Assembly: GCA_021772935.1 (NCBI GenBank)
Contig: JAJFLA010000046.1
Span: forward strand, 62,001-126,000
Direction: 5' to 3'
Source: Gammaproteobacteria bacterium
GTDB taxonomy: Bacteria; Pseudomonadota; Gammaproteobacteria; Xanthomonadales; SZUA-36
Length of the DNA stretch: 64,000 bases
Shown here piece by piece: positions 1-64,000 of the stretch; the first letter of the stretch is position 1, and the number at the start of each line of letters is the position of its first letter. The notes beneath the pieces were generated by a model. That model searched no databases, was not told where the DNA came from, and worked only from the letters and a program-made list of their open reading frames with translations. The position numbers and the translations under genes are program-made.

Positions 1-287
1 ATATCAACACCGTCGATACCGGTTTTTCCATGTACATTTTCAGCGGTGATCAGTTTACGGTGCATCGGTTTTTGACAACCTGCGTAGACAGCTACATTTG
101 TCCTGTCAGCCAATTCACAGACGATTCGGGCATTGCGTTGGGTCAGGTTCAACGGAACGTTTCCAGCAACCGTGGTGATGCCTAAAATATCAAATTCGAG
201 CGGGCAGGCGAGAGCCAAAAACAACATAACGGCGTCGTCCTGTCCGGGGTCACAGTCTATGATGATTTTTCTTCTTTTTATTTGCAC
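1..287 (-). CDS. Inosine/uridine-preferring nucleoside hydrolase, N-terminal part
   Basis: Enzyme of the IunH/Rih family, which hydrolyses the N-glycosidic bond of nucleosides to free base and ribose for purine/pyrimidine salvage. The frame begins at a GTG at 285-287, preceded by AAGGA at good spacing; an upstream ATG meets a stop after three codons. Residues 9-18 read IIDCDPGQDD, the Ca2+-binding Asp signature of the family, followed by ITTVAGN and an NA.I repeat of small hydrophobic residues. About 95 of roughly 310 expected residues are present because the gene runs off the left edge. The family is clear; the substrate preference (purine, pyrimidine or mixed) cannot be told. Confidence 0.88.
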   Translation of the reverse strand, partial: MQIKRRKIIIDCDPGQDDAVMLFLALACPLEFDILGITTVAGNVPLNLTQRNARIVCELADRTNVAVYAGCQKPMHRKLITAENVHGKTGIDGVD

Positions 288-378
288 TTCAGGTCCTTTT
301 TTATGTTGACATGCCAAACCGGATTCTACTGAAAGTCGGTCGGTATTTCTTGACTGGATTATGGTTTAGAATATCGAG

Positions 379-540
379 ATGAAAAAACACCTACTTACTT
401 TGCTGTTTCTTATTCTCGCAGTTACATCATATTTTATTGGTTTAGCATTTGCCGCGACGATTTTTATGATATTAGGTGGAGTGGCAGAACTGATATTCTG
501 GGTACGTTTATTCAACTCAAGAGGTAAAGCCGAACGCTAA
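379..540 (+). CDS. Small two-helix membrane protein (53 aa)
   Basis: An ATG frame of 53 residues begins with MKKH followed by a hydrophobic stretch (about residues 5-25), then a second hydrophobic helix (26-42) with a Gly-Gly pair, and a basic C-terminus ending GKAER. This is the pattern of a small inner-membrane protein with both ends probably in the cytoplasm. It lies alone between the divergent nucleoside hydrolase and the FabH-like gene; upstream bases ATCGAG give only a weak ribosome binding site. No family recognised; supported by composition and clean start and stop rather than by homology. Confidence 0.55.
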   Translation: MKKHLLTLLFLILAVTSYFIGLAFAATIFMILGGVAELIFWVRLFNSRGKAER

Positions 541-788
541 CCAGGTTTTAACCGTAATCAATATTGGGCCTGTTGATATATTCTGCCAGATGAGGGCCCA
601 GCAGGCATACATAAAAGACGCTTTGCCCACCTATCGGTGACGAACAATCATTTTTGGGGCCCTGCTTACGCTTGCGATTTTGCTCTTTGTGACGTAATAT
701 GACACCTGATTCATGTTTCAGGTTAGAAGGATCTTTGACCACGCTGTAGCCGTCGGCAATCACGAAACCGGTGAGTAGAGGAAACCGC

Positions 789-1826
789 ATGACAACCATG
801 GGCATAGTCTCAACCGGTACCTATTTCCCGGACACCTATATCACTGCCGAAGAAATCGCTGAACTAAGCGGGTTGCCCGAATGGGTGGTCAAAGAAAAGC
901 TCGGTATTGAACGCAAGTTTGTCGCTGACCCAGGCATCCATCCGAACGAAATGGCGGCCCATGCAGCACGTAAAGCGATTAAAAAAGCAGGCATCGATCC
1001 CTTGGATATCGATGTTGTTCTTGGTACAACCGAAGAGTGGCGTGAATACTTACTGTGGACGACCGCCATCGATCTTGCCCATGAAATTGGCGCCAAGAAT
1101 GCCTGGGGTCTTGATGTCCATACGCGATGTGCAACGACGATAGCCGCGTTGAAGCTTGCCAAAGGATTGATGGCCGATGATCCCGCGATAGATACCATCC
1201 TCATCGGTGGTGGCTATGCAACTTCACATTTTATAGACTTTAAAGACGTAAACACATCGTTCCTGTTCAATATTGGGGCGGGTGCCGGTGCCATGATTGT
1301 TAAACGTGATTGGTCAAAAAATCAGGTATTGGGTATGCACCTCATTGCGGATGGTTCGATGAGTCGTCATGTGATCGTGCCAGCGAGTGGAAGCCTCCAG
1401 CATCCAACTGATGCTGCCGTTGATGGCGGTGACTTCAAGTTCAGGCTTGTTGAACCAGAGGCGATGAAGACACGTCTCGGGGAAGTTTCGATAGATAACT
1501 GGCTGGCTTGCACGGACAAGTCGCTGAAGACATCTGGTAACAAGAGCGATGGTTCTGCATACACGCGTGCTGACATCGATTTTCTCAACATGTCTCTGGT
1601 CAAACCATCCGCCCATCGCGAAATGCTTGGGCATTTGGGACTAACTGAACAGCAGAGTGTCTACATGTCGAGCATTGGCCATATCGGAGAGCAAGACGCA
1701 ATCGTCAACATTGAAGCCGGTATTGAACAAGGTCGCCTCAATTCAGGTGACACAATGGCAATCATTGCTGCCGGCATCGGCTATGTCTGGGCTGGGGCCA
1801 TTGTGCAATGGGGTGCAGCAAAATAA
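789..1826 (+). CDS. FabH-like 3-oxoacyl-ACP synthase III family protein
   Basis: Thiolase-fold condensing enzyme of the KASIII/HMG-CoA-synthase branch, 345 aa. The start at ATG 789 is chosen because AGAGGA lies 7 bases upstream; an in-frame GTG at 771 would place this site inside the gene. The nucleophile is Cys114 in DVHTRCATT, at the position expected for FabH. His276 in KPSAHREM matches the family His. The third catalytic residue, normally Asn in a GN-T/S-S context, is not visible: the matching segment reads SIGHIGEQDA (295-304). Decarboxylative condensation is therefore uncertain; a CoA-dependent condensation or retro-aldol/thiolytic step is possible. It overlaps the CoA ligase gene downstream by 19 bases and probably acts on that enzyme's product. 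Confidence 0.85.
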   Translation: MTTMGIVSTGTYFPDTYITAEEIAELSGLPEWVVKEKLGIERKFVADPGIHPNEMAAHAARKAIKKAGIDPLDIDVVLGTTEEWREYLLWTTAIDLAHEIGAKNAWGLDVHTRCATTIAALKLAKGLMADDPAIDTILIGGGYATSHFIDFKDVNTSFLFNIGAGAGAMIVKRDWSKNQVLGMHLIADGSMSRHVIVPASGSLQHPTDAAVDGGDFKFRLVEPEAMKTRLGEVSIDNWLACTDKSLKTSGNKSDGSAYTRADIDFLNMSLVKPSAHREMLGHLGLTEQQSVYMSSIGHIGEQDAIVNIEAGIEQGRLNSGDTMAIIAAGIGYVWAGAIVQWGAAK

Positions 1827-3352
1827 ACCAGCAATCTCGCTATGTGACAGATTGGCTCGATAAACGGGCGAAATTGACACCTGAGCGTGTGGCACTCATC
1901 GACAACGCCACCGGCCTGTCAACCACATTTTCAGAGTGGAACGAGCGCGCCAACCGTACCGCAAACTACCTTAAGAGACTTGGTGTAAAAAAAGGTGACC
2001 GAGTTGCTGTCTATGCCTCCAACCGACCCGAGTACCTCGATCTGTTTTGGGCGGCGCCGAAGATAGGGGCAATGTTACAGAACCTGAACTGGCGTCTGAC
2101 GGTGCATGAATTGATGGGCATCGTTGCAAGCGGTGCCCCGACGGTTGTCGTCTATAGTGAAGACTGGCGCTGCCAGGTCGAGGCACTCAAAGCGTCATTC
2201 ACAACGGTCAAACATGTTGTGGCCATAAGCAATCCAGGTCCAGGTGAACGCGATTTGGCGGAACGGGATTCAATGAATACAGAGCTTGATGATGTCCCGG
2301 AGCTAAGTCTGGATGACCCGTGGGGTATCTATTACACGGGTGGTACGACGGGGCTTCCAAAAGGTGCTGTTATCACCCATGGCAACGTCACCTGGAACAG
2401 TGTCAACACCATTACCTCCTGGGGTGTCAACGCTCAGCACAAAGCTGCGCTCCAGCTACCCCTGTTCCACATCGGAGGGCCCAATATCTTTATGGTACCG
2501 TTGGTTCACACCGGCGGCACGACAATTCTATGCGCTGGCTTCGACGCTGATGAGACCTTTGACCTGGTTGAGCGCTCTGGTATCACCCACTATGTTGCAG
2601 TACCGACCATGTTCCAGTTACTCCAGGAGCATTCCAGGTGGGCTGAAGCTGATTTTTCAAAACTGGAGCTGGTCATCAGCGGTGGAGCGTCTTGTCCGTT
2701 ACCAATCATGGAGAAATTCTGGGATCGTGGGATCGACTTCAAGATGGGTTATGGACTTACCGAGGCGTCGGGCAATAACTTCTGGCTGCCGCCAGAGATG
2801 GTTAAGAAGAAAATTGGATCTGTTGGTTATCCGATTTACCACATCGATATGAAGGTGGTGCACGATGATGGTACAGAATGTGAACCTAACGAAGAGGGCG
2901 AACTCCTTATCCGTGGCCCGCATATCATGGCGGGCTACTGGCGGAACCCCGTGGCAACGGCGGAAACCATCCGTGATGGATGGCTGCACACGGGTGATGT
3001 TGCCAGATGCGACAGGGATGGGTGTTTCTCAATTCTTGGTCGCTCAAAGGAAATGTTCATCAGTGGTGGTGAGAACGTCTATCCCGCAGAGATCGAGTCG
3101 GTTCTCTCGGCGTATCCGTCCGTGTTGGAGGTGGCTGTTGTTGGTGTGTCTGACAAGACCTGGGGTGAAGTGGGCAGGGCATATGTCGTGGTCACTGAAG
3201 ATTACGACGAAATTGACTTGCGAGCATTTATCGCCGAGCGTCTTGCCAGATACAAGCTGCCACGCACAATCATCGTTTTGCAGGCCTTGCCGTTGACAGC
3301 AATTGGCAAGATCGACAAGAAACGACTCGCATCAGTGGAAAACATGGTATGA
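1808..3352 (+). CDS. AMP-forming acyl-CoA synthetase
   Basis: ANL-superfamily ligase (514 aa) that would activate a carboxylic acid to acyl-AMP and then acyl-CoA in the cytoplasm. The ATP/AMP loop YYTGGTTGLPKG is at about 175-186, the GYGLTEASG adenylate motif in the middle, GWLHTGDVA at the domain hinge, and the C-terminal catalytic Lys lies in AIGKIDKKR. The long-chain/medium-chain type layout fits FadD-like or FadK-like enzymes. The start at 1808 overlaps the upstream gene by 19 bases, and the stop overlaps the next gene by 4 (ATGA), so all three are translationally coupled. The substrate is unknown. A second ligase of the same family lies at 10686-12206, which suggests two acid substrates or two steps in one locus. 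Confidence 0.93.
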   Translation: MGCSKINQQSRYVTDWLDKRAKLTPERVALIDNATGLSTTFSEWNERANRTANYLKRLGVKKGDRVAVYASNRPEYLDLFWAAPKIGAMLQNLNWRLTVHELMGIVASGAPTVVVYSEDWRCQVEALKASFTTVKHVVAISNPGPGERDLAERDSMNTELDDVPELSLDDPWGIYYTGGTTGLPKGAVITHGNVTWNSVNTITSWGVNAQHKAALQLPLFHIGGPNIFMVPLVHTGGTTILCAGFDADETFDLVERSGITHYVAVPTMFQLLQEHSRWAEADFSKLELVISGGASCPLPIMEKFWDRGIDFKMGYGLTEASGNNFWLPPEMVKKKIGSVGYPIYHIDMKVVHDDGTECEPNEEGELLIRGPHIMAGYWRNPVATAETIRDGWLHTGDVARCDRDGCFSILGRSKEMFISGGENVYPAEIESVLSAYPSVLEVAVVGVSDKTWGEVGRAYVVVTEDYDEIDLRAFIAERLARYKLPRTIIVLQALPLTAIGKIDKKRLASVENMV

Positions 3353-4416
3353 ACATTCCAACAATTGTCGGCGTTACCGCAGAAACCATAACGACCGGGC
3401 GATTGACCACTCGGGTCCTTTTCTCTGGCCCGGAAGACGGTGTACCTGTGCTGTTTATTCACGGCAATTTTTCTTCCGCCACATGGTGGGAAGAGACGAT
3501 GGCTGCGTTACCACCGAAGTACAGAGCGATCGCTCCCGATCAGCGTGGATTTGGTGGTTCCGACCCTGCTGTGAAGGTCAATGCCTTGAATGGTATGGGT
3601 GATTTTGTTGATGATGCGATCGCACTCATGGATCAACTTGAGTACGAAAGCTTCCATCTCGTTGGCAACTCACTGGGTGGACTGGTTGCCTGGCGAATGA
3701 TGGCCGATATACCTGAGCGTCTTGCTTCTGTAACACTTGCAGGCCCTGGCTCTCCGTATGGGTTTGGGGGCACAAAAAATGCACAAGGTACACCGACAAG
3801 CGATGATTTTGCCGGATCCGGTGGTGGTTTGATCAACCCCGTCCTGATCCAGGGTCTGCTGGATGGGGACCGGTCTGCAGCCTCACCGTTTAGCCCGCGC
3901 ACGGTGTTACGACGGCTCGTCTGGGGGCCACCCTTTATCCCGGATCGCGAAGACGCTCTTCTGGATGCCATGTTCCAGGTGCAGATCGGTGACACAGTGC
4001 TTCCAGGTGACAAAGTGACGTCTGCAAACTGGCCCTACGTAGCACCTGGTCAGTGGGGGCCGACCAATGCCATGTCACCAAAGTACGTCGGTGACCTGGT
4101 TGAGCGGATACTCGCTACTGACTGCAAAGCGAAAGTACTTTGGATTTATGGCACACAGGATGTGGCTGTGTCCAACAGTGCTGCATCGGATCCGGGCAGC
4201 TGGGGTCCGAGTGGCTTGCTTCCTGGCTACCCGGGGGCAGAGGCGTATCCGCCGCAACCAATGATGGACCAGATCCGAATGCTGCTCGATGCTTACACCA
4301 GCTGTGGTGGTTGTTACCAAGAGGTTGCAGTTGAGGGCTCAGGCCATGTCCCTTTCCTTTCTCACCCGGAAGATTTCAACAAAGCGTTCCACGCGCATCT
4401 CGAATTGGCTACTTGA
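3349..4416 (+). CDS. Alpha/beta hydrolase
   Basis: Cytoplasmic alpha/beta-hydrolase fold enzyme (355 aa), no signal peptide. The oxyanion region is LFIHGNFSSATWW, the nucleophile elbow is GNSLGG, the acid is likely Asp in IYGTQDVAV, and the base is His in GSGHVPFL near the C-terminus. A Gly/Pro/Ser-rich insertion (about 135-175 and 280-310) enlarges the cap region compared with simple esterases. It is coupled to the CoA ligase by an ATGA overlap, so it probably supplies the ligase with acid released from an ester or from a C-C bond cleavage product. Its end overlaps the end of the convergent hydrolase gene by 8 bases. Haloalkane-dehalogenase-like or meta-cleavage-type hydrolase are alternatives. 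Confidence 0.88.
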   Translation: MNIPTIVGVTAETITTGRLTTRVLFSGPEDGVPVLFIHGNFSSATWWEETMAALPPKYRAIAPDQRGFGGSDPAVKVNALNGMGDFVDDAIALMDQLEYESFHLVGNSLGGLVAWRMMADIPERLASVTLAGPGSPYGFGGTKNAQGTPTSDDFAGSGGGLINPVLIQGLLDGDRSAASPFSPRTVLRRLVWGPPFIPDREDALLDAMFQVQIGDTVLPGDKVTSANWPYVAPGQWGPTNAMSPKYVGDLVERILATDCKAKVLWIYGTQDVAVSNSAASDPGSWGPSGLLPGYPGAEAYPPQPMMDQIRMLLDAYTSCGGCYQEVAVEGSGHVPFLSHPEDFNKAFHAHLELAT

Positions 4417-5308
4417 GCTGTGCCAGAAACGCATTGATTGCCATCAGCGGTACAGGCTCATCGAGAAGAGGCGCGTGCCCCCGGTTGGGAATGGTTGCAA
4501 CTTTCAGGTCTGGTTTAACCGCAGCCATGCGCTCCACGATACCTTCAGAGAGGAAATCGGAGATTCCACCACGCAACACCAGGCAGGGCATGCTAACTGC
4601 ATTGAAGGCATCCCATGGATCGATCGGGATACCTGCAAATTGGTGTAACAAGTGCAATTTCCTGAGCCTGGTCAGAACACGCCAGACCAGGGCCCCCTTG
4701 CGAATGGCCCGGCCAATGTTGGGGTCCATATCAAGCTCAGGCGTACCGTCGACTGCTTCGCGGTAAGATTTATGGGCAAATGTACTCCAAAATTCCCGAG
4801 GCATGTCCGGTAGTGCTGGGTTGTATATCTCCCTGCATTGTTCCGCTGCTTCTTGCCAATTTTTCACCGCAGTATGGCGGCCGGCAGACGATAGTATTCG
4901 TGCATAGCCAACAGGATCAACCTCAGGCCCAATATCATTCAGCACGATTGCTTTTAGTCGCTGCGGCTGTTGCGATGCCATAATCATAGCCAACAGGCCG
5001 CCCAGTGAGGTGCCAATAATGACAAACTTGTCGATACCGAGTTGATCAATCAACTTCCAGTTGTCCCTGATATATGTTCCGGGGTGGTAACGACGCCATT
5101 TTTGATCCCATTCAGACTGGCCTCGTCCCCGCAAGTCCAGGCACAGAACGCGATATTCAGGCGCAAGCTGAGTGGCTAGCTCGTGGAAATCCTTACTGTT
5201 TCGGGTCAAACCGGGTAGACACACCACGACATCCTTACCGCACCCGTAGCTTCGGTAGTATAGCGACAGTCCTTCGTCTGATAGGTAGTGGTGTTCAGTG
5301 AAATCCAT
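4409..5308 (-). CDS. Alpha/beta hydrolase
   Basis: Second cytoplasmic alpha/beta hydrolase (299 aa). HG-type oxyanion strand VVVCLPGLTRNS, then LDLRGRGQS, nucleophile elbow GTSLGG, acid Asp in GGISDFLS and base His in NRGHAPLLDEP. This layout resembles 3-oxoadipate enol-lactonase and related esterases. The gene starts 8 bases after the 3-hydroxybutyrate dehydrogenase stop, with no visible Shine-Dalgarno sequence, so translation probably relies on coupling. In context it could hydrolyse oligomeric hydroxyacyl esters to free 3-hydroxybutyrate for the neighbouring dehydrogenase; that role is inferred from position only. Confidence 0.87.
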   Translation of the reverse strand: MDFTEHHYLSDEGLSLYYRSYGCGKDVVVCLPGLTRNSKDFHELATQLAPEYRVLCLDLRGRGQSEWDQKWRRYHPGTYIRDNWKLIDQLGIDKFVIIGTSLGGLLAMIMASQQPQRLKAIVLNDIGPEVDPVGYARILSSAGRHTAVKNWQEAAEQCREIYNPALPDMPREFWSTFAHKSYREAVDGTPELDMDPNIGRAIRKGALVWRVLTRLRKLHLLHQFAGIPIDPWDAFNAVSMPCLVLRGGISDFLSEGIVERMAAVKPDLKVATIPNRGHAPLLDEPVPLMAINAFLAQLK

Positions 5309-5316
5309 AATTGTTG

Positions 5317-6117
5317 CTATTTTGCAGTCCAGCCGCCATCAATGGGAATAATCGCACCGGTGATGGCGCTGGCTTCTTCCTGGCACAGAAATACAACCAG
5401 CTCGGCTACCTGTTCGATGGTAATTAGTTTTTTGGTTGGTTGCGCAAGTAGCATAACGTCACGCACGACCTCTTCCTCGCTGATACCACGCGCTCGTGCC
5501 GTATCAGTGATCTGCCCTTTTACCAAGGGTGTTTCTACGTAGCCTGGCGCAACCGCATTGATGGTCACGCCCTTTTCGGCCATTTCCAAAGCTGTGGTTT
5601 TGGTCAAGCCAGCCACGCCGTGTTTGGCCGCTACATAAGCGCACTTGAAAGGGGAGGCTACCAATGCGTGTGCCGAAGCAATATTCACGACTCTGCCCCA
5701 GCCGGTATCTACCATCCCAGGCAATGCCGCGCGCATGCTGTGAAAGACTGATGAAAGGTTGATGGCGATGATATCGTCCCACTTTTCTAACGGAAATTGT
5801 TCAATAGGTGATACATATTGGATACCGGCATTGTTGATCAGGATATCCAGACCACCGCAGCGTTCACTGGCCTGCCTGATCATCTTCTCGATCTGGCTAG
5901 GGTCACGCATGTCAGCGGCTGAATGCACAACTTCTGTGTTATCAATCTCGGCCAATTCTGTACACAGGGCTTCAATACTGGTCGTATCGCCGAAACCATT
6001 CAAGGTCAGCGTACACCCCTGTGCGGCCAGTGCACGGGCGATGCCCAGACCAATACCTGAAGTCGATCCGGTAACCAGTGCAGACTTGCCCTGAAGGAAT
6101 TTGCACGTATTGCTTAT
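5317..6117 (-). CDS. bdhA: D-3-hydroxybutyrate dehydrogenase, apparent ATA start
   Basis: Classical short-chain dehydrogenase that oxidises (R)-3-hydroxybutyrate to acetoacetate with NAD. Read from 6117 it gives 266 aa with the cofactor motif TGSTSGIG at 16-23, NNAG, the Ser of NIASAH, the Tyr-X3-Lys of YVAAK, and the family-typical NAVAPGYVETPL and C-terminal IDGGWTAK. No ATG, GTG or TTG occurs between the in-frame upstream stop (inside the MFS gene) and the cofactor motif; the first TTG, at 6003, would delete the whole nucleotide-binding start. The ATA at 6115-6117 lies 6 bases after GGGAGG, so initiation there is my best reading; ATT at 6121-6123 is the alternative. Family assignment is strong, the start is not. 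Confidence 0.85.
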   Translation of the reverse strand: MSNTCKFLQGKSALVTGSTSGIGLGIARALAAQGCTLTLNGFGDTTSIEALCTELAEIDNTEVVHSAADMRDPSQIEKMIRQASERCGGLDILINNAGIQYVSPIEQFPLEKWDDIIAINLSSVFHSMRAALPGMVDTGWGRVVNIASAHALVASPFKCAYVAAKHGVAGLTKTTALEMAEKGVTINAVAPGYVETPLVKGQITDTARARGISEEEVVRDVMLLAQPTKKLITIEQVAELVVFLCQEEASAITGAIIPIDGGWTAK

Positions 6118-6118
6118 G

Positions 6119-7363
6119 TCAATCCTCCCAATCGTTCACCAAATAGCGTGCAGCCAGGAAAAACAATGCTGCGGCTATGATATAAAAGCCGGTGCCGGCC
6201 AAAATGGAATAACGCAGTGACTCATCGCCAAACCTGACCTGCAAGGTATCTGAGAGCATGCCAATGAAGAATGTGCCCAAACCTATTCCGATCAGGTTGT
6301 TTATGAACAGGAATATGGCTGATGCAGTGGCTCGCATGTTAGGTGGTACCAGGTGCTGAATGGCTGAAATGACCGGACCCAGCCAAGCCAGTCCCAGCGC
6401 TGTTGGCACCAGTAATACAAAAAAACTCACAGTCAATGTTGGCGACAGGATTGCAAGTATATAAAACGGTACTGCAGCAATAAAAGCAATGGCCGGGATT
6501 TTGGCATATTGTGAGCGTTGGTTGTGACCAAAATGATCACCCAGCCAACCACCCGCCCAGATGCCGGCGAGCCCACCAATTAGAAGTACTGCACCGTAAA
6601 ACAATGAAGCGTTGAGTAAGGTTAATTGGTAGCTGCGCACGAAAAATGAAGGTAACCAGAAGAACACGCCATAGCCCATCATTGACGAGAAAGACGCACC
6701 CAGCGATAACAACCAGAAACTGGGTTTATTTAGCAGGGTTGTCAGGATTACTTTCAGGCTCGGTGCTTTGGTATTACTATTTTGGCGGTCGAACTGGCCC
6801 CGTACGGGCTCCTTGATGGTCAACCTGAATACAGGTGCGAGAATGATACCTGCCAGACCCACTATAAAAAACGCGTAGCGCCAGCTAATCAGGCTGGCGA
6901 TGATACCGCCAAATACAATACCAATCGCACTGCCGATGGGAATACCAAATGAGTAGATGCTCAACGCCCGGGCCCGTTGCGCAGATGGAAAATAATCTGA
7001 AATCAGCGAATAGGCAGGTGCAACGCCACCGGCTTCACCCACACCTACACCCAGTCGTGCAAGGAACAATTGTCCGAAATTGGTCGCCAGGCCGGATGCT
7101 GCGGTCATGGCACTCCAGATAGCCAATGCGATAGTCATGATCCAGGTACGGCTGAAACGGTCGGCGAGCATTGCCACCGGAATACCAAGCCCCGTATAAA
7201 ACAGCGCGAAAGCTAATCCACCCATTAAACCCAGTTGGGTGTCACTCAGGCCCAGGTCGGCTTTGATGGGTACGGCAAGGATGCCAATGATCTGTCGGTC
7301 GATGAAGTTGAAGGTATAGACCAGCACCAGGATAAACAGCACGTAGGCGCGGTTTTCTGGCAT
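6119..7363 (-). CDS. MFS transporter, spinster-like
   Basis: Twelve-helix major facilitator (414 aa). It opens with YTFNFIDRQIIGIL, the spinster-type helix 1 motif, then GLMGGLAFALFY and the loop 2-3 signature ADRFSRTW, and has a second loop motif WLGDHFGH after helix 8. The ATG at 7363 is preceded by AAAGGA; a longer frame to 7453 would run into the terminator hairpin at 7441-7463 and is rejected. Such carriers in proteobacteria often sit beside TonB receptors and catabolic genes and move organic acids or aromatic compounds. It heads a three-gene unit with the 3-hydroxybutyrate dehydrogenase and a hydrolase. Substrate unknown. Confidence 0.9.
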   Translation of the reverse strand: MPENRAYVLFILVLVYTFNFIDRQIIGILAVPIKADLGLSDTQLGLMGGLAFALFYTGLGIPVAMLADRFSRTWIMTIALAIWSAMTAASGLATNFGQLFLARLGVGVGEAGGVAPAYSLISDYFPSAQRARALSIYSFGIPIGSAIGIVFGGIIASLISWRYAFFIVGLAGIILAPVFRLTIKEPVRGQFDRQNSNTKAPSLKVILTTLLNKPSFWLLSLGASFSSMMGYGVFFWLPSFFVRSYQLTLLNASLFYGAVLLIGGLAGIWAGGWLGDHFGHNQRSQYAKIPAIAFIAAVPFYILAILSPTLTVSFFVLLVPTALGLAWLGPVISAIQHLVPPNMRATASAIFLFINNLIGIGLGTFFIGMLSDTLQVRFGDESLRYSILAGTGFYIIAAALFFLAARYLVNDWED

Positions 7364-7440
7364 ATGTTGTTGATCCTTTGATTGGCTAATGTGCATTTTA
7401 TTTTTTGCTGGGTGATTGCGTATTGGCAGTGTATAGGAAA

Positions 7441-7463
7441 ACGGCGCAGCCAAGCTGCGCCGT
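7441..7463 (-). terminator. Rho-independent terminator after the TonB receptor gene
   Basis: A perfect 10-bp stem (ACGGCGCAGC with its complement) around a 3-base CAA loop, followed on the minus strand by TTTT. It lies 26 bases beyond the stop of the TonB-dependent receptor gene and before the MFS start, so it separates two minus-strand units. Confidence 0.8.
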
Positions 7464-7488
7464 TCGTTTTAGCATCAATTGATGGGCA

Positions 7489-9831
7489 TCAGAACCAGTT
7501 GTACTGTACAGTTCCCCACACTTGTCGAGGGTTGCCAAAGAAAGCGGTGATGCTGCTTTCCAGACCCAAAGCCGGGAAGAAATACCCGGCGACTTTGTAC
7601 TCTTCATCAGTCAGGTTCTTGCCATGGATACCTGCAGTCCAATGACCGCTGTCATCTGACCAGACCACGCTCAGGTCCCAAAGGGTGTAGGAATCCTGGT
7701 CGAGGAATTCATTGGGCACCTCAAACTGGCTGTGCGCGCCCCTGTATGAGAGAGAGGAGATGATGGAAAGTGAGCCCGACGTGCTGAACAGACTTACTGG
7801 CGTTTCATACGTCAGAATGCCTGAAGCGGTCCACTCTGGTGTGTTTTGGAATACTCTCTCATTGGCCACGTCATTGCCAAACGGGTCGATGAATTCGTTG
7901 AATTCTGCATCGAGATAACCGATCGCCCAACTCATACGTAATCCGCTACCTTGCTTGCCAAGATTTTCGGCGAGGATCGCTTGACCTTCCCATTCGATAC
8001 CTTTGATATCCGCGTCAGCAGCATTGGAAGTGATACCGACAAAGGTGTCGTTGTTGCCATCACCGGTGGAATCAAGGCCGACTGAGCCTGGAATTTGTAC
8101 ATCAGTATAATTGGAGAAAAATACCGCGATATTAGAGGTCATACGGCCACCAAAAAGTGTTGACTTCAAGCCAAACTCAATGGTTTCTACGGATTCAGGA
8201 TCAAATTTCATGAACTCGAATACCTCGGCATCACTGACTGTGCCGTTATTATCGAGATCAGGAGCGCCAGAGGTTAAACCGCGTGGGTCGAAGCTACCAC
8301 TCTTAAAGCCTTCGCTATAGGTCAGGTAAACAAGCTGGTCTTCGTTAGGGCTCCAGCTTGTCGAAACACGAGGTGTGAACTTGGTGAAGGTCTCTGATCC
8401 GTGGAAATCAGAAGTCGTTGCGATGGCTATTGCGCTGCCGCCAAAGATGGGTGAGCTGCCACCAATTTTGGTTTGTCTCAATACGGTGGAAGTGCGTTTG
8501 TCTTCGGTGTAACGTCCGCCCAGCGTTACGCTGAATCGCTCGGTCCAATCATAAGTGACATCGGCGAATACGGACCAGGTCTCGGTGTCTACGTCGCCCG
8601 CAGTAAATGAATTCAGACCGGGTAGGCCGATCAGGCCACCGAGATTAGCGAGAATGACATCAAATTCGGTGAGTGCACTGGCATCCAGATAATAAACCCC
8701 GGCCACACCGTTCCAGCGCTCTGTCGAAAACAGTAGCTGAAGTTCCTCGGAAAACTGCTCGTTCTGATAAGTTGCCGGCACATCCAGATCAGCCGACGGC
8801 AGGCTGTCGAAGTCGATCGGTGTCCAACTTTCATCGTCGCGATTGGAGAGAATGTTTTTAAGGGTGACGGAATCACTGAGCTGCCATTCGGCCAGTAGAG
8901 AGACACCCCAGGCCTCAACCGACTGAGTAGGGTCATTAAGTCCAGAGCGGGTATCAAATACGTTATCCAGAATTGGCGCTCCACTGAGGTTGCCGACGGT
9001 CAGGCGGTGACCTTGCCTGGGGTCAGAATCGTCTTCGACATAATCGCCACTCAATCTGAAGAATACCTTGTCACTGGGTTCCCATTCAACGCTCAGACGG
9101 GTGCCCAACACATCCTTATTGTAGTTTTCAACACCGGGGATATTCAGGTTGTCACCGAAGCCATCGCGATTAAAACTGGCAACAGAGCCACCAATCCGAA
9201 AAGTGTCTGACATGGGTGTTGAACCGGTTAGTACAAGGTCAAGCTGATTGTCGCTACCGTAAGAAAGTTTCGCCTGAAATTCGGGGCCATCTGATTTTAG
9301 ACGCTTGGTCACGTACTTGATGGCGCCGCCGATGGTGTTGCGTCCGTATAGTGTACCCTGCGGACCGCGTAATACTTCTATTCTTTCCACGTCGTAGATG
9401 TCTAGCACCGCCGCCTGCGGGCGGTTCAGGTAGATATCGTCAAGGTAGAGGCCAACTCCGGATTCAAAACCAGCAACTGGATCCTGCTGTCCCACACCAC
9501 GGATGAAGGCAGTCAGTGTGGTATTGGTGCCACGGGAAACCTTGAGTGTTGTATTGGGGGACATTTGGCTGATATAGGTGATGTCCAGGATGCCAAAGTT
9601 TTCCAGTTCATCTCCAGTGATTGCCGTGACTGCAATTGCCACATCCATCAGGCTTTCTTCTCTGCGCGTGGCGGTGACTATAACTTCCTCCAGCACGCTG
9701 AAGCCTGTCTCTTCGGCATCGGTCTGTGCTAGCACTGCTGCGGGTATCATCACTGCAAACGTGATCATTATGACCAGTAAAATCTGACGCCAGCTGGCCT
9801 GGCTGTTTTGCCGCTCAAATAAATTGTTCAT
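7489..9831 (-). CDS. TonB-dependent outer membrane receptor
   Basis: Outer membrane active transporter (780 aa). Signal peptide about residues 15-36 ending VLAQ, TonB box EEVIVTATRR at about 47-56, plug domain with IRGVGQQDP, LDDIYLN, and RIEVLRGPQGTLYGRNTIGG, then a 22-strand barrel ending in the aromatic residue Phe. It resembles the large receptor class common in marine and sphingomonad catabolic loci rather than characterised siderophore receptors. The start ATG follows GGAGG by 6 bases. It is transcribed divergently from the TetR gene across a 243-bp region and is probably controlled by that regulator. It would import the substrate handled by the surrounding hydrolases and CoA ligases. 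Confidence 0.93.
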   Translation of the reverse strand: MNNLFERQNSQASWRQILLVIMITFAVMIPAAVLAQTDAEETGFSVLEEVIVTATRREESLMDVAIAVTAITGDELENFGILDITYISQMSPNTTLKVSRGTNTTLTAFIRGVGQQDPVAGFESGVGLYLDDIYLNRPQAAVLDIYDVERIEVLRGPQGTLYGRNTIGGAIKYVTKRLKSDGPEFQAKLSYGSDNQLDLVLTGSTPMSDTFRIGGSVASFNRDGFGDNLNIPGVENYNKDVLGTRLSVEWEPSDKVFFRLSGDYVEDDSDPRQGHRLTVGNLSGAPILDNVFDTRSGLNDPTQSVEAWGVSLLAEWQLSDSVTLKNILSNRDDESWTPIDFDSLPSADLDVPATYQNEQFSEELQLLFSTERWNGVAGVYYLDASALTEFDVILANLGGLIGLPGLNSFTAGDVDTETWSVFADVTYDWTERFSVTLGGRYTEDKRTSTVLRQTKIGGSSPIFGGSAIAIATTSDFHGSETFTKFTPRVSTSWSPNEDQLVYLTYSEGFKSGSFDPRGLTSGAPDLDNNGTVSDAEVFEFMKFDPESVETIEFGLKSTLFGGRMTSNIAVFFSNYTDVQIPGSVGLDSTGDGNNDTFVGITSNAADADIKGIEWEGQAILAENLGKQGSGLRMSWAIGYLDAEFNEFIDPFGNDVANERVFQNTPEWTASGILTYETPVSLFSTSGSLSIISSLSYRGAHSQFEVPNEFLDQDSYTLWDLSVVWSDDSGHWTAGIHGKNLTDEEYKVAGYFFPALGLESSITAFFGNPRQVWGTVQYNWF

Positions 9832-10026
9832 ACTTCTCCTCCGTCATAATGACTTGTTCCGGACTGTGCCGGCTTGTTGACTTTCATGCCTTTGCTTTGT
9901 GGTTTGAATGAGAACCGCTGACACCTCATGTGTAAATTAGTAAGATAGTCATATCGTGGCCTTCATCGTGAAATGTATTCTCAGTGCCTTTGACCGATGG
10001 TGTGCTTTCACTAAATTCCCGAATTT

Positions 10027-10042
10027 GCAAGTCAAAACTTGC
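10027..10042. promoter_or_regulatory. Inverted repeat, candidate TetR-family operator
   Basis: GCAAGT and ACTTGC form perfect 6-bp arms around CAAA, 32 bases before the TetR start and inside the region divergent to the TonB receptor gene. Size and place fit an autoregulatory operator, but binding is inferred only from position. Confidence 0.4.
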
Positions 10043-10074
10043 CATCCGGGTCAGAGTATGCAAGATTATGAAAC

Positions 10075-10686
10075 ATGAATCAAGTTTCAAGTTCTGATAA
10101 AATCCCAAAAACGGCACGCGGTAAACGCACCCGAGAGAAGCTTTTACGGGCGGCTGAATTTGAATTTGGCGAGAAAGGCTTCCATGAAGCCGCCGTTAGT
10201 GGGATAACCTACCGGGCCGGGGTGGCGCTTGGTACCTTCTATACCTATTTTGAAAGTAAGGAGGAGATTTTCCAGGCCTTGGTTTCATATATGAGTCGCC
10301 ATACCCGCAGCTGGATTGCCGAACGGGTTGCCGATGCGCCTGATCGCCTGACGGCTGAACGAAAGGGATTGGAAGCGTACATAGAATTTGTCTGCCAGCA
10401 CAAGGGTATTTACCGCATCATTTCAGAAGCCGAGTTCGTGGCCAATGATGCCTACCGTGAACACTACACGGGTTTTGCTCATGCCTATTTTCTTAACCTG
10501 GAAGAGGCAGGGCAAAGAGGGGATATACGTGAGGGTGATTATGAAACATGGTCCTGGGCAATTATGGGTATGGCGGTGACTTTGGGTATGAGATACGCCG
10601 AATGGGATGAGAGCATTCCGGCGGCTCAAATCGCCGAAGTTGTGGTTGACCTTATCGCCAATGGAATCAAGCCACCACAAGCCTGA
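10075..10686 (+). CDS. TetR/AcrR family transcriptional regulator
   Basis: One-component DNA-binding repressor (203 aa). N-terminal helix-turn-helix at about 16-62 (REKLLRAAEFEFGEKG, then TYRAGVALGTFYTYF, SKEEIFQAL) followed by an all-helical ligand domain. The stop overlaps the next start by one base (TGATG), placing the regulator at the head of the CoA ligase/MaoC/crotonase operon. Together with the divergent receptor gene this makes it the likely local switch, probably sensing an acyl-CoA or the imported substrate, as many TetR members of catabolic operons do. No autoregulation evidence beyond the inverted repeat at 10027-10042. Confidence 0.92.
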   Translation: MNQVSSSDKIPKTARGKRTREKLLRAAEFEFGEKGFHEAAVSGITYRAGVALGTFYTYFESKEEIFQALVSYMSRHTRSWIAERVADAPDRLTAERKGLEAYIEFVCQHKGIYRIISEAEFVANDAYREHYTGFAHAYFLNLEEAGQRGDIREGDYETWSWAIMGMAVTLGMRYAEWDESIPAAQIAEVVVDLIANGIKPPQA

Positions 10687-12206
10687 TGAGTTTCCCGGTT
10701 TTTGACATTCTTTCCAGACGCGCTGAGTTGGGCCCGGATCGAATTGCTTTTGAAGACATTGTTCACGGCCAAACGCTTAGTTATGACGAAATCAACCGTC
10801 GTGCGGGCCGTAGTGCTGCATTGCTACTAACGCTGGGTGTTATGCAAGGCGACAGAGTAGCAGTGCTATGTCGGAACCGTGTCGAGTTCTTCGAGTTGTT
10901 GTTTGCTTGTGCCAAACTTGGAGCCATCCTGGTGCCACTGAATTGGCGTATGCCCGACTCGGAACTGAAGCCGTTGCTTATCGATTGTGGCGCGAAATGG
11001 CTCTTTCACGGTATTGAAGATATAGAAGTTGCGACAGCCCTGGCAAGCAAACATCTGATACGAATAAATCTGGATGGTGCGGGTGATACAGGTTTTGTAA
11101 TACGACGTGATAAGTGTCAGCCGCAACACGGTCGAATGATTTGGCCTTCGGATGAGACCTGGTACCTTTTGTACACATCCGGAACAACCGGTAAGCCTAA
11201 GGCAGTCATCCAGACCTATGCGATGGCGCTGGCCAACTATGTCAACATTGCCCAGGCAATGGGGCTGCGTGCAGATGACACGAGCTTGAATTACCTTCCG
11301 CTGTTCCATACCGGTGGCATTAACCTCACGACTCTTCCGGCGTTGATCATGGGTGCCCAGGTACTGATCATGCCGGGATTTGACCTGGAACGTATGGTCG
11401 GCCTGTTGGAAGGTGGCCGTCTGGATACTTTTTTTGGTGTGCCGGCCATTTACCAAGCGCTTAGTTTGCATGCACGTTTTGGTCAACTCAACCTTTCCAG
11501 GGTGCGTTGCTGGGGCTGTGGTGGTGCACCCATGCCGGACAAACTGTGGCAGCAATTTGCAGCCCATGGCGCTACCGTTCTCAATGGTATGGGCATGACC
11601 GAAACCGGCCCCACGATCTTTTTGATGGATGAAAAAAATGCTGCAAACAAAGTCGGTTCAGTTGGTAAACCCCAGCTACTGACATCGGTAAGACTGGTGG
11701 GTGCGGATGGTCAGGACGTTGCCCCCGGGCAGACCGGAGAACTCTGGTTTTCCGGCTTAGGCATCACGCCAGGTTATTTCGGGCGATCGAACACAGATAC
11801 CAAGGCGTTGGTAGAGGGAGGGTGGCTGCGTAGCGGCGATCTTGGGCGTCAGGACGAAGACGGTTATTTCTACATCGTTGGTCGCCTCAAGGATATGTAC
11901 ATTTCTGGTGGTGAAAATGTTTTTGCGGCCGAGGTCGAAAACCATCTGGCCGAGCACCCGGATATACTGGAGGCTGCTGTGATCGGGGTCGCTGATGAAA
12001 AGTGGGGTGAGGTTGGTTACGCCTATTTGTTGTTACAGCCCGGCCATGTGCAACCGGCAGATACCGACTTAAGCAGCTTTTGTCGACAGCGTATGGCCGC
12101 TTACAAAGTACCTGAATATTATCTTACGGTGGCTGATTTTCAGCGTACTGCTGCAGGCAAAGTGCAAAAACATCTGTTACCCAAACCGATGTTAAAAACC
12201 GTATGA
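10686..12206 (+). CDS. AMP-forming acyl-CoA synthetase
   Basis: Second ANL-superfamily CoA ligase of the locus (506 aa). ATP/AMP loop YLLYTSGTTGKPKAV, GMGMTETGPT, GWLRSGDLG, RLKDMYISGGENV and the C-terminal Lys in AAGKVQKHL are all present. Sequence differs clearly from the ligase at 1808-3352, so the two are not a recent duplication. It starts on the TGATG junction with the TetR gene and ends with an ATGA overlap with the MaoC gene. Expected to activate a free acid produced by the local hydrolases for CoA-linked hydration steps that follow. Acid unknown. Confidence 0.93.
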   Translation: MSFPVFDILSRRAELGPDRIAFEDIVHGQTLSYDEINRRAGRSAALLLTLGVMQGDRVAVLCRNRVEFFELLFACAKLGAILVPLNWRMPDSELKPLLIDCGAKWLFHGIEDIEVATALASKHLIRINLDGAGDTGFVIRRDKCQPQHGRMIWPSDETWYLLYTSGTTGKPKAVIQTYAMALANYVNIAQAMGLRADDTSLNYLPLFHTGGINLTTLPALIMGAQVLIMPGFDLERMVGLLEGGRLDTFFGVPAIYQALSLHARFGQLNLSRVRCWGCGGAPMPDKLWQQFAAHGATVLNGMGMTETGPTIFLMDEKNAANKVGSVGKPQLLTSVRLVGADGQDVAPGQTGELWFSGLGITPGYFGRSNTDTKALVEGGWLRSGDLGRQDEDGYFYIVGRLKDMYISGGENVFAAEVENHLAEHPDILEAAVIGVADEKWGEVGYAYLLLQPGHVQPADTDLSSFCRQRMAAYKVPEYYLTVADFQRTAAGKVQKHLLPKPMLKTV

Positions 12207-12580
12207 GGCAAGCATTATCCATCAACGTCGAACGTAGCTTTAGCCAGGCGGACTTCAATGACTTTGCCCAGCTCAGTGGTGATAACAACCCAATTCATGT
12301 TGATCCGGATTTTTCTGCCGGCACTCGTTTCGGTCGTACCGTGGCGCATGGACTGCTTTTATGTAGTGTCTTACGAGGTCTGCTTGGGCAACTGTTACCG
12401 GGTGGTCGTCTGGTTGAGCAGTCTGTGATGTTTCCGGCCCCAACCTATGCAGGTGAACGCATGTGCTTTACTGTATCAGTGAGCAACACGGACGGCTCTG
12501 GCTGCCAAGTCACACTGAAAGTAATACGTGTTGCGGATGGCACAGTGACTTGCGAAGGACATGGCAAAATAGAGCCATGA
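12203..12580 (+). CDS. MaoC-like (R)-specific enoyl-CoA hydratase, catalytic subunit
   Basis: Single hot-dog domain of 125 aa. The hydratase-2 motif is intact: Asp27 and His32 in SGDNNPIH, then AGTRFGRTVAHGLLL, as in PhaJ where these two residues activate water. It is a short form ending soon after the core sheet. It overlaps both neighbours by ATGA junctions, and the very next gene encodes a related hot-dog protein lacking these residues, so the pair may form a heteromer. It would hydrate a trans-2-enoyl-CoA to the (R)-3-hydroxyacyl-CoA, or run in reverse. Confidence 0.88.
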   Translation: MRQALSINVERSFSQADFNDFAQLSGDNNPIHVDPDFSAGTRFGRTVAHGLLLCSVLRGLLGQLLPGGRLVEQSVMFPAPTYAGERMCFTVSVSNTDGSGCQVTLKVIRVADGTVTCEGHGKIEP

Positions 12581-12954
12581 AAGTCGGTGACCGGGCAGAA
12601 GTGTCAAGGGCTTTCAGCAGCAAAGATCTACGTGATTATGTAAGACTGAGTGGTCATATGATCAGTGACGATTGTGTGCCAGAACCACTTGTCGGCGCAT
12701 TGTTCTCCTTTTTGCTGGGTATGAAGCTACCCGGTATGGGTACCATGTATCTCAAACAGAAAACCACTAGCCTCGCAAACGCAACTATCGGGGAAATACT
12801 GACCGCTGAGGTCGAGATCACTGCTATCAGACCAGCCAAACAGTTGGTAGACCTGGCTACGACTTGTCGTGGCACCTGTGGGCGCTTGATCGCCAGAGGC
12901 CACGCTTTGGTCTATGTTGGCGATCTGGCCCGAGTGTCGGGTCCTGATGTCTGA
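12577..12954 (+). CDS. MaoC-like hot-dog protein without hydratase residues
   Basis: A 125-residue frame starting at the ATGA junction with the preceding MaoC gene; a longer frame from 12463 is rejected because it would overlap that gene by over 100 bases. The fold markers (DYVRLSG, GALFSFLLGMKLPGMGTMYL, GEILTAEVEI) follow MaoC proteins, and the middle resembles the PhaJ-like protein at 14760-15236 (AMKLPGPGTIYL). At the active site, however, the Asp-X-Asn-Pro-X-His motif is replaced by SGHMISDDC, so no catalytic Asp/His pair is present. It is likely a structural or substrate-binding partner of the upstream subunit, comparable in principle to ChsH1/ChsH2 of actinobacterial steroid breakdown. 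Confidence 0.78.
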   Translation: MKVGDRAEVSRAFSSKDLRDYVRLSGHMISDDCVPEPLVGALFSFLLGMKLPGMGTMYLKQKTTSLANATIGEILTAEVEITAIRPAKQLVDLATTCRGTCGRLIARGHALVYVGDLARVSGPDV

Positions 12955-13726
12955 ATCACTCGTAAGCTTGACCCGGCAGGGACCAGTCGCAGTGGTCAGT
13001 TTGAATCGTCCAGCGCGTCATAACGCCCTGGTTCCAGAACTACTTCAGAGCTTAATTGGAACCCTGAAAGACGATCGTTGCTTGTCTGCCTCAGCATTGG
13101 TGCTTTGCGCACAAGGGCGTTCATTTTCTACCGGTGGTGACCTGTTGGGGTTCCAACAACACCGATCCACGATCCGAGAATATGCCGATAAAATTGTCGG
13201 CTTGCTCAATCAGGCCATTGTAGCCCTTTACAAACACCCGGTGCCGGTCGTGTGTGCAGTACAAGGACAGGTCACCGGTGGTTCCTTAGGATTTCTGCTG
13301 GCCTCGGATTGGGTGGTGATGCACCGAAGCGCAACTATTACACCCTGGTATGCCGAAGTTGGATTGAGCCCCGACGGCGGATGGACAGCTATATTGCCTG
13401 ACATTATTGGTCGTCAACAATGCATGCATTGGCTGTCGAGTAACGCCAGTTATGATGCACTTACTTGTCACAGGCTCGGTCTTGTTCAACAGATTGTGGA
13501 CGGTGATTGTGCTGCTGCCGCGTTTGAATGGGTTGATGATGTGCAAACGAAACAGCCTGGAAGCATTAACTGTATACGTCACCTATTAACATGTAATAAC
13601 AATGAGATAGAAACTAAACTTGATAATGAACGTAAAGTGTTTGTTGAACAAATACAAACACCTGAAGCTCTGCATGGTATTGATTTGTTTTTGAAGAGGA
13701 ACTCAACATGTACAAAAATCTATTGA
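12947..13726 (+). CDS. Enoyl-CoA hydratase/isomerase (crotonase family)
   Basis: Crotonase-fold protein of 259 aa beginning at the ATG at 12947, which overlaps the previous stop by 8 bases; the longer frame from 12914 is less likely. Oxyanion-hole strands are CAQGRSFSTGGDLLGF and VQGQVTGGSLGFLLASD. The region of the second catalytic acid reads YAEVGLSPDGGW (135-146), with a Pro-Asp-Gly-Gly typical of PaaG-like isomerases and no second Glu at the usual hydratase place, so isomerase or another CoA reaction is as likely as hydration. Next to the MaoC pair it may shift a double bond or act on a branched substrate. Confidence 0.85.
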   Translation: MSESLVSLTRQGPVAVVSLNRPARHNALVPELLQSLIGTLKDDRCLSASALVLCAQGRSFSTGGDLLGFQQHRSTIREYADKIVGLLNQAIVALYKHPVPVVCAVQGQVTGGSLGFLLASDWVVMHRSATITPWYAEVGLSPDGGWTAILPDIIGRQQCMHWLSSNASYDALTCHRLGLVQQIVDGDCAAAAFEWVDDVQTKQPGSINCIRHLLTCNNNEIETKLDNERKVFVEQIQTPEALHGIDLFLKRNSTCTKIY

Positions 13727-14691
13727 TCCACATTTTATTGACACTGCTGGTTTTGGTAGTGATGGGTCCTGTCGATGCATCAGCCGAGGTGAGTATCGAT
13801 AAGAATCGCATTACCGTGTCTGGGGTTTCGTCAGGTGCCCACATGGCCCACCAATTACATATCGCCTATTCTGATGTGTTTTCCGGTGCTGGTATGGTGG
13901 CGGGTGGTCCCTACGGATGTGCAGACGGTTCCCTCAGTGTCGCCATGACACGTTGTATGGCAAAGGTGGATAGTAAGTTGCCGATTGCACAATGGGTGGA
14001 AAATATCAGATCAGCCGTCACAACAGGCAAGGTTGGTGAAACCAGCGCCCTTGACGACGATCGTGTGTGGATATTTCATGGCATGCTGGATCATACCGTT
14101 GCAGCCGAATTAAGTGCCGCGACAGTGGCTCTTTATGCTGAATTTTTACCGACAGAAAATATCCGGTATGTGCATGATGTTGAAGCAGCACATCATTTTC
14201 CAACCCAGAATCACGGAAATGCCTGTACTTTAACTCAAGCGCCATTTATTGGGGATTGTGATTTCGATGCTGCGGGTGAGTTATTACAGTATCTCTATGG
14301 GGATCTTAAGGCACCTGAACACGAGACCCAGGCGGCGTTACTTGAAACGACATTGCCGGCGGCAACTTCAGCGGGGCTAAGTGAGAGTGCATATCTGTAC
14401 ATCCCGCCAGCGTGCAAAGACGATGGGCAAGCTTGTAAGGCCCACCTGGTACTGCATGGCTGTGCGCAATCCAGTATTCAGATCGGTACTGAATTTATCC
14501 AACAAAGCGGGTACCTTCCCTGGGCTGCAGCCAATAACATTGTGCTGGCATTCCCGCAAGTTTTACCGGCCACAATGAATCCATTCGCCTGTTGGGACTG
14601 GTGGGGTTACACCGGCACGGCTTATCGTTGGCGCGATGGGGCCCAGATGAAAGTGCTTAGTGACTGGATGCGGGGGTTGGCTGTACCCTGA
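13708..14691 (+). CDS. Exported PHB depolymerase-like esterase
   Basis: Secreted or periplasmic alpha/beta hydrolase (327 aa) resembling poly(3-hydroxybutyrate) depolymerases of the Penicillium type. Signal peptide 1-26 (hydrophobic 6-20, cut near ASA). Nucleophile Ser41 in VSGVSSGAHMA, then GAGMVAGGPYGCA, the acid Asp in IFHGMLDHTV and the base His in QNHGNAC. Cysteines are many (GYGC, TRCM, ACTL, GDCD, PPACK, QACK, HGCAQ), fitting disulphides outside the cytoplasm. GAGGAAC precedes the ATG, and the gene overlaps the crotonase by 19 bases. It could cut an external polyester or oligomer for import; activity on native PHB is not proven by sequence. Confidence 0.82.
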   Translation: MYKNLLIHILLTLLVLVVMGPVDASAEVSIDKNRITVSGVSSGAHMAHQLHIAYSDVFSGAGMVAGGPYGCADGSLSVAMTRCMAKVDSKLPIAQWVENIRSAVTTGKVGETSALDDDRVWIFHGMLDHTVAAELSAATVALYAEFLPTENIRYVHDVEAAHHFPTQNHGNACTLTQAPFIGDCDFDAAGELLQYLYGDLKAPEHETQAALLETTLPAATSAGLSESAYLYIPPACKDDGQACKAHLVLHGCAQSSIQIGTEFIQQSGYLPWAAANNIVLAFPQVLPATMNPFACWDWWGYTGTAYRWRDGAQMKVLSDWMRGLAVP

Positions 14692-14759
14692 GTAGCTTCA
14701 ACAAGAAGAGTATTCTTGATATCCTCAAGTATTGGGTGTTGTGAGACAGGATTTGTGTG

Positions 14760-15236
14760 ATGAATCAGCTAACCGGCTTTACCTACGATGAGATATCAAT
14801 CGGACAAACTGCAAGCTTCAGCAAGCAGGTAGAAGAGAGTGATATTCAGATGTTTTCTGCTGTGTCGGGTGATGTAAATCCGGTACACCTGGATGAAGAA
14901 TATGCAGCGGGCACCATGTTTGGCGGCCGTATTGCCCATGGCATGCTCACCGGCGCCGTGATTTCTGCCGCTCTGGCAATGAAATTACCGGGTCCGGGTA
15001 CTATTTATCTGGGACAAACCCTGAACTTTTCCAGACCGGTCAAAATCGGTGACCGGATCACTGCCCATTTGGAAGTGGTTGCCAAGCGTGATGATAAAAA
15101 AATTATTACGCTGGCATGTGAGGTTGCAAATCAAGATGGAAAAATTGTGGCCATCGGTGAAGCTCGTGTGCTGGCGTCGCCTAAGAAATTATTGATCGAT
15201 CGTCCACCACTACCGCGCTTCAAAGCGGTTGATTAA
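14760..15236 (+). CDS. PhaJ-like (R)-specific enoyl-CoA hydratase
   Basis: MaoC hot-dog hydratase of 158 aa. Catalytic pair Asp38 and His43 in SGDVNPVH, followed by AGTMFGGRIAHGMLT and KLPGPGTIYLGQ, the substrate-channel helix of PhaJ. AGGA lies 8 bases before ATG 14760; a GTG one codon earlier (14757) is equally possible. It follows the esterase gene by 65 bases and faces the FabG-like reductase convergently. Together with that reductase it can interconvert enoyl-, (R)-3-hydroxyacyl- and 3-oxoacyl-CoA, linking polyhydroxyalkanoate-type hydroxyacyl groups to beta-oxidation. Confidence 0.9.
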   Translation: MNQLTGFTYDEISIGQTASFSKQVEESDIQMFSAVSGDVNPVHLDEEYAAGTMFGGRIAHGMLTGAVISAALAMKLPGPGTIYLGQTLNFSRPVKIGDRITAHLEVVAKRDDKKIITLACEVANQDGKIVAIGEARVLASPKKLLIDRPPLPRFKAVD

Positions 15237-15291
15237 GGCAACAGCCATGAAGCGCGGTTTTAGTAATAGGTGACCTGGTACCTGATGACGG

Positions 15292-16053
15292 TTACAGGCG
15301 CATCCCACCATCAACTTCGATGTTTCTGCCGTTGACAAAATCATTCTCGATGATGTACTGAACCGTGTGGGCGATTTCGTCCGGTTCACCGATACGTCCG
15401 ATTGGAATCATGGCCGACAGCTTTGCCAATGCTTCGGGTTTCATGGCTCTGACCATTTCCGTGCCGATAAAACCGGGAGAGATGGCATTAACACGAATGC
15501 CATAACGTGCCAGCTCCTTGGCCCAGGTGACCGCCATGGCGGCGACACCGGCCTTGGCGGCAGTGTAATTGCTCTGACCCATATTTCCACTATGCGATAT
15601 GCTGGAAATATTAATAATCAAACCGGATCCGCCAGCTAAAGCCATATGCTCAGCAGCCGCGCGCCCACACAGGAATACGCCGGTTAGATTGACATTGATG
15701 ACGGCGTTCCAGTTTGCCAGTGTCATCCTGGAAACAAGCTCACCGTCCTTAACCTTTATCATCAGCGCATCGCGGGTGATGCCGGCATTGTTAACCAGTA
15801 CGTCCAGACGACCAAAATGTTCTTTTATCTCTATGAATGCCTGGTCCACGGCTTCCTCGTTGCTCACATCACAAGCGATGATCATGCAATCATCGTCCGA
15901 TATCCCCAAGGATGCCTTCAGGTCCTCCATCGGCTGAGTGAGGTAGTCCAGTAATGCCAGTTTTGCACCCTGTGCGGACAACCGCTTGGCCATGGCGCTT
16001 CCAAGTCCTCCACCAGCTCCGGTGATGGCGACAATTGCTCCTTCTGTTTTCAT
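15292..16053 (-). CDS. FabG/PhaB-like 3-oxoacyl reductase (SDR)
   Basis: Classical SDR of 253 aa. Cofactor motif TGAGGGLG (11-18), a DVSNEEAV acidic strand after the third beta strand, NNAG, Ser of INISSISH, Tyr-X3-Lys in YTAAK, and a C-terminal VDGGMRL. The LVNNAGITRDALM segment is typical of FabG and acetoacetyl-CoA reductases. The ATG follows AAGGAAATACG. Reduction of 3-oxoacyl-CoA or -ACP (or the reverse) fits the adjacent PhaJ-like hydratase. It differs in sequence from the 3-hydroxybutyrate dehydrogenase of the same locus. Confidence 0.9.
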   Translation of the reverse strand: MKTEGAIVAITGAGGGLGSAMAKRLSAQGAKLALLDYLTQPMEDLKASLGISDDDCMIIACDVSNEEAVDQAFIEIKEHFGRLDVLVNNAGITRDALMIKVKDGELVSRMTLANWNAVINVNLTGVFLCGRAAAEHMALAGGSGLIINISSISHSGNMGQSNYTAAKAGVAAMAVTWAKELARYGIRVNAISPGFIGTEMVRAMKPEALAKLSAMIPIGRIGEPDEIAHTVQYIIENDFVNGRNIEVDGGMRL

Positions 16054-16355
16054 CGTATTTCCTTGTTATGTGTGAGTATGAATGGTTCAAATTTTAAGCC
16101 GGGTGTTATCAGAAGTCACTGTTTTGGGGATTGCTTAGGCCACTTTTTCTTTGACTATGGCCGATATGCGGTGCGAGACGGAGACGCTTCGCGTCGCACT
16201 TGGCCCAGGCCACCTTCTCGAGCGGTGCCCGCTCTCACCTTGTCCATGTGCTCTTTCGCGAAATACCGCACGTCCTGTGCATAAAGTATTTGACTCTGGT
16301 GGTGATTAAATGGATTCTTGGTCACCATCCAGTCACACCCAAACGAAGAAAAAAT
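16054..16355. other. Divergent intergenic region before the POT gene
   Basis: About 300 bases between the divergent FabG-like and POT transporter genes. A short GC-rich hairpin (GACGC, TTC, GCGTC) lies near 16182-16194, within a wider GTGCGA/TCGCAC symmetry. An open frame from 16200 continues into the transporter, but its translation looks unlike protein and is not annotated. No convincing promoter picked out. Confidence 0.4.
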
Positions 16356-18089
16356 ATGAGCGCAATCGACAGCAACGATGTTTTTCATCCCGGTGAAGAG
16401 TTCTGGGGACACCCCAAAGGCCTGTATATCTGTTTTTTCACCGAAATGTGGGAGCGGTTTTCTTTTTATGGCATGAAAGCTTTGTTGTTTCTCTACCTTA
16501 TTAAGTACCACCTGATGGGGGATTCACTGAGTTACCAGTTATTAGGGGCTTATGGCGGTATGGTCTATGCCATGCCCGTGATTGGTGGCTTGTTGGCAGA
16601 TCGCTGGCTGGGTATGCGCAAGGCAGTGGTCGCGGGGGCCGTACTTTTATGCCTGGGGCATTTTGGCATGGCGTTTGAAGGTGAGCAGGCGCGGTTGGTC
16701 AGTGGTGAGGTCCAGCGGGATGAAGGCGCGTTACAGATTTTTTATTTTTCACTGGCATTGATTATTGGCGGTGTAGGCTTCCTGAAACCCAACATTTCAA
16801 CCATTGTTGGCAAACTTTACCCACAGAATGATCCACGTAGAGATGGTGGTTTTACCATTTTCTATGCTGGTATCAATATTGGCGCACTGTTTGCCAGCTT
16901 GATCTGTGGTTACCTGGGCGAGACATTTGGTTGGAAGTATGGCTTTGGTGCAGCGGGTATAGGCATGTTGCTGGGGCTCACGGTATTTTTAAGTGGACAA
17001 AAATATCTTCATGGCCATGCGGAGCCAAAAAAACCTGAATTGCTCAAAGAGCGTGTACTGGGGCCACTAAACCGCGAATGGACCATTTATCTGGGTTCGC
17101 TGTTGGGTATCGGTGTAATCTGGCAATTGATGCAACACACATGGACCGTCTCAGGTGTGATGCACATCATGTCCCTTATCTTGGTTGCGTGGTTTATTTG
17201 GTTTGTTACCAAGCAGTGCAATCGGGTTGAACGCCAACAGATGATCAGCCTGGTCGTGTTAATTCTGATGGTGCTGGTATTTTTTACTTTGTATGAGCAA
17301 ACCTATGGCTCCTGGGTGGCGTTTACCGATCGTCTTTTAACCAAAGACCTGTTCAGTATTGCTAACGCAACTGCTGAGCCTGTACTTCCATGGACCATAG
17401 TGCCGCTGGTGATCAGTCCACTAGCGATGTTGTTGGCATTAAGAATGGCAGGTCAGGGCAACTTACGCCGGAGTGAGATACTACTCGGATCGGTTGCGTT
17501 GCTGATGCTTGCTGCCTTTATCCGCGACATGTCTTTGGTGCAACAGACTGCAGGTTCGTTAACTTTCCTGGGTGCGTTTTTTATCGTCGTCTTAACCCCG
17601 TTTTTTACCTGGCTGTGGCCATGGCTGGATAGGCATGGCAAGAACCCCAGCAAGCCAGCCAAAAGCGCCATCGGGCTGTTGGTCGGTGGATTAGCCTTTC
17701 TGCCCATGGCTTATGCGGCACATCTCGCCGGTATCAATGGTATTGCAAGTGTCTGGTGGCTGGTGTTGGCTTATGGCATTCTTGAGTTGGGCGAACTTTG
17801 CATTTCACCCATCGGTTTGAGTGCAGTCACACAGTTGTCGGTACCCCGCGTAGTTGGGGTCATGATGGGTGCCTGGTGGCTTGGAACCGCTTATTCAGAG
17901 GTGCTGGCTGCGAAATTTGGTGAGTTGACCGCGATGGATGTGGCGGAAGGTGAAACACTGGATGTGGCTGTTGCCGCAACACGCTATGGTGACCTTTTCA
18001 TGATGATGTTCTGGATTGGAATCATTGCAGCAGCCGTAGCTTTTGCACTGGTACCGTTGGTGCGAAAGGGAATGCACGGTGTGAAGTGA
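16356..18089 (+). CDS. Proton-dependent oligopeptide transporter (POT/PTR2)
   Basis: Inner-membrane symporter for di- and tripeptides (577 aa). Helix 1 carries the proton-coupling motif EMWERFSFYGMKA; PTR2 signatures GGVGFLKPNISTIVGKLY and FYAGINIGAL follow; about 12-14 hydrophobic helices can be counted, with a long loop after helix 3 (EGEQARLVSG...). The start ATG 16356 is chosen because the preceding frame from 16200 has no transporter-like sequence; the upstream GAAGAA is a weak binding site. It stands alone, convergent with the TPR/FG-GAP operon. Confidence 0.93.
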   Translation: MSAIDSNDVFHPGEEFWGHPKGLYICFFTEMWERFSFYGMKALLFLYLIKYHLMGDSLSYQLLGAYGGMVYAMPVIGGLLADRWLGMRKAVVAGAVLLCLGHFGMAFEGEQARLVSGEVQRDEGALQIFYFSLALIIGGVGFLKPNISTIVGKLYPQNDPRRDGGFTIFYAGINIGALFASLICGYLGETFGWKYGFGAAGIGMLLGLTVFLSGQKYLHGHAEPKKPELLKERVLGPLNREWTIYLGSLLGIGVIWQLMQHTWTVSGVMHIMSLILVAWFIWFVTKQCNRVERQQMISLVVLILMVLVFFTLYEQTYGSWVAFTDRLLTKDLFSIANATAEPVLPWTIVPLVISPLAMLLALRMAGQGNLRRSEILLGSVALLMLAAFIRDMSLVQQTAGSLTFLGAFFIVVLTPFFTWLWPWLDRHGKNPSKPAKSAIGLLVGGLAFLPMAYAAHLAGINGIASVWWLVLAYGILELGELCISPIGLSAVTQLSVPRVVGVMMGAWWLGTAYSEVLAAKFGELTAMDVAEGETLDVAVAATRYGDLFMMMFWIGIIAAAVAFALVPLVRKGMHGVK

Positions 18090-18092
18090 AAT

Positions 18093-18106
18093 CAATCATA
18101 TGATTG
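18093..18106. repeat. Perfect 14-bp palindrome between convergent genes
   Basis: CAATCATATGATTG reads the same on both strands and is followed by a GTCGT-C-ACGAC symmetry. It sits in the 36-base gap between the POT gene and the TPR gene ends. It may be part of a bidirectional terminator, but there is no T-run. Confidence 0.4.
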
Positions 18107-18125
18107 TCGTCACGACCTGAAATGA

Positions 18126-19778
18126 TCAAGGGCCAGGGTTGTCGTTGCTTGCAGCATCTGTTGGAAAATTGCACGGATTGCTCGTTTTGTAGTGCTTCAG
18201 CTCCGCTTGCATTTTAGTCTTCATAACCTCATTGCTCTTGTTCAGGGCATCTATCGACCGTTGTTGCCACTTGGCTGCCTCACTACATTCACCTGATTCT
18301 GCATAAGCCATAGCAACTGTTCGGGCATGCCCGGTTGAGGGGCTTGCCTTGAAAACGGTCAGCGCCAGTGGTAGTGCCCGTTGTCCATCCCGGATTGATT
18401 TATCTGGACTCGCGGCAAGAAGCTTTGCCATTGCGTGCACGATGAGGCCGTTATTGGGAAGGTTTTTACGAGCTTGGTTGAGCACTCCCAATGCTTTACC
18501 GTACTCACCATTTTGTAACAACAGGCGCACGCCACCCAACCAGGCATTTTCAATCGTTGGATCAAGTAGTACGGTCTTGCGGTAAACCTCCATAGCTTCT
18601 TCAATACTAAGGTTCTTTTCTAGTGCCTGAGCGAGTAACAGATAAGCGCTGGCATCTTCGGTATTGCTTGTGGTTACTCGTTCCAGATGGGAGATGGCAT
18701 CCTGATATTTTCCGCTATTCATATAAAGAAAGCCCAGGTTGTAATGAATAGTCAGATTATCTGGTTCAAGCGCCAATGCTTTTAGTTGGTGCTCGAAAGC
18801 TTCCTCTGTATTGCCGGTTTGCATGAGTGCGGTACCCAGGTTGATATGAGCCCGGGCGCTGTCTTTGTTAAAGGACAAAGCCGTGCGGAAAGCTTCAATC
18901 GACTCTTCATAACGAGCGGCTGAATAGGCCAGTTTGCCACGCAAGAGATAGGAACGTTCGCCTTGTAACAAGTTATCTAAGTCTTCAATCCAGGGATCAT
19001 AAGGTTGAATACCGACACTCCCTCTTTGACGTAAATGATCGATGGCCTGTTCGGTGTTATGCAAGCCACGGTACGCCATTGCCAGAGGATAGTGCAGGCG
19101 GTTCGCATCGGGTTGACTGGTCAGTGCCGCAGCGAGAAAACTGATGGCCGTGCGATACTGCTTTTCCTCCACAGCCAGTTCCCCAAGACGAGCGAGGATC
19201 GCAGGTGATTCAGGGCGTAGGTAAAACGCTTGCAAATATGACTGACGTGCCTCTGCAAGCCGGTTCAAGGCATGATAAGTCTCCCCAATCCGTGTGCGCA
19301 GCAATGCTGGTTGAGGGTGTACGGCCTCGATCTGCTGATAGAGCTCAAGCGCCTCCAGTGGTCTGCCACTGTTCAGGTAAAGGTGTGCCAGATAATAGGT
19401 CCATTGAAACTGGTTGAGATCCAGACTTCGAGCGTTGCGGTAACATATTTCAGCGCCCAGATTGAGTTCATAGGCATGATAGAGCTTACCGAGTTCACCA
19501 TAGGCATCGGCGAGGTCCCGATTATTTTGATGTTTGCTGATCAGATCATCAAGCAAATCACGGGATTTTTCGAGCTGTTCGGCAACTGCAGGTTCCAGCG
19601 TCGATAGATCCTGCTCAGGAAGATCGAGTAAGGCATTTGCGTGCTCAACAATTTCTACGCCTTCGACGGCTGGCGAGAGTGATGTTTCAGCTGCGTTTAT
19701 GACGCCGACGAAGGTTGAGAGAACAAAAAGTATGCTGATCGTTCTGTATAGCTTAGTAACATGACTCATAGGGTTCAT
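18126..19778 (-). CDS. Exported tetratricopeptide repeat protein
   Basis: Protein of about 550 aa made of roughly ten TPR units, for example LADAYGELGKLYHAYE, RAHINLGTALMQTGNTEEAFE and LTIHYNLGFLYMNSGKYQDAISH. The start at 19778 gives a signal peptide (hydrophobic ISILFVLSTFVGVINA cut before AETS), so it acts in the periplasm or outside. A longer frame to 19904 would overlap the upstream FG-GAP gene and hide the signal peptide; ATG 19769 is an alternative start. It is the last gene of the six-gene operon and lies 49 bases after the FG-GAP gene. Likely a scaffold for the propeller proteins; no enzymatic motif seen. Confidence 0.85.
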   Translation of the reverse strand: MNPMSHVTKLYRTISILFVLSTFVGVINAAETSLSPAVEGVEIVEHANALLDLPEQDLSTLEPAVAEQLEKSRDLLDDLISKHQNNRDLADAYGELGKLYHAYELNLGAEICYRNARSLDLNQFQWTYYLAHLYLNSGRPLEALELYQQIEAVHPQPALLRTRIGETYHALNRLAEARQSYLQAFYLRPESPAILARLGELAVEEKQYRTAISFLAAALTSQPDANRLHYPLAMAYRGLHNTEQAIDHLRQRGSVGIQPYDPWIEDLDNLLQGERSYLLRGKLAYSAARYEESIEAFRTALSFNKDSARAHINLGTALMQTGNTEEAFEHQLKALALEPDNLTIHYNLGFLYMNSGKYQDAISHLERVTTSNTEDASAYLLLAQALEKNLSIEEAMEVYRKTVLLDPTIENAWLGGVRLLLQNGEYGKALGVLNQARKNLPNNGLIVHAMAKLLAASPDKSIRDGQRALPLALTVFKASPSTGHARTVAMAYAESGECSEAAKWQQRSIDALNKSNEVMKTKMQAELKHYKTSNPCNFPTDAASNDNPGP

Positions 19779-19827
19779 TTTTTGAACACTCACCTGGGTT
19801 GTTGTTAATGGGTGACTGGTAGACTGC

Positions 19828-21552
19828 CTAATAGTTGCCATCTGTTTGTCTGATTTCAGTATATTGCGATGCTGGTGGAAGTGGTCGTGTTTCCTGGCTG
19901 CCATCAGGCCATCTTATTTGCAGGGATTTCTCCTGTGGGTGATCAGGGTAAGTAAACAATACCCGTGGATCATTCGCAGAACAATAACTGCCGTCTGTTC
20001 CGGTCCTGAACCATTGTTGCTTTTTACCAGCTTGTGTCAGAAAGATTTCTGTACCAGGCAGGTCTCGCCTGGATTTCGTTGCGGTCAGACGCAGACCAAT
20101 CCAGTCTCGGGTTTTGCTTACAAGGTTTAGCAGCAATTGCGCGGGTCCGTTATTGTTGAGTATCAATACATCCAGATCGCCATCATTGTCTATATCACCA
20201 AAGGCTGCGCCTCGACTGACATATGAATCTTTTAAGGGTGAGCTTGTGGCATAGTTGGCTTCAGAGAACCCCTTGCCAGCCTCATTGTGAAACAACTGAT
20301 TGGGTTGGTGCAGCGGGTAGGGATCCTTTTTGTTCGCCAGTGGCTCCAGTTCGGTTACTGCCCCATTAAGCACCAGTAAATCAAGCCAGCCATCATTGTC
20401 ATAGTCCAGCCAGCCCGTACCAAATGTGGTGTAGGGGAAGCTGCTGCTGCCGAGACCATAAAACAGTGTGCGGTCTTCGAACAGGCCTCGCCCCTCGTTG
20501 CTGTAAAGGGTATTGGTTTCGCCCATCAAGTGAGTAATAAACAGGTCCGGATCACCGTCCCGGTCAAAGTCACCAACATCAACACCCATACTGGCTTCGG
20601 CACGACCTTGAATGTTTACGGCAGTACCGGCATAAAGCGCATTATTGACGAACTTTTTACCTTTTTGGTTAATCCACATCTGATTCGCCTGGCCATCATT
20701 GGCGACATAAATATCAATCCAACCATCCTGGTTGAAATCCGCTGTAATCACGCCGAGACCGGCGCCTGCCTGATAGTTCATCATTAACTGATCGCTGACT
20801 TCTTCGAATTCGCCACCGCCAAGGTTATGAAAAAGACGATCATGAAGGGCAATAAAACTTGCCGGCCCACAATAATCCTGTCGGCTGCTTTTGGCATAGC
20901 AAGTATTGTTCTTCAGAACTGAAAAGTCTACGTAATTGCTGACATACAGGTCCAACCATCCGTCACGATCGTAATCAAGAAAGGCAGCGCTGGTACCCCA
21001 TTGCTCGTCCATGGTGTGAGAGCTCTCGGTCACATCGGAGAAGGTGCCATTGCCGTTATTTCTGAGCAGATGATTGCTGCCATATTGGGTGACGTAAAGG
21101 TCCGTCCAGCCATCATTGTTATAGTCACCGGTGGTTACACCCATACCATAACCAGTCATCAACAGACCGCTTTGCTTGGTAACATCCCGAAAACTGAGTT
21201 TACCGGTTGATTTGCCATTGCTGATCAATTCATTCCGGAACAGGCGATCGACAATAGGAGTGGCAGCCGGTGGGAACAAGGCATCTTCTATCGTCTTGCC
21301 GGGTCCGAGCATACTGCCTTGCAGCAGGTAAATATCGAGATCTCCATCATTGTCAAAATCGAATAATGCAGCCCCCGCACCGGTCATTTCAGGAAAATAA
21401 TGTTGCCCCGACATGCCATTAAAATGGACAAATATCAGACCAACCTCTTCTGCAACATCCTTGAAAACAGCTTCGTTGTCTGCTGTGCTCAATACTGGGC
21501 ACAGCAGCCAACAGCACAGACAGAAGAACAGCCCATGGCGACGACTACTCAT
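19828..21552 (-). CDS. FG-GAP/ASPIC-UnbV (CRTAC1-like) repeat protein
   Basis: Exported protein of 574 aa. Signal peptide with LFFCLCCWLLCPVLS and cleavage near TAD. It then has at least six FG-GAP/VCBS units with Ca2+-binding loops of the form D-X-D-X-D-G-X-X-D (DFDNDGDLDIYLL, DYNNDGWTDLYV, DYDRDGWLDLYV, DFNQDGWIDIYV, DFDRDGDPDLFI, DIDNDGDLDVLI), and a C-terminal ASPIC/UnbV domain (about 485-565: GLRLTATKSRRDLPG...IRWPDGSQE). A seven-bladed propeller is expected. Its ATGA start overlaps the stop of the multiheme cytochrome gene, so the two are made together. Role unknown. Confidence 0.88.
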   Translation of the reverse strand: MSSRRHGLFFCLCCWLLCPVLSTADNEAVFKDVAEEVGLIFVHFNGMSGQHYFPEMTGAGAALFDFDNDGDLDIYLLQGSMLGPGKTIEDALFPPAATPIVDRLFRNELISNGKSTGKLSFRDVTKQSGLLMTGYGMGVTTGDYNNDGWTDLYVTQYGSNHLLRNNGNGTFSDVTESSHTMDEQWGTSAAFLDYDRDGWLDLYVSNYVDFSVLKNNTCYAKSSRQDYCGPASFIALHDRLFHNLGGGEFEEVSDQLMMNYQAGAGLGVITADFNQDGWIDIYVANDGQANQMWINQKGKKFVNNALYAGTAVNIQGRAEASMGVDVGDFDRDGDPDLFITHLMGETNTLYSNEGRGLFEDRTLFYGLGSSSFPYTTFGTGWLDYDNDGWLDLLVLNGAVTELEPLANKKDPYPLHQPNQLFHNEAGKGFSEANYATSSPLKDSYVSRGAAFGDIDNDGDLDVLILNNNGPAQLLLNLVSKTRDWIGLRLTATKSRRDLPGTEIFLTQAGKKQQWFRTGTDGSYCSANDPRVLFTYPDHPQEKSLQIRWPDGSQETRPLPPASQYTEIRQTDGNY

Positions 21553-23636
21553 TTTCCTGCAAACTGTCGCTCACCATTGCGCACCTGTTCTATTCGGGAT
21601 ACTTCATTAAGTTCGATCGGAATACGCAAAGACTCGCGTGTAATGGTTGTTACCGGTGTGCGCAGTCCAGCTTGTGCGCCAAACAAGCGATCCATGAATG
21701 CCGCATCAGCCTTTTGATACTTAAGTTCAACGGTAATCTCCAGCTCTCTGACACCCGTCGGTGCGTTGAAATTAAATGCCTTGTTCTCACTATCCGCCTG
21801 ATTCGAGGCTAGCGTCATGGCGCTGGGGCAGATGAATTGATAGCTGGCGCTGTCTGCCATACCAGGGAAAAGTACCCGTTTGTACTGTGCCCCGACCATC
21901 TCCCACAAATTGTGGCGATCGATTGAATTGCCTTCACGATCAATCCCTTCGGCTTTGAATATCACCGCATCCGGACTCATGTGTCCATCGGCATCCGGTT
22001 TTCCACTTTCGTAAATGATATTTCCATGATCATCGCTCACCGTGAGCTCAACCCAGCTGCGAATAATATCCATCGGACCGGTGGGAAAGCCATGACCGGT
22101 TTTGTTATTGGTCAAAACCAGTTGCAGATCCACCTGTTCACCCGGGTGTACGCTCGCCGGACCCGCCAGTTCGAGACGAATAACCGGGCCGGCGACCCAA
22201 CGGTCAGCTATTTCAGGTATCTCGATCTTACCCTGCAACCATTTTTCTGTGAGTTCGACATGTTCCTTTGCACCGGTCAAGCCCATTAACAGGGGCATGA
22301 CCTGATTAGCGGCCAGAAAACGGTGTGAACGGTGCTTGCCATCGTTCACATTACGATTGACATCAGCCTTATCACCGGCTGAGGGGTCGGTTGAGTCAAC
22401 CAGGGGCATATGGCACTCACGGCAGGTGATGGTTTTGCTTTGATCATCTTCATCATGCCAACGGCTTTCCTTCCAGTTATCGTATTGGTTTTGTAATTGA
22501 ACCCAACCAAACTGATTAACCTCCTCATCAATAAACTGTTTGTGACAGGCACCGCAGTATTCGGCTGTCTTGTGCATCGGCTTTGTGAAACTGGCGACAT
22601 GTTGCTGTGGATAGGCACGAATCAGAAAATCGCTAAGCCACTTGTTGAGGCGGCCAGGCTTGCGCTCACCAACATAACGAAGCGGCTGGGTGATGGTGTA
22701 GTCGGCATTACCGCGCACATCGGTACGGATAATAGAATGACATGAAATACAGGAAATACCCTCATCTGCACCTGGTGATGTCAATCCATCGACATTGACG
22801 TTTTTACTGCCGGAGAATAATGCGATGGGATCGTGACAACCCGCACAATATCGTGTTCCTTCCGGTCCAATATCTTCATAAAGCAGTTTCTGTACTTCCT
22901 GGAAGGCAAGATCAGAAGAAGAGTAACGGTGCGCACTGGGGGTCCATTCTGCAAGGATCTGCTCATGACACCCGCTGCTGCCACAACTCTTAGAGCCGGA
23001 CAAGGTAGCAGGGTCATAAGCACCATTGCTTTGTGTGTGCCCCAGACTCGGTGCAAATGGCCTGTCTTCACCCAGTGGGAAGGTATAGTCTTCCGGGAAA
23101 ATATTGTTTGTCTCAGGACCTGGGTTAATGCTGGGGATGACAGCCTGTACGAGCAACAATGCCACCGAGCCACCGACAAGCAGTCGTAAAAACCGTTTTT
23201 TATTTTGTCGTAGGACAACATCAGGGTTACGTCCCCAGGTCATCGCCAGGTGTGTCACTGTTGCCAGTATCAACGTCAAGCCGGAATAGAGGTGGACAGT
23301 TGACCAACCGTAGCTGATACGCGTGCCCAACGTGGCTTCAATGGTTAACCAGACACCCGTGATCAGGCAGACCAGGATCAGAACAAATCCTATATAGCCC
23401 AGTAATTGCACATGATTGAAATTAGATCTGAAACGCCTCCACCAGTGGCGGATCGAGTACCAAAGAAACGCGAGGATCCAGATCAGTCCAATAAAGGTAT
23501 GTAATAACACGCCATACTGGTTGATTTCTGTGAAAGCTGTGAGGTAAATCAGCAAACCGGTTATTGCTTCAAAAGTGAGCCCGATCATACAGATCAGAGT
23601 GAGTGGGGATAGCCATTCCGGGGTGATCTTTTTCAT
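21549..23636 (-). CDS. Membrane cytochrome b fused to pentaheme cytochrome c
   Basis: Protein of 695 aa in three parts. Residues 10-135 form four membrane helices with His46, His64, His115 and His129 placed as two possible b-heme ligand pairs; a fifth helix at about 153-170 carries the chain across the membrane. Residues 215-410 hold five c-type heme sites: CGSSGCH (218-224, CX4CH), CAGCH (264), CISCH (296), CGACH (361), CRECH (405). The rest (about 470-670) is a beta-rich domain with NNKTGHGFPTG. This layout suggests quinol oxidation passing electrons to a periplasmic multiheme domain. Coupled by ATGA to the FG-GAP gene downstream and 76 bases after the nitrilase gene. Confidence 0.85.
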   Translation of the reverse strand: MKKITPEWLSPLTLICMIGLTFEAITGLLIYLTAFTEINQYGVLLHTFIGLIWILAFLWYSIRHWWRRFRSNFNHVQLLGYIGFVLILVCLITGVWLTIEATLGTRISYGWSTVHLYSGLTLILATVTHLAMTWGRNPDVVLRQNKKRFLRLLVGGSVALLLVQAVIPSINPGPETNNIFPEDYTFPLGEDRPFAPSLGHTQSNGAYDPATLSGSKSCGSSGCHEQILAEWTPSAHRYSSSDLAFQEVQKLLYEDIGPEGTRYCAGCHDPIALFSGSKNVNVDGLTSPGADEGISCISCHSIIRTDVRGNADYTITQPLRYVGERKPGRLNKWLSDFLIRAYPQQHVASFTKPMHKTAEYCGACHKQFIDEEVNQFGWVQLQNQYDNWKESRWHDEDDQSKTITCRECHMPLVDSTDPSAGDKADVNRNVNDGKHRSHRFLAANQVMPLLMGLTGAKEHVELTEKWLQGKIEIPEIADRWVAGPVIRLELAGPASVHPGEQVDLQLVLTNNKTGHGFPTGPMDIIRSWVELTVSDDHGNIIYESGKPDADGHMSPDAVIFKAEGIDREGNSIDRHNLWEMVGAQYKRVLFPGMADSASYQFICPSAMTLASNQADSENKAFNFNAPTGVRELEITVELKYQKADAAFMDRLFGAQAGLRTPVTTITRESLRIPIELNEVSRIEQVRNGERQFAGK

Positions 23637-23712
23637 TTTCTAGTCCAACCTTTGTCTCCTCATCCTGGTCTTCACTGGTTGCAAGGCCACGATGAATGGG
23701 TGGTGGTCAATG

Positions 23713-24717
23713 TCAACTTTTTGGTTCATTAAAACCCAATTTACATTTGGATTTTTCGATCAGTGATGTCTGTGCCTCCGCGCTACGTAATTTTGCGCCA
23801 CTACCGGCCTGAAAAACAGTTTTTCTTTGCGCTGTGTAGAGCTCGGTGCGTAACTGTGCCGGCATCGAGTGACCTATACGGCGCTGTCGCTCCTGGCGTA
23901 ACGCTTCGATATTAATAGGTGCCACCACGATACGTTGACCTGGACCCGCTGAGGCCTCTGCCAGAATTCGACCGTCATAATCCACCACCATACTGCCACC
24001 TGGCCACGAAAAGGGTGGATACTTCTGGCCCGAAGCACCCTGGTTGGCAGCAACCACATAGCACATGTTCTCGAGTGCACGGCAGCGATTAACAGTGGTC
24101 CACCAATCCATCGGTGCAGTTGCGCCCCAAGGGTCCATATAGGCAGATATCCGGATCAATACCTCCGCACCACGCAGGGTCAACTCGCGCGTGACTTCGG
24201 GGAAAATCCAGTCATAACAGGTTGCAACCGCCAGGTTACCAATAGCTGTCTTAACAACGGGAAAAGGATCGTCCGGATAGTCCGGTATATCGTGTGGACT
24301 GGCCGCAACCTCCCAAGGAATCCATGGATTGACTTTACGATATTTTGCCAGAATGCCTTCGGGACCGATCAGGCAAGTGCTGTTGAAAACTATGTCAGGC
24401 CAGCGCTCGTCGACCTCCAGAAAGCTACCTGTCTGTACATAAACCCCTAATTCATTGGCTTTGGCAGTGATACGTTCAGTGTGTTCATTGGGAAGTGGCA
24501 CGGCTAGTTTTTCAAGTAATTCTTCAACCGTTGCATAGATAGGGGCAGCATGGGCAAATTCCGGAAAGACCACCAGCTTGACATCATGAAAGGGCTGGTA
24601 ACCGATAACCGCTTGTTCGATCATTTCCAGCATGCGGTCAGTATTGCTCCGCATCTGTTCACGGTTGGCCGGGTTAGGCTGATCCACTTGACAGGCTGCG
24701 GCATAATAGATTGTCAT
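23713..24717 (-). CDS. Carbon-nitrogen hydrolase (nitrilase superfamily)
   Basis: Amidohydrolase-fold enzyme of 334 aa. The catalytic triad is visible as Glu53 (FPEFA), Lys128 (KYRKVNPW) and Cys167 (ATCYDWIFPE). The extended C-terminus beyond residue 290 is basic and hydrophilic. No signal peptide, so it is cytoplasmic although it sits among exported proteins. The family hydrolyses nitriles, amides, ureido groups or transfers acyl groups; YRKVNPW and CYDWIFPE fit aliphatic amidase or carbamoyl-amidase types but do not settle the substrate. It lies 18 bases after the large lipoprotein gene, so it belongs to the operon. Confidence 0.88.
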   Translation of the reverse strand: MTIYYAAACQVDQPNPANREQMRSNTDRMLEMIEQAVIGYQPFHDVKLVVFPEFAHAAPIYATVEELLEKLAVPLPNEHTERITAKANELGVYVQTGSFLEVDERWPDIVFNSTCLIGPEGILAKYRKVNPWIPWEVAASPHDIPDYPDDPFPVVKTAIGNLAVATCYDWIFPEVTRELTLRGAEVLIRISAYMDPWGATAPMDWWTTVNRCRALENMCYVVAANQGASGQKYPPFSWPGGSMVVDYDGRILAEASAGPGQRIVVAPINIEALRQERQRRIGHSMPAQLRTELYTAQRKTVFQAGSGAKLRSAEAQTSLIEKSKCKLGFNEPKS

Positions 24718-24735
24718 TGCGAATATTCTCTACAG

Positions 24736-27700
24736 TTAGTGACCGGAACGGTATCGTGTATTGTATTGACGGTGCAGTCGTTCACGCTCGATCGGGTCGT
24801 TGTGGTTTGATGGTAGTGGTCCAACGGTGCTGCCATCTTTGGTATAAAGGTCCATATCCTTGGCCCAGCCAAAACTCTCAAAGATAAAAGTTCTGCTCCA
24901 GCTTTCTTCAAGCGTGTTTGCAGTATCCTTAAAAGCCAATTCCACGGTTTCTCCGGGGCCGATGATGACCAGGGCATCATCTTTGGCTGCAATCAGTTCC
25001 GTGACATCACCGAATTCTGTATAAAACCCGGTCATATGTCGGGTATCCCAAAATGGATTCGATTGGTCATAATCGTAATTCGGCAGACGTTGGGGCCCGG
25101 TGCTACGCTTTGGAAAACCGTTGTTACGAAGTGTGGCTATTTCAAAGGGGTAGCTGTGACGCCTGACATCAGTCGGTAATTCACTGTAAGCGACTGTTAT
25201 TCTGTCCCAGTAGATCTCCTGGTTGGTACGCAGTCGCAGTTTCTGTGTGCCCTTGGGTAACTTGCCCAACGGCACCGACATACGTCTGGGCATGCCTGCC
25301 GGGTAACCGAACTGATCCATTAATATGACCCATTCGCCATCTTCACCCTGGGCATCTATCGATGGGGCCAAGTATGGCGCCCCTGCTTGCCAGGCGGCAA
25401 ACATGGTTTGTGAGTAGGGGTATTCGATCCAGCCGTCAATCACCAGCATCGGCTCACCCACAGGGGTATCGAGGGTTTGTGCAAATGCCAGTGTCAAACT
25501 GTGCTGTTTTTCCAGCAGGCCGATAAATCGGGAATCCAGGTTTCCCACCGGAGCTGCTTTCAGGTCGGCAGCAAGGATGCTTGCAGTGACATTTTCCTGT
25601 TGATCGTTGATCGCGCTAATGGGTGATAATTCGGTTCGATAAAACCTGGGTTCACCGCTTGCCTGAGGCCCAAGTATTGCACTGCGCTCGTCCAGCACCA
25701 GTTGCCAGCCGGGCGGCAGATCGTAACTGGTCAGCCGTGCCTGGTCCAGGTAGGCTGCTTCTTCCATTGGCTCGCCGAGGCTTAACATAAACAGGCCTTT
25801 CCTGGCCTGCAGTAATCCACCAGGTAATTGCAAGTTTTCCCTCGGGCGTGGTTCAGCATATTCACCGTAGCCGGTCTCAAAGCCAAGCCCGCCGACGCCA
25901 AGAATATCACTGATGAAACGGTATCTTTGCCCATCCCAGGCAAACAGAACCGGACAACTGGCCAGTTGTCGCTGGGTCTCCGAAATTGTGTGCAATTGAC
26001 CTGTGGCGACATCAAGTTCGGTCTGAAATACGCCATCGGACCATTCCAGCGCGATAAAGTCTGCCCGATCAGCACCACCCAGACCAATTGTATAAGGTTG
26101 CAGGCTCTGACCCGGCCCGCTGCTTTGACGAAAGGCGCTGATCGCTGACCAACGATCGCCAACCCGCACGGCAGCATGAGTACCGATACCCGAGGCATTG
26201 GACCGCATGGAGTGCTCAGCTTTATTTTTGCCTCTGAAATTCAAACCTATAAACGGGTACCTGCCTTTCCCGGTTTGCCAATACAGTAGTTGACCCTGTT
26301 GACTCAGGGCGACAACAGACGGACCTGATGATACCTGGTTGTTGAAGGGTATCCAGGTCAACAGGTCAGGCTTTTCAGCGGTTGAGACAGGCGATAATTG
26401 CTTATCTTCAATATGAAAAACAGTCCAGCCTCCAGTCGTCGTGCGTAGCAGCTCACTTGTACCATCTCCATTGATATCCAATAGTGCCATGCGGCTGTTT
26501 CTGTCAGCCTTGAAATCTGCCTTGCTCATGAGTGTGGTTGGCTGCCAGATACCCAGCGCGTCCGCTTGCCAGCGACTCACCTGTCCTTGTTCAGAAAGGC
26601 TATAAAGCTCTGGAATGCCATCGGCATTTCGGTCTGTGGCCAGTGCTGCCACGGTGGGTATGGATTTGAACAGGTCAAACCCAGGTGCGGCTTGATAACG
26701 CCACAACAAATCATTCAGATAGACCTCATGCTCACCCTTGTCATTGATCACCAGAATATCCGTGTCCCGATCCCGATCCAGATCAGTTAACACAACTGAT
26801 CGACTATCTGAATCAGAACCCGATAAACCTACTTCTGCTGCGAGTGCTCTGAAGCTGCCATTCAGATTGTTATTGAGCAGTTCATTCGGTCCATCACCAT
26901 TGACGAGAAAGATATCCAGATCGCCATCGTGATCTGCATCAAAAAGGGCACCATCCCGGGTGTTCCAGTTGCCATTGGAGGTAACTGGAGTGCTTACATT
27001 TTGCCAACTGCCGGCCAGTGTTTGCTGCCAATGCTGATTGGGCCCATTTCTGCAGAGGTAAAGATCCAGCAGACCGTCGTTATCGATATCGCCCCATAAC
27101 ACCGCATTGATCCCTGGTATTCCGGTTAATGGATGATCCAGGGCCGGCGTAAAACCTCCATCTGAATGGCCCAGTAAAACCGTATTTATTTGATTTTCAT
27201 CTGCATGGCTTGAGCTGATAAAGAGATCCAGATAGCTATCATGGTTGATATCAGCGGTGGTGATAGTGGGCCTTGATTGCGGATTTGCAAAGCGCAACTC
27301 GTCCAGCAAAACCAACGGTTGCTTGAACAATGGTCCCTTCGGCTTGGCATTGACTTTGAAGTGACCCAGATTAAATGTTCTGACCTCAGCCTTTGGTCCC
27401 ATACGTGTATATTTAAATTCTGCTTGATGAGAACGTGGGTTGCGCGCCATTTTTTGATAGCGGTCGAGCATATCCCTGGCCTGATCGGCGTGACCCAATT
27501 TGCGTAGTGTTTGGAACGCCCCGTAATAACCACTTCGCAGATAAGGATCAAGTTCAATGGTTTTTTGATACCAGCGCAGCGCGGTTTCTACTTGACCAAG
27601 CTGTGCCAGGCTCAAAGCCAGATAGTAACTGGCATAAGCGTCGTCGGGATCTACCTTGACTACCCAGGTAAAATGCTGCACGGCTTGATCAAGTGCGCCT

Positions 27701-28047
27701 GCATTCAGCTCAAGTAATCCGCTAAGGTAATGTACCCGCGGCTTGTGTGCCGAATATTCCAGTATGGCCGTTAGTTGCGTAAGTGCTTTCGCTTCATCGC
27801 CCGCTTGTTGCCGGTTCAAGATTGCTATGGCCAGGTCAATCTGCAAATCAAGATTGTCCGGGTTATTCTCAACCAGCGCGGCAAGCTCAGTCATTGCTGC
27901 CGCATAACGGTACTGACCCATTAAACCGACTGCCCGGTTATGTTGGGTCAAATCGACATCGGATAGCATGACGGAATCCGGTTCTCCACAGGCGCAGAGA
28001 AGAAGCAGGGTGGCTATCAATAAATACGTTCGGCTGATTGTATAAAT
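24736..28047 (-). CDS. Large TPR plus FG-GAP lipoprotein, apparent ATT start
   Basis: About 1100 aa, exported. Read from the ATT at 28045-28047 the start is a full lipoprotein signal: basic residue, hydrophobic TYLLIATLLLL, and lipobox LCAC with Cys21. Residues 30-200 hold four to five TPR units (YASYYLALSLAQLGQVETAL). From about 250-560 come FG-GAP units (DINHDSYLDLFI, DIDNDGLLDLYL, DADHDGDLDIFL, DLDRDRDTDILV, DINGDGTSEL). An ASPIC/UnbV-like segment follows (about 600-680), then a unique 400-residue region. A TTG at 28018-28020 is the first usual start, but leaves only ten residues before the Cys and no basic n-region; CTG 28050 is another option. AGGA lies 7 bases before ATT. Confidence 0.82.
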   Translation of the reverse strand: MYTISRTYLLIATLLLLCACGEPDSVMLSDVDLTQHNRAVGLMGQYRYAAAMTELAALVENNPDNLDLQIDLAIAILNRQQAGDEAKALTQLTAILEYSAHKPRVHYLSGLLELNAGALDQAVQHFTWVVKVDPDDAYASYYLALSLAQLGQVETALRWYQKTIELDPYLRSGYYGAFQTLRKLGHADQARDMLDRYQKMARNPRSHQAEFKYTRMGPKAEVRTFNLGHFKVNAKPKGPLFKQPLVLLDELRFANPQSRPTITTADINHDSYLDLFISSSHADENQINTVLLGHSDGGFTPALDHPLTGIPGINAVLWGDIDNDGLLDLYLCRNGPNQHWQQTLAGSWQNVSTPVTSNGNWNTRDGALFDADHDGDLDIFLVNGDGPNELLNNNLNGSFRALAAEVGLSGSDSDSRSVVLTDLDRDRDTDILVINDKGEHEVYLNDLLWRYQAAPGFDLFKSIPTVAALATDRNADGIPELYSLSEQGQVSRWQADALGIWQPTTLMSKADFKADRNSRMALLDINGDGTSELLRTTTGGWTVFHIEDKQLSPVSTAEKPDLLTWIPFNNQVSSGPSVVALSQQGQLLYWQTGKGRYPFIGLNFRGKNKAEHSMRSNASGIGTHAAVRVGDRWSAISAFRQSSGPGQSLQPYTIGLGGADRADFIALEWSDGVFQTELDVATGQLHTISETQRQLASCPVLFAWDGQRYRFISDILGVGGLGFETGYGEYAEPRPRENLQLPGGLLQARKGLFMLSLGEPMEEAAYLDQARLTSYDLPPGWQLVLDERSAILGPQASGEPRFYRTELSPISAINDQQENVTASILAADLKAAPVGNLDSRFIGLLEKQHSLTLAFAQTLDTPVGEPMLVIDGWIEYPYSQTMFAAWQAGAPYLAPSIDAQGEDGEWVILMDQFGYPAGMPRRMSVPLGKLPKGTQKLRLRTNQEIYWDRITVAYSELPTDVRRHSYPFEIATLRNNGFPKRSTGPQRLPNYDYDQSNPFWDTRHMTGFYTEFGDVTELIAAKDDALVIIGPGETVELAFKDTANTLEESWSRTFIFESFGWAKDMDLYTKDGSTVGPLPSNHNDPIERERLHRQYNTRYRSGH

Positions 28048-28057
28048 CAGAGGTTCC

Positions 28058-29875
28058 TTAATTTATTGTTTTGATGCCGTTATAGTTTACGACATGTTGT
28101 ACCTGGTTAACCATGTTCAGAGTGAGATCCTGGTAGGATTCTTCTGTACCGTCTGGCCAATTGACAGTCACTGTTTCAATGCGGTCTGCTGGACCCAGAC
28201 CAAAGTTGATATCGGTTGAATGCTGGGACAGGTAGCTACCACCGCCTCCTACCTGTGCAGTCTGGGTCATACTCGTGCTCCTGACCGTAACCACTGCGCC
28301 TTGCGCAAACACATTAGCGCCCGATTGACGCAGACGTAAACCAAGCCAGTTATTGCTCGACTTTGTTGTATTTTTTAGCAACATAAGTTCACCGCCATGA
28401 ACTTGTACCGCGATATCCACCAGACCATCTCCGTCGAAGTCGGCCTGTGCACCGCCACGACCCACGAAGGGCTTTAGCAGTAGTGGATTCGCCTGGCCGG
28501 AGACTTCAAAAAACCCTGCTTCGGGTTCATGTTGGTACAGGTGCATTTGCTGTGGTTTGAGGTGGGTGTTGTCATCAGGTATCTGCAAGGTGCTGCCATT
28601 GATTACCCATAAGTCCGGGTAACCGTCATGATCGAAGTCGCTAAACCCGGTTGCCCAGCCAACGTTTCTCAACGAAACCTGACCCAAGCCTGACATTTCA
28701 GCATTATCCATGAAAAACAATCTAGCTTGTCCGGCCTTGTTACTCAGACCCTCAGAAGTCATATTCTCAAACAGTCCATTTTCCTGCGCCAGCCAATGGG
28801 TTACAAACAGATCAAGGTCCTGGTCCTGATCAATATCGGCGAGCGCGAGACCCATGGCTCCACGGTAATCAGCCGCCAGAGAAGATGCCCCGATATCTGT
28901 GAAAGTTCCATCGCCACGGTTACGATAAACACTGTTTGCCGAAATATCATTCGCGACATAGAGATCTGGCCAGCCATCGGCGTCAAAATCAGCCCAGACA
29001 ACACCCAACGAACGTCCCTCACTATTGGCGACACCCGCATCGACAGCAATGTCGGTGAAGGTGCCATCGCCATTATTGCGATAAAGCCGGTTGGCAACCG
29101 GTGCGTATGAAGAGGGGTTTATCGTATAGGGGGTTTCTGATTCATATTGTTTGGAGCTCCGTCTCTTGTCGGTCGAGTGGTATTCAAACTGCACATAGTT
29201 GTTGACATAGAGATCCAGGTGGCCGTCGCGGTTATAGTCGCCCCAGGCGATAGACGTGCTGAAGCTATTATCCCCAACACCCGCTTGTTTGGTCACATCT
29301 TCAAAACTAGAATCACCATTATTTCGATACAATCGGTTTGCACCAAAACAACTGATATAGAGATCGAGCTGGCCATCATTATTGTAGTCCCCCCAGGCAG
29401 CACCAAGACCAAAATCTGGCTGGTTGAGGCCTGACTGTCCAGTGACGTCAGTAAAGTGGCCTTTACCGTCATTACGGTAGAGTGCGTGCATACCGGGCTG
29501 GCTGTTCTTCTCATCCACAATGCCATGCTGAAAGTTGACCAGAAAAAGGTCCGGGTCACCGTCATTATCATAGTCTCCCCAGGCAAGCCCAGAGCCCATA
29601 TCCTCCGGCAGCAGTGAATTGCGTATGGCAGGGAAATGTCTGAATGCTATGCCTGAGTTCTTGACCGGTTTAAAGCTCAAGCGGGTCTCCACCTGTTGAC
29701 CACGGCTGAGAACACTGGTGATTGCATTGGCAGTGGGCTGTGAATCGCCGCTATTGCTGACCGGCTTAAGTAGATCAGCAAATATCAACACGGCCAGGAT
29801 CAAACTCAGAACAAGCACAGCACTACTCCATTGATAGAGCAGTCGTCGGCGTTTGCTGAGGTGACGAAATAACAT
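28058..29875 (-). CDS. Membrane-anchored FG-GAP/ASPIC-UnbV (CRTAC1-like) protein
   Basis: Protein of 605 aa that opens the six-gene operon. A basic start (HLSKRRRLLYQ) and one hydrophobic helix at about 16-36 anchor it, with the rest exported. Seven FG-GAP repeats carry Ca2+ loops (DYDNDGDPDLFL, DYNNDGQLDLYI, DYNRDGHLDLYV, DFDADGWPDLYV, DIDQDQDLDLFV, DFDHDGYPDLWV, DFDGDGLVDIAV) plus recurrent LYRNNGDGTFTD between blades. The ASPIC/UnbV domain is at about 510-590 (WLGLRLRQSGANVFAQG, VNWPDGTEES). It resembles the protein at 19828-21552 in layout but not closely in sequence. Probable surface propeller; ligand unknown. Confidence 0.88.
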   Translation of the reverse strand: MLFRHLSKRRRLLYQWSSAVLVLSLILAVLIFADLLKPVSNSGDSQPTANAITSVLSRGQQVETRLSFKPVKNSGIAFRHFPAIRNSLLPEDMGSGLAWGDYDNDGDPDLFLVNFQHGIVDEKNSQPGMHALYRNDGKGHFTDVTGQSGLNQPDFGLGAAWGDYNNDGQLDLYISCFGANRLYRNNGDSSFEDVTKQAGVGDNSFSTSIAWGDYNRDGHLDLYVNNYVQFEYHSTDKRRSSKQYESETPYTINPSSYAPVANRLYRNNGDGTFTDIAVDAGVANSEGRSLGVVWADFDADGWPDLYVANDISANSVYRNRGDGTFTDIGASSLAADYRGAMGLALADIDQDQDLDLFVTHWLAQENGLFENMTSEGLSNKAGQARLFFMDNAEMSGLGQVSLRNVGWATGFSDFDHDGYPDLWVINGSTLQIPDDNTHLKPQQMHLYQHEPEAGFFEVSGQANPLLLKPFVGRGGAQADFDGDGLVDIAVQVHGGELMLLKNTTKSSNNWLGLRLRQSGANVFAQGAVVTVRSTSMTQTAQVGGGGSYLSQHSTDINFGLGPADRIETVTVNWPDGTEESYQDLTLNMVNQVQHVVNYNGIKTIN

Positions 29876-30020
29876 GTGGCATCCTAACTGGTGTCGTGTG
29901 TGGGTTTCCAGTATTGAACCCGTGCACGTATCAAGGTCAACCGTACCATCAGTTTGGGCTAAGGCTGGCGAACTTATGTGTTTTTATTCTTTGCCTACCG
30001 GTTTTTGCGTACACTGGGAT

Positions 30021-31184
30021 ATGCATTGTAAATGTTATTCTTCTATCGCTGATATACCACCTTTGTTGTGGAATGGCCTGTTTGACAGTGAAAACCCTTT
30101 TATACAGCACGCCTATCTACTGGCACTGGAACAAAGCGGTTGTGTTAGTACTCAAAAGGGCTGGCAACCTCAGCACATGATGTTGATGCGTGATGAGCGG
30201 CCGTTGGCGGTTATGCCACTGTATGCCAAAACTCACTCTTATGGTGAGTTTGTGTTTGACTGGGGTTGGGCCGATGCGTATGCCCGTCACGGCTTGGAGT
30301 ACTATCCAAAACTGCTGACTGCCGTTCCTTTTTCACCGGTTGCAGGCCCGCGCGTTGGTATTTCATCAACGGTCGAGGCGGACGAAGTGTTTGCGGCTTT
30401 GTTAAATACGGTACATCAATTGGCAGCATCACACGATTATTCAAGCTGGCATTTATTGTTTCCCGGTCAGCGTCTGCAGCAGGCATTGGCAGCGATGAAA
30501 GACGAGGGTGCTTTTTTGCATCGTGAGGCCGTGCAATTCCGCTGGCTCAATCGTGATTACCGTCAATTTGATGATTTTCTGACTACGCTGCGTTCTTCCA
30601 GACGTAAAAACCTGAAGCGAGAGAGAAGATTGGTGACAGAGCAGGGTGTTAGCATTCACAGAAAAATTGGTATGGAAATCAGTGATGAGGAATGGCAGGG
30701 CTTTTACCACTGCTATATAAATACCTATCGCAAACGCAGTGGTCACGATGGCTATCTCAACCGCGATTTCTTTGATCGATTACGCGAGACTATGGTTGGG
30801 CAAATGATGTTGGTGGTCGCGCGCCATGACCAACAAATTGTTGCCTGTTCATTATTCTTCTTTGACAGCCGCCGTTTGTACGGACGTTATTGGGGCGCCT
30901 TGCAGAATATTTCATGTTTGCATTTTGAGGCCTGTTTTTACCAGGGCATTGAGTTTTGTATAGAACATGGCTTGCAGGAGTTTGATCCGGGAACCCAAGG
31001 GGAACATAAGTTGATGCGCGGCTTCGAGCCAGTCAAGAGTGCATCCTATCACTGGATTGCCGATGAGCGCTTTCGTCTCGCTATAGCGGACTTTCTGAAC
31101 CATGAAAGAGACAGTACAAATGAATACCAACAGCAGGCTGAAGCCTATTTGCCCTACAAAAAAACTGCTACACCATCAGCATAA
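30021..31184 (+). CDS. DUF482/FemAB-like N-acyltransferase
   Basis: GNAT-fold protein of the COG3146 family (387 aa). The start at 30021 gives the family-typical opening, with IADIPPLLWNGLF and NPFIQHAYLLALE; a longer frame from 29874 would overlap the divergent FG-GAP start. Other family landmarks are WGWADAYARHGLEYYPKL, AVQFRWLNRDY, LRSSRRKNLKRERR, LFFFDSRRLYGRYWG and FDPGTQGEHKLMRGFEPV. The family is thought to transfer acyl or aminoacyl groups; the substrate is undefined. It sits head-to-head with the FG-GAP operon and 7 bases from the convergent DUF3025 gene end. Confidence 0.87.
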   Translation: MHCKCYSSIADIPPLLWNGLFDSENPFIQHAYLLALEQSGCVSTQKGWQPQHMMLMRDERPLAVMPLYAKTHSYGEFVFDWGWADAYARHGLEYYPKLLTAVPFSPVAGPRVGISSTVEADEVFAALLNTVHQLAASHDYSSWHLLFPGQRLQQALAAMKDEGAFLHREAVQFRWLNRDYRQFDDFLTTLRSSRRKNLKRERRLVTEQGVSIHRKIGMEISDEEWQGFYHCYINTYRKRSGHDGYLNRDFFDRLRETMVGQMMLVVARHDQQIVACSLFFFDSRRLYGRYWGALQNISCLHFEACFYQGIEFCIEHGLQEFDPGTQGEHKLMRGFEPVKSASYHWIADERFRLAIADFLNHERDSTNEYQQQAEAYLPYKKTATPSA

Positions 31185-31191
31185 TTTATCG

Positions 31192-32010
31192 CTATAGGCT
31201 TATCACAGGTGCCGGAATCAATTCCTTGCCAGCTGGTCTGAACACCTGCAGGTTATCGTAAAACTCGCTGTTGCCCTGTTCGCTAACTGGCCACCAGCCA
31301 GGCACACCTGCCAGTGGCAAGGGCGCGAGACAGGCCGTTTCAGTCAGTAGTTTGCCGCTCAGCATTCGTTGTGCAATGACTCTATCCAGATGGCTCAGTA
31401 TTTCCTGCCTGGGACGTGTCATGAGACTTGTATCTACATGCACGAGCAAAGCCTTCGCAGTCATGGACTTGTAGGGTGACAAGTATTTCTCAAGCATCGC
31501 GTGACCGCTAATGGATAGTTGTATTGCAGCACTGAAAGCCTCAGTCAGAAAGGCTTCATGCCAGCGTCGGTGTGCCAAGGCGGTGAGAATTTTCCGGTTA
31601 TTGGAAAATACAATAACCCCACATTCATCAAACAAGGTCAAGGCATCGCGCAGACGCCCCCTGCTGCCATCTCTTTGCTCTGACCAGGCATTGTAATGCA
31701 AGCTATTCATCGCGGTTTTGATGCACGGAAACCGCATCCAGACAAGGGCGTTGAACAAATCATGCCAGTTTTCCGTGCGTGTGCTGACCTGACCAGTGGT
31801 GTAAATTCGGCGTTCATAAGCATCATTGTCAAGTTGAGTGCTCGGAACAAAATGGATGCTTTGTCCGCTGACGGAACTCAAACCGTCGGGCAGCAGGGCA
31901 TTGAGTTGGTCACAGTTCGGGAAATTCTTACCAACCAGACATTGTAAAAATGACAGGTAGTCCTGCCAGTACGGCAGGTTCGAGTCAAAGTGTGTGTTTG
32001 ATAGCCTCAC
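31192..32010 (-). CDS. DUF3025 family protein
   Basis: Conserved protein of 272 aa. The DUF3025 core is plain: NWHDLFNALVWMRFP, KTAMNSLHYNA, RDALTLFDECGVIVFS, RRWHEAFL, then GHAMLEKYLSPYKSMTAKALLV and a C-terminal PLAGVPGWWP. No signal peptide or membrane helix; cytoplasmic. Function unknown. It begins at a GTG inside the end of the fabH gene (26-base overlap on the same strand), which indicates coupling. Common next to housekeeping genes in gammaproteobacteria. Confidence 0.85.
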   Translation of the reverse strand: MRLSNTHFDSNLPYWQDYLSFLQCLVGKNFPNCDQLNALLPDGLSSVSGQSIHFVPSTQLDNDAYERRIYTTGQVSTRTENWHDLFNALVWMRFPCIKTAMNSLHYNAWSEQRDGSRGRLRDALTLFDECGVIVFSNNRKILTALAHRRWHEAFLTEAFSAAIQLSISGHAMLEKYLSPYKSMTAKALLVHVDTSLMTRPRQEILSHLDRVIAQRMLSGKLLTETACLAPLPLAGVPGWWPVSEQGNSEFYDNLQVFRPAGKELIPAPVISL

Positions 32011-33055
32011 TCAGGATTTCCAGCGCTGTTTGTTTGCAGGGCGGTAACTCCGCATCACTTTGCTTCAGTGGGGTTGTGCGTTCACCCCAACGGATCAACC
32101 CAGCAGCACGTGTCAGACCGGCACCAAAGGCAGCCAGCAGGATTCGGTCGCCAGCCTTGATGCGCCCGGCTTCCAACGCCTCGACCATTGCAACTGGAAT
32201 GGTTGCGGCAGAGGTATTGCCATATTTTTGAATATTCACCTCGACCTTCGACATATCGACCGACAGGTGTTTTGCCAGTGATTCGATGATGCGTAGATTG
32301 GCTTGATGCGGGATGATCCGGTCGATATCATCATCAGTCAGTCCCAGTTCATCTAACACGATTCTGGTTTCACGAGCCATGCCCTTGACCGCGCGACGAA
32401 AAATTTCCCGACCGTCAAACTGGACTTCGAATGCGCTGTAGTTTTCTACAAAACGGTTTCCGGCCGTGCCAAAATTTGGGATCTGCAGTGCGTCTGCTGC
32501 TTCGCCCTCACAGCCAAGATGGGAAAACAGCAAGCCGGACTCTTTATCAGATGGCTCGACAACCACGGCACCCGCGCCATCACCGAATAACACTGCGGTA
32601 TCACGTGATGCCCAGGTTAAAAACCAGGTGATGCGCTCTGAACCGATGACCAATGCCTTCTTATAGGCCCCGGATTGGATCATTGCGGTCGCAACTGACA
32701 AGCTGTATATAAAGCCACTGCAGCCTGCATTGAGGTCGAATACGGCAGCGTTGCTTGCCCCGATTTTGCGCTGTACATGGGCAGCAGTGCTCGGGATCAC
32801 GGTATCAGGTGTGCAAGTGGCGACGATAAGCAAATCAACATCTTCGGCATCGACATCTGCTGCGGCTAATGCGCGTTGTCCGGCGACGCTTGCCAAATCA
32901 CTACCCGGAACATGTGAAACCCGGCGTTCCCTGATACCGCTTCGTGTTTGTATCCACTCATCGGAAGTATCAATGACGGTGGCGATATCATCGTTGGTCA
33001 ATACCGCGGGCGGCACGCATTTGCCCCAGCCGGTGATGACAGCATATTGAGCCAT
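31985..33055 (-). CDS. fabH: 3-oxoacyl-ACP synthase III
   Basis: Beta-ketoacyl-ACP synthase III (356 aa), which condenses an acyl-CoA primer with malonyl-ACP to start fatty acid chains. The full Cys-His-Asn triad is present: Cys112 in LNAGCSGF, His250 in PHQANLR and Asn280 in KYGNTSAA. Start ATG 33055 has AGGA 3-4 bases upstream; the longer frame to 33109 has no binding site. There are no fab neighbours, so it may be a second, specialised FabH rather than the one in the main fab cluster. A C-terminal tail of about 35 residues extends past the usual end. Confidence 0.9.
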   Translation of the reverse strand: MAQYAVITGWGKCVPPAVLTNDDIATVIDTSDEWIQTRSGIRERRVSHVPGSDLASVAGQRALAAADVDAEDVDLLIVATCTPDTVIPSTAAHVQRKIGASNAAVFDLNAGCSGFIYSLSVATAMIQSGAYKKALVIGSERITWFLTWASRDTAVLFGDGAGAVVVEPSDKESGLLFSHLGCEGEAADALQIPNFGTAGNRFVENYSAFEVQFDGREIFRRAVKGMARETRIVLDELGLTDDDIDRIIPHQANLRIIESLAKHLSVDMSKVEVNIQKYGNTSAATIPVAMVEALEAGRIKAGDRILLAAFGAGLTRAAGLIRWGERTTPLKQSDAELPPCKQTALEILSEAIKHTL

Positions 33056-33285
33056 AGTTCCTATTGTCCTGAATGGGTAAGTTCGTGAGACTAGCAGTGA
33101 AAATCGCAAAACTCAATGATCTGATCCATATTGATGCAAAGCACTCAACCCGTTTTCTTTGTGACAAGTAGCACCGACCAGTATGTGTGCTGGTTAAAAC
33201 AATAAACCAGTTCTAATCAGGGCTTGCCCAACGCATGTAGTTGTTGCACTCTGCCTCTTTTGCAGGGTTTTTACGGCTGTTACGA

Positions 33286-34518
33286 ATGACAAATCAACTA
33301 CCTTTGGAAGTACGTTTTCTGAAGCGATATGCCCGCCAGTTACACATGGCAGGAGTGCCTGCACACCTGTTTGAACGCATGCTGACGGCCCTGGCAGACC
33401 GCTTGGGTTTTGATTGTCAGGTATTGTCTAGTCCGACAGCGATATTTTTGTCTTTTCATTACCTCGGTGATGAGGATGATCAACGGCCGATTCCAATGCA
33501 ACTGGAGCGTATGAAGCCAGCTGCGGTCAACCTGGGCAATACGGCGGATCTGTATCACCTGGGCAATTGCCTGCTCGACGGCAAAGTCAGTGTCGAAGAT
33601 GCCTATGCCGATCTGCGGGATTGGCGGCCGGAGCAATTATATGCCTTGTGGTTACAGATCATTTGCTGGGGTCTCACTGGTGGTGCGGTCGCGGTGATGT
33701 TAAGCACAAGTTGGGCGGGTATTGCAGCAGCTTCACTGACCTGCGCACTGCTGGGCGTTCTGGTAACACAGGCGGGTGAGACACTGCGCGAGGGTGGTCT
33801 GGAAGCGATTGCAGCTTTATTCAGCACATTCCTGGTTTTCTCCCTGAACAGGCTGGTGCCGGGTCTCGATGTATTCGTGGTCATCATGTCCAGTCTGATC
33901 GTATTGATTCCCGGCTTGGGTCTGACCATCGCCGTGACCGAATTGTCTACCGACCATTTGGCTTCTGGTTCAGCACGTTTATCGGGCGCACTGGTGACCA
34001 TGTTGAAACTATCTCTTGGCGTGCTGATGGGTACGGTGATCGTCGCCTGGTTTGGCTGGTCAACTGATACAGTATTGGTGCAGCCGTTGATAGCGCCACC
34101 GGATTGGTTTCGCTGGCCAGCCCTGGTGGCCGCAGCATTCAGTTTTGCGGTGTTGTTTTCGGCAAGAAAAAAAGATTTCCATATCGCTATGCTCGCAGCG
34201 ATCATCAGTTACATGATCAGTCGTGCCGGTGTTGCCGCAGGCGGGCTGGAATTTGGTGTGCTGTTGGCCTCCATGTCGATTGCAATTCTGGCCAATCTGT
34301 ATGGTCGTGTCTTTAAACAGACCGGCGCATTGATCAGGGTGCCAGGCATCATATTGCTGGTTCCGGGTACGATGGGTTACAACGGCGCAACCGCGTTGTT
34401 CCTTGATGGTGGCGCGGATATCGCAGATACCACTTTGCTGGCATTGCGTTTGTTGATTTCACTGGTGGGTGGTTTGTTATTTGGTAATACACTGCTGCCA
34501 CCACGACGGGGTCATTGA
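33286..34518 (+). CDS. Threonine/serine exporter family protein (ThrE-like)
   Basis: Inner-membrane protein of 410 aa combining the cytoplasmic N-terminal half of ThrE (about 1-120, with VPAHLFERMLTALADRLG) and ten hydrophobic helices (about 120-405), in the fused arrangement of actinobacterial ThrE. GLEAIAALFSTFL, PGLGLTIAVTEL and VPGIILLVPGTMGY are family landmarks. It would export Thr/Ser or related small amino acids. The ATG at 33286 lacks a clear binding site; a TTG frame from 33241 is less likely. Its last codons are duplicated, in broken form, at 37680-37700. Confidence 0.87.
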   Translation: MTNQLPLEVRFLKRYARQLHMAGVPAHLFERMLTALADRLGFDCQVLSSPTAIFLSFHYLGDEDDQRPIPMQLERMKPAAVNLGNTADLYHLGNCLLDGKVSVEDAYADLRDWRPEQLYALWLQIICWGLTGGAVAVMLSTSWAGIAAASLTCALLGVLVTQAGETLREGGLEAIAALFSTFLVFSLNRLVPGLDVFVVIMSSLIVLIPGLGLTIAVTELSTDHLASGSARLSGALVTMLKLSLGVLMGTVIVAWFGWSTDTVLVQPLIAPPDWFRWPALVAAAFSFAVLFSARKKDFHIAMLAAIISYMISRAGVAAGGLEFGVLLASMSIAILANLYGRVFKQTGALIRVPGIILLVPGTMGYNGATALFLDGGADIADTTLLALRLLISLVGGLLFGNTLLPPRRGH

Positions 34519-34626
34519 TATCAGCTTGAACTGTCGCTGGTTTGAAACTTTGAGTATTATTTGGCTGCCCTCGGCACATACCAGATGAAACCGGTATTTG
34601 TTTTTGCCAATGTAAGCTGTCGGCAG
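34488..34626 (+). repeat. 139-bp direct repeat, copy 1
   Basis: Matches 37680-37818 with 8 mismatches over 139 bases and no gaps (about 94% identity, counted by eye). This copy spans the true end of the ThrE-like gene (LLPPRRGH, stop) and about 108 bases of downstream spacer. The copies flank the redoxin/LysR island in the same orientation, 3.2 kb apart. Confidence 0.93.
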
Positions 34627-34629
34627 TTG

Positions 34630-34679
34630 GCTGGAAATTTATCCCGGTTCTGGCAATTGTATAGTATTGGGAATATGCA
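34630..34679 (+). pseudogene. Remnant of the 5' end of the glutamate-synthase-domain gene
   Basis: Directly after repeat copy 1, bases 34630-34660 match 38018-38048 (28 of 31), inside the membrane helix of the gene at 37933-39516. Codons 34632-34661 read WKFIPVLAIV against WIFIPVLAIV, and three of the changes are silent third-base changes; then comes a TAG stop. About 200 bases present before this point in the intact gene (37819-38017) are missing. Similarity fades after about 34680. The rest, to 34844, shows nothing I can name. Confidence 0.75.
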
Positions 34680-34844
34680 AAGTGCGACTACCAAGTGTGC
34701 CGTAAATATCAGGGTGGACACATCGCGTAAAAGCGGTCCACGAAGACCTCTAGCAAGATTTTTAACGCCATTAACCGCCTCGAATAATGCGGGGAAGCTT
34801 GTAGTTTATCTGTGAGAGCCAGCTTAATGATTTAGCAAATCAAA

Positions 34845-34915
34845 TGGGTAAACAGAGGGCTAGACATTCTATGTCGATGACCGTTTCCGTGATCGTAGCT
34901 CCTCTGTTAAACCCA
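34845..34915. repeat. Imperfect long inverted repeat in intergenic DNA
   Basis: TGGGTAAACAGAGG (34845-34858) pairs with CCTCTGTTAAACCCA (34901-34915) apart from a small bulge, with a 42-base loop. It lies just beyond the end of the redoxin gene (34956) on the minus strand. It could be a structured RNA or terminator stem, or an end of decayed mobile DNA; no T-run follows. Confidence 0.5.
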
Positions 34916-34955
34916 TGGCACAAATGCTATAACTAGCTACATGAGATTGTTAAAA

Positions 34956-35858
34956 TCATGCGGGATCCAGAACCTCACGCTTAAGTCTGCTAGTCGGCGA
35001 GGCGTTGCCAACCGCACCCTTCTCACGTAGCAGAGCAAGGTAAACGCCAGGCTCCGGGCGGAGCCGATAGTTATCTGTTTCGAACACCCATAGAATCCGT
35101 CCAGTTGAGTCTGTGATGATAACCGTCGGTAGTACGGTTTCGCTTTCGTAACCCATCATCTGCATGCCCATCGGCAGACCGTGTGGGTTTTCAATACCCA
35201 ACAAACGACCAGCCTGGTTCCCTTCGTCAGTCAGAAACTCAAACGGCACATCGAACTTTTCCGCCAGAGCCATCGTGTTCTTGTGCGGCTGCGGCGAAAT
35301 CAGTGCAACGTGTGCACCCAGTGCCTCTAGTTGTTTGTATTGACCAACCAATTCTTTGATCTGAGCCATGCACAGCGGACACCAATTACCGCGATAAAAG
35401 ATCCAGATTGTGGGTTTGGCCACGAGTGATCTGGAGCTGATGGATCTGCCACTGGCGTCTCGCAGGCTAAGCTCGGGCAGCAATTGGCCAATTTTCAATT
35501 TAGCGCTGGGACGGCGACCGAAACTCGAGTACCAATACGCGTATACATTGAATCCTATCCAACCAATCAGGGACAGAATAGGTGCGTTGAAACTGGCCCC
35601 CTGATAGAAACCCCAGCTGGCAAGCAACACACCAACTACTCCTAATGCATTCAAAACCGGAAAATGAGCGCTGGTTCTAGCGATGGTCTTGGACATCATT
35701 AGCCAGCTGATGACCATCATGAATGGTGCGGTCACTAATAAAACACCACTCCAGGCCAGATAGTCGCCTATGTTTAGAATTGACCATGCGGCGACCATGA
35801 TGATTCCCATGGCCGCCATCATGTACGTGCTGATGAATAGTGATTTGAGTATGTTCAT
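34956..35858 (-). CDS. Membrane-anchored redoxin (AhpC/TSA-like)
   Basis: Protein of 300 aa with four membrane helices (about 5-30, 36-55, 66-85, 92-112) joined to a thioredoxin-fold domain (120-285). The redox centre is FYRGNWCPLCMAQIKEL with Cys160 and Cys163, in the peroxiredoxin-like position and with a CXXC spacing; the later segments ALISPQPH and LPTVIITDSTGRI fit AhpC/TSA. The domain would act as a thiol peroxidase or disulphide reductase at the membrane; which side depends on topology, and an even helix number suggests the cytoplasm. It follows the exported monooxygenase-like gene by 6 bases. Confidence 0.85.
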   Translation of the reverse strand: MNILKSLFISTYMMAAMGIIMVAAWSILNIGDYLAWSGVLLVTAPFMMVISWLMMSKTIARTSAHFPVLNALGVVGVLLASWGFYQGASFNAPILSLIGWIGFNVYAYWYSSFGRRPSAKLKIGQLLPELSLRDASGRSISSRSLVAKPTIWIFYRGNWCPLCMAQIKELVGQYKQLEALGAHVALISPQPHKNTMALAEKFDVPFEFLTDEGNQAGRLLGIENPHGLPMGMQMMGYESETVLPTVIITDSTGRILWVFETDNYRLRPEPGVYLALLREKGAVGNASPTSRLKREVLDPA

Positions 35859-35864
35859 GTTCTG

Positions 35865-36305
35865 TTAGCGTTTTGCTGAGTGGGCAGCCGGGAAATTCAC
35901 TGTTACGTAAGTCGGCACGAGCATAAACATGTTGGCGCGCTCCATATCAAAGGTGCTGTTTCTAAACGGCACATGTTGTTTGTACTCCTCATCGCCGAAG
36001 ATTCCTTCGAACGTTTGCGGGCCAGCAACAACCCAAAGGTTCATGAAGTCCGGGTCGATTGAGCCGCGCATTTTTTGAGTGACCTTGAAACTACCGACGC
36101 GTTTGAGGCCGTGTTTTGCAACGACTGGTTCAATCCGAGAGAAGTATTCTTCAACCTGCGACTCGTCAACGCCAGGTTGCAGATACAACATGTCGACGAA
36201 CATCATATCTGGAGTTCGGGCTGCACTGGCCTGTTCCAAAGTGAACAGGGAGGTAGCGGTGGCAACAATAATCGCCGCGACAAATAACGTAGTTTTCATT
36301 TTCAT
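35865..36305 (-). CDS. Exported antibiotic-monooxygenase-like (ABM) protein
   Basis: 146 aa with a signal peptide (MKMKTTLFVAAIIVATATSL, cut near ASA). The mature part is one small dimeric alpha/beta-barrel-like domain: FVDMLYLQPGVDESQVEEYFSRIEPVVAKHG, then RVGSFKV and LWVVAGPQTFEGIFGDEEY. This is the ABM/NIPSNAP-like pattern, though no family can be fixed. AAGGAATAAAAGT precedes the ATG. Periplasmic location would be unusual for an ABM enzyme. Same operon as the redoxin. Confidence 0.7.
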   Translation of the reverse strand: MKMKTTLFVAAIIVATATSLFTLEQASAARTPDMMFVDMLYLQPGVDESQVEEYFSRIEPVVAKHGLKRVGSFKVTQKMRGSIDPDFMNLWVVAGPQTFEGIFGDEEYKQHVPFRNSTFDMERANMFMLVPTYVTVNFPAAHSAKR

Positions 36306-36324
36306 ACTTTTATTCCTTTAGGTG

Positions 36325-36594
36325 TTACAGAGTGTTGGTTACGGCGACAGAAAATTCGTCAACAATATCTTCGTAATAGGCAAAGTGATCGACGATTGCA
36401 TCGACCTCGGAAAGCGGTTTTGCATACGTCCAAGCCGCATCAATTGATCTTTGGCTGTCCACCACAAGATGGTGGTGCGCAGTTCGGCCTTTGCGCGGAC
36501 ACAACTTGACAGTCGTCAATCGCTCAAAATAAAACAGATCAATGTCTCTTACATCGGAATCACGCGTCCGAAGTCGGTACTCTAAGTGGTACAT
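36325..36594 (-). CDS. DUF427-like small protein
   Basis: 89 aa. The middle and end match DUF427: TTVKLCPRKGRTAHHHLV, then DAAWTYAKPLSEVDAIVDHFAYYEDIVD (quoted in parts; the two pieces are consecutive with a short gap). Full-length DUF427 proteins are usually somewhat longer at the N-terminus, so this is a short form or a truncated one. The ATG at 36594 has no Shine-Dalgarno sequence and lies in the palindrome-rich region shared with the divergent LysR gene, which likely controls it. Function of the family unknown. Confidence 0.68.
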   Translation of the reverse strand: MYHLEYRLRTRDSDVRDIDLFYFERLTTVKLCPRKGRTAHHHLVVDSQRSIDAAWTYAKPLSEVDAIVDHFAYYEDIVDEFSVAVTNTL

Positions 36595-36614
36595 AATAGT
36601 GACAGGTACTGTTA

Positions 36615-36637
36615 ATATGTACCCTGTCGGTACATAT
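36615..36637. promoter_or_regulatory. Inverted repeat in the LysR divergent promoter
   Basis: ATATGTACC and GGTACATAT form perfect 9-bp arms around CTGTC, 13 bases before the LysR start. A further GGTACAT occurs at 36586-36592 and a GACAGGTAC/GTACCCTGTC symmetry overlaps the first. LysR regulators bind such interrupted dyads between divergent genes; binding here is inferred. Confidence 0.5.
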
Positions 36638-36649
36638 ACGAGACACTTG

Positions 36650-37549
36650 ATGGAATGGGATAATATTCGAATATTTCTGGCACTGGTCCGCGGTGGCTCC
36701 GTTCGCGCTGCGGCGGCACGGGCGGGTATTAGTCACGCCACGGTATCGCGGCGGGTTGACGCGTTCGAGATTCGCATGGGCGTGAAGTTATTTGACAGAC
36801 TGCCGAACGGCTTCTCATTGACTGCCGCTGGTGAGGACCTTTTGCAGGCAGCGGAAAATATCGAGGCTGAAATTCACTCCGTGCAACGACGGCTTGTCGG
36901 CCAGGACCGTAGGTTAGCCGGTGGTATTCGTGTGACCATGGTCGACATATTCGCTACCCATTTATTAATGGCGGCCCTGACTGAATTCGCAGAGCTTTAT
37001 CCTGACATTGAACTCGAAGTATTAATCGCCTATGAAACGCTCGACCTGAGCAGGCGGGAAGCCGATATCGCGGTGCGCTTGGTTAAAAACCCTCCCGACC
37101 ATCTGATCGGCCGGCGACTGGGGACAGTGTCAAACGCCGCCTATGCAACGCAAGCCTATCTCGACAACCATGATCTTGTGGATCCAACATCAGCCTGTTG
37201 GATCGGTTTTGGGTTGCCGAAACCGTTCCCTAAATGGGTTAAGCAGAGCGATTACCCTCACCTTCCCGCAAGGGGTGTTTTCGATAGTGTGTTGCTACAA
37301 CTTCAAGCCGCGCGCTGTGGAATGGGTATTGCCAACTTACCGTGTTTCCTTGGTGATCCAGATCCAGATCTGGTGCGCTTGCCACCGGCAAAGCCCAGGC
37401 CCGGATATGACTTATGGCTTTTGCGTCATCGTGACACACGTTCAACAGCCAGACTTCGAGTTTTCTCTGAATTCATCGCGGACACGGTCACCAGGTATCG
37501 ACCACTCTTAGAGGGTGCTGCCACGAAAATTGGACACACAACGAATTAG
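36650..37549 (+). CDS. LysR family transcriptional regulator
   Basis: 299 aa. N-terminal winged helix-turn-helix at 1-60 (WDNIRIFLALVRGGSVRAAA, ISHATVSRRVDAFE, LFDRLPNGFSLTAAGE) and a periplasmic-binding-protein-like effector domain (about 88-290: GGIRVTMVDIFATHLL, IAVRLVKNPP, GMGIANLPCFLGD). ATG 36650 is chosen over the upstream frame from 36542, which would span the operator region and divergent gene start. It is divergent from the DUF427/ABM/redoxin genes and is the probable regulator of that set. Confidence 0.92.
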   Translation: MEWDNIRIFLALVRGGSVRAAAARAGISHATVSRRVDAFEIRMGVKLFDRLPNGFSLTAAGEDLLQAAENIEAEIHSVQRRLVGQDRRLAGGIRVTMVDIFATHLLMAALTEFAELYPDIELEVLIAYETLDLSRREADIAVRLVKNPPDHLIGRRLGTVSNAAYATQAYLDNHDLVDPTSACWIGFGLPKPFPKWVKQSDYPHLPARGVFDSVLLQLQAARCGMGIANLPCFLGDPDPDLVRLPPAKPRPGYDLWLLRHRDTRSTARLRVFSEFIADTVTRYRPLLEGAATKIGHTTN

Positions 37550-37932
37550 AAGCACGAAGTGGGTCGTACATCCAGGTTCTCTGTGAGCATGGCGTGGTTC
37601 CATTGTCAATATCGGTTCGATGTGGGCAAAACAGACCATTAAGGCAACCCCATCTTCTGCCTATTCCTTGGCTAAGCCATACACCGCTGCCACCAAGATA
37701 GGGTCATTGATATCAGTTTGAACTGTAGCTGGTTTGAAACTTTGAGTATTATTTGGCTGCCCTCGGCACATACCAGATGAAACCGATATTTGTTTTTGCC
37801 GATGTAAGCTGTCGGCAGCAGTCAGTTCTGAGATAACTTCCCGATGCAATAATCGCACCGCATCTGCGGTCACTTGTTTCTGTATGTATTTGTTAACATG
37901 ATCAGATTGCACAATAGCAGGAGCACAGCACG
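37550..37932. other. Intergenic region with repeat copy 2 and leader of the next gene
   Basis: 383 bases without a convincing gene. 37550-37679 shows no feature. 37680-37818 is repeat copy 2. 37819-37932 is the leader of the glutamate-synthase-domain gene and ends with AGGAG 10 bases before its ATG. A minus-strand open frame here mirrors the repeat and is not considered coding. Confidence 0.6.
37680..37818 (+). repeat. 139-bp direct repeat, copy 2
   Basis: Partner of 34488-34626. Its first 22 bases are a broken copy of the ThrE gene end: the codons read PLPPR, stop, GH, stop, where the intact copy reads LLPPRRGH, stop. The remaining part is the native-looking upstream spacer of the glutamate-synthase-domain gene. 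Confidence 0.93.
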
Positions 37933-39516
37933 ATGACGGTAAGACAAGGGTTCGTGATTTTGAGTATCGTTTTGTTATTCCTGCTCACAATCTCGACACT
38001 GTTTTGGCCAGCGGCCAGCTGGATATTTATTCCAGTTCTGGCAATTGTCGTACTGGGGATATATGACATGCTTCAGCGTAGTCATACCATTTTGCGACTT
38101 TACCCGGTTATCGGACATTTTCGTTTTATGTTCGAATCTGTTCGCGCAGAAATTCAACAGTATTTTGTGGAGTCAGATATTGATGGCCGACCTGTCAGCA
38201 GGGAGTTCCGCTCCGTGGTTTACCAACGTGCCAAGGGTGTCAGGGATACACGACCTTTTGGGACTATATTTGATGTCTACCGTGATGGCTGTGAATGGAT
38301 CAACCATTCGTTGGCTCCCAAAGCCATTATTGATCACAACCCACGTATTATTTTTGGAGAAGGTAGCTGTAAACAGCCTTACGCAGCATCACCATTAAAT
38401 ATATCTGCCATGAGTTATGGCGCACTCAGCAAGAACGCGATTATGGCCCTGAACAAGGGTGCGAAAATGGGTGGTTTTGCACATAACACAGGGGAGGGCG
38501 GTCTTAGCCCTTACCACCAGAAGTATGGTGCCGATATTATTTGGCAGATTGGTACTGGATATTTTGGTTGTCGTACTGAAAATGGTGGTTTCGACGCTGA
38601 AAAATTTAAACAAACAGCCTGTTTGCCAGCCGTCAAGATGATAGAAATAAAGTTGTCACAGGGAGCCAAACCCGGTCATGGTGGTATTCTTCCTGCTGCC
38701 AAGCTAACCGAGGAGATTGCCACCATACGCGATGTACCCATGGGCCATGACGTGGTTTCACCACCAGCACATAGCACTTTTGACTCACCTGCCGGATTGC
38801 TGAGGTTTGTACTCCGGTTGCGTGAACTGTCTGATGGAAAACCGGTAGGATTCAAACTGTGCATCGGCCGCAAGTCTGAGTTTCTTGGGATTTGCAAAGC
38901 TATGCTGGAGACCGGTATCACGCCAGATTTTATTACCGTTGACGGCGCTGAAGGGGGTACTGGAGCTGCACCCATTGAACTGACCAACTCGGTCGGCACG
39001 CCATTGCGTGATGGCCTTGTTTTTGTCAACCGGGCGTTGCAGGGCATTGGTTTGCGCAGCAAGATCCGGGTCATAGCTTCTGGTAAGGCAATGTCCGCTT
39101 TTCATGTGATCAGGCTGTTGGCGCTGGGCGCAGACACCGTCAATGCTGCACGCGCAATGATGTTTGCATTGGGTTGTATTCAATCCCGTAGTTGTAATAC
39201 AGATATGTGTCCAACCGGCATCGCGACGCAGGATCCAGCACGTTACAAAGCGTTGGATATTGAACTAAAAAGCCAACGTGTGGCTAACTACCATCAATCG
39301 ATGATTGCAAACTTGTTGGAGTTGCTTGGTGCCGCCGGGCTTGAGAGCCTTGAAGACCTGAGACCTCATCATATTCAACAACGGGTCGCAGGAACCACGG
39401 TTAGAAACTATGATGAAATGTATCCACCTATACCTGTCTGCTGCCTGCTAGAGGATTCCATGATTCCGGAACAATGGAAGCTGTTCTGGCATAAGGCTGA
39501 TGCAAATGCCTGGTAA
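37933..39516 (+). CDS. FMN-binding glutamate synthase family protein
   Basis: Stand-alone protein of 527 aa with two N-terminal membrane helices (about 5-50) and the FMN barrel domain of glutamate synthase (about 130-480): NISAMSYGALSKNAIMALNKGA, HNTGEGGLSPYH, KPGHGGILP, TVDGAEGGTGAAP. The 3Fe-4S ligand motif CIQSRSCNTDMCP lies near 417-429. There is no glutaminase domain, so it cannot use glutamine directly and probably needs a partner or does another flavin-linked reaction. AGGAG precedes the ATG. Originally it may have adjoined the ThrE-like gene before the island arrived. Confidence 0.9.
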   Translation: MTVRQGFVILSIVLLFLLTISTLFWPAASWIFIPVLAIVVLGIYDMLQRSHTILRLYPVIGHFRFMFESVRAEIQQYFVESDIDGRPVSREFRSVVYQRAKGVRDTRPFGTIFDVYRDGCEWINHSLAPKAIIDHNPRIIFGEGSCKQPYAASPLNISAMSYGALSKNAIMALNKGAKMGGFAHNTGEGGLSPYHQKYGADIIWQIGTGYFGCRTENGGFDAEKFKQTACLPAVKMIEIKLSQGAKPGHGGILPAAKLTEEIATIRDVPMGHDVVSPPAHSTFDSPAGLLRFVLRLRELSDGKPVGFKLCIGRKSEFLGICKAMLETGITPDFITVDGAEGGTGAAPIELTNSVGTPLRDGLVFVNRALQGIGLRSKIRVIASGKAMSAFHVIRLLALGADTVNAARAMMFALGCIQSRSCNTDMCPTGIATQDPARYKALDIELKSQRVANYHQSMIANLLELLGAAGLESLEDLRPHHIQQRVAGTTVRNYDEMYPPIPVCCLLEDSMIPEQWKLFWHKADANAW

Positions 39517-39522
39517 TGGTTT

Positions 39523-40149
39523 TCAATACCTGTACTCAAATAACTCAATTTCTCTGGCCCAGTGTTTTGCCACTTGTTGAATACTATTGGTGTCGTAGTA
39601 ATCCTGGTAAGGCCTGCGCTCAGTTACATTCTGGCGCGGCAGGGGTTGGTGGACAACGCCTGCCTTTTCACAGACGGTCTGCCAATCCGACTCCAGGTTT
39701 TCCAGCTTGCCGACGAAATCCGTCAATAAACGATCTTTACGATCACAGAGCATATTAAACTGGTAGGCATCACCGCGAGGGATTTGCATTTGAATGAATT
39801 CATTGAAGTTTTTTAAGCCTTTTACTCGGTTGTAGCGCCCATGTTCTGGTCTTTTGAGAATAAATTCATACTCTGAAACCAACCGTTCCCAGGGGTTACG
39901 CACAAATGCAAACTTGAAATATGCCTCAAATTTCTCATTGGGCATGCGCTGTCTGGCCGCACGGATATTGTCATGGGCACGAAATACATAATTATGATAT
40001 TTCCATTCAAGCCTTGCCCGGCTTTTTATATGCGCAAGTCTGCCTTTGGGTACCGGAATGCACAACGGGCGCAGTATGGTTTGCATACTGGTGCTTGCGA
40101 CTTTGCGCATGCGAAGAAAAATGAATTGGTGACTGTCGGAAATCAGCAT
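39523..40149 (-). CDS. Sulfotransferase family 2 protein
   Basis: 208 aa. The PAPS 5'-phosphosulfate loop is seen in FLRMRKVASTSMQ (11-23) and the 3'-phosphate loop in FAFVRNPWERLVSEYEF. NMLCDRKDRLLTDFVGKLENLE is the usual C-terminal landmark of Sulfotransfer_2 proteins. It would move sulfate from PAPS to a sugar or lipid hydroxyl, for example on surface polysaccharide. Cytoplasmic, single gene, convergent with the glutamate-synthase-domain gene 6 bases away. No visible Shine-Dalgarno sequence; acceptor unknown. Confidence 0.85.
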   Translation of the reverse strand: MLISDSHQFIFLRMRKVASTSMQTILRPLCIPVPKGRLAHIKSRARLEWKYHNYVFRAHDNIRAARQRMPNEKFEAYFKFAFVRNPWERLVSEYEFILKRPEHGRYNRVKGLKNFNEFIQMQIPRGDAYQFNMLCDRKDRLLTDFVGKLENLESDWQTVCEKAGVVHQPLPRQNVTERRPYQDYYDTNSIQQVAKHWAREIELFEYRY

Positions 40150-40276
40150 AGGTTCGTTGCTTGCCGCAGGCAGCGAGTAGCAGATGAGTTTGACGCTATT
40201 TTACGACTACTGCAACGCCTCAAAATATCTCCTTGGTCTATTGAGTCAAACCTGTTAATGCCCGTACAGTAGTCAC

Positions 40277-41377
40277 ATGTCCAGTAAACAAAACTTAACT
40301 CTTTTGCTGTTTGTCCTTGCGTTATTGCCTGGGGCATGCACTACCAGTATTGACTACCCACAATCAACAAACAGAGTCTCATCCTGTCACATTGTTTATG
40401 ACGCAGGTAGTAGTGGAACCCGTCTGTACGTCTACGAGCAAACACCTGCAGGATGGCTGCGACATCGTGGGCCAACCACTGGTCCGCTGGCGGACCCTGT
40501 ACGGGCTCTGCAAGGAAAAGACATGTCTGATGCCAGCAATGTGGTTGACGAAATAATCCAGGCGCTTGACAGCTTACGTCATGATGGTCCGCTCGAGTCT
40601 GAGGGGCAGGCAGCGTGGCCTGCGTTTGACTGGCAGCAACACTGCAGCATTGAAACAGCCGCCGTGTATGCCACTGCCGGTATGCGTCTGGCAGAACAAG
40701 AAAATGCCGAAGCCAGTGAGTTAGTTTGGAAATATCTCAATGACAAACTCAGTACGAGGCTGGGGATGACAGTGACAACGCGTACGATAAGTGGGTATGA
40801 GGAAGGCCTGTTTGCCTGGCTGGCGATACGTGAGGGGCGAGACAATGGAATATTTGGGGTTGCAGAAATGGGTGGTGTTTCCATTCAAATAACATTCCCG
40901 TGTCCAGAATGTGCGACGTCCCGGCGTGTAATGGTTAAAGGCAGGGTTGAGACCGTCTACAGCCATTCATTCCTGGGTTGGGGCCAGGATGAGGTTTGGA
41001 GAAAATCTGGACCGATACCTGCCTGTGAAGCTGGTGTTGGAAAGGATAATCCGAATTGGCGTGTTTCCGATTGTGTCGCCGGGGTCGCGGTGTTGCCGGA
41101 AATTGCCATCGATATCGCAGGAACTGTCAGGCGGAAGAGCGCATTGCGGTGGTATCTAGGCGGTGCTTTTTTTTATATGAAAGAAACTGATATCGACCAG
41201 TTTTGTCGCAAGGGCAGAGCCAGTAAATTCGAACCCGAGAGCGCCTGTTTTCGAGCGGTTTACTTAAATAATGTGATTGCAAGACTGGGTTTTCCGCCCG
41301 AGTCTGAGCCAGCTGATGTGGACTGGACACTGGGTGCCGCGGTGTGCACGGCCACCCATTGTCTGGAGATTCAATAA
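40277..41377 (+). CDS. GDA1/CD39-type nucleoside triphosphate diphosphohydrolase lipoprotein
   Basis: Apyrase-like ectonucleotidase of 366 aa. Lipobox LPGAC with Cys21, so a lipoprotein facing the periplasm or surface. Apyrase conserved regions are visible: ACR1 DAGSSGTR (42-49), ACR2 ATAGMRL (132-138), ACR3 YEEGLFAWLA with catalytic Glu at 175/176, ACR4 EMGGVSIQ (197-204), and a late LGAAV. Eight or more Cys in the second half suggest disulphides. The family strips terminal phosphates from NTPs/NDPs and is mostly eukaryotic; bacterial members such as the Legionella apyrase are few. The nearest partner is the convergent DUF4097 gene. Confidence 0.9.
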   Translation: MSSKQNLTLLLFVLALLPGACTTSIDYPQSTNRVSSCHIVYDAGSSGTRLYVYEQTPAGWLRHRGPTTGPLADPVRALQGKDMSDASNVVDEIIQALDSLRHDGPLESEGQAAWPAFDWQQHCSIETAAVYATAGMRLAEQENAEASELVWKYLNDKLSTRLGMTVTTRTISGYEEGLFAWLAIREGRDNGIFGVAEMGGVSIQITFPCPECATSRRVMVKGRVETVYSHSFLGWGQDEVWRKSGPIPACEAGVGKDNPNWRVSDCVAGVAVLPEIAIDIAGTVRRKSALRWYLGGAFFYMKETDIDQFCRKGRASKFEPESACFRAVYLNNVIARLGFPPESEPADVDWTLGAAVCTATHCLEIQ

Positions 41378-42183
41378 AAGCCTTTTTGTGGTAACTGTAC
41401 TTTACCAGCGATATCTTTTGAGGTGATTCCACCACTACCGTCTTTGAGTACATGGAAATTACCACCGACATCGCTGGCGCTGATATCGCCGGATGAGTCA
41501 CGTTCTACAATGACATTGTTTTTCACATGCGAAATACGTATATCGCCGGAACTATCCTGTTTAACCAGTACCGTACCGTCTATGTCACTGGCGTAAATGT
41601 CGCCAGAACTGTCAGCTTCAATGGTGAGATCACCTCCTGCCTTGTCAATGTCAATATCACCGGAGGAGTCGCGGATGGAAATCGAAGCTCGGGCGTCCTC
41701 AATTTCAATGTCCCCGGAGCTATCTTGAAGCTGCAGTGTAGCGATGTTCTTTAAAAACATATCACCGCTGCTATCTTTGACTACAAGTGCCAGCTCCTGT
41801 GGCACTTCGATCTGCAGATCCAGCCAGGCATAGCTGTTACCGAACAAGGACCAACCTCCATCGGTGTTGGGTAGGTTTACGTCAATCTGTGCGCGTTGCC
41901 CAGATGTAGTGCTTAGCCCGGACTCTTCCAGCCATGATTCTTTTGAGGTGCAGATTTTGCCATGTATAACAGCGTTGTCTGAGCCAGAAACGCCGATAAT
42001 ATCCAGATCACCGGCGGCGGCAGAAATAGCCAGTACGTCACTTTTGGATAAATCCAGCGTCATGTCTATTTCTTTTTCGAACTTACACCAATCCGCGGAA
42101 GCTTCGGTACTGAATTGATAGATCAGCAGGCCGGTTAGTAAAAGGGCCCAGAATCGGATCGGGTATGCCATGCCTGTTCTCAT
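41371..42183 (-). CDS. Exported DUF4097-like beta-helix repeat protein
   Basis: 270 aa. Start ATG 42183 has AAGGAG about 8 bases upstream; a GTG at 42192 would be too close to it. Signal peptide with FWALLLTGLLIYQF, cut near ASA. Residues about 130-260 hold seven near-repeats of 17-19 aa that start with DSSGD or a close variant and alternate with V/I-rich strands, the DUF4097 pattern of a right-handed beta helix. The same repeat is visible in the DNA as about 57-base periodicity (41410-41790). Two Cys lie before the repeats. Likely periplasmic or surface; function unknown. Its end overlaps the apyrase gene end by 7 bases. Confidence 0.82.
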   Translation of the reverse strand: MRTGMAYPIRFWALLLTGLLIYQFSTEASADWCKFEKEIDMTLDLSKSDVLAISAAAGDLDIIGVSGSDNAVIHGKICTSKESWLEESGLSTTSGQRAQIDVNLPNTDGGWSLFGNSYAWLDLQIEVPQELALVVKDSSGDMFLKNIATLQLQDSSGDIEIEDARASISIRDSSGDIDIDKAGGDLTIEADSSGDIYASDIDGTVLVKQDSSGDIRISHVKNNVIVERDSSGDISASDVGGNFHVLKDGSGGITSKDIAGKVQLPQKGFY

Positions 42184-42422
42184 TGTACTCACTCCTTCAG
42201 TTCACGAGAATTTCGTATTTATAAATGCAAGAATGAAGCCAAACAGCTGCCTGGCCACAAATGTTGTGTATATCATTGTGTTGTCCATGGTTTAACGCTA
42301 TCGAAAGGAGAATAGTTACATTAATGTCGGGCGGGCTGACATAGGTTGATGAGTGGGATTAACCAATTGAGTGGTAGATTCCACCAATTGCTGATCGCTG
42401 AGGTGGTTTCGATGCCTGGCGA

Positions 42423-43313
42423 TTAGAAAAACATGGTCAAATCGCGCTTTAAACAGGTGATTTCGACCGGTGTTCGACCACAGAACTCACCATCCGGGCC
42501 CAGCAGCATGGCTTCCGGTGAGCGGATGTTAATACAGTTGGCCTTGTAGGTAGAAACTTCTCTGTGTTCAACATGCCGCCCCGCGTAGATCGTTGGAAAC
42601 AGTTTAAGCAGTCGGAGGCGGGGCAAAATTTCAAGGCTTGTCACATCCAGTTGGCCGTCATCGACGAGTGCATCGGGTGCAATCAGAAAGTGCGTGCCGG
42701 TATAACGGGTATTTGAAATGGTGACAAAAACATTGTTGCTATGTATCACCTCTCCATCGATCTCCATTACCAGTGGATAGCTTTTCAGTTTTAACACCTG
42801 CCACAAAGTTGCCAGTGTGTAGGCCGTATTGCCGAGGAATTTCAATTTTTGAGCGGAGATACCAGCATCCACAGTAAACCCCATACCGACAATATTCAGG
42901 AAGTAATAGGATTTAGCCGCTGATTTTACAAAACCGACATCTACCTGACGCGTACGACCGCGATGCAACAGATCGATCGCATCGCACCATGCAGCCGGTT
43001 GTAACTTCAGTTCACGGGCAAAAGCGTTGCCGGTACCAATGGGCAACAGACCGAGTGGTATGTGCGCTGATTTCGGGTGCTCGTAGAGACCGTTCAGAAC
43101 TTCAAATATGGTGCCGTCACCACCTGCAGCGATCAGCCCGTCAAAGCCTGCAAGTTCGGTCTTTGCAACCAGTTCCTTGCCATGACCGGGATGTGTGGTC
43201 GGCATGAATTTCGTCTTGATACCCAGGCTCTCAAATCTTGCTTTGATTTTCGTCAGTTTCTTAAGCGAACGACCGTACGCGGCATTGGGATTAAAAATTA
43301 TTAGTAGCTTCAA
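42423..43313 (-). CDS. Diacylglycerol/sphingosine kinase-like lipid kinase
   Basis: YegS/DgkB-type kinase of 296 aa. LLIIFNPNAAYG at the start, ATP-binding GGDGT at 64-68, PIGTGNAFARE, and a C-terminal DGE motif (LLGPDGEFC) that in the family binds the phosphate or metal. It would phosphorylate a membrane lipid hydroxyl at the cytoplasmic face. The start is a TTG at 43313 with only a distant GGAAA. It is divergent from the sensor kinase gene, separated by about 120 bases. Confidence 0.88.
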   Translation of the reverse strand: MKLLIIFNPNAAYGRSLKKLTKIKARFESLGIKTKFMPTTHPGHGKELVAKTELAGFDGLIAAGGDGTIFEVLNGLYEHPKSAHIPLGLLPIGTGNAFARELKLQPAAWCDAIDLLHRGRTRQVDVGFVKSAAKSYYFLNIVGMGFTVDAGISAQKLKFLGNTAYTLATLWQVLKLKSYPLVMEIDGEVIHSNNVFVTISNTRYTGTHFLIAPDALVDDGQLDVTSLEILPRLRLLKLFPTIYAGRHVEHREVSTYKANCINIRSPEAMLLGPDGEFCGRTPVEITCLKRDLTMFF

Positions 43314-43430
43314 TCTGATTGGTTTCCAGGTTTTGAGTGTGCTTGGTGTTTAATCCATTCTATTGCACTTGTATTTTGTTTGGTATCCTTAGGCTTCCAA
43401 CCAGGAAGGAACCAGGTTGCGGATAGGGAC

Positions 43431-45032
43431 ATGACTCTGATGAAGACGCGATTTAGTCGAAAATTGCACCTGGCATTTGGTGCAATGCTGACGATTACGC
43501 TGGCGCTGGCCTGGTACTTCTATGACAGCATTCAGTGGTTTGAATATGACGTGGAGCACATCACCATTGCAAACTCCGTGCTCAATGGTCACCACACATT
43601 GTCCAACCAGACGGCGCAAAAACTGAGCTTGATTGATGATAGCATTGCCGCTGGTGCGATTAGTGATCTACCACGTTGGCACGACAATACCCAGGTTTTG
43701 AGAGTCGCCATTATTGGTCTTCAACAAGCCATTACAGATAAAAATACCTTGCGTGGGGCTGACCATGAAACAGATGAGATGGCGGTGCTCAATGAGATGG
43801 AAACTCTTGTTGAGGCCATCATAAACTCTGGAGAAACGATAAGGACGGCGTTACAGGAGCAACGCCCTGGAGATGCGCGGAGCGAAGCAGAAGACCTACA
43901 CAGCAGTGGAATCGTGGGAATATTCAACGAATTAATGAGGGAAACCCTCACTGTCCGAACCAAAGAGCTAAAGGAAGCGAATTCAGAGACCGTCGCTCTG
44001 GCGCACTATATCACCGGGGTATTACCCCTGTTTATGCTGATGTTGGCAGGTCTTACTGCCATGATCGCCTGGTTTTTTTCCCGTAGCCTGACGCGTTCCG
44101 TCGATGTGTTGCACCGAGGTGCACAAGCTTTTACCAGTGACGACCTGAACCATCGCATTCCTGAACTGCATGAAAAAGAATTTGAACAACTCGGAGATGC
44201 ATTTAATACCATGGCACGTCAATTGGCTGATCACCGAACAGATATGCGTGATTCCAATATCCGCCTTGAAGCTATCGTTGAAGAGCGAACACGCGCTTTA
44301 AAGAGCAGCAATGAAACACTGGAACTCGTTGACGAGAACCGACGTAAACTACTGGCGGATATCAGTCATGAATTTCGCACTCCGCTGACAGTGATTCGTG
44401 GTGAGTCTGAAATAGCCCTGCGGGGCAAAGCCAAGACAAAGGCGGAATACCAGGAGACGCTGATGCGCATCATGCAACAGGCTGACCAGACTACACGACT
44501 TGTCGACGACCTGTTGTTTATCGCACGTGCCGATGCCGGTGAGCCCCGTTTAAGAATTCGTCCGGTATCTGTCAATGGCCTGTTAAACGCCGCCTGTAAG
44601 GATTTCAACGCCAGGGCGGAACATAACGAAATTAGCATTAAGCAGGACCTGATCGATGGAAATGCCGTTGTGATGGGTGATGCAGGTCGATTACGTCAGG
44701 TATTCTCTATTTTGATTGACAATGCCCTGCGTTATTCCAAGCAAGGGGACACGGTGGAAGTATGTCTTGATCGGGATGACAATATGGTTGTGGTGACGGT
44801 TCGTGATATCGGTATTGGGCTAACGAAAGAGGAGGCCAGACAGGCATTCCAGCGTTTCTTTCGTGGTAGAAAGGCTCTGGGTCATGCGCGCGGTACCGGG
44901 CTGGGCCTTCCGGTTGCCAAGGCAATTATAGAGGCACACAAAGGCAATATTAAACTTGAGGGTAAACCGGGCGAAGGCGCATTGGCCACCGTTAGTTTAC
45001 CTGCTGAAGACAAGCTGAGGGCTGTAGCATGA
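43431..45032 (+). CDS. Two-component sensor histidine kinase
   Basis: Membrane sensor of 533 aa. Helices at about 12-31 and 200-222 enclose a helical periplasmic domain (about 35-195). A HAMP linker follows (RSLTRSVDVLHRGAQAF), then a coiled coil, HisKA with His313 in ADISHEFRTPL, and the HATPase domain (N-box ILIDNALRYS, G1 DIGIGL, G2 GTGLGLPVAKAI). GGA lies 7 bases before ATG 43431; 43440 is another start. Coupled to the response regulator by ATGA. The signal is unknown. Confidence 0.93.
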   Translation: MTLMKTRFSRKLHLAFGAMLTITLALAWYFYDSIQWFEYDVEHITIANSVLNGHHTLSNQTAQKLSLIDDSIAAGAISDLPRWHDNTQVLRVAIIGLQQAITDKNTLRGADHETDEMAVLNEMETLVEAIINSGETIRTALQEQRPGDARSEAEDLHSSGIVGIFNELMRETLTVRTKELKEANSETVALAHYITGVLPLFMLMLAGLTAMIAWFFSRSLTRSVDVLHRGAQAFTSDDLNHRIPELHEKEFEQLGDAFNTMARQLADHRTDMRDSNIRLEAIVEERTRALKSSNETLELVDENRRKLLADISHEFRTPLTVIRGESEIALRGKAKTKAEYQETLMRIMQQADQTTRLVDDLLFIARADAGEPRLRIRPVSVNGLLNAACKDFNARAEHNEISIKQDLIDGNAVVMGDAGRLRQVFSILIDNALRYSKQGDTVEVCLDRDDNMVVVTVRDIGIGLTKEEARQAFQRFFRGRKALGHARGTGLGLPVAKAIIEAHKGNIKLEGKPGEGALATVSLPAEDKLRAVA

Positions 45033-45709
45033 GGATACTGATTGTTGAAGATGAGGTGCGGATCGCAGACTTTCTGCAACGTGGTCTGCGGGCAGAAGGT
45101 CACTTCTGTGTAGTGGCCAATGATGGTGAAGCTGGTTTGTCACTTGCGCTTGAGGGTGATTTTGACTTGTTGTTGCTCGATATGATGTTGCCGATTATGC
45201 ATGGCCGTGACATATGCCAGCATTTGCGCATGAAGCAAATTAACACACCTTTGATCATCCTCTCGGCGATGGATAGTCTTGATGATGTAATCGCGGGTTT
45301 GCGTATGGGTGCAGATGATTACATGACCAAGCCGTTTTCATTCGAAGAGTTGTTGGCTCGTATCGAAACCGTCATGCGACGCAGCTCTGAGGTAACTGTT
45401 GAAGAACAATGCCTTACAGTAGGTTCGTTGGCTTTCGATCGTCAGTCATTACGTTTTTCAGTCGATGGTGATGTTATCAACATGACGGCCAAGGAACTGG
45501 CAATCATCGAGTTGTTAATGAGCCATCCAGGCACTTTATTTAGCCGTGAACGTATACTCAGTAATGTCTGGGGTCTGAACATGGACCCATTGACCAATGT
45601 GGTGGATGTCTATATCGGAAAACTGCGTAAAAAAATTGATACTAGCGAAGCTGAATCGATGATCGAGACGGTCCGGGGATTAGGTTACCGATTGAATCCG
45701 AAGGTTTGA
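45029..45709 (+). CDS. OmpR/PhoB-family response regulator
   Basis: 226 aa. Receiver domain with Asp51 as phosphoacceptor (LLLLDMMLP), Lys101 in DYMTKPFSF and an acidic pair in VEDEV; C-terminal winged helix (about 130-225: MTAKELAIIELLMSHPGTLFS, NVVDVYIGKLRKKID, IETVRGLGYRL). Cognate partner of the sensor kinase whose gene it overlaps. Targets unknown; no nearby gene is an obvious member of the regulon. Confidence 0.94.
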   Translation: MRILIVEDEVRIADFLQRGLRAEGHFCVVANDGEAGLSLALEGDFDLLLLDMMLPIMHGRDICQHLRMKQINTPLIILSAMDSLDDVIAGLRMGADDYMTKPFSFEELLARIETVMRRSSEVTVEEQCLTVGSLAFDRQSLRFSVDGDVINMTAKELAIIELLMSHPGTLFSRERILSNVWGLNMDPLTNVVDVYIGKLRKKIDTSEAESMIETVRGLGYRLNPKV

Positions 45710-45900
45710 TTAATAGATAATTCAGCAGAAATTTAATCGAGGTTCATCTTTGTTTCAATATCTATTCAGCCTTGTAAGCTAATATGAAGCAGTGGTTCTT
45801 GGGCACCTGATCAGTTGACCCCTTGCTGACACCCCAAGGTGCACCAAGAACCCCACTACAACCCGATAGTGACGGAAATACTGTGCATAGAGGACTTGAT

Positions 45901-45940
45901 GTCACCACTTCAAAAACATTTGAAGTGGTGACCTTTTTTT
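45901..45940 (+). terminator. Intrinsic terminator of the two-component operon inside a convergent gene end
   Basis: A perfect 14-bp stem (GTCACCACTTCAAA and its complement) with loop AACA, followed by C and seven T on the plus strand. It lies about 190 bases after the response regulator stop. The last codons and stop of the convergent lipoprotein gene (45902) lie within the same hairpin; no T-run exists on that strand. Confidence 0.85.
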
Positions 45941-48208
45941 CGGATCCTTGATATCGTAGCGGAGATTTTGAGCAGTGAGTTGGGCTTCGGCGCTGTAAAC
46001 CCTGTTGTCGGATTCAATCGTGGCAGGGGCCAGGTGGATAATTGTAGGTAGAGGCTGGATTTCCAAACTGATGCGTTCGCGGAAAAACTCTGCATCATCA
46101 CCCGCAAATGCATCTTCTACTTTCTTCACTGTCAAACCTATTTTGCAACTGGCTAGCAGCTGGGGATTGTTTACAAACACCGATTCCAGCGGCGATGGGC
46201 TGATATCAATTGTCAAACCAAATCCGGACCAGTGAGCAGCAAGCGTGTTATTGCTTGCTTCAAAGTTACTGAGTAAGTTATTGACTGTGGGTGTTGTTGC
46301 GAATCTGGTTTTAAACGGTGTGCTCCAGGCAGCGATACAGCTGTTCAATGGCAGAGCACTATTACTTGGGCTGAAGCTCAGTGTGCCGTCCAACTGGAGA
46401 TCGGCATTCAAAGTTATATCCAGTTTCAGACGTGTCAGATCAGTCTCGATTCGGAAGTTGGAGAAATTGACACTGAGCGTACCTTTGCTATTGGTTTGAG
46501 CGCTAACGGTGGCAAGTGAAGCACCCCCTTTAAGGGACTTCATACTGTTTCTCATGGATTCACAGACCGAGTTTTCAAATCCCGATTCAATTTGACAACT
46601 GTGTGCTGCCTGGGCATTCAATTGATCACATTCCCACTTTGATGTTTCTGCATGGGCAATGCATGTGGCTCGATCTGCGCTATATTTGGCATTATGTCGA
46701 GCACGTGATGCCTCACACAAAGGATCAATGGCTTCACGGATGCAACGGTTATTTAAAGGGTTGCGAAACAGACAAGACGAGCAATTACGTGTGTCCCTGA
46801 GCCGTTTGCATTGTGCCAGGTTTGCCTTGCATGCAGGAACAGGGGCACAAACCCGGTGTTCGCAAATGATATCTCCTGTATCAAACGGCTGTAGGCTGGC
46901 TGAGAACTGCAATGAAGACAGAGCGGTGTTGTCAAATTCTGCATCGACGCTCAAATCTGCCAGTGAAGCTTGCAGCACTTCAGCCAAGAATGGACGCCGC
47001 ATTTCAATCAAGGCGATGTCTGGCGTGTCCTCAGTGATAGAAAACCCCACTGTTTTGCTGTTGAATGCGTCGTGCAAGGCCGCAAAAGCCTGTCGGACCT
47101 GGGTCGGGTCTACAGTCGTGATTGCGGTCTCCGTCTCCAGTGTGCGAATTGATTTGGAATGCAGTATACATCCTGACTCCTTCTCAACTACCAGCACTTT
47201 CCAGTGGTCGGCAGGGTCCTGCGTTGAACCTATACTTGACCATGTTCTCCAGCGTTCGCTCGGCCCCACTGACAACTCCTCAACAGCCAATGGCATTCCG
47301 TTTGCGAACCAGTAGTGGATGATGGTTAGCGGGCGTTCCGCCGCTGATATTTCGGAGAAAAAATAACGAATATCTGCCGCACTATTCATGTTCCTGACAA
47401 TACCTTCAGGTTCTCGGGCGTTGATATTGTTGGCAAACTCAGCCCTTGAAACAATGACATCGGCAGGGCAGGTCGATAGATCCGGAATAAATTCCAAATC
47501 CAATGCAATTGAAGTGACAGAAGAATCAATCAACATGGCACTGCCAGCGACTATGAACACCCCTTTGAGGGGTTGTTGGTGCTGGGCAGAAGATTTGGCA
47601 AAACCGGGCAGCGACGCGCCAACTTGCACTTCGCCAAGTGGCACTGCATTCAACGCTATCGTATTGTGGTTGTGTTCATTGAGTGCTTCTACGAAGTCTG
47701 TATTGAGGTGTTGAAGTACGTATATTGTCAATTGCTCAGAGGGTTCGGTGTAGCTGTTGCCTTCATAGGTGAACTTCTTCGAACTGATGTTTAGTTGACT
47801 AAAGCGCGGTAACCAGCCCAGTTGTGTACCACTGAAACCAAAGCTAATGTTGCCGAATACAGAAGCAGAAATTGTATTGCCTTGTTTGTCACCGATGTCA
47901 ACTAAGGCCTCAATTGAAACGCCTTGTTTGCCGAAATCGAGCTTAAGTCTACGAAAGTTGTATCGGCCGAAAGATGCAGCTTGTATTTTGAGCTCACGCT
48001 TAATCTGGTTTGACAGCCAGCGGTTGTTCAGCTTGATTAGGGTGTCAGTTTCTTTAAGCCTCTGTAAAGCGAGCTCGGCACTCGCAATATGCTGGTTGTG
48101 GAATGAAGCCAGGTCGGTATTGGGGACGGCGGGTAGTAATACAGAGCAGCCCACCATGAATTGCATCGCTATGGTCAGGCAAAAGAGTCGTGTCAGAAAA
48201 TAATGCAT
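45902..48208 (-). CDS. Large DUF2914-containing Cys-rich lipoprotein
   Basis: About 768 aa. ATG 48208 is preferred to TTG 48214. Lipobox MVGC at the end of a hydrophobic signal, so membrane-attached outside the cytoplasm. Residues 25-260 are beta-rich (KLDFGKQGVSIEALVDIG). A DUF2914 domain lies at about 290-350 (TIIHYWFANG, RWRTWSS, HWKVLVVEKESGCIL). A stretch encoded at 46559-46869 contains 12 Cys within about 105 residues. The end is again beta-rich. No enzyme motif; perhaps a surface or periplasmic binding protein. The last codons form part of a terminator for the facing operon. Confidence 0.8.
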   Translation of the reverse strand: MHYFLTRLFCLTIAMQFMVGCSVLLPAVPNTDLASFHNQHIASAELALQRLKETDTLIKLNNRWLSNQIKRELKIQAASFGRYNFRRLKLDFGKQGVSIEALVDIGDKQGNTISASVFGNISFGFSGTQLGWLPRFSQLNISSKKFTYEGNSYTEPSEQLTIYVLQHLNTDFVEALNEHNHNTIALNAVPLGEVQVGASLPGFAKSSAQHQQPLKGVFIVAGSAMLIDSSVTSIALDLEFIPDLSTCPADVIVSRAEFANNINAREPEGIVRNMNSAADIRYFFSEISAAERPLTIIHYWFANGMPLAVEELSVGPSERWRTWSSIGSTQDPADHWKVLVVEKESGCILHSKSIRTLETETAITTVDPTQVRQAFAALHDAFNSKTVGFSITEDTPDIALIEMRRPFLAEVLQASLADLSVDAEFDNTALSSLQFSASLQPFDTGDIICEHRVCAPVPACKANLAQCKRLRDTRNCSSCLFRNPLNNRCIREAIDPLCEASRARHNAKYSADRATCIAHAETSKWECDQLNAQAAHSCQIESGFENSVCESMRNSMKSLKGGASLATVSAQTNSKGTLSVNFSNFRIETDLTRLKLDITLNADLQLDGTLSFSPSNSALPLNSCIAAWSTPFKTRFATTPTVNNLLSNFEASNNTLAAHWSGFGLTIDISPSPLESVFVNNPQLLASCKIGLTVKKVEDAFAGDDAEFFRERISLEIQPLPTIIHLAPATIESDNRVYSAEAQLTAQNLRYDIKDPKKRSPLQMFLKW

Positions 48209-48368
48209 GAGCAAAACACATGTGTTGGAAATGGTATGGCATTGAATGAAATATTTGTTTTCATAGTCCCTAAAGCCTGTTTGCCGTCATCCTGATAGCA
48301 ATGTCAATGGCGATTACTTTAGCCGTCACTGTGACGACTATTATAACCATAGAATAACGGTTTGATTT

Positions 48369-49085
48369 TCATTTCCACCCACAGGCGGCGATTACCAACA
48401 CCCAGACGCACTTAAACTCGGTACCGTTATCAGTTTTCCATCCAAATTCAGGTGTGATCTTATCCCAGAAACGCTGTATGTCTCCTTTTACGCCGGGATC
48501 GTATGCAAAGTAAACCAGTCCAGGTGTGTACGCAAAAGGCACTTGCGGCAGGGGTTGGTCAAGCATCGTAATCAAACTCTGCCTGACTGGATAGTGAAAC
48601 TCTTTTTGTGGTTCAGAATTGTTTTGCTCAAGCGGTTTACCGAACAGTTGGTCTATTGCAGATACTTCCGTTATGAACTGTCGGGTCAAAATGGCGTTTG
48701 TCATTTGGTTTTTTTCTGACTCACTCATGGTCTCAAAGTCACGTTCCAAAACCCGTGCGTGGAGGCTTGATGTCGACATCGGGGGCACTGCCTCGGTTGG
48801 TGTTTCAAACACGTCTTTTGCTGATTCAGATACGGGCTGCGGCATCGGAATCGGGCTGGGTGTTTCCGCCTGAGGTACAGCGGTCTGCAACACAGGTGGG
48901 GGTGGACTGAAGCGGGTTAGTTGCAACTCTATCTGGTCGTGGATTGCATTAACCGGAGACATTTGTGTGCTTGTCGGCAGGAAAATAATAAAGCCATGTA
49001 AGCCGAGCGCAACGGCCAGTGCCAGCCAGATGCCGGTTGTTTTTTTTGTCCTGCCTGGTGCATGGGCCTGGCTGTAAGGTTGCAT
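48369..49085 (-). CDS. TonB-like periplasmic-spanning protein
   Basis: About 238 aa from ATG 49085 (a frame to 49127 exists but adds unlike sequence). Single N-terminal helix (IWLALAVALGLHGFIIFL) followed by a Pro-rich linker (SPPPPVLQTAVPQAETPSPIP), the layout of TonB/TolA. The C-terminal part (GVKGDIQRFWDKITPEFGWKT, then FKCVWVLVIAACGWK) does not look like the TonB C-terminal domain. It could be an accessory energy transducer or an unrelated anchored protein. It is transcribed before the DUF2914 lipoprotein gene with a 154-base gap, and divergently from the Lol-like operon. Confidence 0.62.
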   Translation of the reverse strand: MQPYSQAHAPGRTKKTTGIWLALAVALGLHGFIIFLPTSTQMSPVNAIHDQIELQLTRFSPPPPVLQTAVPQAETPSPIPMPQPVSESAKDVFETPTEAVPPMSTSSLHARVLERDFETMSESEKNQMTNAILTRQFITEVSAIDQLFGKPLEQNNSEPQKEFHYPVRQSLITMLDQPLPQVPFAYTPGLVYFAYDPGVKGDIQRFWDKITPEFGWKTDNGTEFKCVWVLVIAACGWK

Positions 49086-49188
49086 CGGCAAATGATACCT
49101 GCTTGCCGTTAAAGTGGTGTTAATCACACCATTGTTTTTATACTTATGATAGCCTTCATTTATGTCTTTGGTTTGTGGACCACATCAG

Positions 49189-50007
49189 ATGAAATTTTCG
49201 ACGCCGAAAGTTTTTGTATCCGGGTTCCAGGCTACCTTTAAGCTACGGGCAATCTTTCTGACAGTGATCTGTGCAACAGGGCTGAGCCTGTTTCCGGCTC
49301 AGTTTGCGACTGCCGAAATATTCAATGCAAGCGAGCTGGTACGTGCTGTTATGGAACACTGGAGAGGCATCAATTCTTATTCCGAAATGACCATGACCAT
49401 TCATCGTGCCGATTGGCAACGATCCATATCGATGCGTGTCTGGAGTGAGGGCGATAAACTCTCGTTGGTGCGAGTTATAGCACCTAAAAAAGACACGGGT
49501 AACGGTACCTTATTAAAAGATAACGAAATGTGGACCTACTCACCCAAAATAAACCGCATTATCAAGATCCCTTCATCAATGATGCGTCGGGCTTGGTTAG
49601 GTAGTGATTTCTCCAATAAAGAGATCAGCAAGTCGACCGAGATCCTAAATCAGTACGTTCACAGCCTGATAGGTCAGACGCAGAAAGATGGACACACGAT
49701 TTACACCATTGAAGCCATTCCACATGAGGATGCTGCGATAGTCTGGGGAAAAGAAATACTCATAATCCGTGATGATTTTGTTTTACTGGAGGAGCAATAT
49801 TGGGACCAGGACAATAAGTTGGTTAAAGTCATGCAGGCGCGTGACATTGTTGAGATGGGTGGTCGAGCTGTCGCGCGGGTTTTACGTATGGGTAAGCTGG
49901 AATCTCCGCAAGAATGGACTGAAATGACGGTTTCATCAATTCAATTTGACCTTGAACTACCCAGCGGTATTTTTACACTTTCAAACCTCAGAAACCCCAG
50001 GCAATAA
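49189..50007 (+). CDS. LolA-like outer membrane lipoprotein-sorting protein
   Basis: 272 aa with a long signal peptide (cut near ATA, about residue 42 from ATG 49189; ATG 49162 is possible). Mature part has the LolA_like pattern: RAVMEHWRGINSYSEMTMTIHR, GDKLSLVRVIAPKKDTGNGTLLKDNEMWTYSPKINR, SDFSNKEI. These proteins form a half-open hydrophobic barrel that carries lipids or lipoproteins across the periplasm. First gene of an operon with two permeases, an ATPase and an outer membrane protein, so it is probably the shuttle of that transporter rather than the housekeeping LolA. Confidence 0.87.
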   Translation: MKFSTPKVFVSGFQATFKLRAIFLTVICATGLSLFPAQFATAEIFNASELVRAVMEHWRGINSYSEMTMTIHRADWQRSISMRVWSEGDKLSLVRVIAPKKDTGNGTLLKDNEMWTYSPKINRIIKIPSSMMRRAWLGSDFSNKEISKSTEILNQYVHSLIGQTQKDGHTIYTIEAIPHEDAAIVWGKEILIIRDDFVLLEEQYWDQDNKLVKVMQARDIVEMGGRAVARVLRMGKLESPQEWTEMTVSSIQFDLELPSGIFTLSNLRNPRQ

Positions 50008-50027
50008 CCAGGATAATCAAAGAGACA

Positions 50028-51287
50028 ATGACAGTGAAACGCCAAAACGGGAGAGCTTTTGCACTCAGTTTTCGGCTCGCATGGCGCAACATCTGGCGTC
50101 AGAAACGCCGTACGTGGCTAACAGCCCTGGCAATGATTTTCTCAAATGTGTTGCTGGTTTTCATGATATCGCTGCAATTCGGTTCCTACGAGATGATGAT
50201 CAATAACACCCTGGGTTTGTTAAGTGGCCAGGTGCAGGTACAGCGTGCTGGTTATCTGGAAGAGCAGAAAATGCGTCAAGTCGTGGACAATGTCGATGAA
50301 TTAGCAAGCAATATCCGTAAGCGGTTCCCGGAAGCCAGCGTGGCTGCCCGTGCGAGTGCTTTTGTGCTGGTTTCAAGCGCGGAGCGATCCTTTGCCACAC
50401 AGGTAATGGGAGTTGAGCCTGCCCATGAACCGGGTGTTTCAAGTATTCCAGGTTTGGTGGCTCAAGGACGTTACCTGATTGCCCCGGATGCTGCGGAGAT
50501 TGTAATTGGTCGTGTGATGGCGAGAAATTTGAAAGTAATTGTAGGTGATGAACTGACGTTTCTCGGCAGTGGCAGGGATAGTTCTATCGCCGCAGGCGTG
50601 GTCAGAGTAGTGGGTATATTTGATTCTGGTTCCCAGGACCTTGATCGAAGCCTGGCAGAATTGCCGCTGGGGTATTTTCAAGACATTTTTATGATGCATG
50701 ATGGCGGACACACGATTGCGCTTGCCTTTGATAAGTTGAGTGCTGTGCCTGAGGTGATTGAGCCATTATCAGTTGTTATTGGCGAACAAAATGATCTGGT
50801 CGTGCTGGATTGGGAGGCATTGGTGCCGGGTCTCAAACAAGCCATTCAAGCCGATATGACAAGCGCGTGGTTCATGTATGGAGTGCTGATTATCCTGGTG
50901 GCGTTCAGTGTGCTTAATACACAGCTCATGTCAGTGCTGGAGCGCACTCGGGAGTTTGGTGTGATCATGGCATTAGGTATCAAACCCCGGCGTCTTGCCC
51001 TGTTGGTATTACTTGAAACTTTCTTGATGGCCGCGCTTGGTTTCTTGATTGGGGTATTGCTCGGTTCACTTGTTACCGGCTATTTTTCACAGGTGGGCTT
51101 TGCTTATCCCGGGATGGATGAGATGGCGGCAAAATTCAATATGTCGGCGCTGATGTATCCGGCAATGGACCCGTTTTCTCTGATGCTCGGACCATCTGTG
51201 GTGTTTGTTTTTTGCCTGTTTGCTGCCATCTACCCGACCTTGAAGTTATATGGTTTGCGACCGGTAGAAGCGATGAGGGCAGTCTGA
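50028..51287 (+). CDS. FtsX/LolCE-type ABC transporter permease
   Basis: 419 aa. N-terminal RLAWRNIWRQKRRTWLT amphipathic element and helix 1 (about 28-50), a large periplasmic domain (50-270), then three helices of an FtsX domain (about 275-415) with VLNTQLMSVLERTREFGVIMALG, the coupling-helix motif. LGLLSGQVQVQRAGY is typical of Lol/MacB-type permeases. Stop overlaps the next permease start (TGATG). Pairs with the following gene as a heterodimer. Confidence 0.9.
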   Translation: MTVKRQNGRAFALSFRLAWRNIWRQKRRTWLTALAMIFSNVLLVFMISLQFGSYEMMINNTLGLLSGQVQVQRAGYLEEQKMRQVVDNVDELASNIRKRFPEASVAARASAFVLVSSAERSFATQVMGVEPAHEPGVSSIPGLVAQGRYLIAPDAAEIVIGRVMARNLKVIVGDELTFLGSGRDSSIAAGVVRVVGIFDSGSQDLDRSLAELPLGYFQDIFMMHDGGHTIALAFDKLSAVPEVIEPLSVVIGEQNDLVVLDWEALVPGLKQAIQADMTSAWFMYGVLIILVAFSVLNTQLMSVLERTREFGVIMALGIKPRRLALLVLLETFLMAALGFLIGVLLGSLVTGYFSQVGFAYPGMDEMAAKFNMSALMYPAMDPFSLMLGPSVVFVFCLFAAIYPTLKLYGLRPVEAMRAV

Positions 51288-52519
51288 TGGTCCTGCCAGC
51301 AAGTGTCATGGCGAGATTGGCCTGGCGCAATCTGTGGCGCAATTACCGGCGTACTTTGATCATGTTACTAGCCATTACCGTGGGTGTCTGGGCAATGATT
51401 TTTATGACGGCCTTGCTGCGCGGTATGGTGGATGACATGGTCAACCAGGGTATTGGCGCATTGCCCGGTCATGTTCAGGTACATGCCTTGGCCTACCGGG
51501 ATGACCCATCGATTAATCATAGTTTGCCAGCACCTCAAAAGGCACTGCTCGATGTGCTCAACAGCGACCAGGTGAGCGCATGGAGCAGCCGGGTAAAGGT
51601 GCCAACCATGATTTCCAGTGAATACGAAAATCGTGGCGTCGTCTTGTTGGGTGTGGACCCCGAAGGTGAATTAGCGCTTGGTTTTGATGCAAGCGATATC
51701 ATCGAAGGTCGGTTCCTCAGTGGTCCTGATGACCGTGGCATTGTTATCGGCAGAAAATTGATGCAACGTCTTGAGACCCGGTTGGGAAAACGTGTTGTCG
51801 TGATGAGCCAGAGCCCTGCAAATACCATTGCAGACCGTGGTTTCAGGATAGTGGGAGTGTTTAGAGCGGAGTTGGAGGGTCGTGAGGAAGGTATTGTGTA
51901 TGCCGGTCGTGATGTTGTCCAGGCCATGCTCGGTGTGGCAACGTCAGTTTCTGAAATTGCAGTGCTCGGGCATGACTACCGTAGCCCTGAGGTGCTTGCT
52001 TCAAGTGTTCGGCGGGTCGTTGCAACGGATGTAGATGTATCATCCTGGCGAGAACTTGATCCCTATCTTAGTTCAATGACGTGGGTTATGGACGGATTTG
52101 TTCTGGTCTGGATGGTGGTGATTTTTTTGACCTTGTCTTTTGGACTGGTCAATACTTTGATGATGGCAGTATTTGAACGTGTCCGTGAGATCGGACTGAT
52201 GCGGGCATTGGGAATGCGGCCAGCAGCTATTGTTTATGAAGTACTGGTGGAGTCGATGATACTGTTGACGCTGGGATTGCTGGCCGGCGACCTGTTGGCC
52301 ATCAGCACCCTTATTCCATTAGAGGAAGGCATCGATGTATCAAAGTTGTCACAAGGCCTGGAGATGATGGGTGCATCCAGCATGTTATATCCGTTATTGC
52401 AATGGCAGGACCTATTGCTGGCGAATACGGTGGTCATAGGTTTGGGGCTTGTTGCCGCTTTGCTGCCGGCGTTGAGGGCGGCACAATACCGACCTGTCGA
52501 AGCCTTGAGAAAAACATGA
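51287..52519 (+). CDS. FtsX/LolCE-type ABC transporter permease
   Basis: 410 aa, starting at the TGATG junction; a frame from 51212 is rejected as it overlaps the first permease. Same architecture as its neighbour: RLAWRNLWRNYRRTLIMLL, periplasmic domain to about 270, then FtsX helices with NTLMMAVFERVREIGLMRALG. GALPGHVQVHALAY replaces the matching segment of the first permease, so the two are diverged paralogues. Inner membrane half of the transporter. Confidence 0.9.
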   Translation: MVLPASVMARLAWRNLWRNYRRTLIMLLAITVGVWAMIFMTALLRGMVDDMVNQGIGALPGHVQVHALAYRDDPSINHSLPAPQKALLDVLNSDQVSAWSSRVKVPTMISSEYENRGVVLLGVDPEGELALGFDASDIIEGRFLSGPDDRGIVIGRKLMQRLETRLGKRVVVMSQSPANTIADRGFRIVGVFRAELEGREEGIVYAGRDVVQAMLGVATSVSEIAVLGHDYRSPEVLASSVRRVVATDVDVSSWRELDPYLSSMTWVMDGFVLVWMVVIFLTLSFGLVNTLMMAVFERVREIGLMRALGMRPAAIVYEVLVESMILLTLGLLAGDLLAISTLIPLEEGIDVSKLSQGLEMMGASSMLYPLLQWQDLLLANTVVIGLGLVAALLPALRAAQYRPVEALRKT

Positions 52520-52576
52520 TATTGCAGAAGGTGAGTTTGGAATAACCATGATATTTAAACAATTGAGGTTCAACAC

Positions 52577-53269
52577 GTGTCAGCCGTAATCTGTACTGAT
52601 CTATGTAAATACTATCAGCAGGGTGATGCGGTGATTAAGGGTCTTGACCACGTCAGTCTGGAGATTGAGCAGGGTGCCTTTATTTGTCTGTCCGGACCTT
52701 CCGGTTCAGGTAAAACCACACTGCTCAACGCGATCGGTGGCCTTGACTCGCTGGATAGTGGCGAGATATCCATTGACGGTGAACGTGTCGATTTGCTCGG
52801 CAAATCTGCGCTGGCAGATCTTCGTCTCAAGCGTATCGGATTTGTGTTTCAGGCCTACAACCTGATTCCGGTGCTCAGTGCACTGGAGAATGTCGAGTTT
52901 GTTATGCTGGTGCAGGGTGTAAGCGCGGTTGAGCGCAAACAGCGTTCTTACAATATTTTGCGGGAAGTGGGGCTGGAAGGAATGGAAGACCGCCGCCCGG
53001 ACCAGTTATCCGGTGGTCAACAGCAACGTGTTGCTGTTGCACGTGCCATCGTCAGTCAACCACGGCTGGTGCTGGCTGATGAGCCGACCGCTAACCTGGA
53101 TTCACAGAGCATGGAGAAGCTGATGACACTTTTTTGTGAACTCAATCGCATGCACAAAATTACTTTTCTCATCGCAAGCCATGATCAGCGCGTAATCGCG
53201 TGGGCAGGGCGGAGTATCGGCATGGAAGATGGGCGGGTGATCAGGGATGAGGTGCAACAGGTTTGTTGA
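52577..53269 (+). CDS. LolD/MacB-type ABC transporter ATPase
   Basis: 230 aa starting at GTG with GAGG 9 bases upstream. Walker A GPSGSGKTT (about 40-48), FVFQAYNLIPVLSALENV Q-loop, signature LSGGQQQRVAVARA, Walker B LVLADEPTANLD and the switch His in IASHDQRV. It powers the two preceding permeases by ATP hydrolysis. Mechanotransmission class, which drives lipoprotein extraction or periplasmic substrate release rather than solute import. Confidence 0.93.
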   Translation: MSAVICTDLCKYYQQGDAVIKGLDHVSLEIEQGAFICLSGPSGSGKTTLLNAIGGLDSLDSGEISIDGERVDLLGKSALADLRLKRIGFVFQAYNLIPVLSALENVEFVMLVQGVSAVERKQRSYNILREVGLEGMEDRRPDQLSGGQQQRVAVARAIVSQPRLVLADEPTANLDSQSMEKLMTLFCELNRMHKITFLIASHDQRVIAWAGRSIGMEDGRVIRDEVQQVC

Positions 53270-53281
53270 AGAAGTACTAGT

Positions 53282-54574
53282 ATGCGCAATAGCAAGCTGA
53301 CGAATTGGTGTCTGATTTTGCTGCTTTTCGGTGGTGGCTTAAGTTGTTCTACATACGTTTTTGCTCAAATTACAGAGCTTAGCGGTTGGACCTTCGGTGG
53401 TCACAGTAAATACCAGTACATCCATAGCCGGGTACCCAATGATAGTGTGCTGCAAGCTGTCAGTGGTGATGGTTTGAAGTTGCATAACCTGGAAGTCCGT
53501 TTGAAGGCCTCTGCCAGACACGATCACTGGGATTTTAACGCGCAGGTTCAATTCATTGGTGTCCATTCCGACATGCTCTCCGGTTTTCAAGATCCGCCCC
53601 GGCAGGGTCTCCCTGGCGCAAGTGTTATCAATGATGATCAGCGCTGGTTCAAGTTGACGCATGAAATAAGGAATCAGGGCAAAAATGCGGTGTTGTTGCG
53701 GCTAGATCGAATTAATATTGCTTACACCAGCGAAAAAATAGCACTTCGTTTTGGTCGCCAGGCAATCAGTTGGGGCAATGGCCTGCTATTCACGCCGATG
53801 GATATCTTCAATCCTTTTGACCCGACAGCGGTAGACAAAGAGTACAAAACCGGCGATGACATGCTTTATGGCCAGTATCTGCTGGATAATGGCAACGATG
53901 TGCAAGCTGTGGCTGTGGTACGTCGCAATTCTATCGACGGTAACATTGATCAGGGTGAATCCTCTCTGGCGGTGAAATTGCACGGCTTTTGGAGCGATAC
54001 TGAATATGATGTATTGATGGCCGAGCACTATGGGGATCGTGTTGTTGGCTTAGGTCTCGCTACTGATATTGCCGGGGCTATCTGGCAAGGTGATCTGGTT
54101 TGGATTGATAGTGATTCAGGTTCCAGTTTCTCTGTGGTCAATGGTGTCAGTTATTCCTGGACAAAAGGTGGGCATAACTGGACGGGGTTATTGGAATATT
54201 ATTACAACGGCCATGGTCAAGCGGGCGGGGACTATTCTGCCGCCAGTCTGGAGGCTAATCCACTATTGTTGCAACGTCTGCTCAGAGGTGAAGTATTCAA
54301 CCTTGGTCGTCACTACCTTGGTTCTTCAGTCATGTTAGAGGTGACACCGTTGCTCAAGCTCTCATCAAACCTTCTGATAAACCTCAGTGATCCCTCAGCC
54401 TTGGCACAATTGGTACTTTCCCATGATTGGAAGGAGAATATCCAATTACTCGTTGCACTGGATATCCCAATTGGCCCCAATGGCAGCGAGTACGGGGGTA
54501 TCGAAGTAGAACCAGCGGGTTTGTATGCATCAACCGGTCCCACATTGTTTACGCAACTGGCATGGTATTTCTAA
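53282..54574 (+). CDS. Outer membrane beta-barrel protein of the Lol-like operon
   Basis: 430 aa with a signal peptide (LILLLFGGGLSCSTYVFA, cut before QIT). The mature chain alternates short beta strands with turns, contains ALRFGRQAISWGNGLLFTPMDIFNPFDP (in two adjacent parts), typical of DUF1302-like and porin-like barrels, and ends in TQLAWYF with the C-terminal Phe needed for barrel assembly. It lies 12 bases after the ATPase gene. Probably the outer membrane acceptor or exit site of the transport system. Confidence 0.75.
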   Translation: MRNSKLTNWCLILLLFGGGLSCSTYVFAQITELSGWTFGGHSKYQYIHSRVPNDSVLQAVSGDGLKLHNLEVRLKASARHDHWDFNAQVQFIGVHSDMLSGFQDPPRQGLPGASVINDDQRWFKLTHEIRNQGKNAVLLRLDRINIAYTSEKIALRFGRQAISWGNGLLFTPMDIFNPFDPTAVDKEYKTGDDMLYGQYLLDNGNDVQAVAVVRRNSIDGNIDQGESSLAVKLHGFWSDTEYDVLMAEHYGDRVVGLGLATDIAGAIWQGDLVWIDSDSGSSFSVVNGVSYSWTKGGHNWTGLLEYYYNGHGQAGGDYSAASLEANPLLLQRLLRGEVFNLGRHYLGSSVMLEVTPLLKLSSNLLINLSDPSALAQLVLSHDWKENIQLLVALDIPIGPNGSEYGGIEVEPAGLYASTGPTLFTQLAWYF

Positions 54575-54660
54575 AAGCGTCAAGGTGTGTGGTATCGCCA
54601 GCAGACTGAAGCGATAGCAGGATAGGGCGAAGAATTATCAGTCGTCAGGGCCCTGTTTGT

Positions 54661-57600
54661 TCAGGCTGCATCATGTTCATCCAGATTTAACAACAACGCA
54701 TTGCCACCCGTTGCCACGATGTTAATTGTCCTGGTTTTTTCAACGCTGAAGCGCAGTAAGTAGTTGGGGCCACCAGCCTCAACAACCATCGGTACTATCG
54801 CACCACCACGTTCAGAAAGCTCCAGCAGCATGGTCAGGGCATCGTTGACCGGGCCCGTCCAGGCAATGCCGGCTGTTCGGGGGTCCTTGGTTGCAAGTTT
54901 TCGCATCAGCCTTGTAGGTACGAAGTGAAGGATTTCGTTTGGAATTCCGGCATCCAGTATTGCCTGAATCACCTGCTCAGCCAGGTATGCCTGTTCGGCA
55001 GCAGGGCAGGCAATCACTGCATTTCCTGCTGCCAAAGCTGCCGTGACTTGCTGTACAAAGTCGTGCATTGGTGTATCGTCGGCAACAGCGCAGAAAAACA
55101 CACCACGCCCCTGCAGACTTAGCTCATTGGTCTCTCCAGTCGGTCCAGGTAAAACAAGCGCTGCCTGACATTTTTGTCGTGATTGTTCAGCGTAATAACG
55201 AATGACCTTGACGGTAGCCTTTTGCTCGGGCAGACGATCTTCAATCAGTGCTGCGGCTTTTTCCAGCAACAAGGCTCGTTGATCACCGCCCTGCAAATCC
55301 CAGCGTAACTGCGAGTTACTGGCTATATCCATGGCATTTGAAATGTGTTCGGCGCTAACTTGTGCAACCAACTTACCGTTAATAATGGCATTTGCTTCAG
55401 CTTCAAGATGCATCATATCCCGCTCAACAGGGGCCTCCAATAGTGTAATTTCCTCACGTGCGAAACGGCTCATGTAATTGGGTCCACCCGCTTTTGGCCC
55501 GGTTCCGGAGAGACCTTGTCCACCGAACGGATTGACGCCAACTACTGCACCAACCATATTACGGTTAATGTAATTGTTGCCAACGCGGGTGAGCTTCACG
55601 ATATCATCGGCGAACTTTTCGATACGGCTGTGAACCCCCAGTGTCAGACCAAAGCCGGTACCGTTAATTTCATCAATAACCTTATGAAATTGTGTCTTTT
55701 TAAAGCGAATCAGATGCAAAATAGGACCAAATATTTCGCCAGGGAGTTGTTTCACGGTGCGTAGCTCGATCAAGTGTGGCGCTACATAGGTACCATGATC
55801 TAACCCTGGAGGCAGCTCGCAGGCATAATGTAGAACTGCCTCATTCTGCATGTTTTCAACATGTTGCAGTAGCGCTTTTTGCGCATTCTCATCAATCACG
55901 GGACCAATGTCGGTAGTCAGTTGCCATGGTTTGTCGATAAGCAGTTCTGCCATGGCGCCTTTCAACATTTCGATGATACGATCGGCGATGTCGTCTTGTA
56001 CATATATCACGCGTAATGCGGAGCAGCGTTGACCGGCACTTAGGAATGCAGAGCGAATGGCGTCATCTACAACTTGCTCAGGTAGTGAGGATGAATCGAC
56101 AATCATGGAGTTTTGACCACCGGTCTCAGCGATAAAAGTGGGCACCTCTTCGCCGCGTTCAACAAGCGTCCTTTGAATACCCAGCGCGACTTCGGTGGAA
56201 CCGGTAAACACAACCCCCTTGATGCGAGGGTCGATGTTGATGATCTGACCCAAAATGCTGCCGCGACCTGGGACAAAATTCAACACATCTCCTGGCACCC
56301 CCGCTTCATGTAGTATTTTGACACTCTCAGCGGCAATTAACGGTGTTGAGTCTGCCGGTTTGGCGATAACCGTGTTGCCCGCAGCCAGAGCTGCCGCTAT
56401 CTGGCCAATGAAGATCGCTAAAGGAAAGTTCCATGGGCTAATGCAAAAGAATACACCTCGACCATGCAGACTATATTGGCTTACCCCACCCAGTGGGTCA
56501 GTGGCTGTCTCTGAATGGGCAAATCGTTTGCGGGCTTGCAAGGCGTAGTAGTACAGAAAATCGACAGCTTCACGCACCTCAGAAATACCATCATTTAGTG
56601 TCCGGCCTGCTTCATAGGCGATTAACCCGGTTAGTTCCTGCATGCGTGACTGCATGATTTCTGCGGCACGTTCAAGAATCCTGGCGCGTGCCTCCCCAGC
56701 CAATGCATCCCAACCCTGTTGTGCTGTGGCCGCTACATCCAGTGCTTTTTTTACTTCCTCGGCACTGGCTTTGCGACAGGTGCCGACTACCTTGCGAGTG
56801 TCAGCGGGGCAAATTACGGGCTCACCATCAGTAGCATTCAGTTCGCCACCGATGATCGGACCCGTCGCCCAGCTTCGGTTGGCGAGATCGTCAGTCACAC
56901 TCAGTAGTTGTCTAACAGCATCGGCGTTTGCCAGATCAATGCCATGTGTGTCCGGTCGCTCGTCACCTGCGGCACGAAGAATGTCAACGGGTAACGGAAT
57001 AACGCTGTGACGACTCGTTGCGCTTGCTTCCACAGCAGCATGAACGTCTGTTACCACCTGGGCGACCGGTACCTTTTTATCCAGAAATCGATTGACAAAA
57101 GAACTGTTCGAACCATTTTCCAGCAGGCGACGTACAAGATAAGGCAACAGGTCCCTGTGGGCACCCACCGGGGCATAAACACGTACAGGTAACTGTGTGT
57201 CTCGGGCATTTTTGGCCAGCTGCAAAAATAACAGATCGCCCATTCCATGCAGGCGCTGAAACTCGAACTGTTTTCCCCGGGCAAGTTCCAGAACCAAGGC
57301 GGCGGTGTGGGCATTATGGGTGGCAAATTGTGGGTAAATAACGTCCTGTGCATCTAATAGTTTTGCGGCACACACCTCGTAACACAGATCGGTATTAGCT
57401 TTGCGCGTATAGACCGGGTAATCCGCATAGCCCTGTTCCTGAGCAAATTTGATTTCACTATCCCAATAAGCACCTTTTACAAGTCGCACCATCAGTTTGC
57501 GACCTGCATCGCGTCCGAGTTCGGCCAACCACTGGGCAACAAGAGGGGAACGCTTTCCATACGCCTGCAGCACAAAACCGAGGCCATCCCAGTCCATGAG

Positions 57601-58524
57601 GCCGGGGTCACGGGCCAGTGACTCAAAAATATCCAGTGAGATATCCAGACGGTCCGCCTCTTCTGCATCTATTGTGAAACCAAGACCGTAGTTCCTGGCC
57701 TCCAGTGCCAGTTCACGAACACGTGGCAGCATCTCGGCCATCACCCGTGGTCTCTGCGCGTATTGGTAGCGTGGATGCAGTGCGGATAACTTCATTGAAA
57801 TACTGTTGGCCGCAGAAATAATGGTTTTGTTTTCCTGTTTGCCAATTTCGCGAATCGCTTGCTTGTAGGCGTCGAAGTAGCGCTCGGCATCCCGCATCGT
57901 ACGAGCACCTTCACCTAACATGTCAAAGGAGAATCGTGTGTCCTCTGTGTTTTCTTTACGACCCCGCTCAAGTGCCTCTTCAATGTCACGTCCCAAAACA
58001 TATTGTTGACCCATGATTTTCATGGCCTGGCGTACGGCGGTACGAACTACGGGTTCACCAACACGGTTGACCAGCTTCTTCATCCAGGTATCTGTGCTTT
58101 CGGTTATTTCGGATTCAAGAGTGACTACCCGGCCTGTCAGCATCAGACCCCAGGTAGAGGCATTGACGAACAATGAGTCGGACTGTCCTCGGTGTTCAGC
58201 CCACGTCCCTGAGAGAATCTTTTCAGCTATCAGGTCATCGGCAGTCTCGGTATCGGGTACCCGCAATAGCGATTCTGCAAGACACATCATTGCCACACCT
58301 TCCTTGCTGGAAAGACTGTATTGCTGCATGAACATGTCCAGCATGCCCGCCTTGTCGGCATCTTTACGGCAACCAGTTACGATTGCACAGCCTCGGGCTA
58401 CAACATGCTTACGTTGAACCTCGGTCAGCGGAGATTCTTGTAAAAGTCGCTTTACACAGGCTGCTTCGTCTGCATGGGTGTGTTGGCGGATTTCGGCACG
58501 TAATATGTCGAGTGATGGCTGCAT
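54661..58524 (-). CDS. putA: Bifunctional proline dehydrogenase/glutamate semialdehyde dehydrogenase
   Basis: PutA, about 1287 aa, converts proline to glutamate using FAD then NAD. Arm domain at 1-120 (FVNASTWGLMLTG), proline dehydrogenase barrel about 150-460 (RLVKGAYWDSEIK, FATHNAHT, EFQRLHGMGD), and aldehyde dehydrogenase about 520-990 with Cys in SAGQRCSALR and FTGSTEVALG. A C-terminal extra domain repeats ALDH-like elements (FFCAVADDTPMHDF). The N-terminal ribbon-helix-helix DNA-binding domain of E. coli PutA is missing, so it cannot repress its own gene; the divergent Lrp-type regulator probably controls it. Start is uncertain: ATG 58524, GTG 58530 or TTG 58545. Confidence 0.95.
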   Translation of the reverse strand: MQPSLDILRAEIRQHTHADEAACVKRLLQESPLTEVQRKHVVARGCAIVTGCRKDADKAGMLDMFMQQYSLSSKEGVAMMCLAESLLRVPDTETADDLIAEKILSGTWAEHRGQSDSLFVNASTWGLMLTGRVVTLESEITESTDTWMKKLVNRVGEPVVRTAVRQAMKIMGQQYVLGRDIEEALERGRKENTEDTRFSFDMLGEGARTMRDAERYFDAYKQAIREIGKQENKTIISAANSISMKLSALHPRYQYAQRPRVMAEMLPRVRELALEARNYGLGFTIDAEEADRLDISLDIFESLARDPGLMDWDGLGFVLQAYGKRSPLVAQWLAELGRDAGRKLMVRLVKGAYWDSEIKFAQEQGYADYPVYTRKANTDLCYEVCAAKLLDAQDVIYPQFATHNAHTAALVLELARGKQFEFQRLHGMGDLLFLQLAKNARDTQLPVRVYAPVGAHRDLLPYLVRRLLENGSNSSFVNRFLDKKVPVAQVVTDVHAAVEASATSRHSVIPLPVDILRAAGDERPDTHGIDLANADAVRQLLSVTDDLANRSWATGPIIGGELNATDGEPVICPADTRKVVGTCRKASAEEVKKALDVAATAQQGWDALAGEARARILERAAEIMQSRMQELTGLIAYEAGRTLNDGISEVREAVDFLYYYALQARKRFAHSETATDPLGGVSQYSLHGRGVFFCISPWNFPLAIFIGQIAAALAAGNTVIAKPADSTPLIAAESVKILHEAGVPGDVLNFVPGRGSILGQIINIDPRIKGVVFTGSTEVALGIQRTLVERGEEVPTFIAETGGQNSMIVDSSSLPEQVVDDAIRSAFLSAGQRCSALRVIYVQDDIADRIIEMLKGAMAELLIDKPWQLTTDIGPVIDENAQKALLQHVENMQNEAVLHYACELPPGLDHGTYVAPHLIELRTVKQLPGEIFGPILHLIRFKKTQFHKVIDEINGTGFGLTLGVHSRIEKFADDIVKLTRVGNNYINRNMVGAVVGVNPFGGQGLSGTGPKAGGPNYMSRFAREEITLLEAPVERDMMHLEAEANAIINGKLVAQVSAEHISNAMDIASNSQLRWDLQGGDQRALLLEKAAALIEDRLPEQKATVKVIRYYAEQSRQKCQAALVLPGPTGETNELSLQGRGVFFCAVADDTPMHDFVQQVTAALAAGNAVIACPAAEQAYLAEQVIQAILDAGIPNEILHFVPTRLMRKLATKDPRTAGIAWTGPVNDALTMLLELSERGGAIVPMVVEAGGPNYLLRFSVEKTRTINIVATGGNALLLNLDEHDAA

Positions 58525-58612
58525 AGACACGACGACCCCTGTCAAATGATCTGCTCAATATATAGCTGTTATTTTGACGTAATTACCATAATATTATTCT
58601 CGGAAAAATTGA

Positions 58613-58633
58613 TATAATCAGAACAATGTTCTG
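58613..58633 (+). promoter_or_regulatory. TATAAT box and dyad between putA and the Lrp-type gene
   Basis: TATAAT at 58613-58618 is followed directly by CAGAACA-A-TGTTCTG (58619-58633), a perfect 7-bp dyad. Position between divergent putA and lrp-like genes fits an Lrp/AsnC binding site overlapping the regulator's own promoter. No matching -35 box is convincing; binding is inferred. Confidence 0.5.
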
Positions 58634-58661
58634 TTAAACACTGCTAATTATTGAGTTTATT

Positions 58662-59150
58662 ATGGTAAAAAAACACAAAGCGCTAGACCGGACTGATTAT
58701 CGTATTTTAGAGATACTGCAGAAAAGTGGAAGAATCAGCAATGTGGATCTGGCACAGCAGGTGCACCTCAGTCCACCGCCTTGCCTTGAGCGTGTCAAAC
58801 GATTGGAGCGTGAGGGCTATATAGAAAAATACGTTGGTATCCTGAACCCGTATAAGTTGAACGCAGGTTTACTGGCATTTATCCAAGTCACACTGCACAG
58901 TACCGCGAGTAATGACCTGGAGGACTTTAACCAGTCAGTAATCCGTCTCGAGCAAGTACAAGAATGTCACATGGTTTCAGGTGGTTTTGATTATCTGATC
59001 AAGGTACGTGCTTCAGATATGCAGGCCTACCGTGACTTTCTTGGACATGAACTGGCCGCCATACCCAACCTGAGAGAAACTCACACCTACGTTGTGATGC
59101 AGGAAGTCAAAGTTGGAAGTAGTATCTTATTGATTGATGATGACAAATAG
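58662..59150 (+). CDS. Lrp/AsnC family transcriptional regulator (putA-linked)
   Basis: 162 aa. N-terminal helix-turn-helix (LDRTDYRILEILQKSGRISN, LAQQVHLSPPPCLERVKRLE) and a C-terminal RAM ligand domain (ECHMVSGGFDYLIKVRASD). Divergent from putA across about 137 bases, the arrangement of PutR/BkdR-type activators that respond to proline or other amino acids. Likely activates putA; its own promoter overlaps a dyad. Confidence 0.92.
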   Translation: MVKKHKALDRTDYRILEILQKSGRISNVDLAQQVHLSPPPCLERVKRLEREGYIEKYVGILNPYKLNAGLLAFIQVTLHSTASNDLEDFNQSVIRLEQVQECHMVSGGFDYLIKVRASDMQAYRDFLGHELAAIPNLRETHTYVVMQEVKVGSSILLIDDDK

Positions 59151-59166
59151 AACGGCCACAAAAAAA

Positions 59167-59187
59167 CCGGCGACAATCTGTCGCCGG
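59167..59187 (-). terminator. Strong terminator after the second TonB receptor gene
   Basis: A perfect 9-bp GC-rich stem (CCGGCGACA) with a 3-base loop, followed on the minus strand by six to seven T. It is 19 bases after the receptor stop. On the plus strand the stem follows the Lrp-type gene, with only CTTTG after it, so it may also work weakly there. Confidence 0.88.
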
Positions 59188-59205
59188 CTTTGATTGACTT
59201 TAACG

Positions 59206-61377
59206 CTATTCGCCGAAGAACTGGGTAAACCGTACACCAAATTCACTGGCATCATTGTTAAGAATAACAATGATGTAGTCACCGGTGTTCAGGCGAGCGT
59301 TGTCATAACGCTCATCGGTAATGTTGGTGCCATAAAGCGACACATTCCAGTTGGCATCAGAAGGTGTATAGGTGATGTTAAAGTTGAGCAAGTCGCGGCT
59401 GTCGATTTGAGTGAACCGGCCTGGATCAGCAGTTGGTTCACCAAACATGTCATCACGGAAAGACCAGTCAGCACGGAAACGCAATTCGCTGCCGTCACCC
59501 ATCGCGAAAGTGTATTCAGGGCTCAGGGAAATGGTCCAGTCGGGTGTCAGCGGGGCAACTGCTACCGGATCATCGACATCTACGTTAATGTAGCCAACGG
59601 TTGCGTGAAGGGAGAAGTCGTCACTGAGCATTAATGTGCTTTCCCATTCAATACCAATGGAATCCTGGTCTACAATCAGGTTGCGGGTGTCGAAACCACC
59701 ACCGGTAGTGGTGCTGACCTGGTAGGGCAGGTCAGAGTATTCCGTATAAAACACAGAAAGGCTCATGCGGAGGTTTGACATGGGCTCGCCTTTGATACCA
59801 ACTTCATAGTTGATCGCGGTGACGTTTTCGTTGGCTTCAAAACAGTTGGGTGTGGCGAGATTACCGGGTTGGGTAAAATCAAGGAAGCCAAACAGGCAAA
59901 ACGGGCGCGGTGGGAACTGACCCGACTGATAACCGTTCTGGATCGTGCCATACACACTCATGTCATCACTCATTTCATAAGTTGCGGCCACTTCCCAACT
60001 GGTCTCGGTCCAGTCGCGGCTATTGTGCGCATCTGCCAGGCCTGAGTTGATATTAAAGCCGGCTTCTTTTTCATCGTCGGTATAACGCAGGCCACCTGAA
60101 ATACGCAGTTTTTCATTAACCTGGAATCCAACATTGGCATAGACAGCCTTGCTTTCCATGTCTTGCACAAGCAGGTCGTCGCCAGGAAAGAATGTGAATA
60201 CGGTATTGTCCTGTCTTCCGAAGCCATCTTCAGTGAAGTAATAGAGACCGCCGACAAAATCCCAGCTGCCAAAATCACCGGAGAACTGCAGTTCTGCAGA
60301 TGTCTGGTCGGCTTCACCGACTTCAGGAAAAGTAATAAAATTATCAATAAAGCTGTCGTCATCGAGACCGGCTTTATATTCGGAGTGACGATCACTGACA
60401 ATCAACTTGGCGCTTAGCTCATCGTTAATGGCGTATTCGGCTGTCAGTGCAATGCCCTCGGCTGAATTACTGACGCCGGTTTGATCTGCCTGACCTGTAT
60501 TGTTGTCAAATGGGTTGACCGAGACATCAGAGTTTCTGTAGCCCGCCTGATAAACTGCACCATTAGGTACTTCGTCGATCAGTGTGGTGTAAGGACGCAA
60601 ACCACCTCTGCCGGTATTGCCATCGACAGCAATTAACAGTGAGAAGTCGTCATTGGGTTGGAATTTAACCGCGAAACGGCCGGACAGATCTCTGTTCTCA
60701 CCGACTTCACGAGGTGTATCAATATTAAGGAACTCACCAATTCCATCCCTTTTTGTGTAGGCACCGGAAAAAGACATCGCCACGGTGTCAGAGAGCTTGT
60801 GGTTGATGTAAAAATCACCATTCAAACGACCACGTGAGCCAACAGTTGCACTAACCCGACCACCTTCTTTATCACCAGGTTGAGCGGTGATGATATTGAT
60901 TGCACCACCGATAGAGTTACGACCGTAGAGGGTGCCTTGCGGACCCCTGAGCACCTCGATGCGTTCAATGTTGGCCAGACTCCAGTTTTGACCGACCTGG
61001 CGCCCAAGATAGACACCATCAACATAGACGCCGACACCCGGGTCAGTCGTGATCAGGTGATCCTGCATACCGATACCACGAATAAATGGATTGGTTGAGG
61101 AGGTGTGTCCCGCAGAAAAACCGGTTACGTTCATATTCGGCACGAATTTGCCGATGTCAGTTAAATCTGTGATGCCTTGATTTTTGATACCTTCAGCGGT
61201 AAATGCACTGATGGCCACTGGTACGTCGTAGATGCTTTGTGCACGCTTTGTTGCAGTGACGATAACCTCTTCAAAAACGGTGGCCTCTTGTGCGTCCTGA
61301 GCGAAAGCTGCATTGACCATGGCAGTGCTGGCCAATGAAAGAGTGATAGCAGAAAGTAGTAATTTTTTTGTATCCAT
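59206..61377 (-). CDS. TonB-dependent outer membrane receptor
   Basis: 723 aa. ATG 61377 has AAGGA 8 bases upstream; the longer frame to 61425 is rejected. Signal peptide MDTKKLLLSAITLSLASTA, cut near AFA; TonB box FEEVIVTATKR at about 36-46; plug with IRGIGMQDH, VDGVYLGRQ and RIEVLRGPQGTLYGRNSIGG; barrel ends FGVRFTQFFGE. Same family as the receptor at 7489-9831 but clearly diverged. Location next to putA suggests nothing definite about substrate. Ends at a strong terminator. Confidence 0.92.
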   Translation of the reverse strand: MDTKKLLLSAITLSLASTAMVNAAFAQDAQEATVFEEVIVTATKRAQSIYDVPVAISAFTAEGIKNQGITDLTDIGKFVPNMNVTGFSAGHTSSTNPFIRGIGMQDHLITTDPGVGVYVDGVYLGRQVGQNWSLANIERIEVLRGPQGTLYGRNSIGGAINIITAQPGDKEGGRVSATVGSRGRLNGDFYINHKLSDTVAMSFSGAYTKRDGIGEFLNIDTPREVGENRDLSGRFAVKFQPNDDFSLLIAVDGNTGRGGLRPYTTLIDEVPNGAVYQAGYRNSDVSVNPFDNNTGQADQTGVSNSAEGIALTAEYAINDELSAKLIVSDRHSEYKAGLDDDSFIDNFITFPEVGEADQTSAELQFSGDFGSWDFVGGLYYFTEDGFGRQDNTVFTFFPGDDLLVQDMESKAVYANVGFQVNEKLRISGGLRYTDDEKEAGFNINSGLADAHNSRDWTETSWEVAATYEMSDDMSVYGTIQNGYQSGQFPPRPFCLFGFLDFTQPGNLATPNCFEANENVTAINYEVGIKGEPMSNLRMSLSVFYTEYSDLPYQVSTTTGGGFDTRNLIVDQDSIGIEWESTLMLSDDFSLHATVGYINVDVDDPVAVAPLTPDWTISLSPEYTFAMGDGSELRFRADWSFRDDMFGEPTADPGRFTQIDSRDLLNFNITYTPSDANWNVSLYGTNITDERYDNARLNTGDYIIVILNNDASEFGVRFTQFFGE

Positions 61378-61647
61378 AATGTTATTCCTTGGTTTGCCCA
61401 TGCTGCTAAACCTTCCCGGTTCCACGCAAGACAGGCTAATTATTTCATGACTTATTTAATTCACACTTCTTCTAAAATCGTTCCTCGATATTAATGTTTC
61501 GTAAGTTTTATATGTGTTTCGGCGCAAAAATGGTCGATAAACCCAAGTGGGCTCCAACTTGCAGACGGCAAAAATCGTCTTTCGTTGTATTTGTGATTAC
61601 AATGCAAGCATGTACAGACCGCGCCCATATTACTATTTGCACGGATT

Positions 61648-62769
61648 ATGAGCAACGCATTCCTCAGTATAGAAAATCAGCCTGGCAGACTGATAGTCAA
61701 TGTTAAGGGTCACTGGATATTTGACCAGGTTCTGGCTCTGGAAGATGCAACCGCGCTGGTATTACCAGAAGCAGGGCAGCTCGTTACATTTCAATGTGCG
61801 GGTCTGGAGGATATTGATATAGCTGGTGCCTGGGTCCTCTATGACCGCAGTGAGCAATTATCTGAGTTGGGGATAAAGTCCGAGTTAACGGGTTTCAAAG
61901 CTGGACATTTTAAATTTCTGCAGCATGTTATTGACGCTGCTGCCATCCGCGAATACGAACAAACTCCAGTGAGTCCTCAACGTGTAAAGGTTCTGCGCAG
62001 GACTGTGGAAAAGTTGGGCCGGACCACCGCTACAAGTATCGAAGATCTCGGCACAATTGCAAGATCCATCCTCGATGGTGTACGCAGGCCATCATTGATC
62101 ATGGTGGGTGAAACCATCAAGCAGGTTTACTTCACCGGTGTACAGGCTATCCCGGTTGTGATGGTCATTACTTTTCTAATCGGTATTGTAACGGCCCACC
62201 AGGCGGCTGGGCAGTTGGAGAAGTTTGGTGCGACCGTGCTTGTGGTGGATCTGGTGAGTATCTCAATTACGCGTGAAATGGGTGTGCTACTGGCTGCGAT
62301 CATGGTGGCGGGTCGGTCCGGAAGCGCCTTTGCCGCCGCATTGGGTGTCATGAAGCTTAACGAAGAAGTGGATGCTATGCGTGTAATGGGCCTGAACCCC
62401 AACCAGGTGCTGGTTATTCCTCGCATACTCGGACTGGTGATCGCGCTTCCCATTCTGACCATATTTGCAGATATTGCCGGTATTGCCGGTGGAGCTTTGA
62501 TCGCAATGGGCTCGATGGGCATTAGTGGTCTGCAGTTTGTTGAGCGTGTGGCTTACAGCACCGATCTGGCAGATTTCTACGTTGGTTTGAGCAAGGCTCC
62601 TGTTTTTGCCTTGCTGATTGCCATGGTCGCCACCTTGCGTGGCTTGCAAGTTAAATCTTCGGCTGAAGAACTGGGCCTGAAAACCACCATGGCAGTGGTA
62701 CAGTCAATTTTTATGATCATTGTTGCTGATGCTTTTTTTGCAACCTTATTCACACGTATGGGTATCTGA
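61648..62769 (+). CDS. mlaE: MlaE-type permease with N-terminal STAS domain
   Basis: 373 aa. Residues 1-105 form a STAS-like domain (WIFDQVLALEDATALVLPE, GLEDIDIAGAWVLYDRSEQL) fused to the MlaE permease (about 135-373: PVVMVITFLIGIVTAHQAAGQL, SITREMGVLLAAIMVAGRSGSAFAA, EVDAMRVMGLNPNQVLVIPRIL). This fused form, rather than the separate MlaB of E. coli, is known in many proteobacteria. It forms the membrane core of phospholipid transport between inner and outer membranes with MlaF and MlaD encoded next. Confidence 0.92.
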   Translation: MSNAFLSIENQPGRLIVNVKGHWIFDQVLALEDATALVLPEAGQLVTFQCAGLEDIDIAGAWVLYDRSEQLSELGIKSELTGFKAGHFKFLQHVIDAAAIREYEQTPVSPQRVKVLRRTVEKLGRTTATSIEDLGTIARSILDGVRRPSLIMVGETIKQVYFTGVQAIPVVMVITFLIGIVTAHQAAGQLEKFGATVLVVDLVSISITREMGVLLAAIMVAGRSGSAFAAALGVMKLNEEVDAMRVMGLNPNQVLVIPRILGLVIALPILTIFADIAGIAGGALIAMGSMGISGLQFVERVAYSTDLADFYVGLSKAPVFALLIAMVATLRGLQVKSSAEELGLKTTMAVVQSIFMIIVADAFFATLFTRMGI

Positions 62770-63536
62770 TGGATATCATCATTTCAGTTGATAAGCTGGT
62801 CAATCGTTTTGGCAGCCAGGTCGTACACGACCAGCTATGCCTGGATGTGCGGCGCGATGAGATCCTCGGTGTCGTAGGTGGTTCTGGTAGTGGAAAGTCG
62901 GTGCTGATGCGTAGCATTCTAGGCCTGCAAAGACCAAACAGTGGCACTATTACGGTACTTGGACAGAAAATTAAGTATCACCAACCGGGGCCGAGCCGTT
63001 GTTGGGGTGTATTATTTCAGGGTGGGGCGCTTTTATCCGGTTTGACCGTACAGGAAAATGTCGAATTGCCGATTGCATTGCATTCAAATATGCCGGTAGA
63101 AACGCGACATGAACTGGCCAGCCTGAAACTGTTGATGACCGGTTTGTCCCTGTCAGTTGCAGACAAATACCCGTCTGAACTATCGGGTGGTATGAGAAAG
63201 AGGGTTTCATTGGCAAGAGCACTGGCATTGGAACCCAGGATTCTCTTCCTGGATGAGCCCACTGCAGGCCTTGATCCGATTGCCGCCACTGAATTTGACG
63301 AATTGATCACTTACCTGCACGATAATCTCGACCTGACCATCATGATGATCACCCATGATGTTGACAGTCTGTTTGGTATTTGTGATCGCATAGCGGTACT
63401 TGTGGACAGGAGCGTAGTGGTGGGAAGCGTGGCTGAGATACTGGATTCTGAACATCCATGGATCAAAAGCTATTTTGGCGTGCCACGCGCACAAAGGGCG
63501 CGTCACGCAGTTGGAGGAACTAAGCATCAACAATAA
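62769..63536 (+). CDS. mlaF: MlaF-type ABC transporter ATPase
   Basis: 255 aa, starting on a TGATG junction with mlaE. Walker A GGSGSGKSV, Q-loop FQGGALLSGLTVQENVELP as in MlaF, signature LSGGMRKRVSLARALAL, Walker B ILFLDEPTAGLDPI and the His switch in ITHDVDSL. It energises the lipid transporter. The last ten bases overlap the proposed mlaD start. Confidence 0.94.
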   Translation: MDIIISVDKLVNRFGSQVVHDQLCLDVRRDEILGVVGGSGSGKSVLMRSILGLQRPNSGTITVLGQKIKYHQPGPSRCWGVLFQGGALLSGLTVQENVELPIALHSNMPVETRHELASLKLLMTGLSLSVADKYPSELSGGMRKRVSLARALALEPRILFLDEPTAGLDPIAATEFDELITYLHDNLDLTIMMITHDVDSLFGICDRIAVLVDRSVVVGSVAEILDSEHPWIKSYFGVPRAQRARHAVGGTKHQQ

Positions 63537-64000
63537 AAATTTTGCCGTCGGTTTGTTTGTTGCCCTGGCTCTCACAGCATTTGTGGCTGCAACGTTCTGG
63601 TTGACAGGTAGGCAAGCTTCGGAACCTACGGTCAATTATTCGATGTTCTTTGAGCAGGACGTTGGCGGTCTGATGCTTGGTGGACCGGTATTTTATATGG
63701 GAGTAGAAGTCGGAACGGTCACTGCCATGGATATCATTCCCGGGGAATCCATGCGAGTTCGTGTTGACGCTGAAGTGCTAAAATCCATACCCATCAACGC
63801 AGGTACTTATGCCAGTCTGGCTTTCCAGGGTATTACCGGCGTAGCCGTCATCAAGTTGAACGCCGATCCCGGCTTGCACGCAGCTTTGAAAAAGAATAAA
63901 GACAGTGAATTTCCGGTGATTGCTATCCGTGATACAGGCTTCAGTGCGTTGCTGGCAAAAGCACCTGGTATTGTCGATAAGCTTGATTCAGTATTGTTAC
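63526..64000 (+). CDS. mlaD: MlaD-type MCE lipid transport protein, N-terminal part
   Basis: About 158 residues before the window ends. One membrane helix (FAVGLFVALALTAFVAATFWL), then an MCE domain (about 35-125: VNYSMFFEQDVGGLMLGGPVFYMGVEVGTV, YASLAFQGITGVAVIKL). It is the periplasmic hexameric lipid channel of the Mla system. Start: no ATG occurs; TTG 63511 is in frame but precedes the binding site, while ATC 63526 lies 8 bases after GGAGG and gives the usual N-terminus (NNKNFAVGLFV). I place the start at ATC tentatively. Confidence 0.85.
   Translation, partial: MNNKNFAVGLFVALALTAFVAATFWLTGRQASEPTVNYSMFFEQDVGGLMLGGPVFYMGVEVGTVTAMDIIPGESMRVRVDAEVLKSIPINAGTYASLAFQGITGVAVIKLNADPGLHAALKKNKDSEFPVIAIRDTGFSALLAKAPGIVDKLDSVLL

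Follow-up and report, generated by a model that had tools for sequence, protein, structure and literature searches.

A six-gene operon encoding a multihaem cytochrome, CRTAC1-type propellers, TPR proteins and a nitrilase-family hydrolase in a gammaproteobacterial genome

Gene layout and insertion site

We analysed a 64,000-nucleotide stretch of contig JAJFLA010000046.1 (the window, to whose positions all coordinates refer). All six open reading frames (ORFs) named in a preliminary description of this DNA, which was made from the letters alone, were found on the minus strand, within positions 18126–29875, and Pfam supports every family label given there (Table 1). The same description had listed intergenic gaps of 10, 18, 76, −4 and 49 bases. 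The coordinates give the same values for 18, 76 and −4, whereas 10 and 49 are obtained only with start codons other than those of the longest ORFs, which give 37 bases and an overlap instead. The gap of 10 needs TPRFG to start at an ATT at 28047 (or a CTG at 28050), preceded by AAGGA, and this earlier start results in a longer lipoprotein signal; the gap of 49 needs TPR to start near 19778.

Table 1. Genes of the operon and the stretch that carries them
Feature	Position	Strand	Description
PROP1	28058..29875	-	CRTAC1-type propeller, FG-GAP_3 and UnbV_ASPIC (Pfam); hydrophobic stretch at the N terminus; first gene of the unit
TPRFG	24736..28020	-	Lipoprotein, TPR and FG-GAP_3 (Pfam); probable start 28047 or 28050
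NIT	23713..24717	-	Nitrilase-superfamily amide hydrolase; CN_hydrolase (Pfam)
CYT	21549..23636	-	Cytochrome_C554 (Pfam); N-terminal helices, pentahaem c domain, Ig-like domain
PROP2	19828..21552	-	Exported CRTAC1-type propeller, FG-GAP_3 and UnbV_ASPIC (Pfam)
TPR	18126..19904	-	Exported TPR protein (Pfam TPR); probable true start ~19778
Operon-bearing stretch	18088..30000		Missing from the same site in six same-genus genomes

The stretch is bordered on the left by a POT peptide transporter gene (16200–18089) and on the right by a FemAB-like gene (ORF 29874–31184, true start near 30020). The homology of these flanks to same-genus genomes stops at 18079–18098 and restarts at 30001–30022. The operon is missing between the flanks in 6 out of 9 such genomes, and in the remaining 3 at least one flank could not be located. 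One of the six, G003, carries all six genes, ordered as here, at a different site, and the alignment of its region with window positions 14000–34000 spans 18229 to 29854 only. The six genes form a unit, which would be transferable under our best explanation below. The GC content of the operon (0.49–0.53) resembles that of its surroundings, so base composition shows no sign of recent transfer. Neither a tRNA nor an Rfam family at the gathering score, searched for as signs of mobile elements or RNAs, was found anywhere in the window; a tblastn search of plasmids with NIT at 1e-40 gave no match, and the comparison with PHROGs gave nothing useful. A promoter scan found nothing exceeding shuffled sequence (7 found, 14.5 expected), and the yield of a terminator scan was uninformative (16 found, 10.8 expected, sd 3.1).

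The encoded proteins

In the structure model of CYT (pLDDT 77.7), five long N-terminal helices (residues 11–170), taken as membrane helices, contain the invariant histidines H46, H64, H115 and H129, and would carry two b haems. The c-haem motifs, CX4CH at 218 and CXXCH at 264, 296, 361 and 405, are all invariant across 50 aligned sequences, that of the window among them. The periplasmic part (residues 208–672) matched the pentahaem cytochrome c552 structure 5ze8 over 335 residues with a Z of 19.5 and an rmsd of 3.7 (VIA), and the next structure match (Z 11.8) spans the Ig-like domain alone; 5ze8 is also the only solved chain that a sequence search reached with an E of 0.1 or lower. The N-terminal part has only sub-threshold Pfam matches, to DUF4405 (16.9/26.7 bits) and cytochrome b561 (15.0/30.1 bits), so that quinol is a putative electron donor of CYT. 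The cytochrome had previously been read as a route from quinol to the periplasm; the build of CYT fits such a carrier, and the electron flow itself is predicted. Judging by its 42–61% identity to proteins outside its own genus, CYT is conserved as an enzyme would be. TPR is fused to CYT in all five order relatives scanned with Pfam; with a strict profile, 7 of the 18 relatives from the order and the class show such a tail on CYT.

Residues E53, K128, E136 and C167 of NIT, which comprise the catalytic E-K-C and a second glutamate, are invariant in an alignment of 21 sequences, and no signal peptide was seen in the protein. Its nearest solved structures are those of formamidase, and its scores against the formamidase (111.4/406 bits) and aliphatic amidase (84.3/427 bits) equivalogs are both under the cut-off. 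NIT shares with these enzymes the aligned E, K, C and second E and a YRKxxPWxPxE motif, but differs from formamidase in short insertions, and from both in the invariant tryptophans W132, W135, W170, W197, W205, W206 and W238. NIT looks like a cytoplasmic hydrolase closest to formamidase and aliphatic amidase. This resemblance makes an amide substrate likelier than an amide product, and weakens the earlier view of the nitrilase as a sign of an amide or nitrile product.

Proteins with TPR and FG-GAP repeats are common; together with CRTAC1 proteins, they are frequent in environmental bacteria, where their function is mostly unassigned, and a scaffold role is frequent for TPR and propeller folds. 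In PROP1 and PROP2, both FG-GAP and UnbV_ASPIC are above the Pfam cut-off. Loops such as DFDNDGDLD, with putative calcium binding, are visible in CRTAC1 propeller sequence. TPRFG consists of a TPR region (residues ~30–190), an FG-GAP propeller, an ASPIC-like stretch whose UnbV_ASPIC match is just below the cut-off (19.9 vs 23.4 bits), and a conserved C-terminal part (~690–1090). A lipobox is present in its sequence and, by pattern, in 17 of the 23 orthologues longer than 900 residues. The model of the tail is poor (pLDDT 59), low-probability capsid matches stand at the top of its Foldseek list, and a match to CBM32 (prob 1.00, TMt 0.60, E 0.007) obtained from this model is a lead only; a profile of the tail reached no solved relative (best E 0.3). 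In the propeller tree, PROP1 belongs to a clade of propellers that follow planctomycete-type cytochromes, and PROP2 forms one clade with propellers located beside TPR and TPRFG in other genomes, where TPR homologues adjoin PROP2 homologues. The propeller and TPR proteins carry envelope signals, consistent with the extracytoplasmic assembly that had been proposed for them, of which the physical assembly is a prediction.

Distribution and history of the genes

Among 101 relatives, the NIT clade and the TPRFG clade occur in one and the same set of 19, and all of these fall within the 22 relatives with CYT (E 1e-20). The thresholds for the 19-genome sets were picked post hoc from the score gap (NIT matches up to 3e-110, followed by 1e-41; TPRFG matches up to 2e-183, followed by 8e-60); at the looser E of 1e-20, NIT-like matches are present in 33 and TPRFG in 23 of the 101. 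Because PROP1 itself reaches 257 bits, a PROP2 count required 330 or 340 bits. On that criterion, 17 of the relatives have PROP2, and G010, G063 and G094 of the 19 do not. At 1e-60, PROP2 matches occur in 22/101 relatives and 14/369 class genomes, with several in some hosts (8 in G045, 5 in G071). In the class sample of 369 genomes, TPRFG was found in 10 (including the fragmentary G233) and CYT in 15, with 9 common to both, while NIT (6 genomes) and PROP2 at 340 bits or more (9 genomes) were each time accompanied by TPRFG and CYT. The Fisher values for co-occurrence ignore relatedness, and species kinship alone could produce the agreement of protein distances between TPRFG and CYT (rho 0.93) and between NIT and TPRFG (rho 0.75, window and G003 left out).

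Scattered, unclustered homologues, which the preliminary description named as an argument against a joint system, do occur in some genomes. In G216, the TPRFG lipoprotein, CYT and NIT each lie on their own contig, in G047 CYT is apart from TPRFG and NIT, and the draft assemblies G161 and G397 have the three on different short contigs. Yet the parts co-occur in all four genomes, and their being still together where the loci are scattered argues for a set. The earlier grouping of the six genes is backed by their order in G003 and by the 19-genome co-occurrence. CYT is present without TPRFG and NIT in 6 of the 15 CYT genomes of the class sample, indicating that the halves are able to work apart. 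NIT is below the chosen threshold in 4 of the 10 TPRFG genomes of that sample and sits away from TPRFG in G161, G216 and G397; it may be linked with a different pathway. Recurring neighbours in order relatives, e.g., AMP-binding and GCS2-CBS proteins (5/21 regions each), look by eye like general metabolism. A GCS2-CBS protein adjoins NIT in f5, f10 and f17 genomes (by eye) and was set aside as a NIT partner, as the only GCS2 match of the window genome is on another contig and other NIT neighbourhoods are without GCS2-CBS.

Scattered parts in several genomes, multiple PROP2-like matches in hosts such as G045 and G071, and the frequent use of TPR and propeller folds as scaffolds would also suit a maturation pathway, in which TPR and propeller chaperones build or load an exported redox enzyme encoded elsewhere, CYT gives the electrons for maturing it and NIT processes a precursor. 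However, none of the genes that recur nearby in order relatives stands out as a plausible exported client, and the conservation of CYT (42–61% identity outside the genus) is enzyme-like. We consider this explanation unlikely.

The CYT and PROP1 of the window are of a type different from that in the sampled order relatives. CYT is ~60% identical to Phycisphaerae proteins and ~30–36% identical to the CYT-TPR proteins of the order. It groups with the Phycisphaerae proteins with a FastTree local support of 100, and a 6-row set received 100 in a quick IQ-TREE tree of 56 rows, from which 35 of 91 rows were omitted. An AU test retained a branch with the window, G003 and CYT-TPR proteins on one side (p 0.43), as this position is open to the long branch of the CYT-TPR proteins; since the joint branch is not rejected, histories other than an exchange of CYT for a distant version may apply. 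A Lysobacterales MAG (L098) likewise carries a planctomycete-type CYT, and the nearest relatives of CYT and PROP1 differ. On these sequences, the history of CYT and PROP1 seems to differ from that of the other operon genes here. This separate history, and the presence of CYT elsewhere without TPRFG and NIT, would be in line with a chance neighbourhood, either of six unrelated genes or of a CYT-PROP1 module and an unrelated module of the other four genes, inserted together. The recurrence of the gene content, and in one same-genus genome also of the order, points to more than that. In support of this, the six genes are found at a different site in G003, all six kinds are contiguous in G077 even though CYT and its propeller there come from another clade, and the co-occurrence persists on separate contigs. 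We regard a chance neighbourhood as highly improbable.

The tie between CYT and its propeller was assessed in 74 loci, namely the best 80 of 162 relatives less L032, L047, L050, L060, L086 and L100, in which the ORF caller gave no CYT. A CRTAC1 propeller gene directly follows CYT in 67 of them, and such loci, again from the best 80 of 162, come from Planctomycetota, Acidobacteriota, Balneolota, Bacteroidota, Gemmatimonadota, Chloroflexota and Pseudomonadota. In the other seven (L036, L040, L048, L065, L066, L071 and L078), no labelled propeller is adjacent: the contig stops at its expected position in L065 and L066, it lies 206 bases off in L048 and looks split in L071, and a long ORF labelled as a propeller in another annotation takes its place in L078. 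TPR is fused to the propeller in 18/74 loci and is found near the pair in 28/74 (up to five genes checked in each), compared with 1/405 other genes, all within the best 80 of 162 relatives. The occurrence of the pair in seven phyla within that set suggests an old or often-transferred module.

Proposed function and comparison with known systems

Our best explanation, which we hold tentatively and at a little under an even balance, is that the operon encodes one transferable envelope electron-transfer system, with a quinol-linked CYT, a propeller/TPR scaffold, and NIT as an amidase in the same pathway. Residues and fold suggest that CYT would draw electrons from the quinol pool via two inner-membrane b haems and hand them to five periplasmic c haems, the outward flow from quinol being the likelier direction. 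PROP1 would bind CYT as its partner propeller, in keeping with the succession of the two genes observed in nearly all loci from the best 80 of 162 relatives. PROP2, TPR and TPRFG would make up the second half of the system, as a scaffold in the periplasm and probably at the outer membrane; the signals, the TPR and propeller folds, and a weak resemblance between the TPRFG tail and galactose-binding-like sandwiches suggest that it presents or holds a redox partner or a substrate. NIT, considering its family and the catalytic residues observed, would act in the cytoplasm on an amide of the pathway, probably releasing acid and ammonia. Through their association with an amidase and a defined multihaem cytochrome, some anonymous repeat proteins would become parts of an electron-transfer system, and the cytochrome, amidase and scaffold offer three handles toward the substrate.

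In NrfH-NrfA and CymA, quinol oxidation at the inner membrane feeds periplasmic c haems. The operon resembles these systems in its working only: a putative b-type membrane part replaces the c-type anchor in CYT, and the partners are propeller and TPR proteins. In having an Ig-like domain after its five c haems, CYT is like the pentahaem cytochrome c552 of Thermochromatium tepidum and the PHC family with ExtKL, but it departs from c552 and ExtKL by a helical region fused at its N terminus, in which four histidines are invariant, by CX4CH as its first haem motif, and by a CRTAC1 propeller partner. Its gene context also differs from that of ExtKL as given in PMC11976967. The same paper places c552 together with ExtKL and the pentahaem family of cable bacteria, citing a link with archaeal cytochrome nanowires. 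Since the periplasmic fold of CYT is the c552 fold, this raises the alternative of extracellular electron transfer, in which CYT and the propeller and TPR lipoproteins conduct electrons from quinol to an acceptor that is insoluble or outside the cell, and NIT merely shares the operon. The lipoprotein signal of TPRFG and a weak match of CYT to the ExtKL equivalog NF040886 (NCBIfam; 21.3/250 bits, under the cut-off) fit this alternative, too. However, ExtKL-type clusters, as described in PMC11976967, have an outer-membrane porin and further multihaem cytochromes alongside, and Pfam detects neither a porin nor a second multihaem protein among the six genes. Moreover, the strict co-occurrence of NIT would be left unexplained, and we find extracellular transfer an improbable account of the operon.

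In Planctomycetota and other bacteria, CRTAC1/FG-GAP genes flank homologues of hydrazine synthase subunits, according to PMC12758564. The operon is like the loci in that paper in having CRTAC1 propeller genes beside periplasmic multihaem proteins, some of which contain cytochrome c554 domains, but is unlike them in that CYT has a membrane part; no Pfam match to a hydrazine synthase domain was present in the six proteins or the scanned neighbours. The statement that no system with such a set had been described agrees with the open PMC literature, where none was found among the matches listed (some searches were narrower, and subscription journals and preprints lay outside the scope).

The components of the operon are ordinary; their combination is unusual and well conserved. 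Within our best explanation, a fuller version, which is possible and which we lean against, is an undescribed mobile respiratory or catabolic system, in which a membrane bc-type pentahaem CYT, swappable for a distant version along with its propeller and docked on a CRTAC1/TPR scaffold reaching to the outer membrane, would process an organic nitrogen compound, and the amide produced would be cut by a dedicated cytoplasmic amidase.

The surroundings of the CYT-propeller pair in some loci include redox genes, in favour of our best explanation. In L093, the pair runs into genes for a flavin/FeS oxidoreductase, a Rieske protein, cytochrome b and a multihaem c protein, and the same run of gene sizes is visible in L033 and L091; in L094, a molybdopterin oxidoreductase gene comes after the pair.

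Gene order and mobility of the operon

The preliminary description had recognised a single run of six genes for propeller, TPR, nitrilase and multihaem cytochrome proteins, and this was borne out: six open reading frames lie head to tail, and the label of each is backed by Pfam. They encode two CRTAC1-type propellers (PROP1 and PROP2), a TPR and FG-GAP lipoprotein (TPRFG), an exported TPR protein (TPR), a nitrilase-superfamily amide hydrolase (NIT), and a cytochrome with N-terminal helices and a pentahaem c domain (CYT). Another 400 residues of TPRFG had no Pfam match. Judged from the sequence, TPRFG likely starts at ATT 28047 or CTG 28050, with AAGGA ahead and a lipoprotein signal after it, and a lipobox pattern was present in 17 of 23 long orthologues. 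No signal peptide was seen by eye in NIT.

Genes of the operon, in order of transcription, and other genes in the window
Feature	Position	Strand	Content
PROP1 (1st)	28058-29875	-	FG-GAP repeats, UnbV_ASPIC
TPRFG (2nd)	24736-28020	-	TPR repeats, FG-GAP propeller, ASPIC-like stretch
NIT (3rd)	23713-24717	-	nitrilase superfamily
CYT (4th)	21549-23636	-	N-terminal helices, pentahaem c domain
PROP2 (5th)	19828-21552	-	FG-GAP repeats, UnbV_ASPIC
TPR (6th)	18126-19904	-	TPR repeats
Genes upstream of the POT transporter	10686-13726	+	AMP-binding enzyme (10686-12206), enoyl-CoA hydratase (12914-13726)
Adjoining pair	36542-39516		LysR-type regulator (36542-37549), free-standing Glu_synthase domain protein (37933-39516)
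ORF of 770 residues	45902-48214		short DUF2914 as sole match

The six genes form a real unit that recurs and is mobile. One genome of the same genus, G003, carried the same genes in identical order, and its DNA aligned with window 14000-34000 from 18229 to 29854 and nowhere outside. The POT transporter and FemAB-like genes that flank the operon in the window share one contig in six of nine same-genus genomes, including G003; there, 129 to about 3740 bases separate the aligned parts, and the operon is absent. In the remaining three, at least one of the flanks was not detected. Since these flanks occur without the operon, and CYT was not found anywhere in five of the six genomes, a segment of about 11.9 kb was acquired at this site or relocated, or else was lost from all others, as a single block bounded by the outer genes.

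Insertions may favour the interval that the POT and FemAB-like genes enclose (window 18088-30000), because its content varies. Judged by eye, the ORF it carries resembles a membrane transporter in G005 and G006 (429-442 residues) and a prolyl oligopeptidase in G002 and G007 (677-679 residues).

Co-occurrence of the families

Among 101 relatives, the same 19 genomes had both the TPRFG clade and the NIT clade, the latter at 55-84% identity; all 19 were within the 22 that carried CYT at E 1e-20 or better. These are strong matches; weaker ones, clearly separated in score, were present in 14 (NIT) and 4 (TPRFG) further genomes. In the sample of 369 genomes of the class, TPRFG was found in 10, CYT in 15, PROP2 (at least 340 bits) in 9, and NIT in 6. 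CYT and PROP2 accompanied TPRFG in 9 of its 10 genomes, the tenth TPRFG match being a fragment, and all six NIT genomes also had the other three families. Fisher P values for co-occurrence, uncorrected for kinship, ranged from 1.5e-9 to 3e-17; leaving out the genome from which the window comes, the range was 4e-8 to 1e-15. Across the two samples, genomes with TPRFG carry 12 different family labels.

In G216, TPRFG, CYT and NIT each lie on their own contig, far from contig ends; physical linkage is therefore insufficient to account for the pattern. The usual order in order relatives was NIT, TPRFG, CYT, propeller, G077 carried NIT, TPRFG, CYT, CYT-partner propeller, PROP2 and TPR one after another, and several genomes outside the order had PROP2, TPR and TPRFG in one run. 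Sequence distances agreed from family to family, with rho 0.75 (NIT-TPRFG) and 0.93 (TPRFG-CYT) without the window and G003, and with rho 0.56 and 0.58 when these were included, values each reached by 1 of 2000 permutations; host kinship alone might produce such agreement.

PROP2-like propellers were numerous in some genomes at E 1e-60 (8 matches in G045, 5 in G071, and 5 in G047, on several contigs), as if this family had multiplied there.

The cytochrome-propeller pair and its history

Homologues of CYT were found in seven phyla among the best 80 of 162 relatives, and in 67 of the 74 loci with CYT called among these, a CRTAC1 propeller gene directly followed. CRTAC1 genes have also been described adjoining hydrazine-synthase-like multihaem genes (PMC12758564). 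TPR formed the tail of CYT in 5/5 order relatives by Pfam scan (7/18 by a strict profile) and of the propeller in 18 of those 74 loci, or it lay a few genes off (28 of the 74 in total, versus 1 of 405 other genes there). TPRFG relatives with the conserved tail adjoined the pair or lay 1-3 genes off in L034, L059, L065, L068 and L081, and partial ones shared its contig in L046, L099 and L103. In a single case, L059 (a Planctomycetaceae contig), a PF01425 amidase-signature gene unrelated to NIT (14122-15594) lies 38 bases after the propeller of TPRFG-CYT-PROP1; it is a possible non-homologous substitute for the nitrilase. The pair runs on into a bc-type series of redox genes in L093, and gene sizes in L033 and L091 match that run (of the three, L093 is the one scanned for domains). 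In L094, a molybdopterin oxidoreductase gene follows.

The window's TPRFG, NIT and PROP2 belong to the same clades as those of the order and class; its CYT and PROP1 do not. In the order relatives sampled, CYT is longer, ends in a TPR tail and shares about 30-36% identity with the window's CYT, which clusters with Phycisphaerae proteins; PROP1 clusters with propellers that accompany the planctomycete-type cytochrome. The simplest account is that CYT and PROP1 were swapped in the operon for distant equivalents. We regard this as likely and not firmer, because the AU test (p 0.43) leaves alternative attachments of the long CYT-TPR branch open, and the nearest relatives of CYT and of PROP1 differ.

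Cytochrome structure and proposed function

The CYT model (pLDDT 77.7) has five long N-terminal helices followed by a periplasmic part. Across 50 sequences, the five c-haem motifs and four histidines of the helices (H46, H64, H115 and H129) were invariant. For the periplasmic part, the top structural match by a wide margin was T. tepidum pentahaem c552, with Z 19.5 across 335 residues. Within the pentahaem c552/ExtKL group, the cytochrome domain represents a novel variant, although CYT falls below the ExtKL model cut-off (21.3 of 250 bits). This group has been tied to cable bacteria and archaeal nanowires in a 2025 paper (PMC11976967); the six-gene set is not described in the consulted passages of that paper or of PMC12758564. 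On the contig of L171 (G046), a weakly CYT-like 580-aa ORF starts at 1221, about 7 kb from CYT.

Electron transfer is the most probable reading of the operon, ahead of other readings. CYT appears built to accept electrons, presumably from quinol, and would pass them to the periplasmic c haems, with PROP1 as its putative partner in a complex. PROP2, TPR and TPRFG would together form an envelope scaffold, probably reaching the outer membrane. NIT, which would hydrolyse an amide in the cytoplasm, holds the full catalytic set (E53, K128, E136 and C167) and falls outside both the formamidase and the aliphatic amidase equivalogs. The TPRFG tail gave a weak lead to galactose-binding-like sandwiches.
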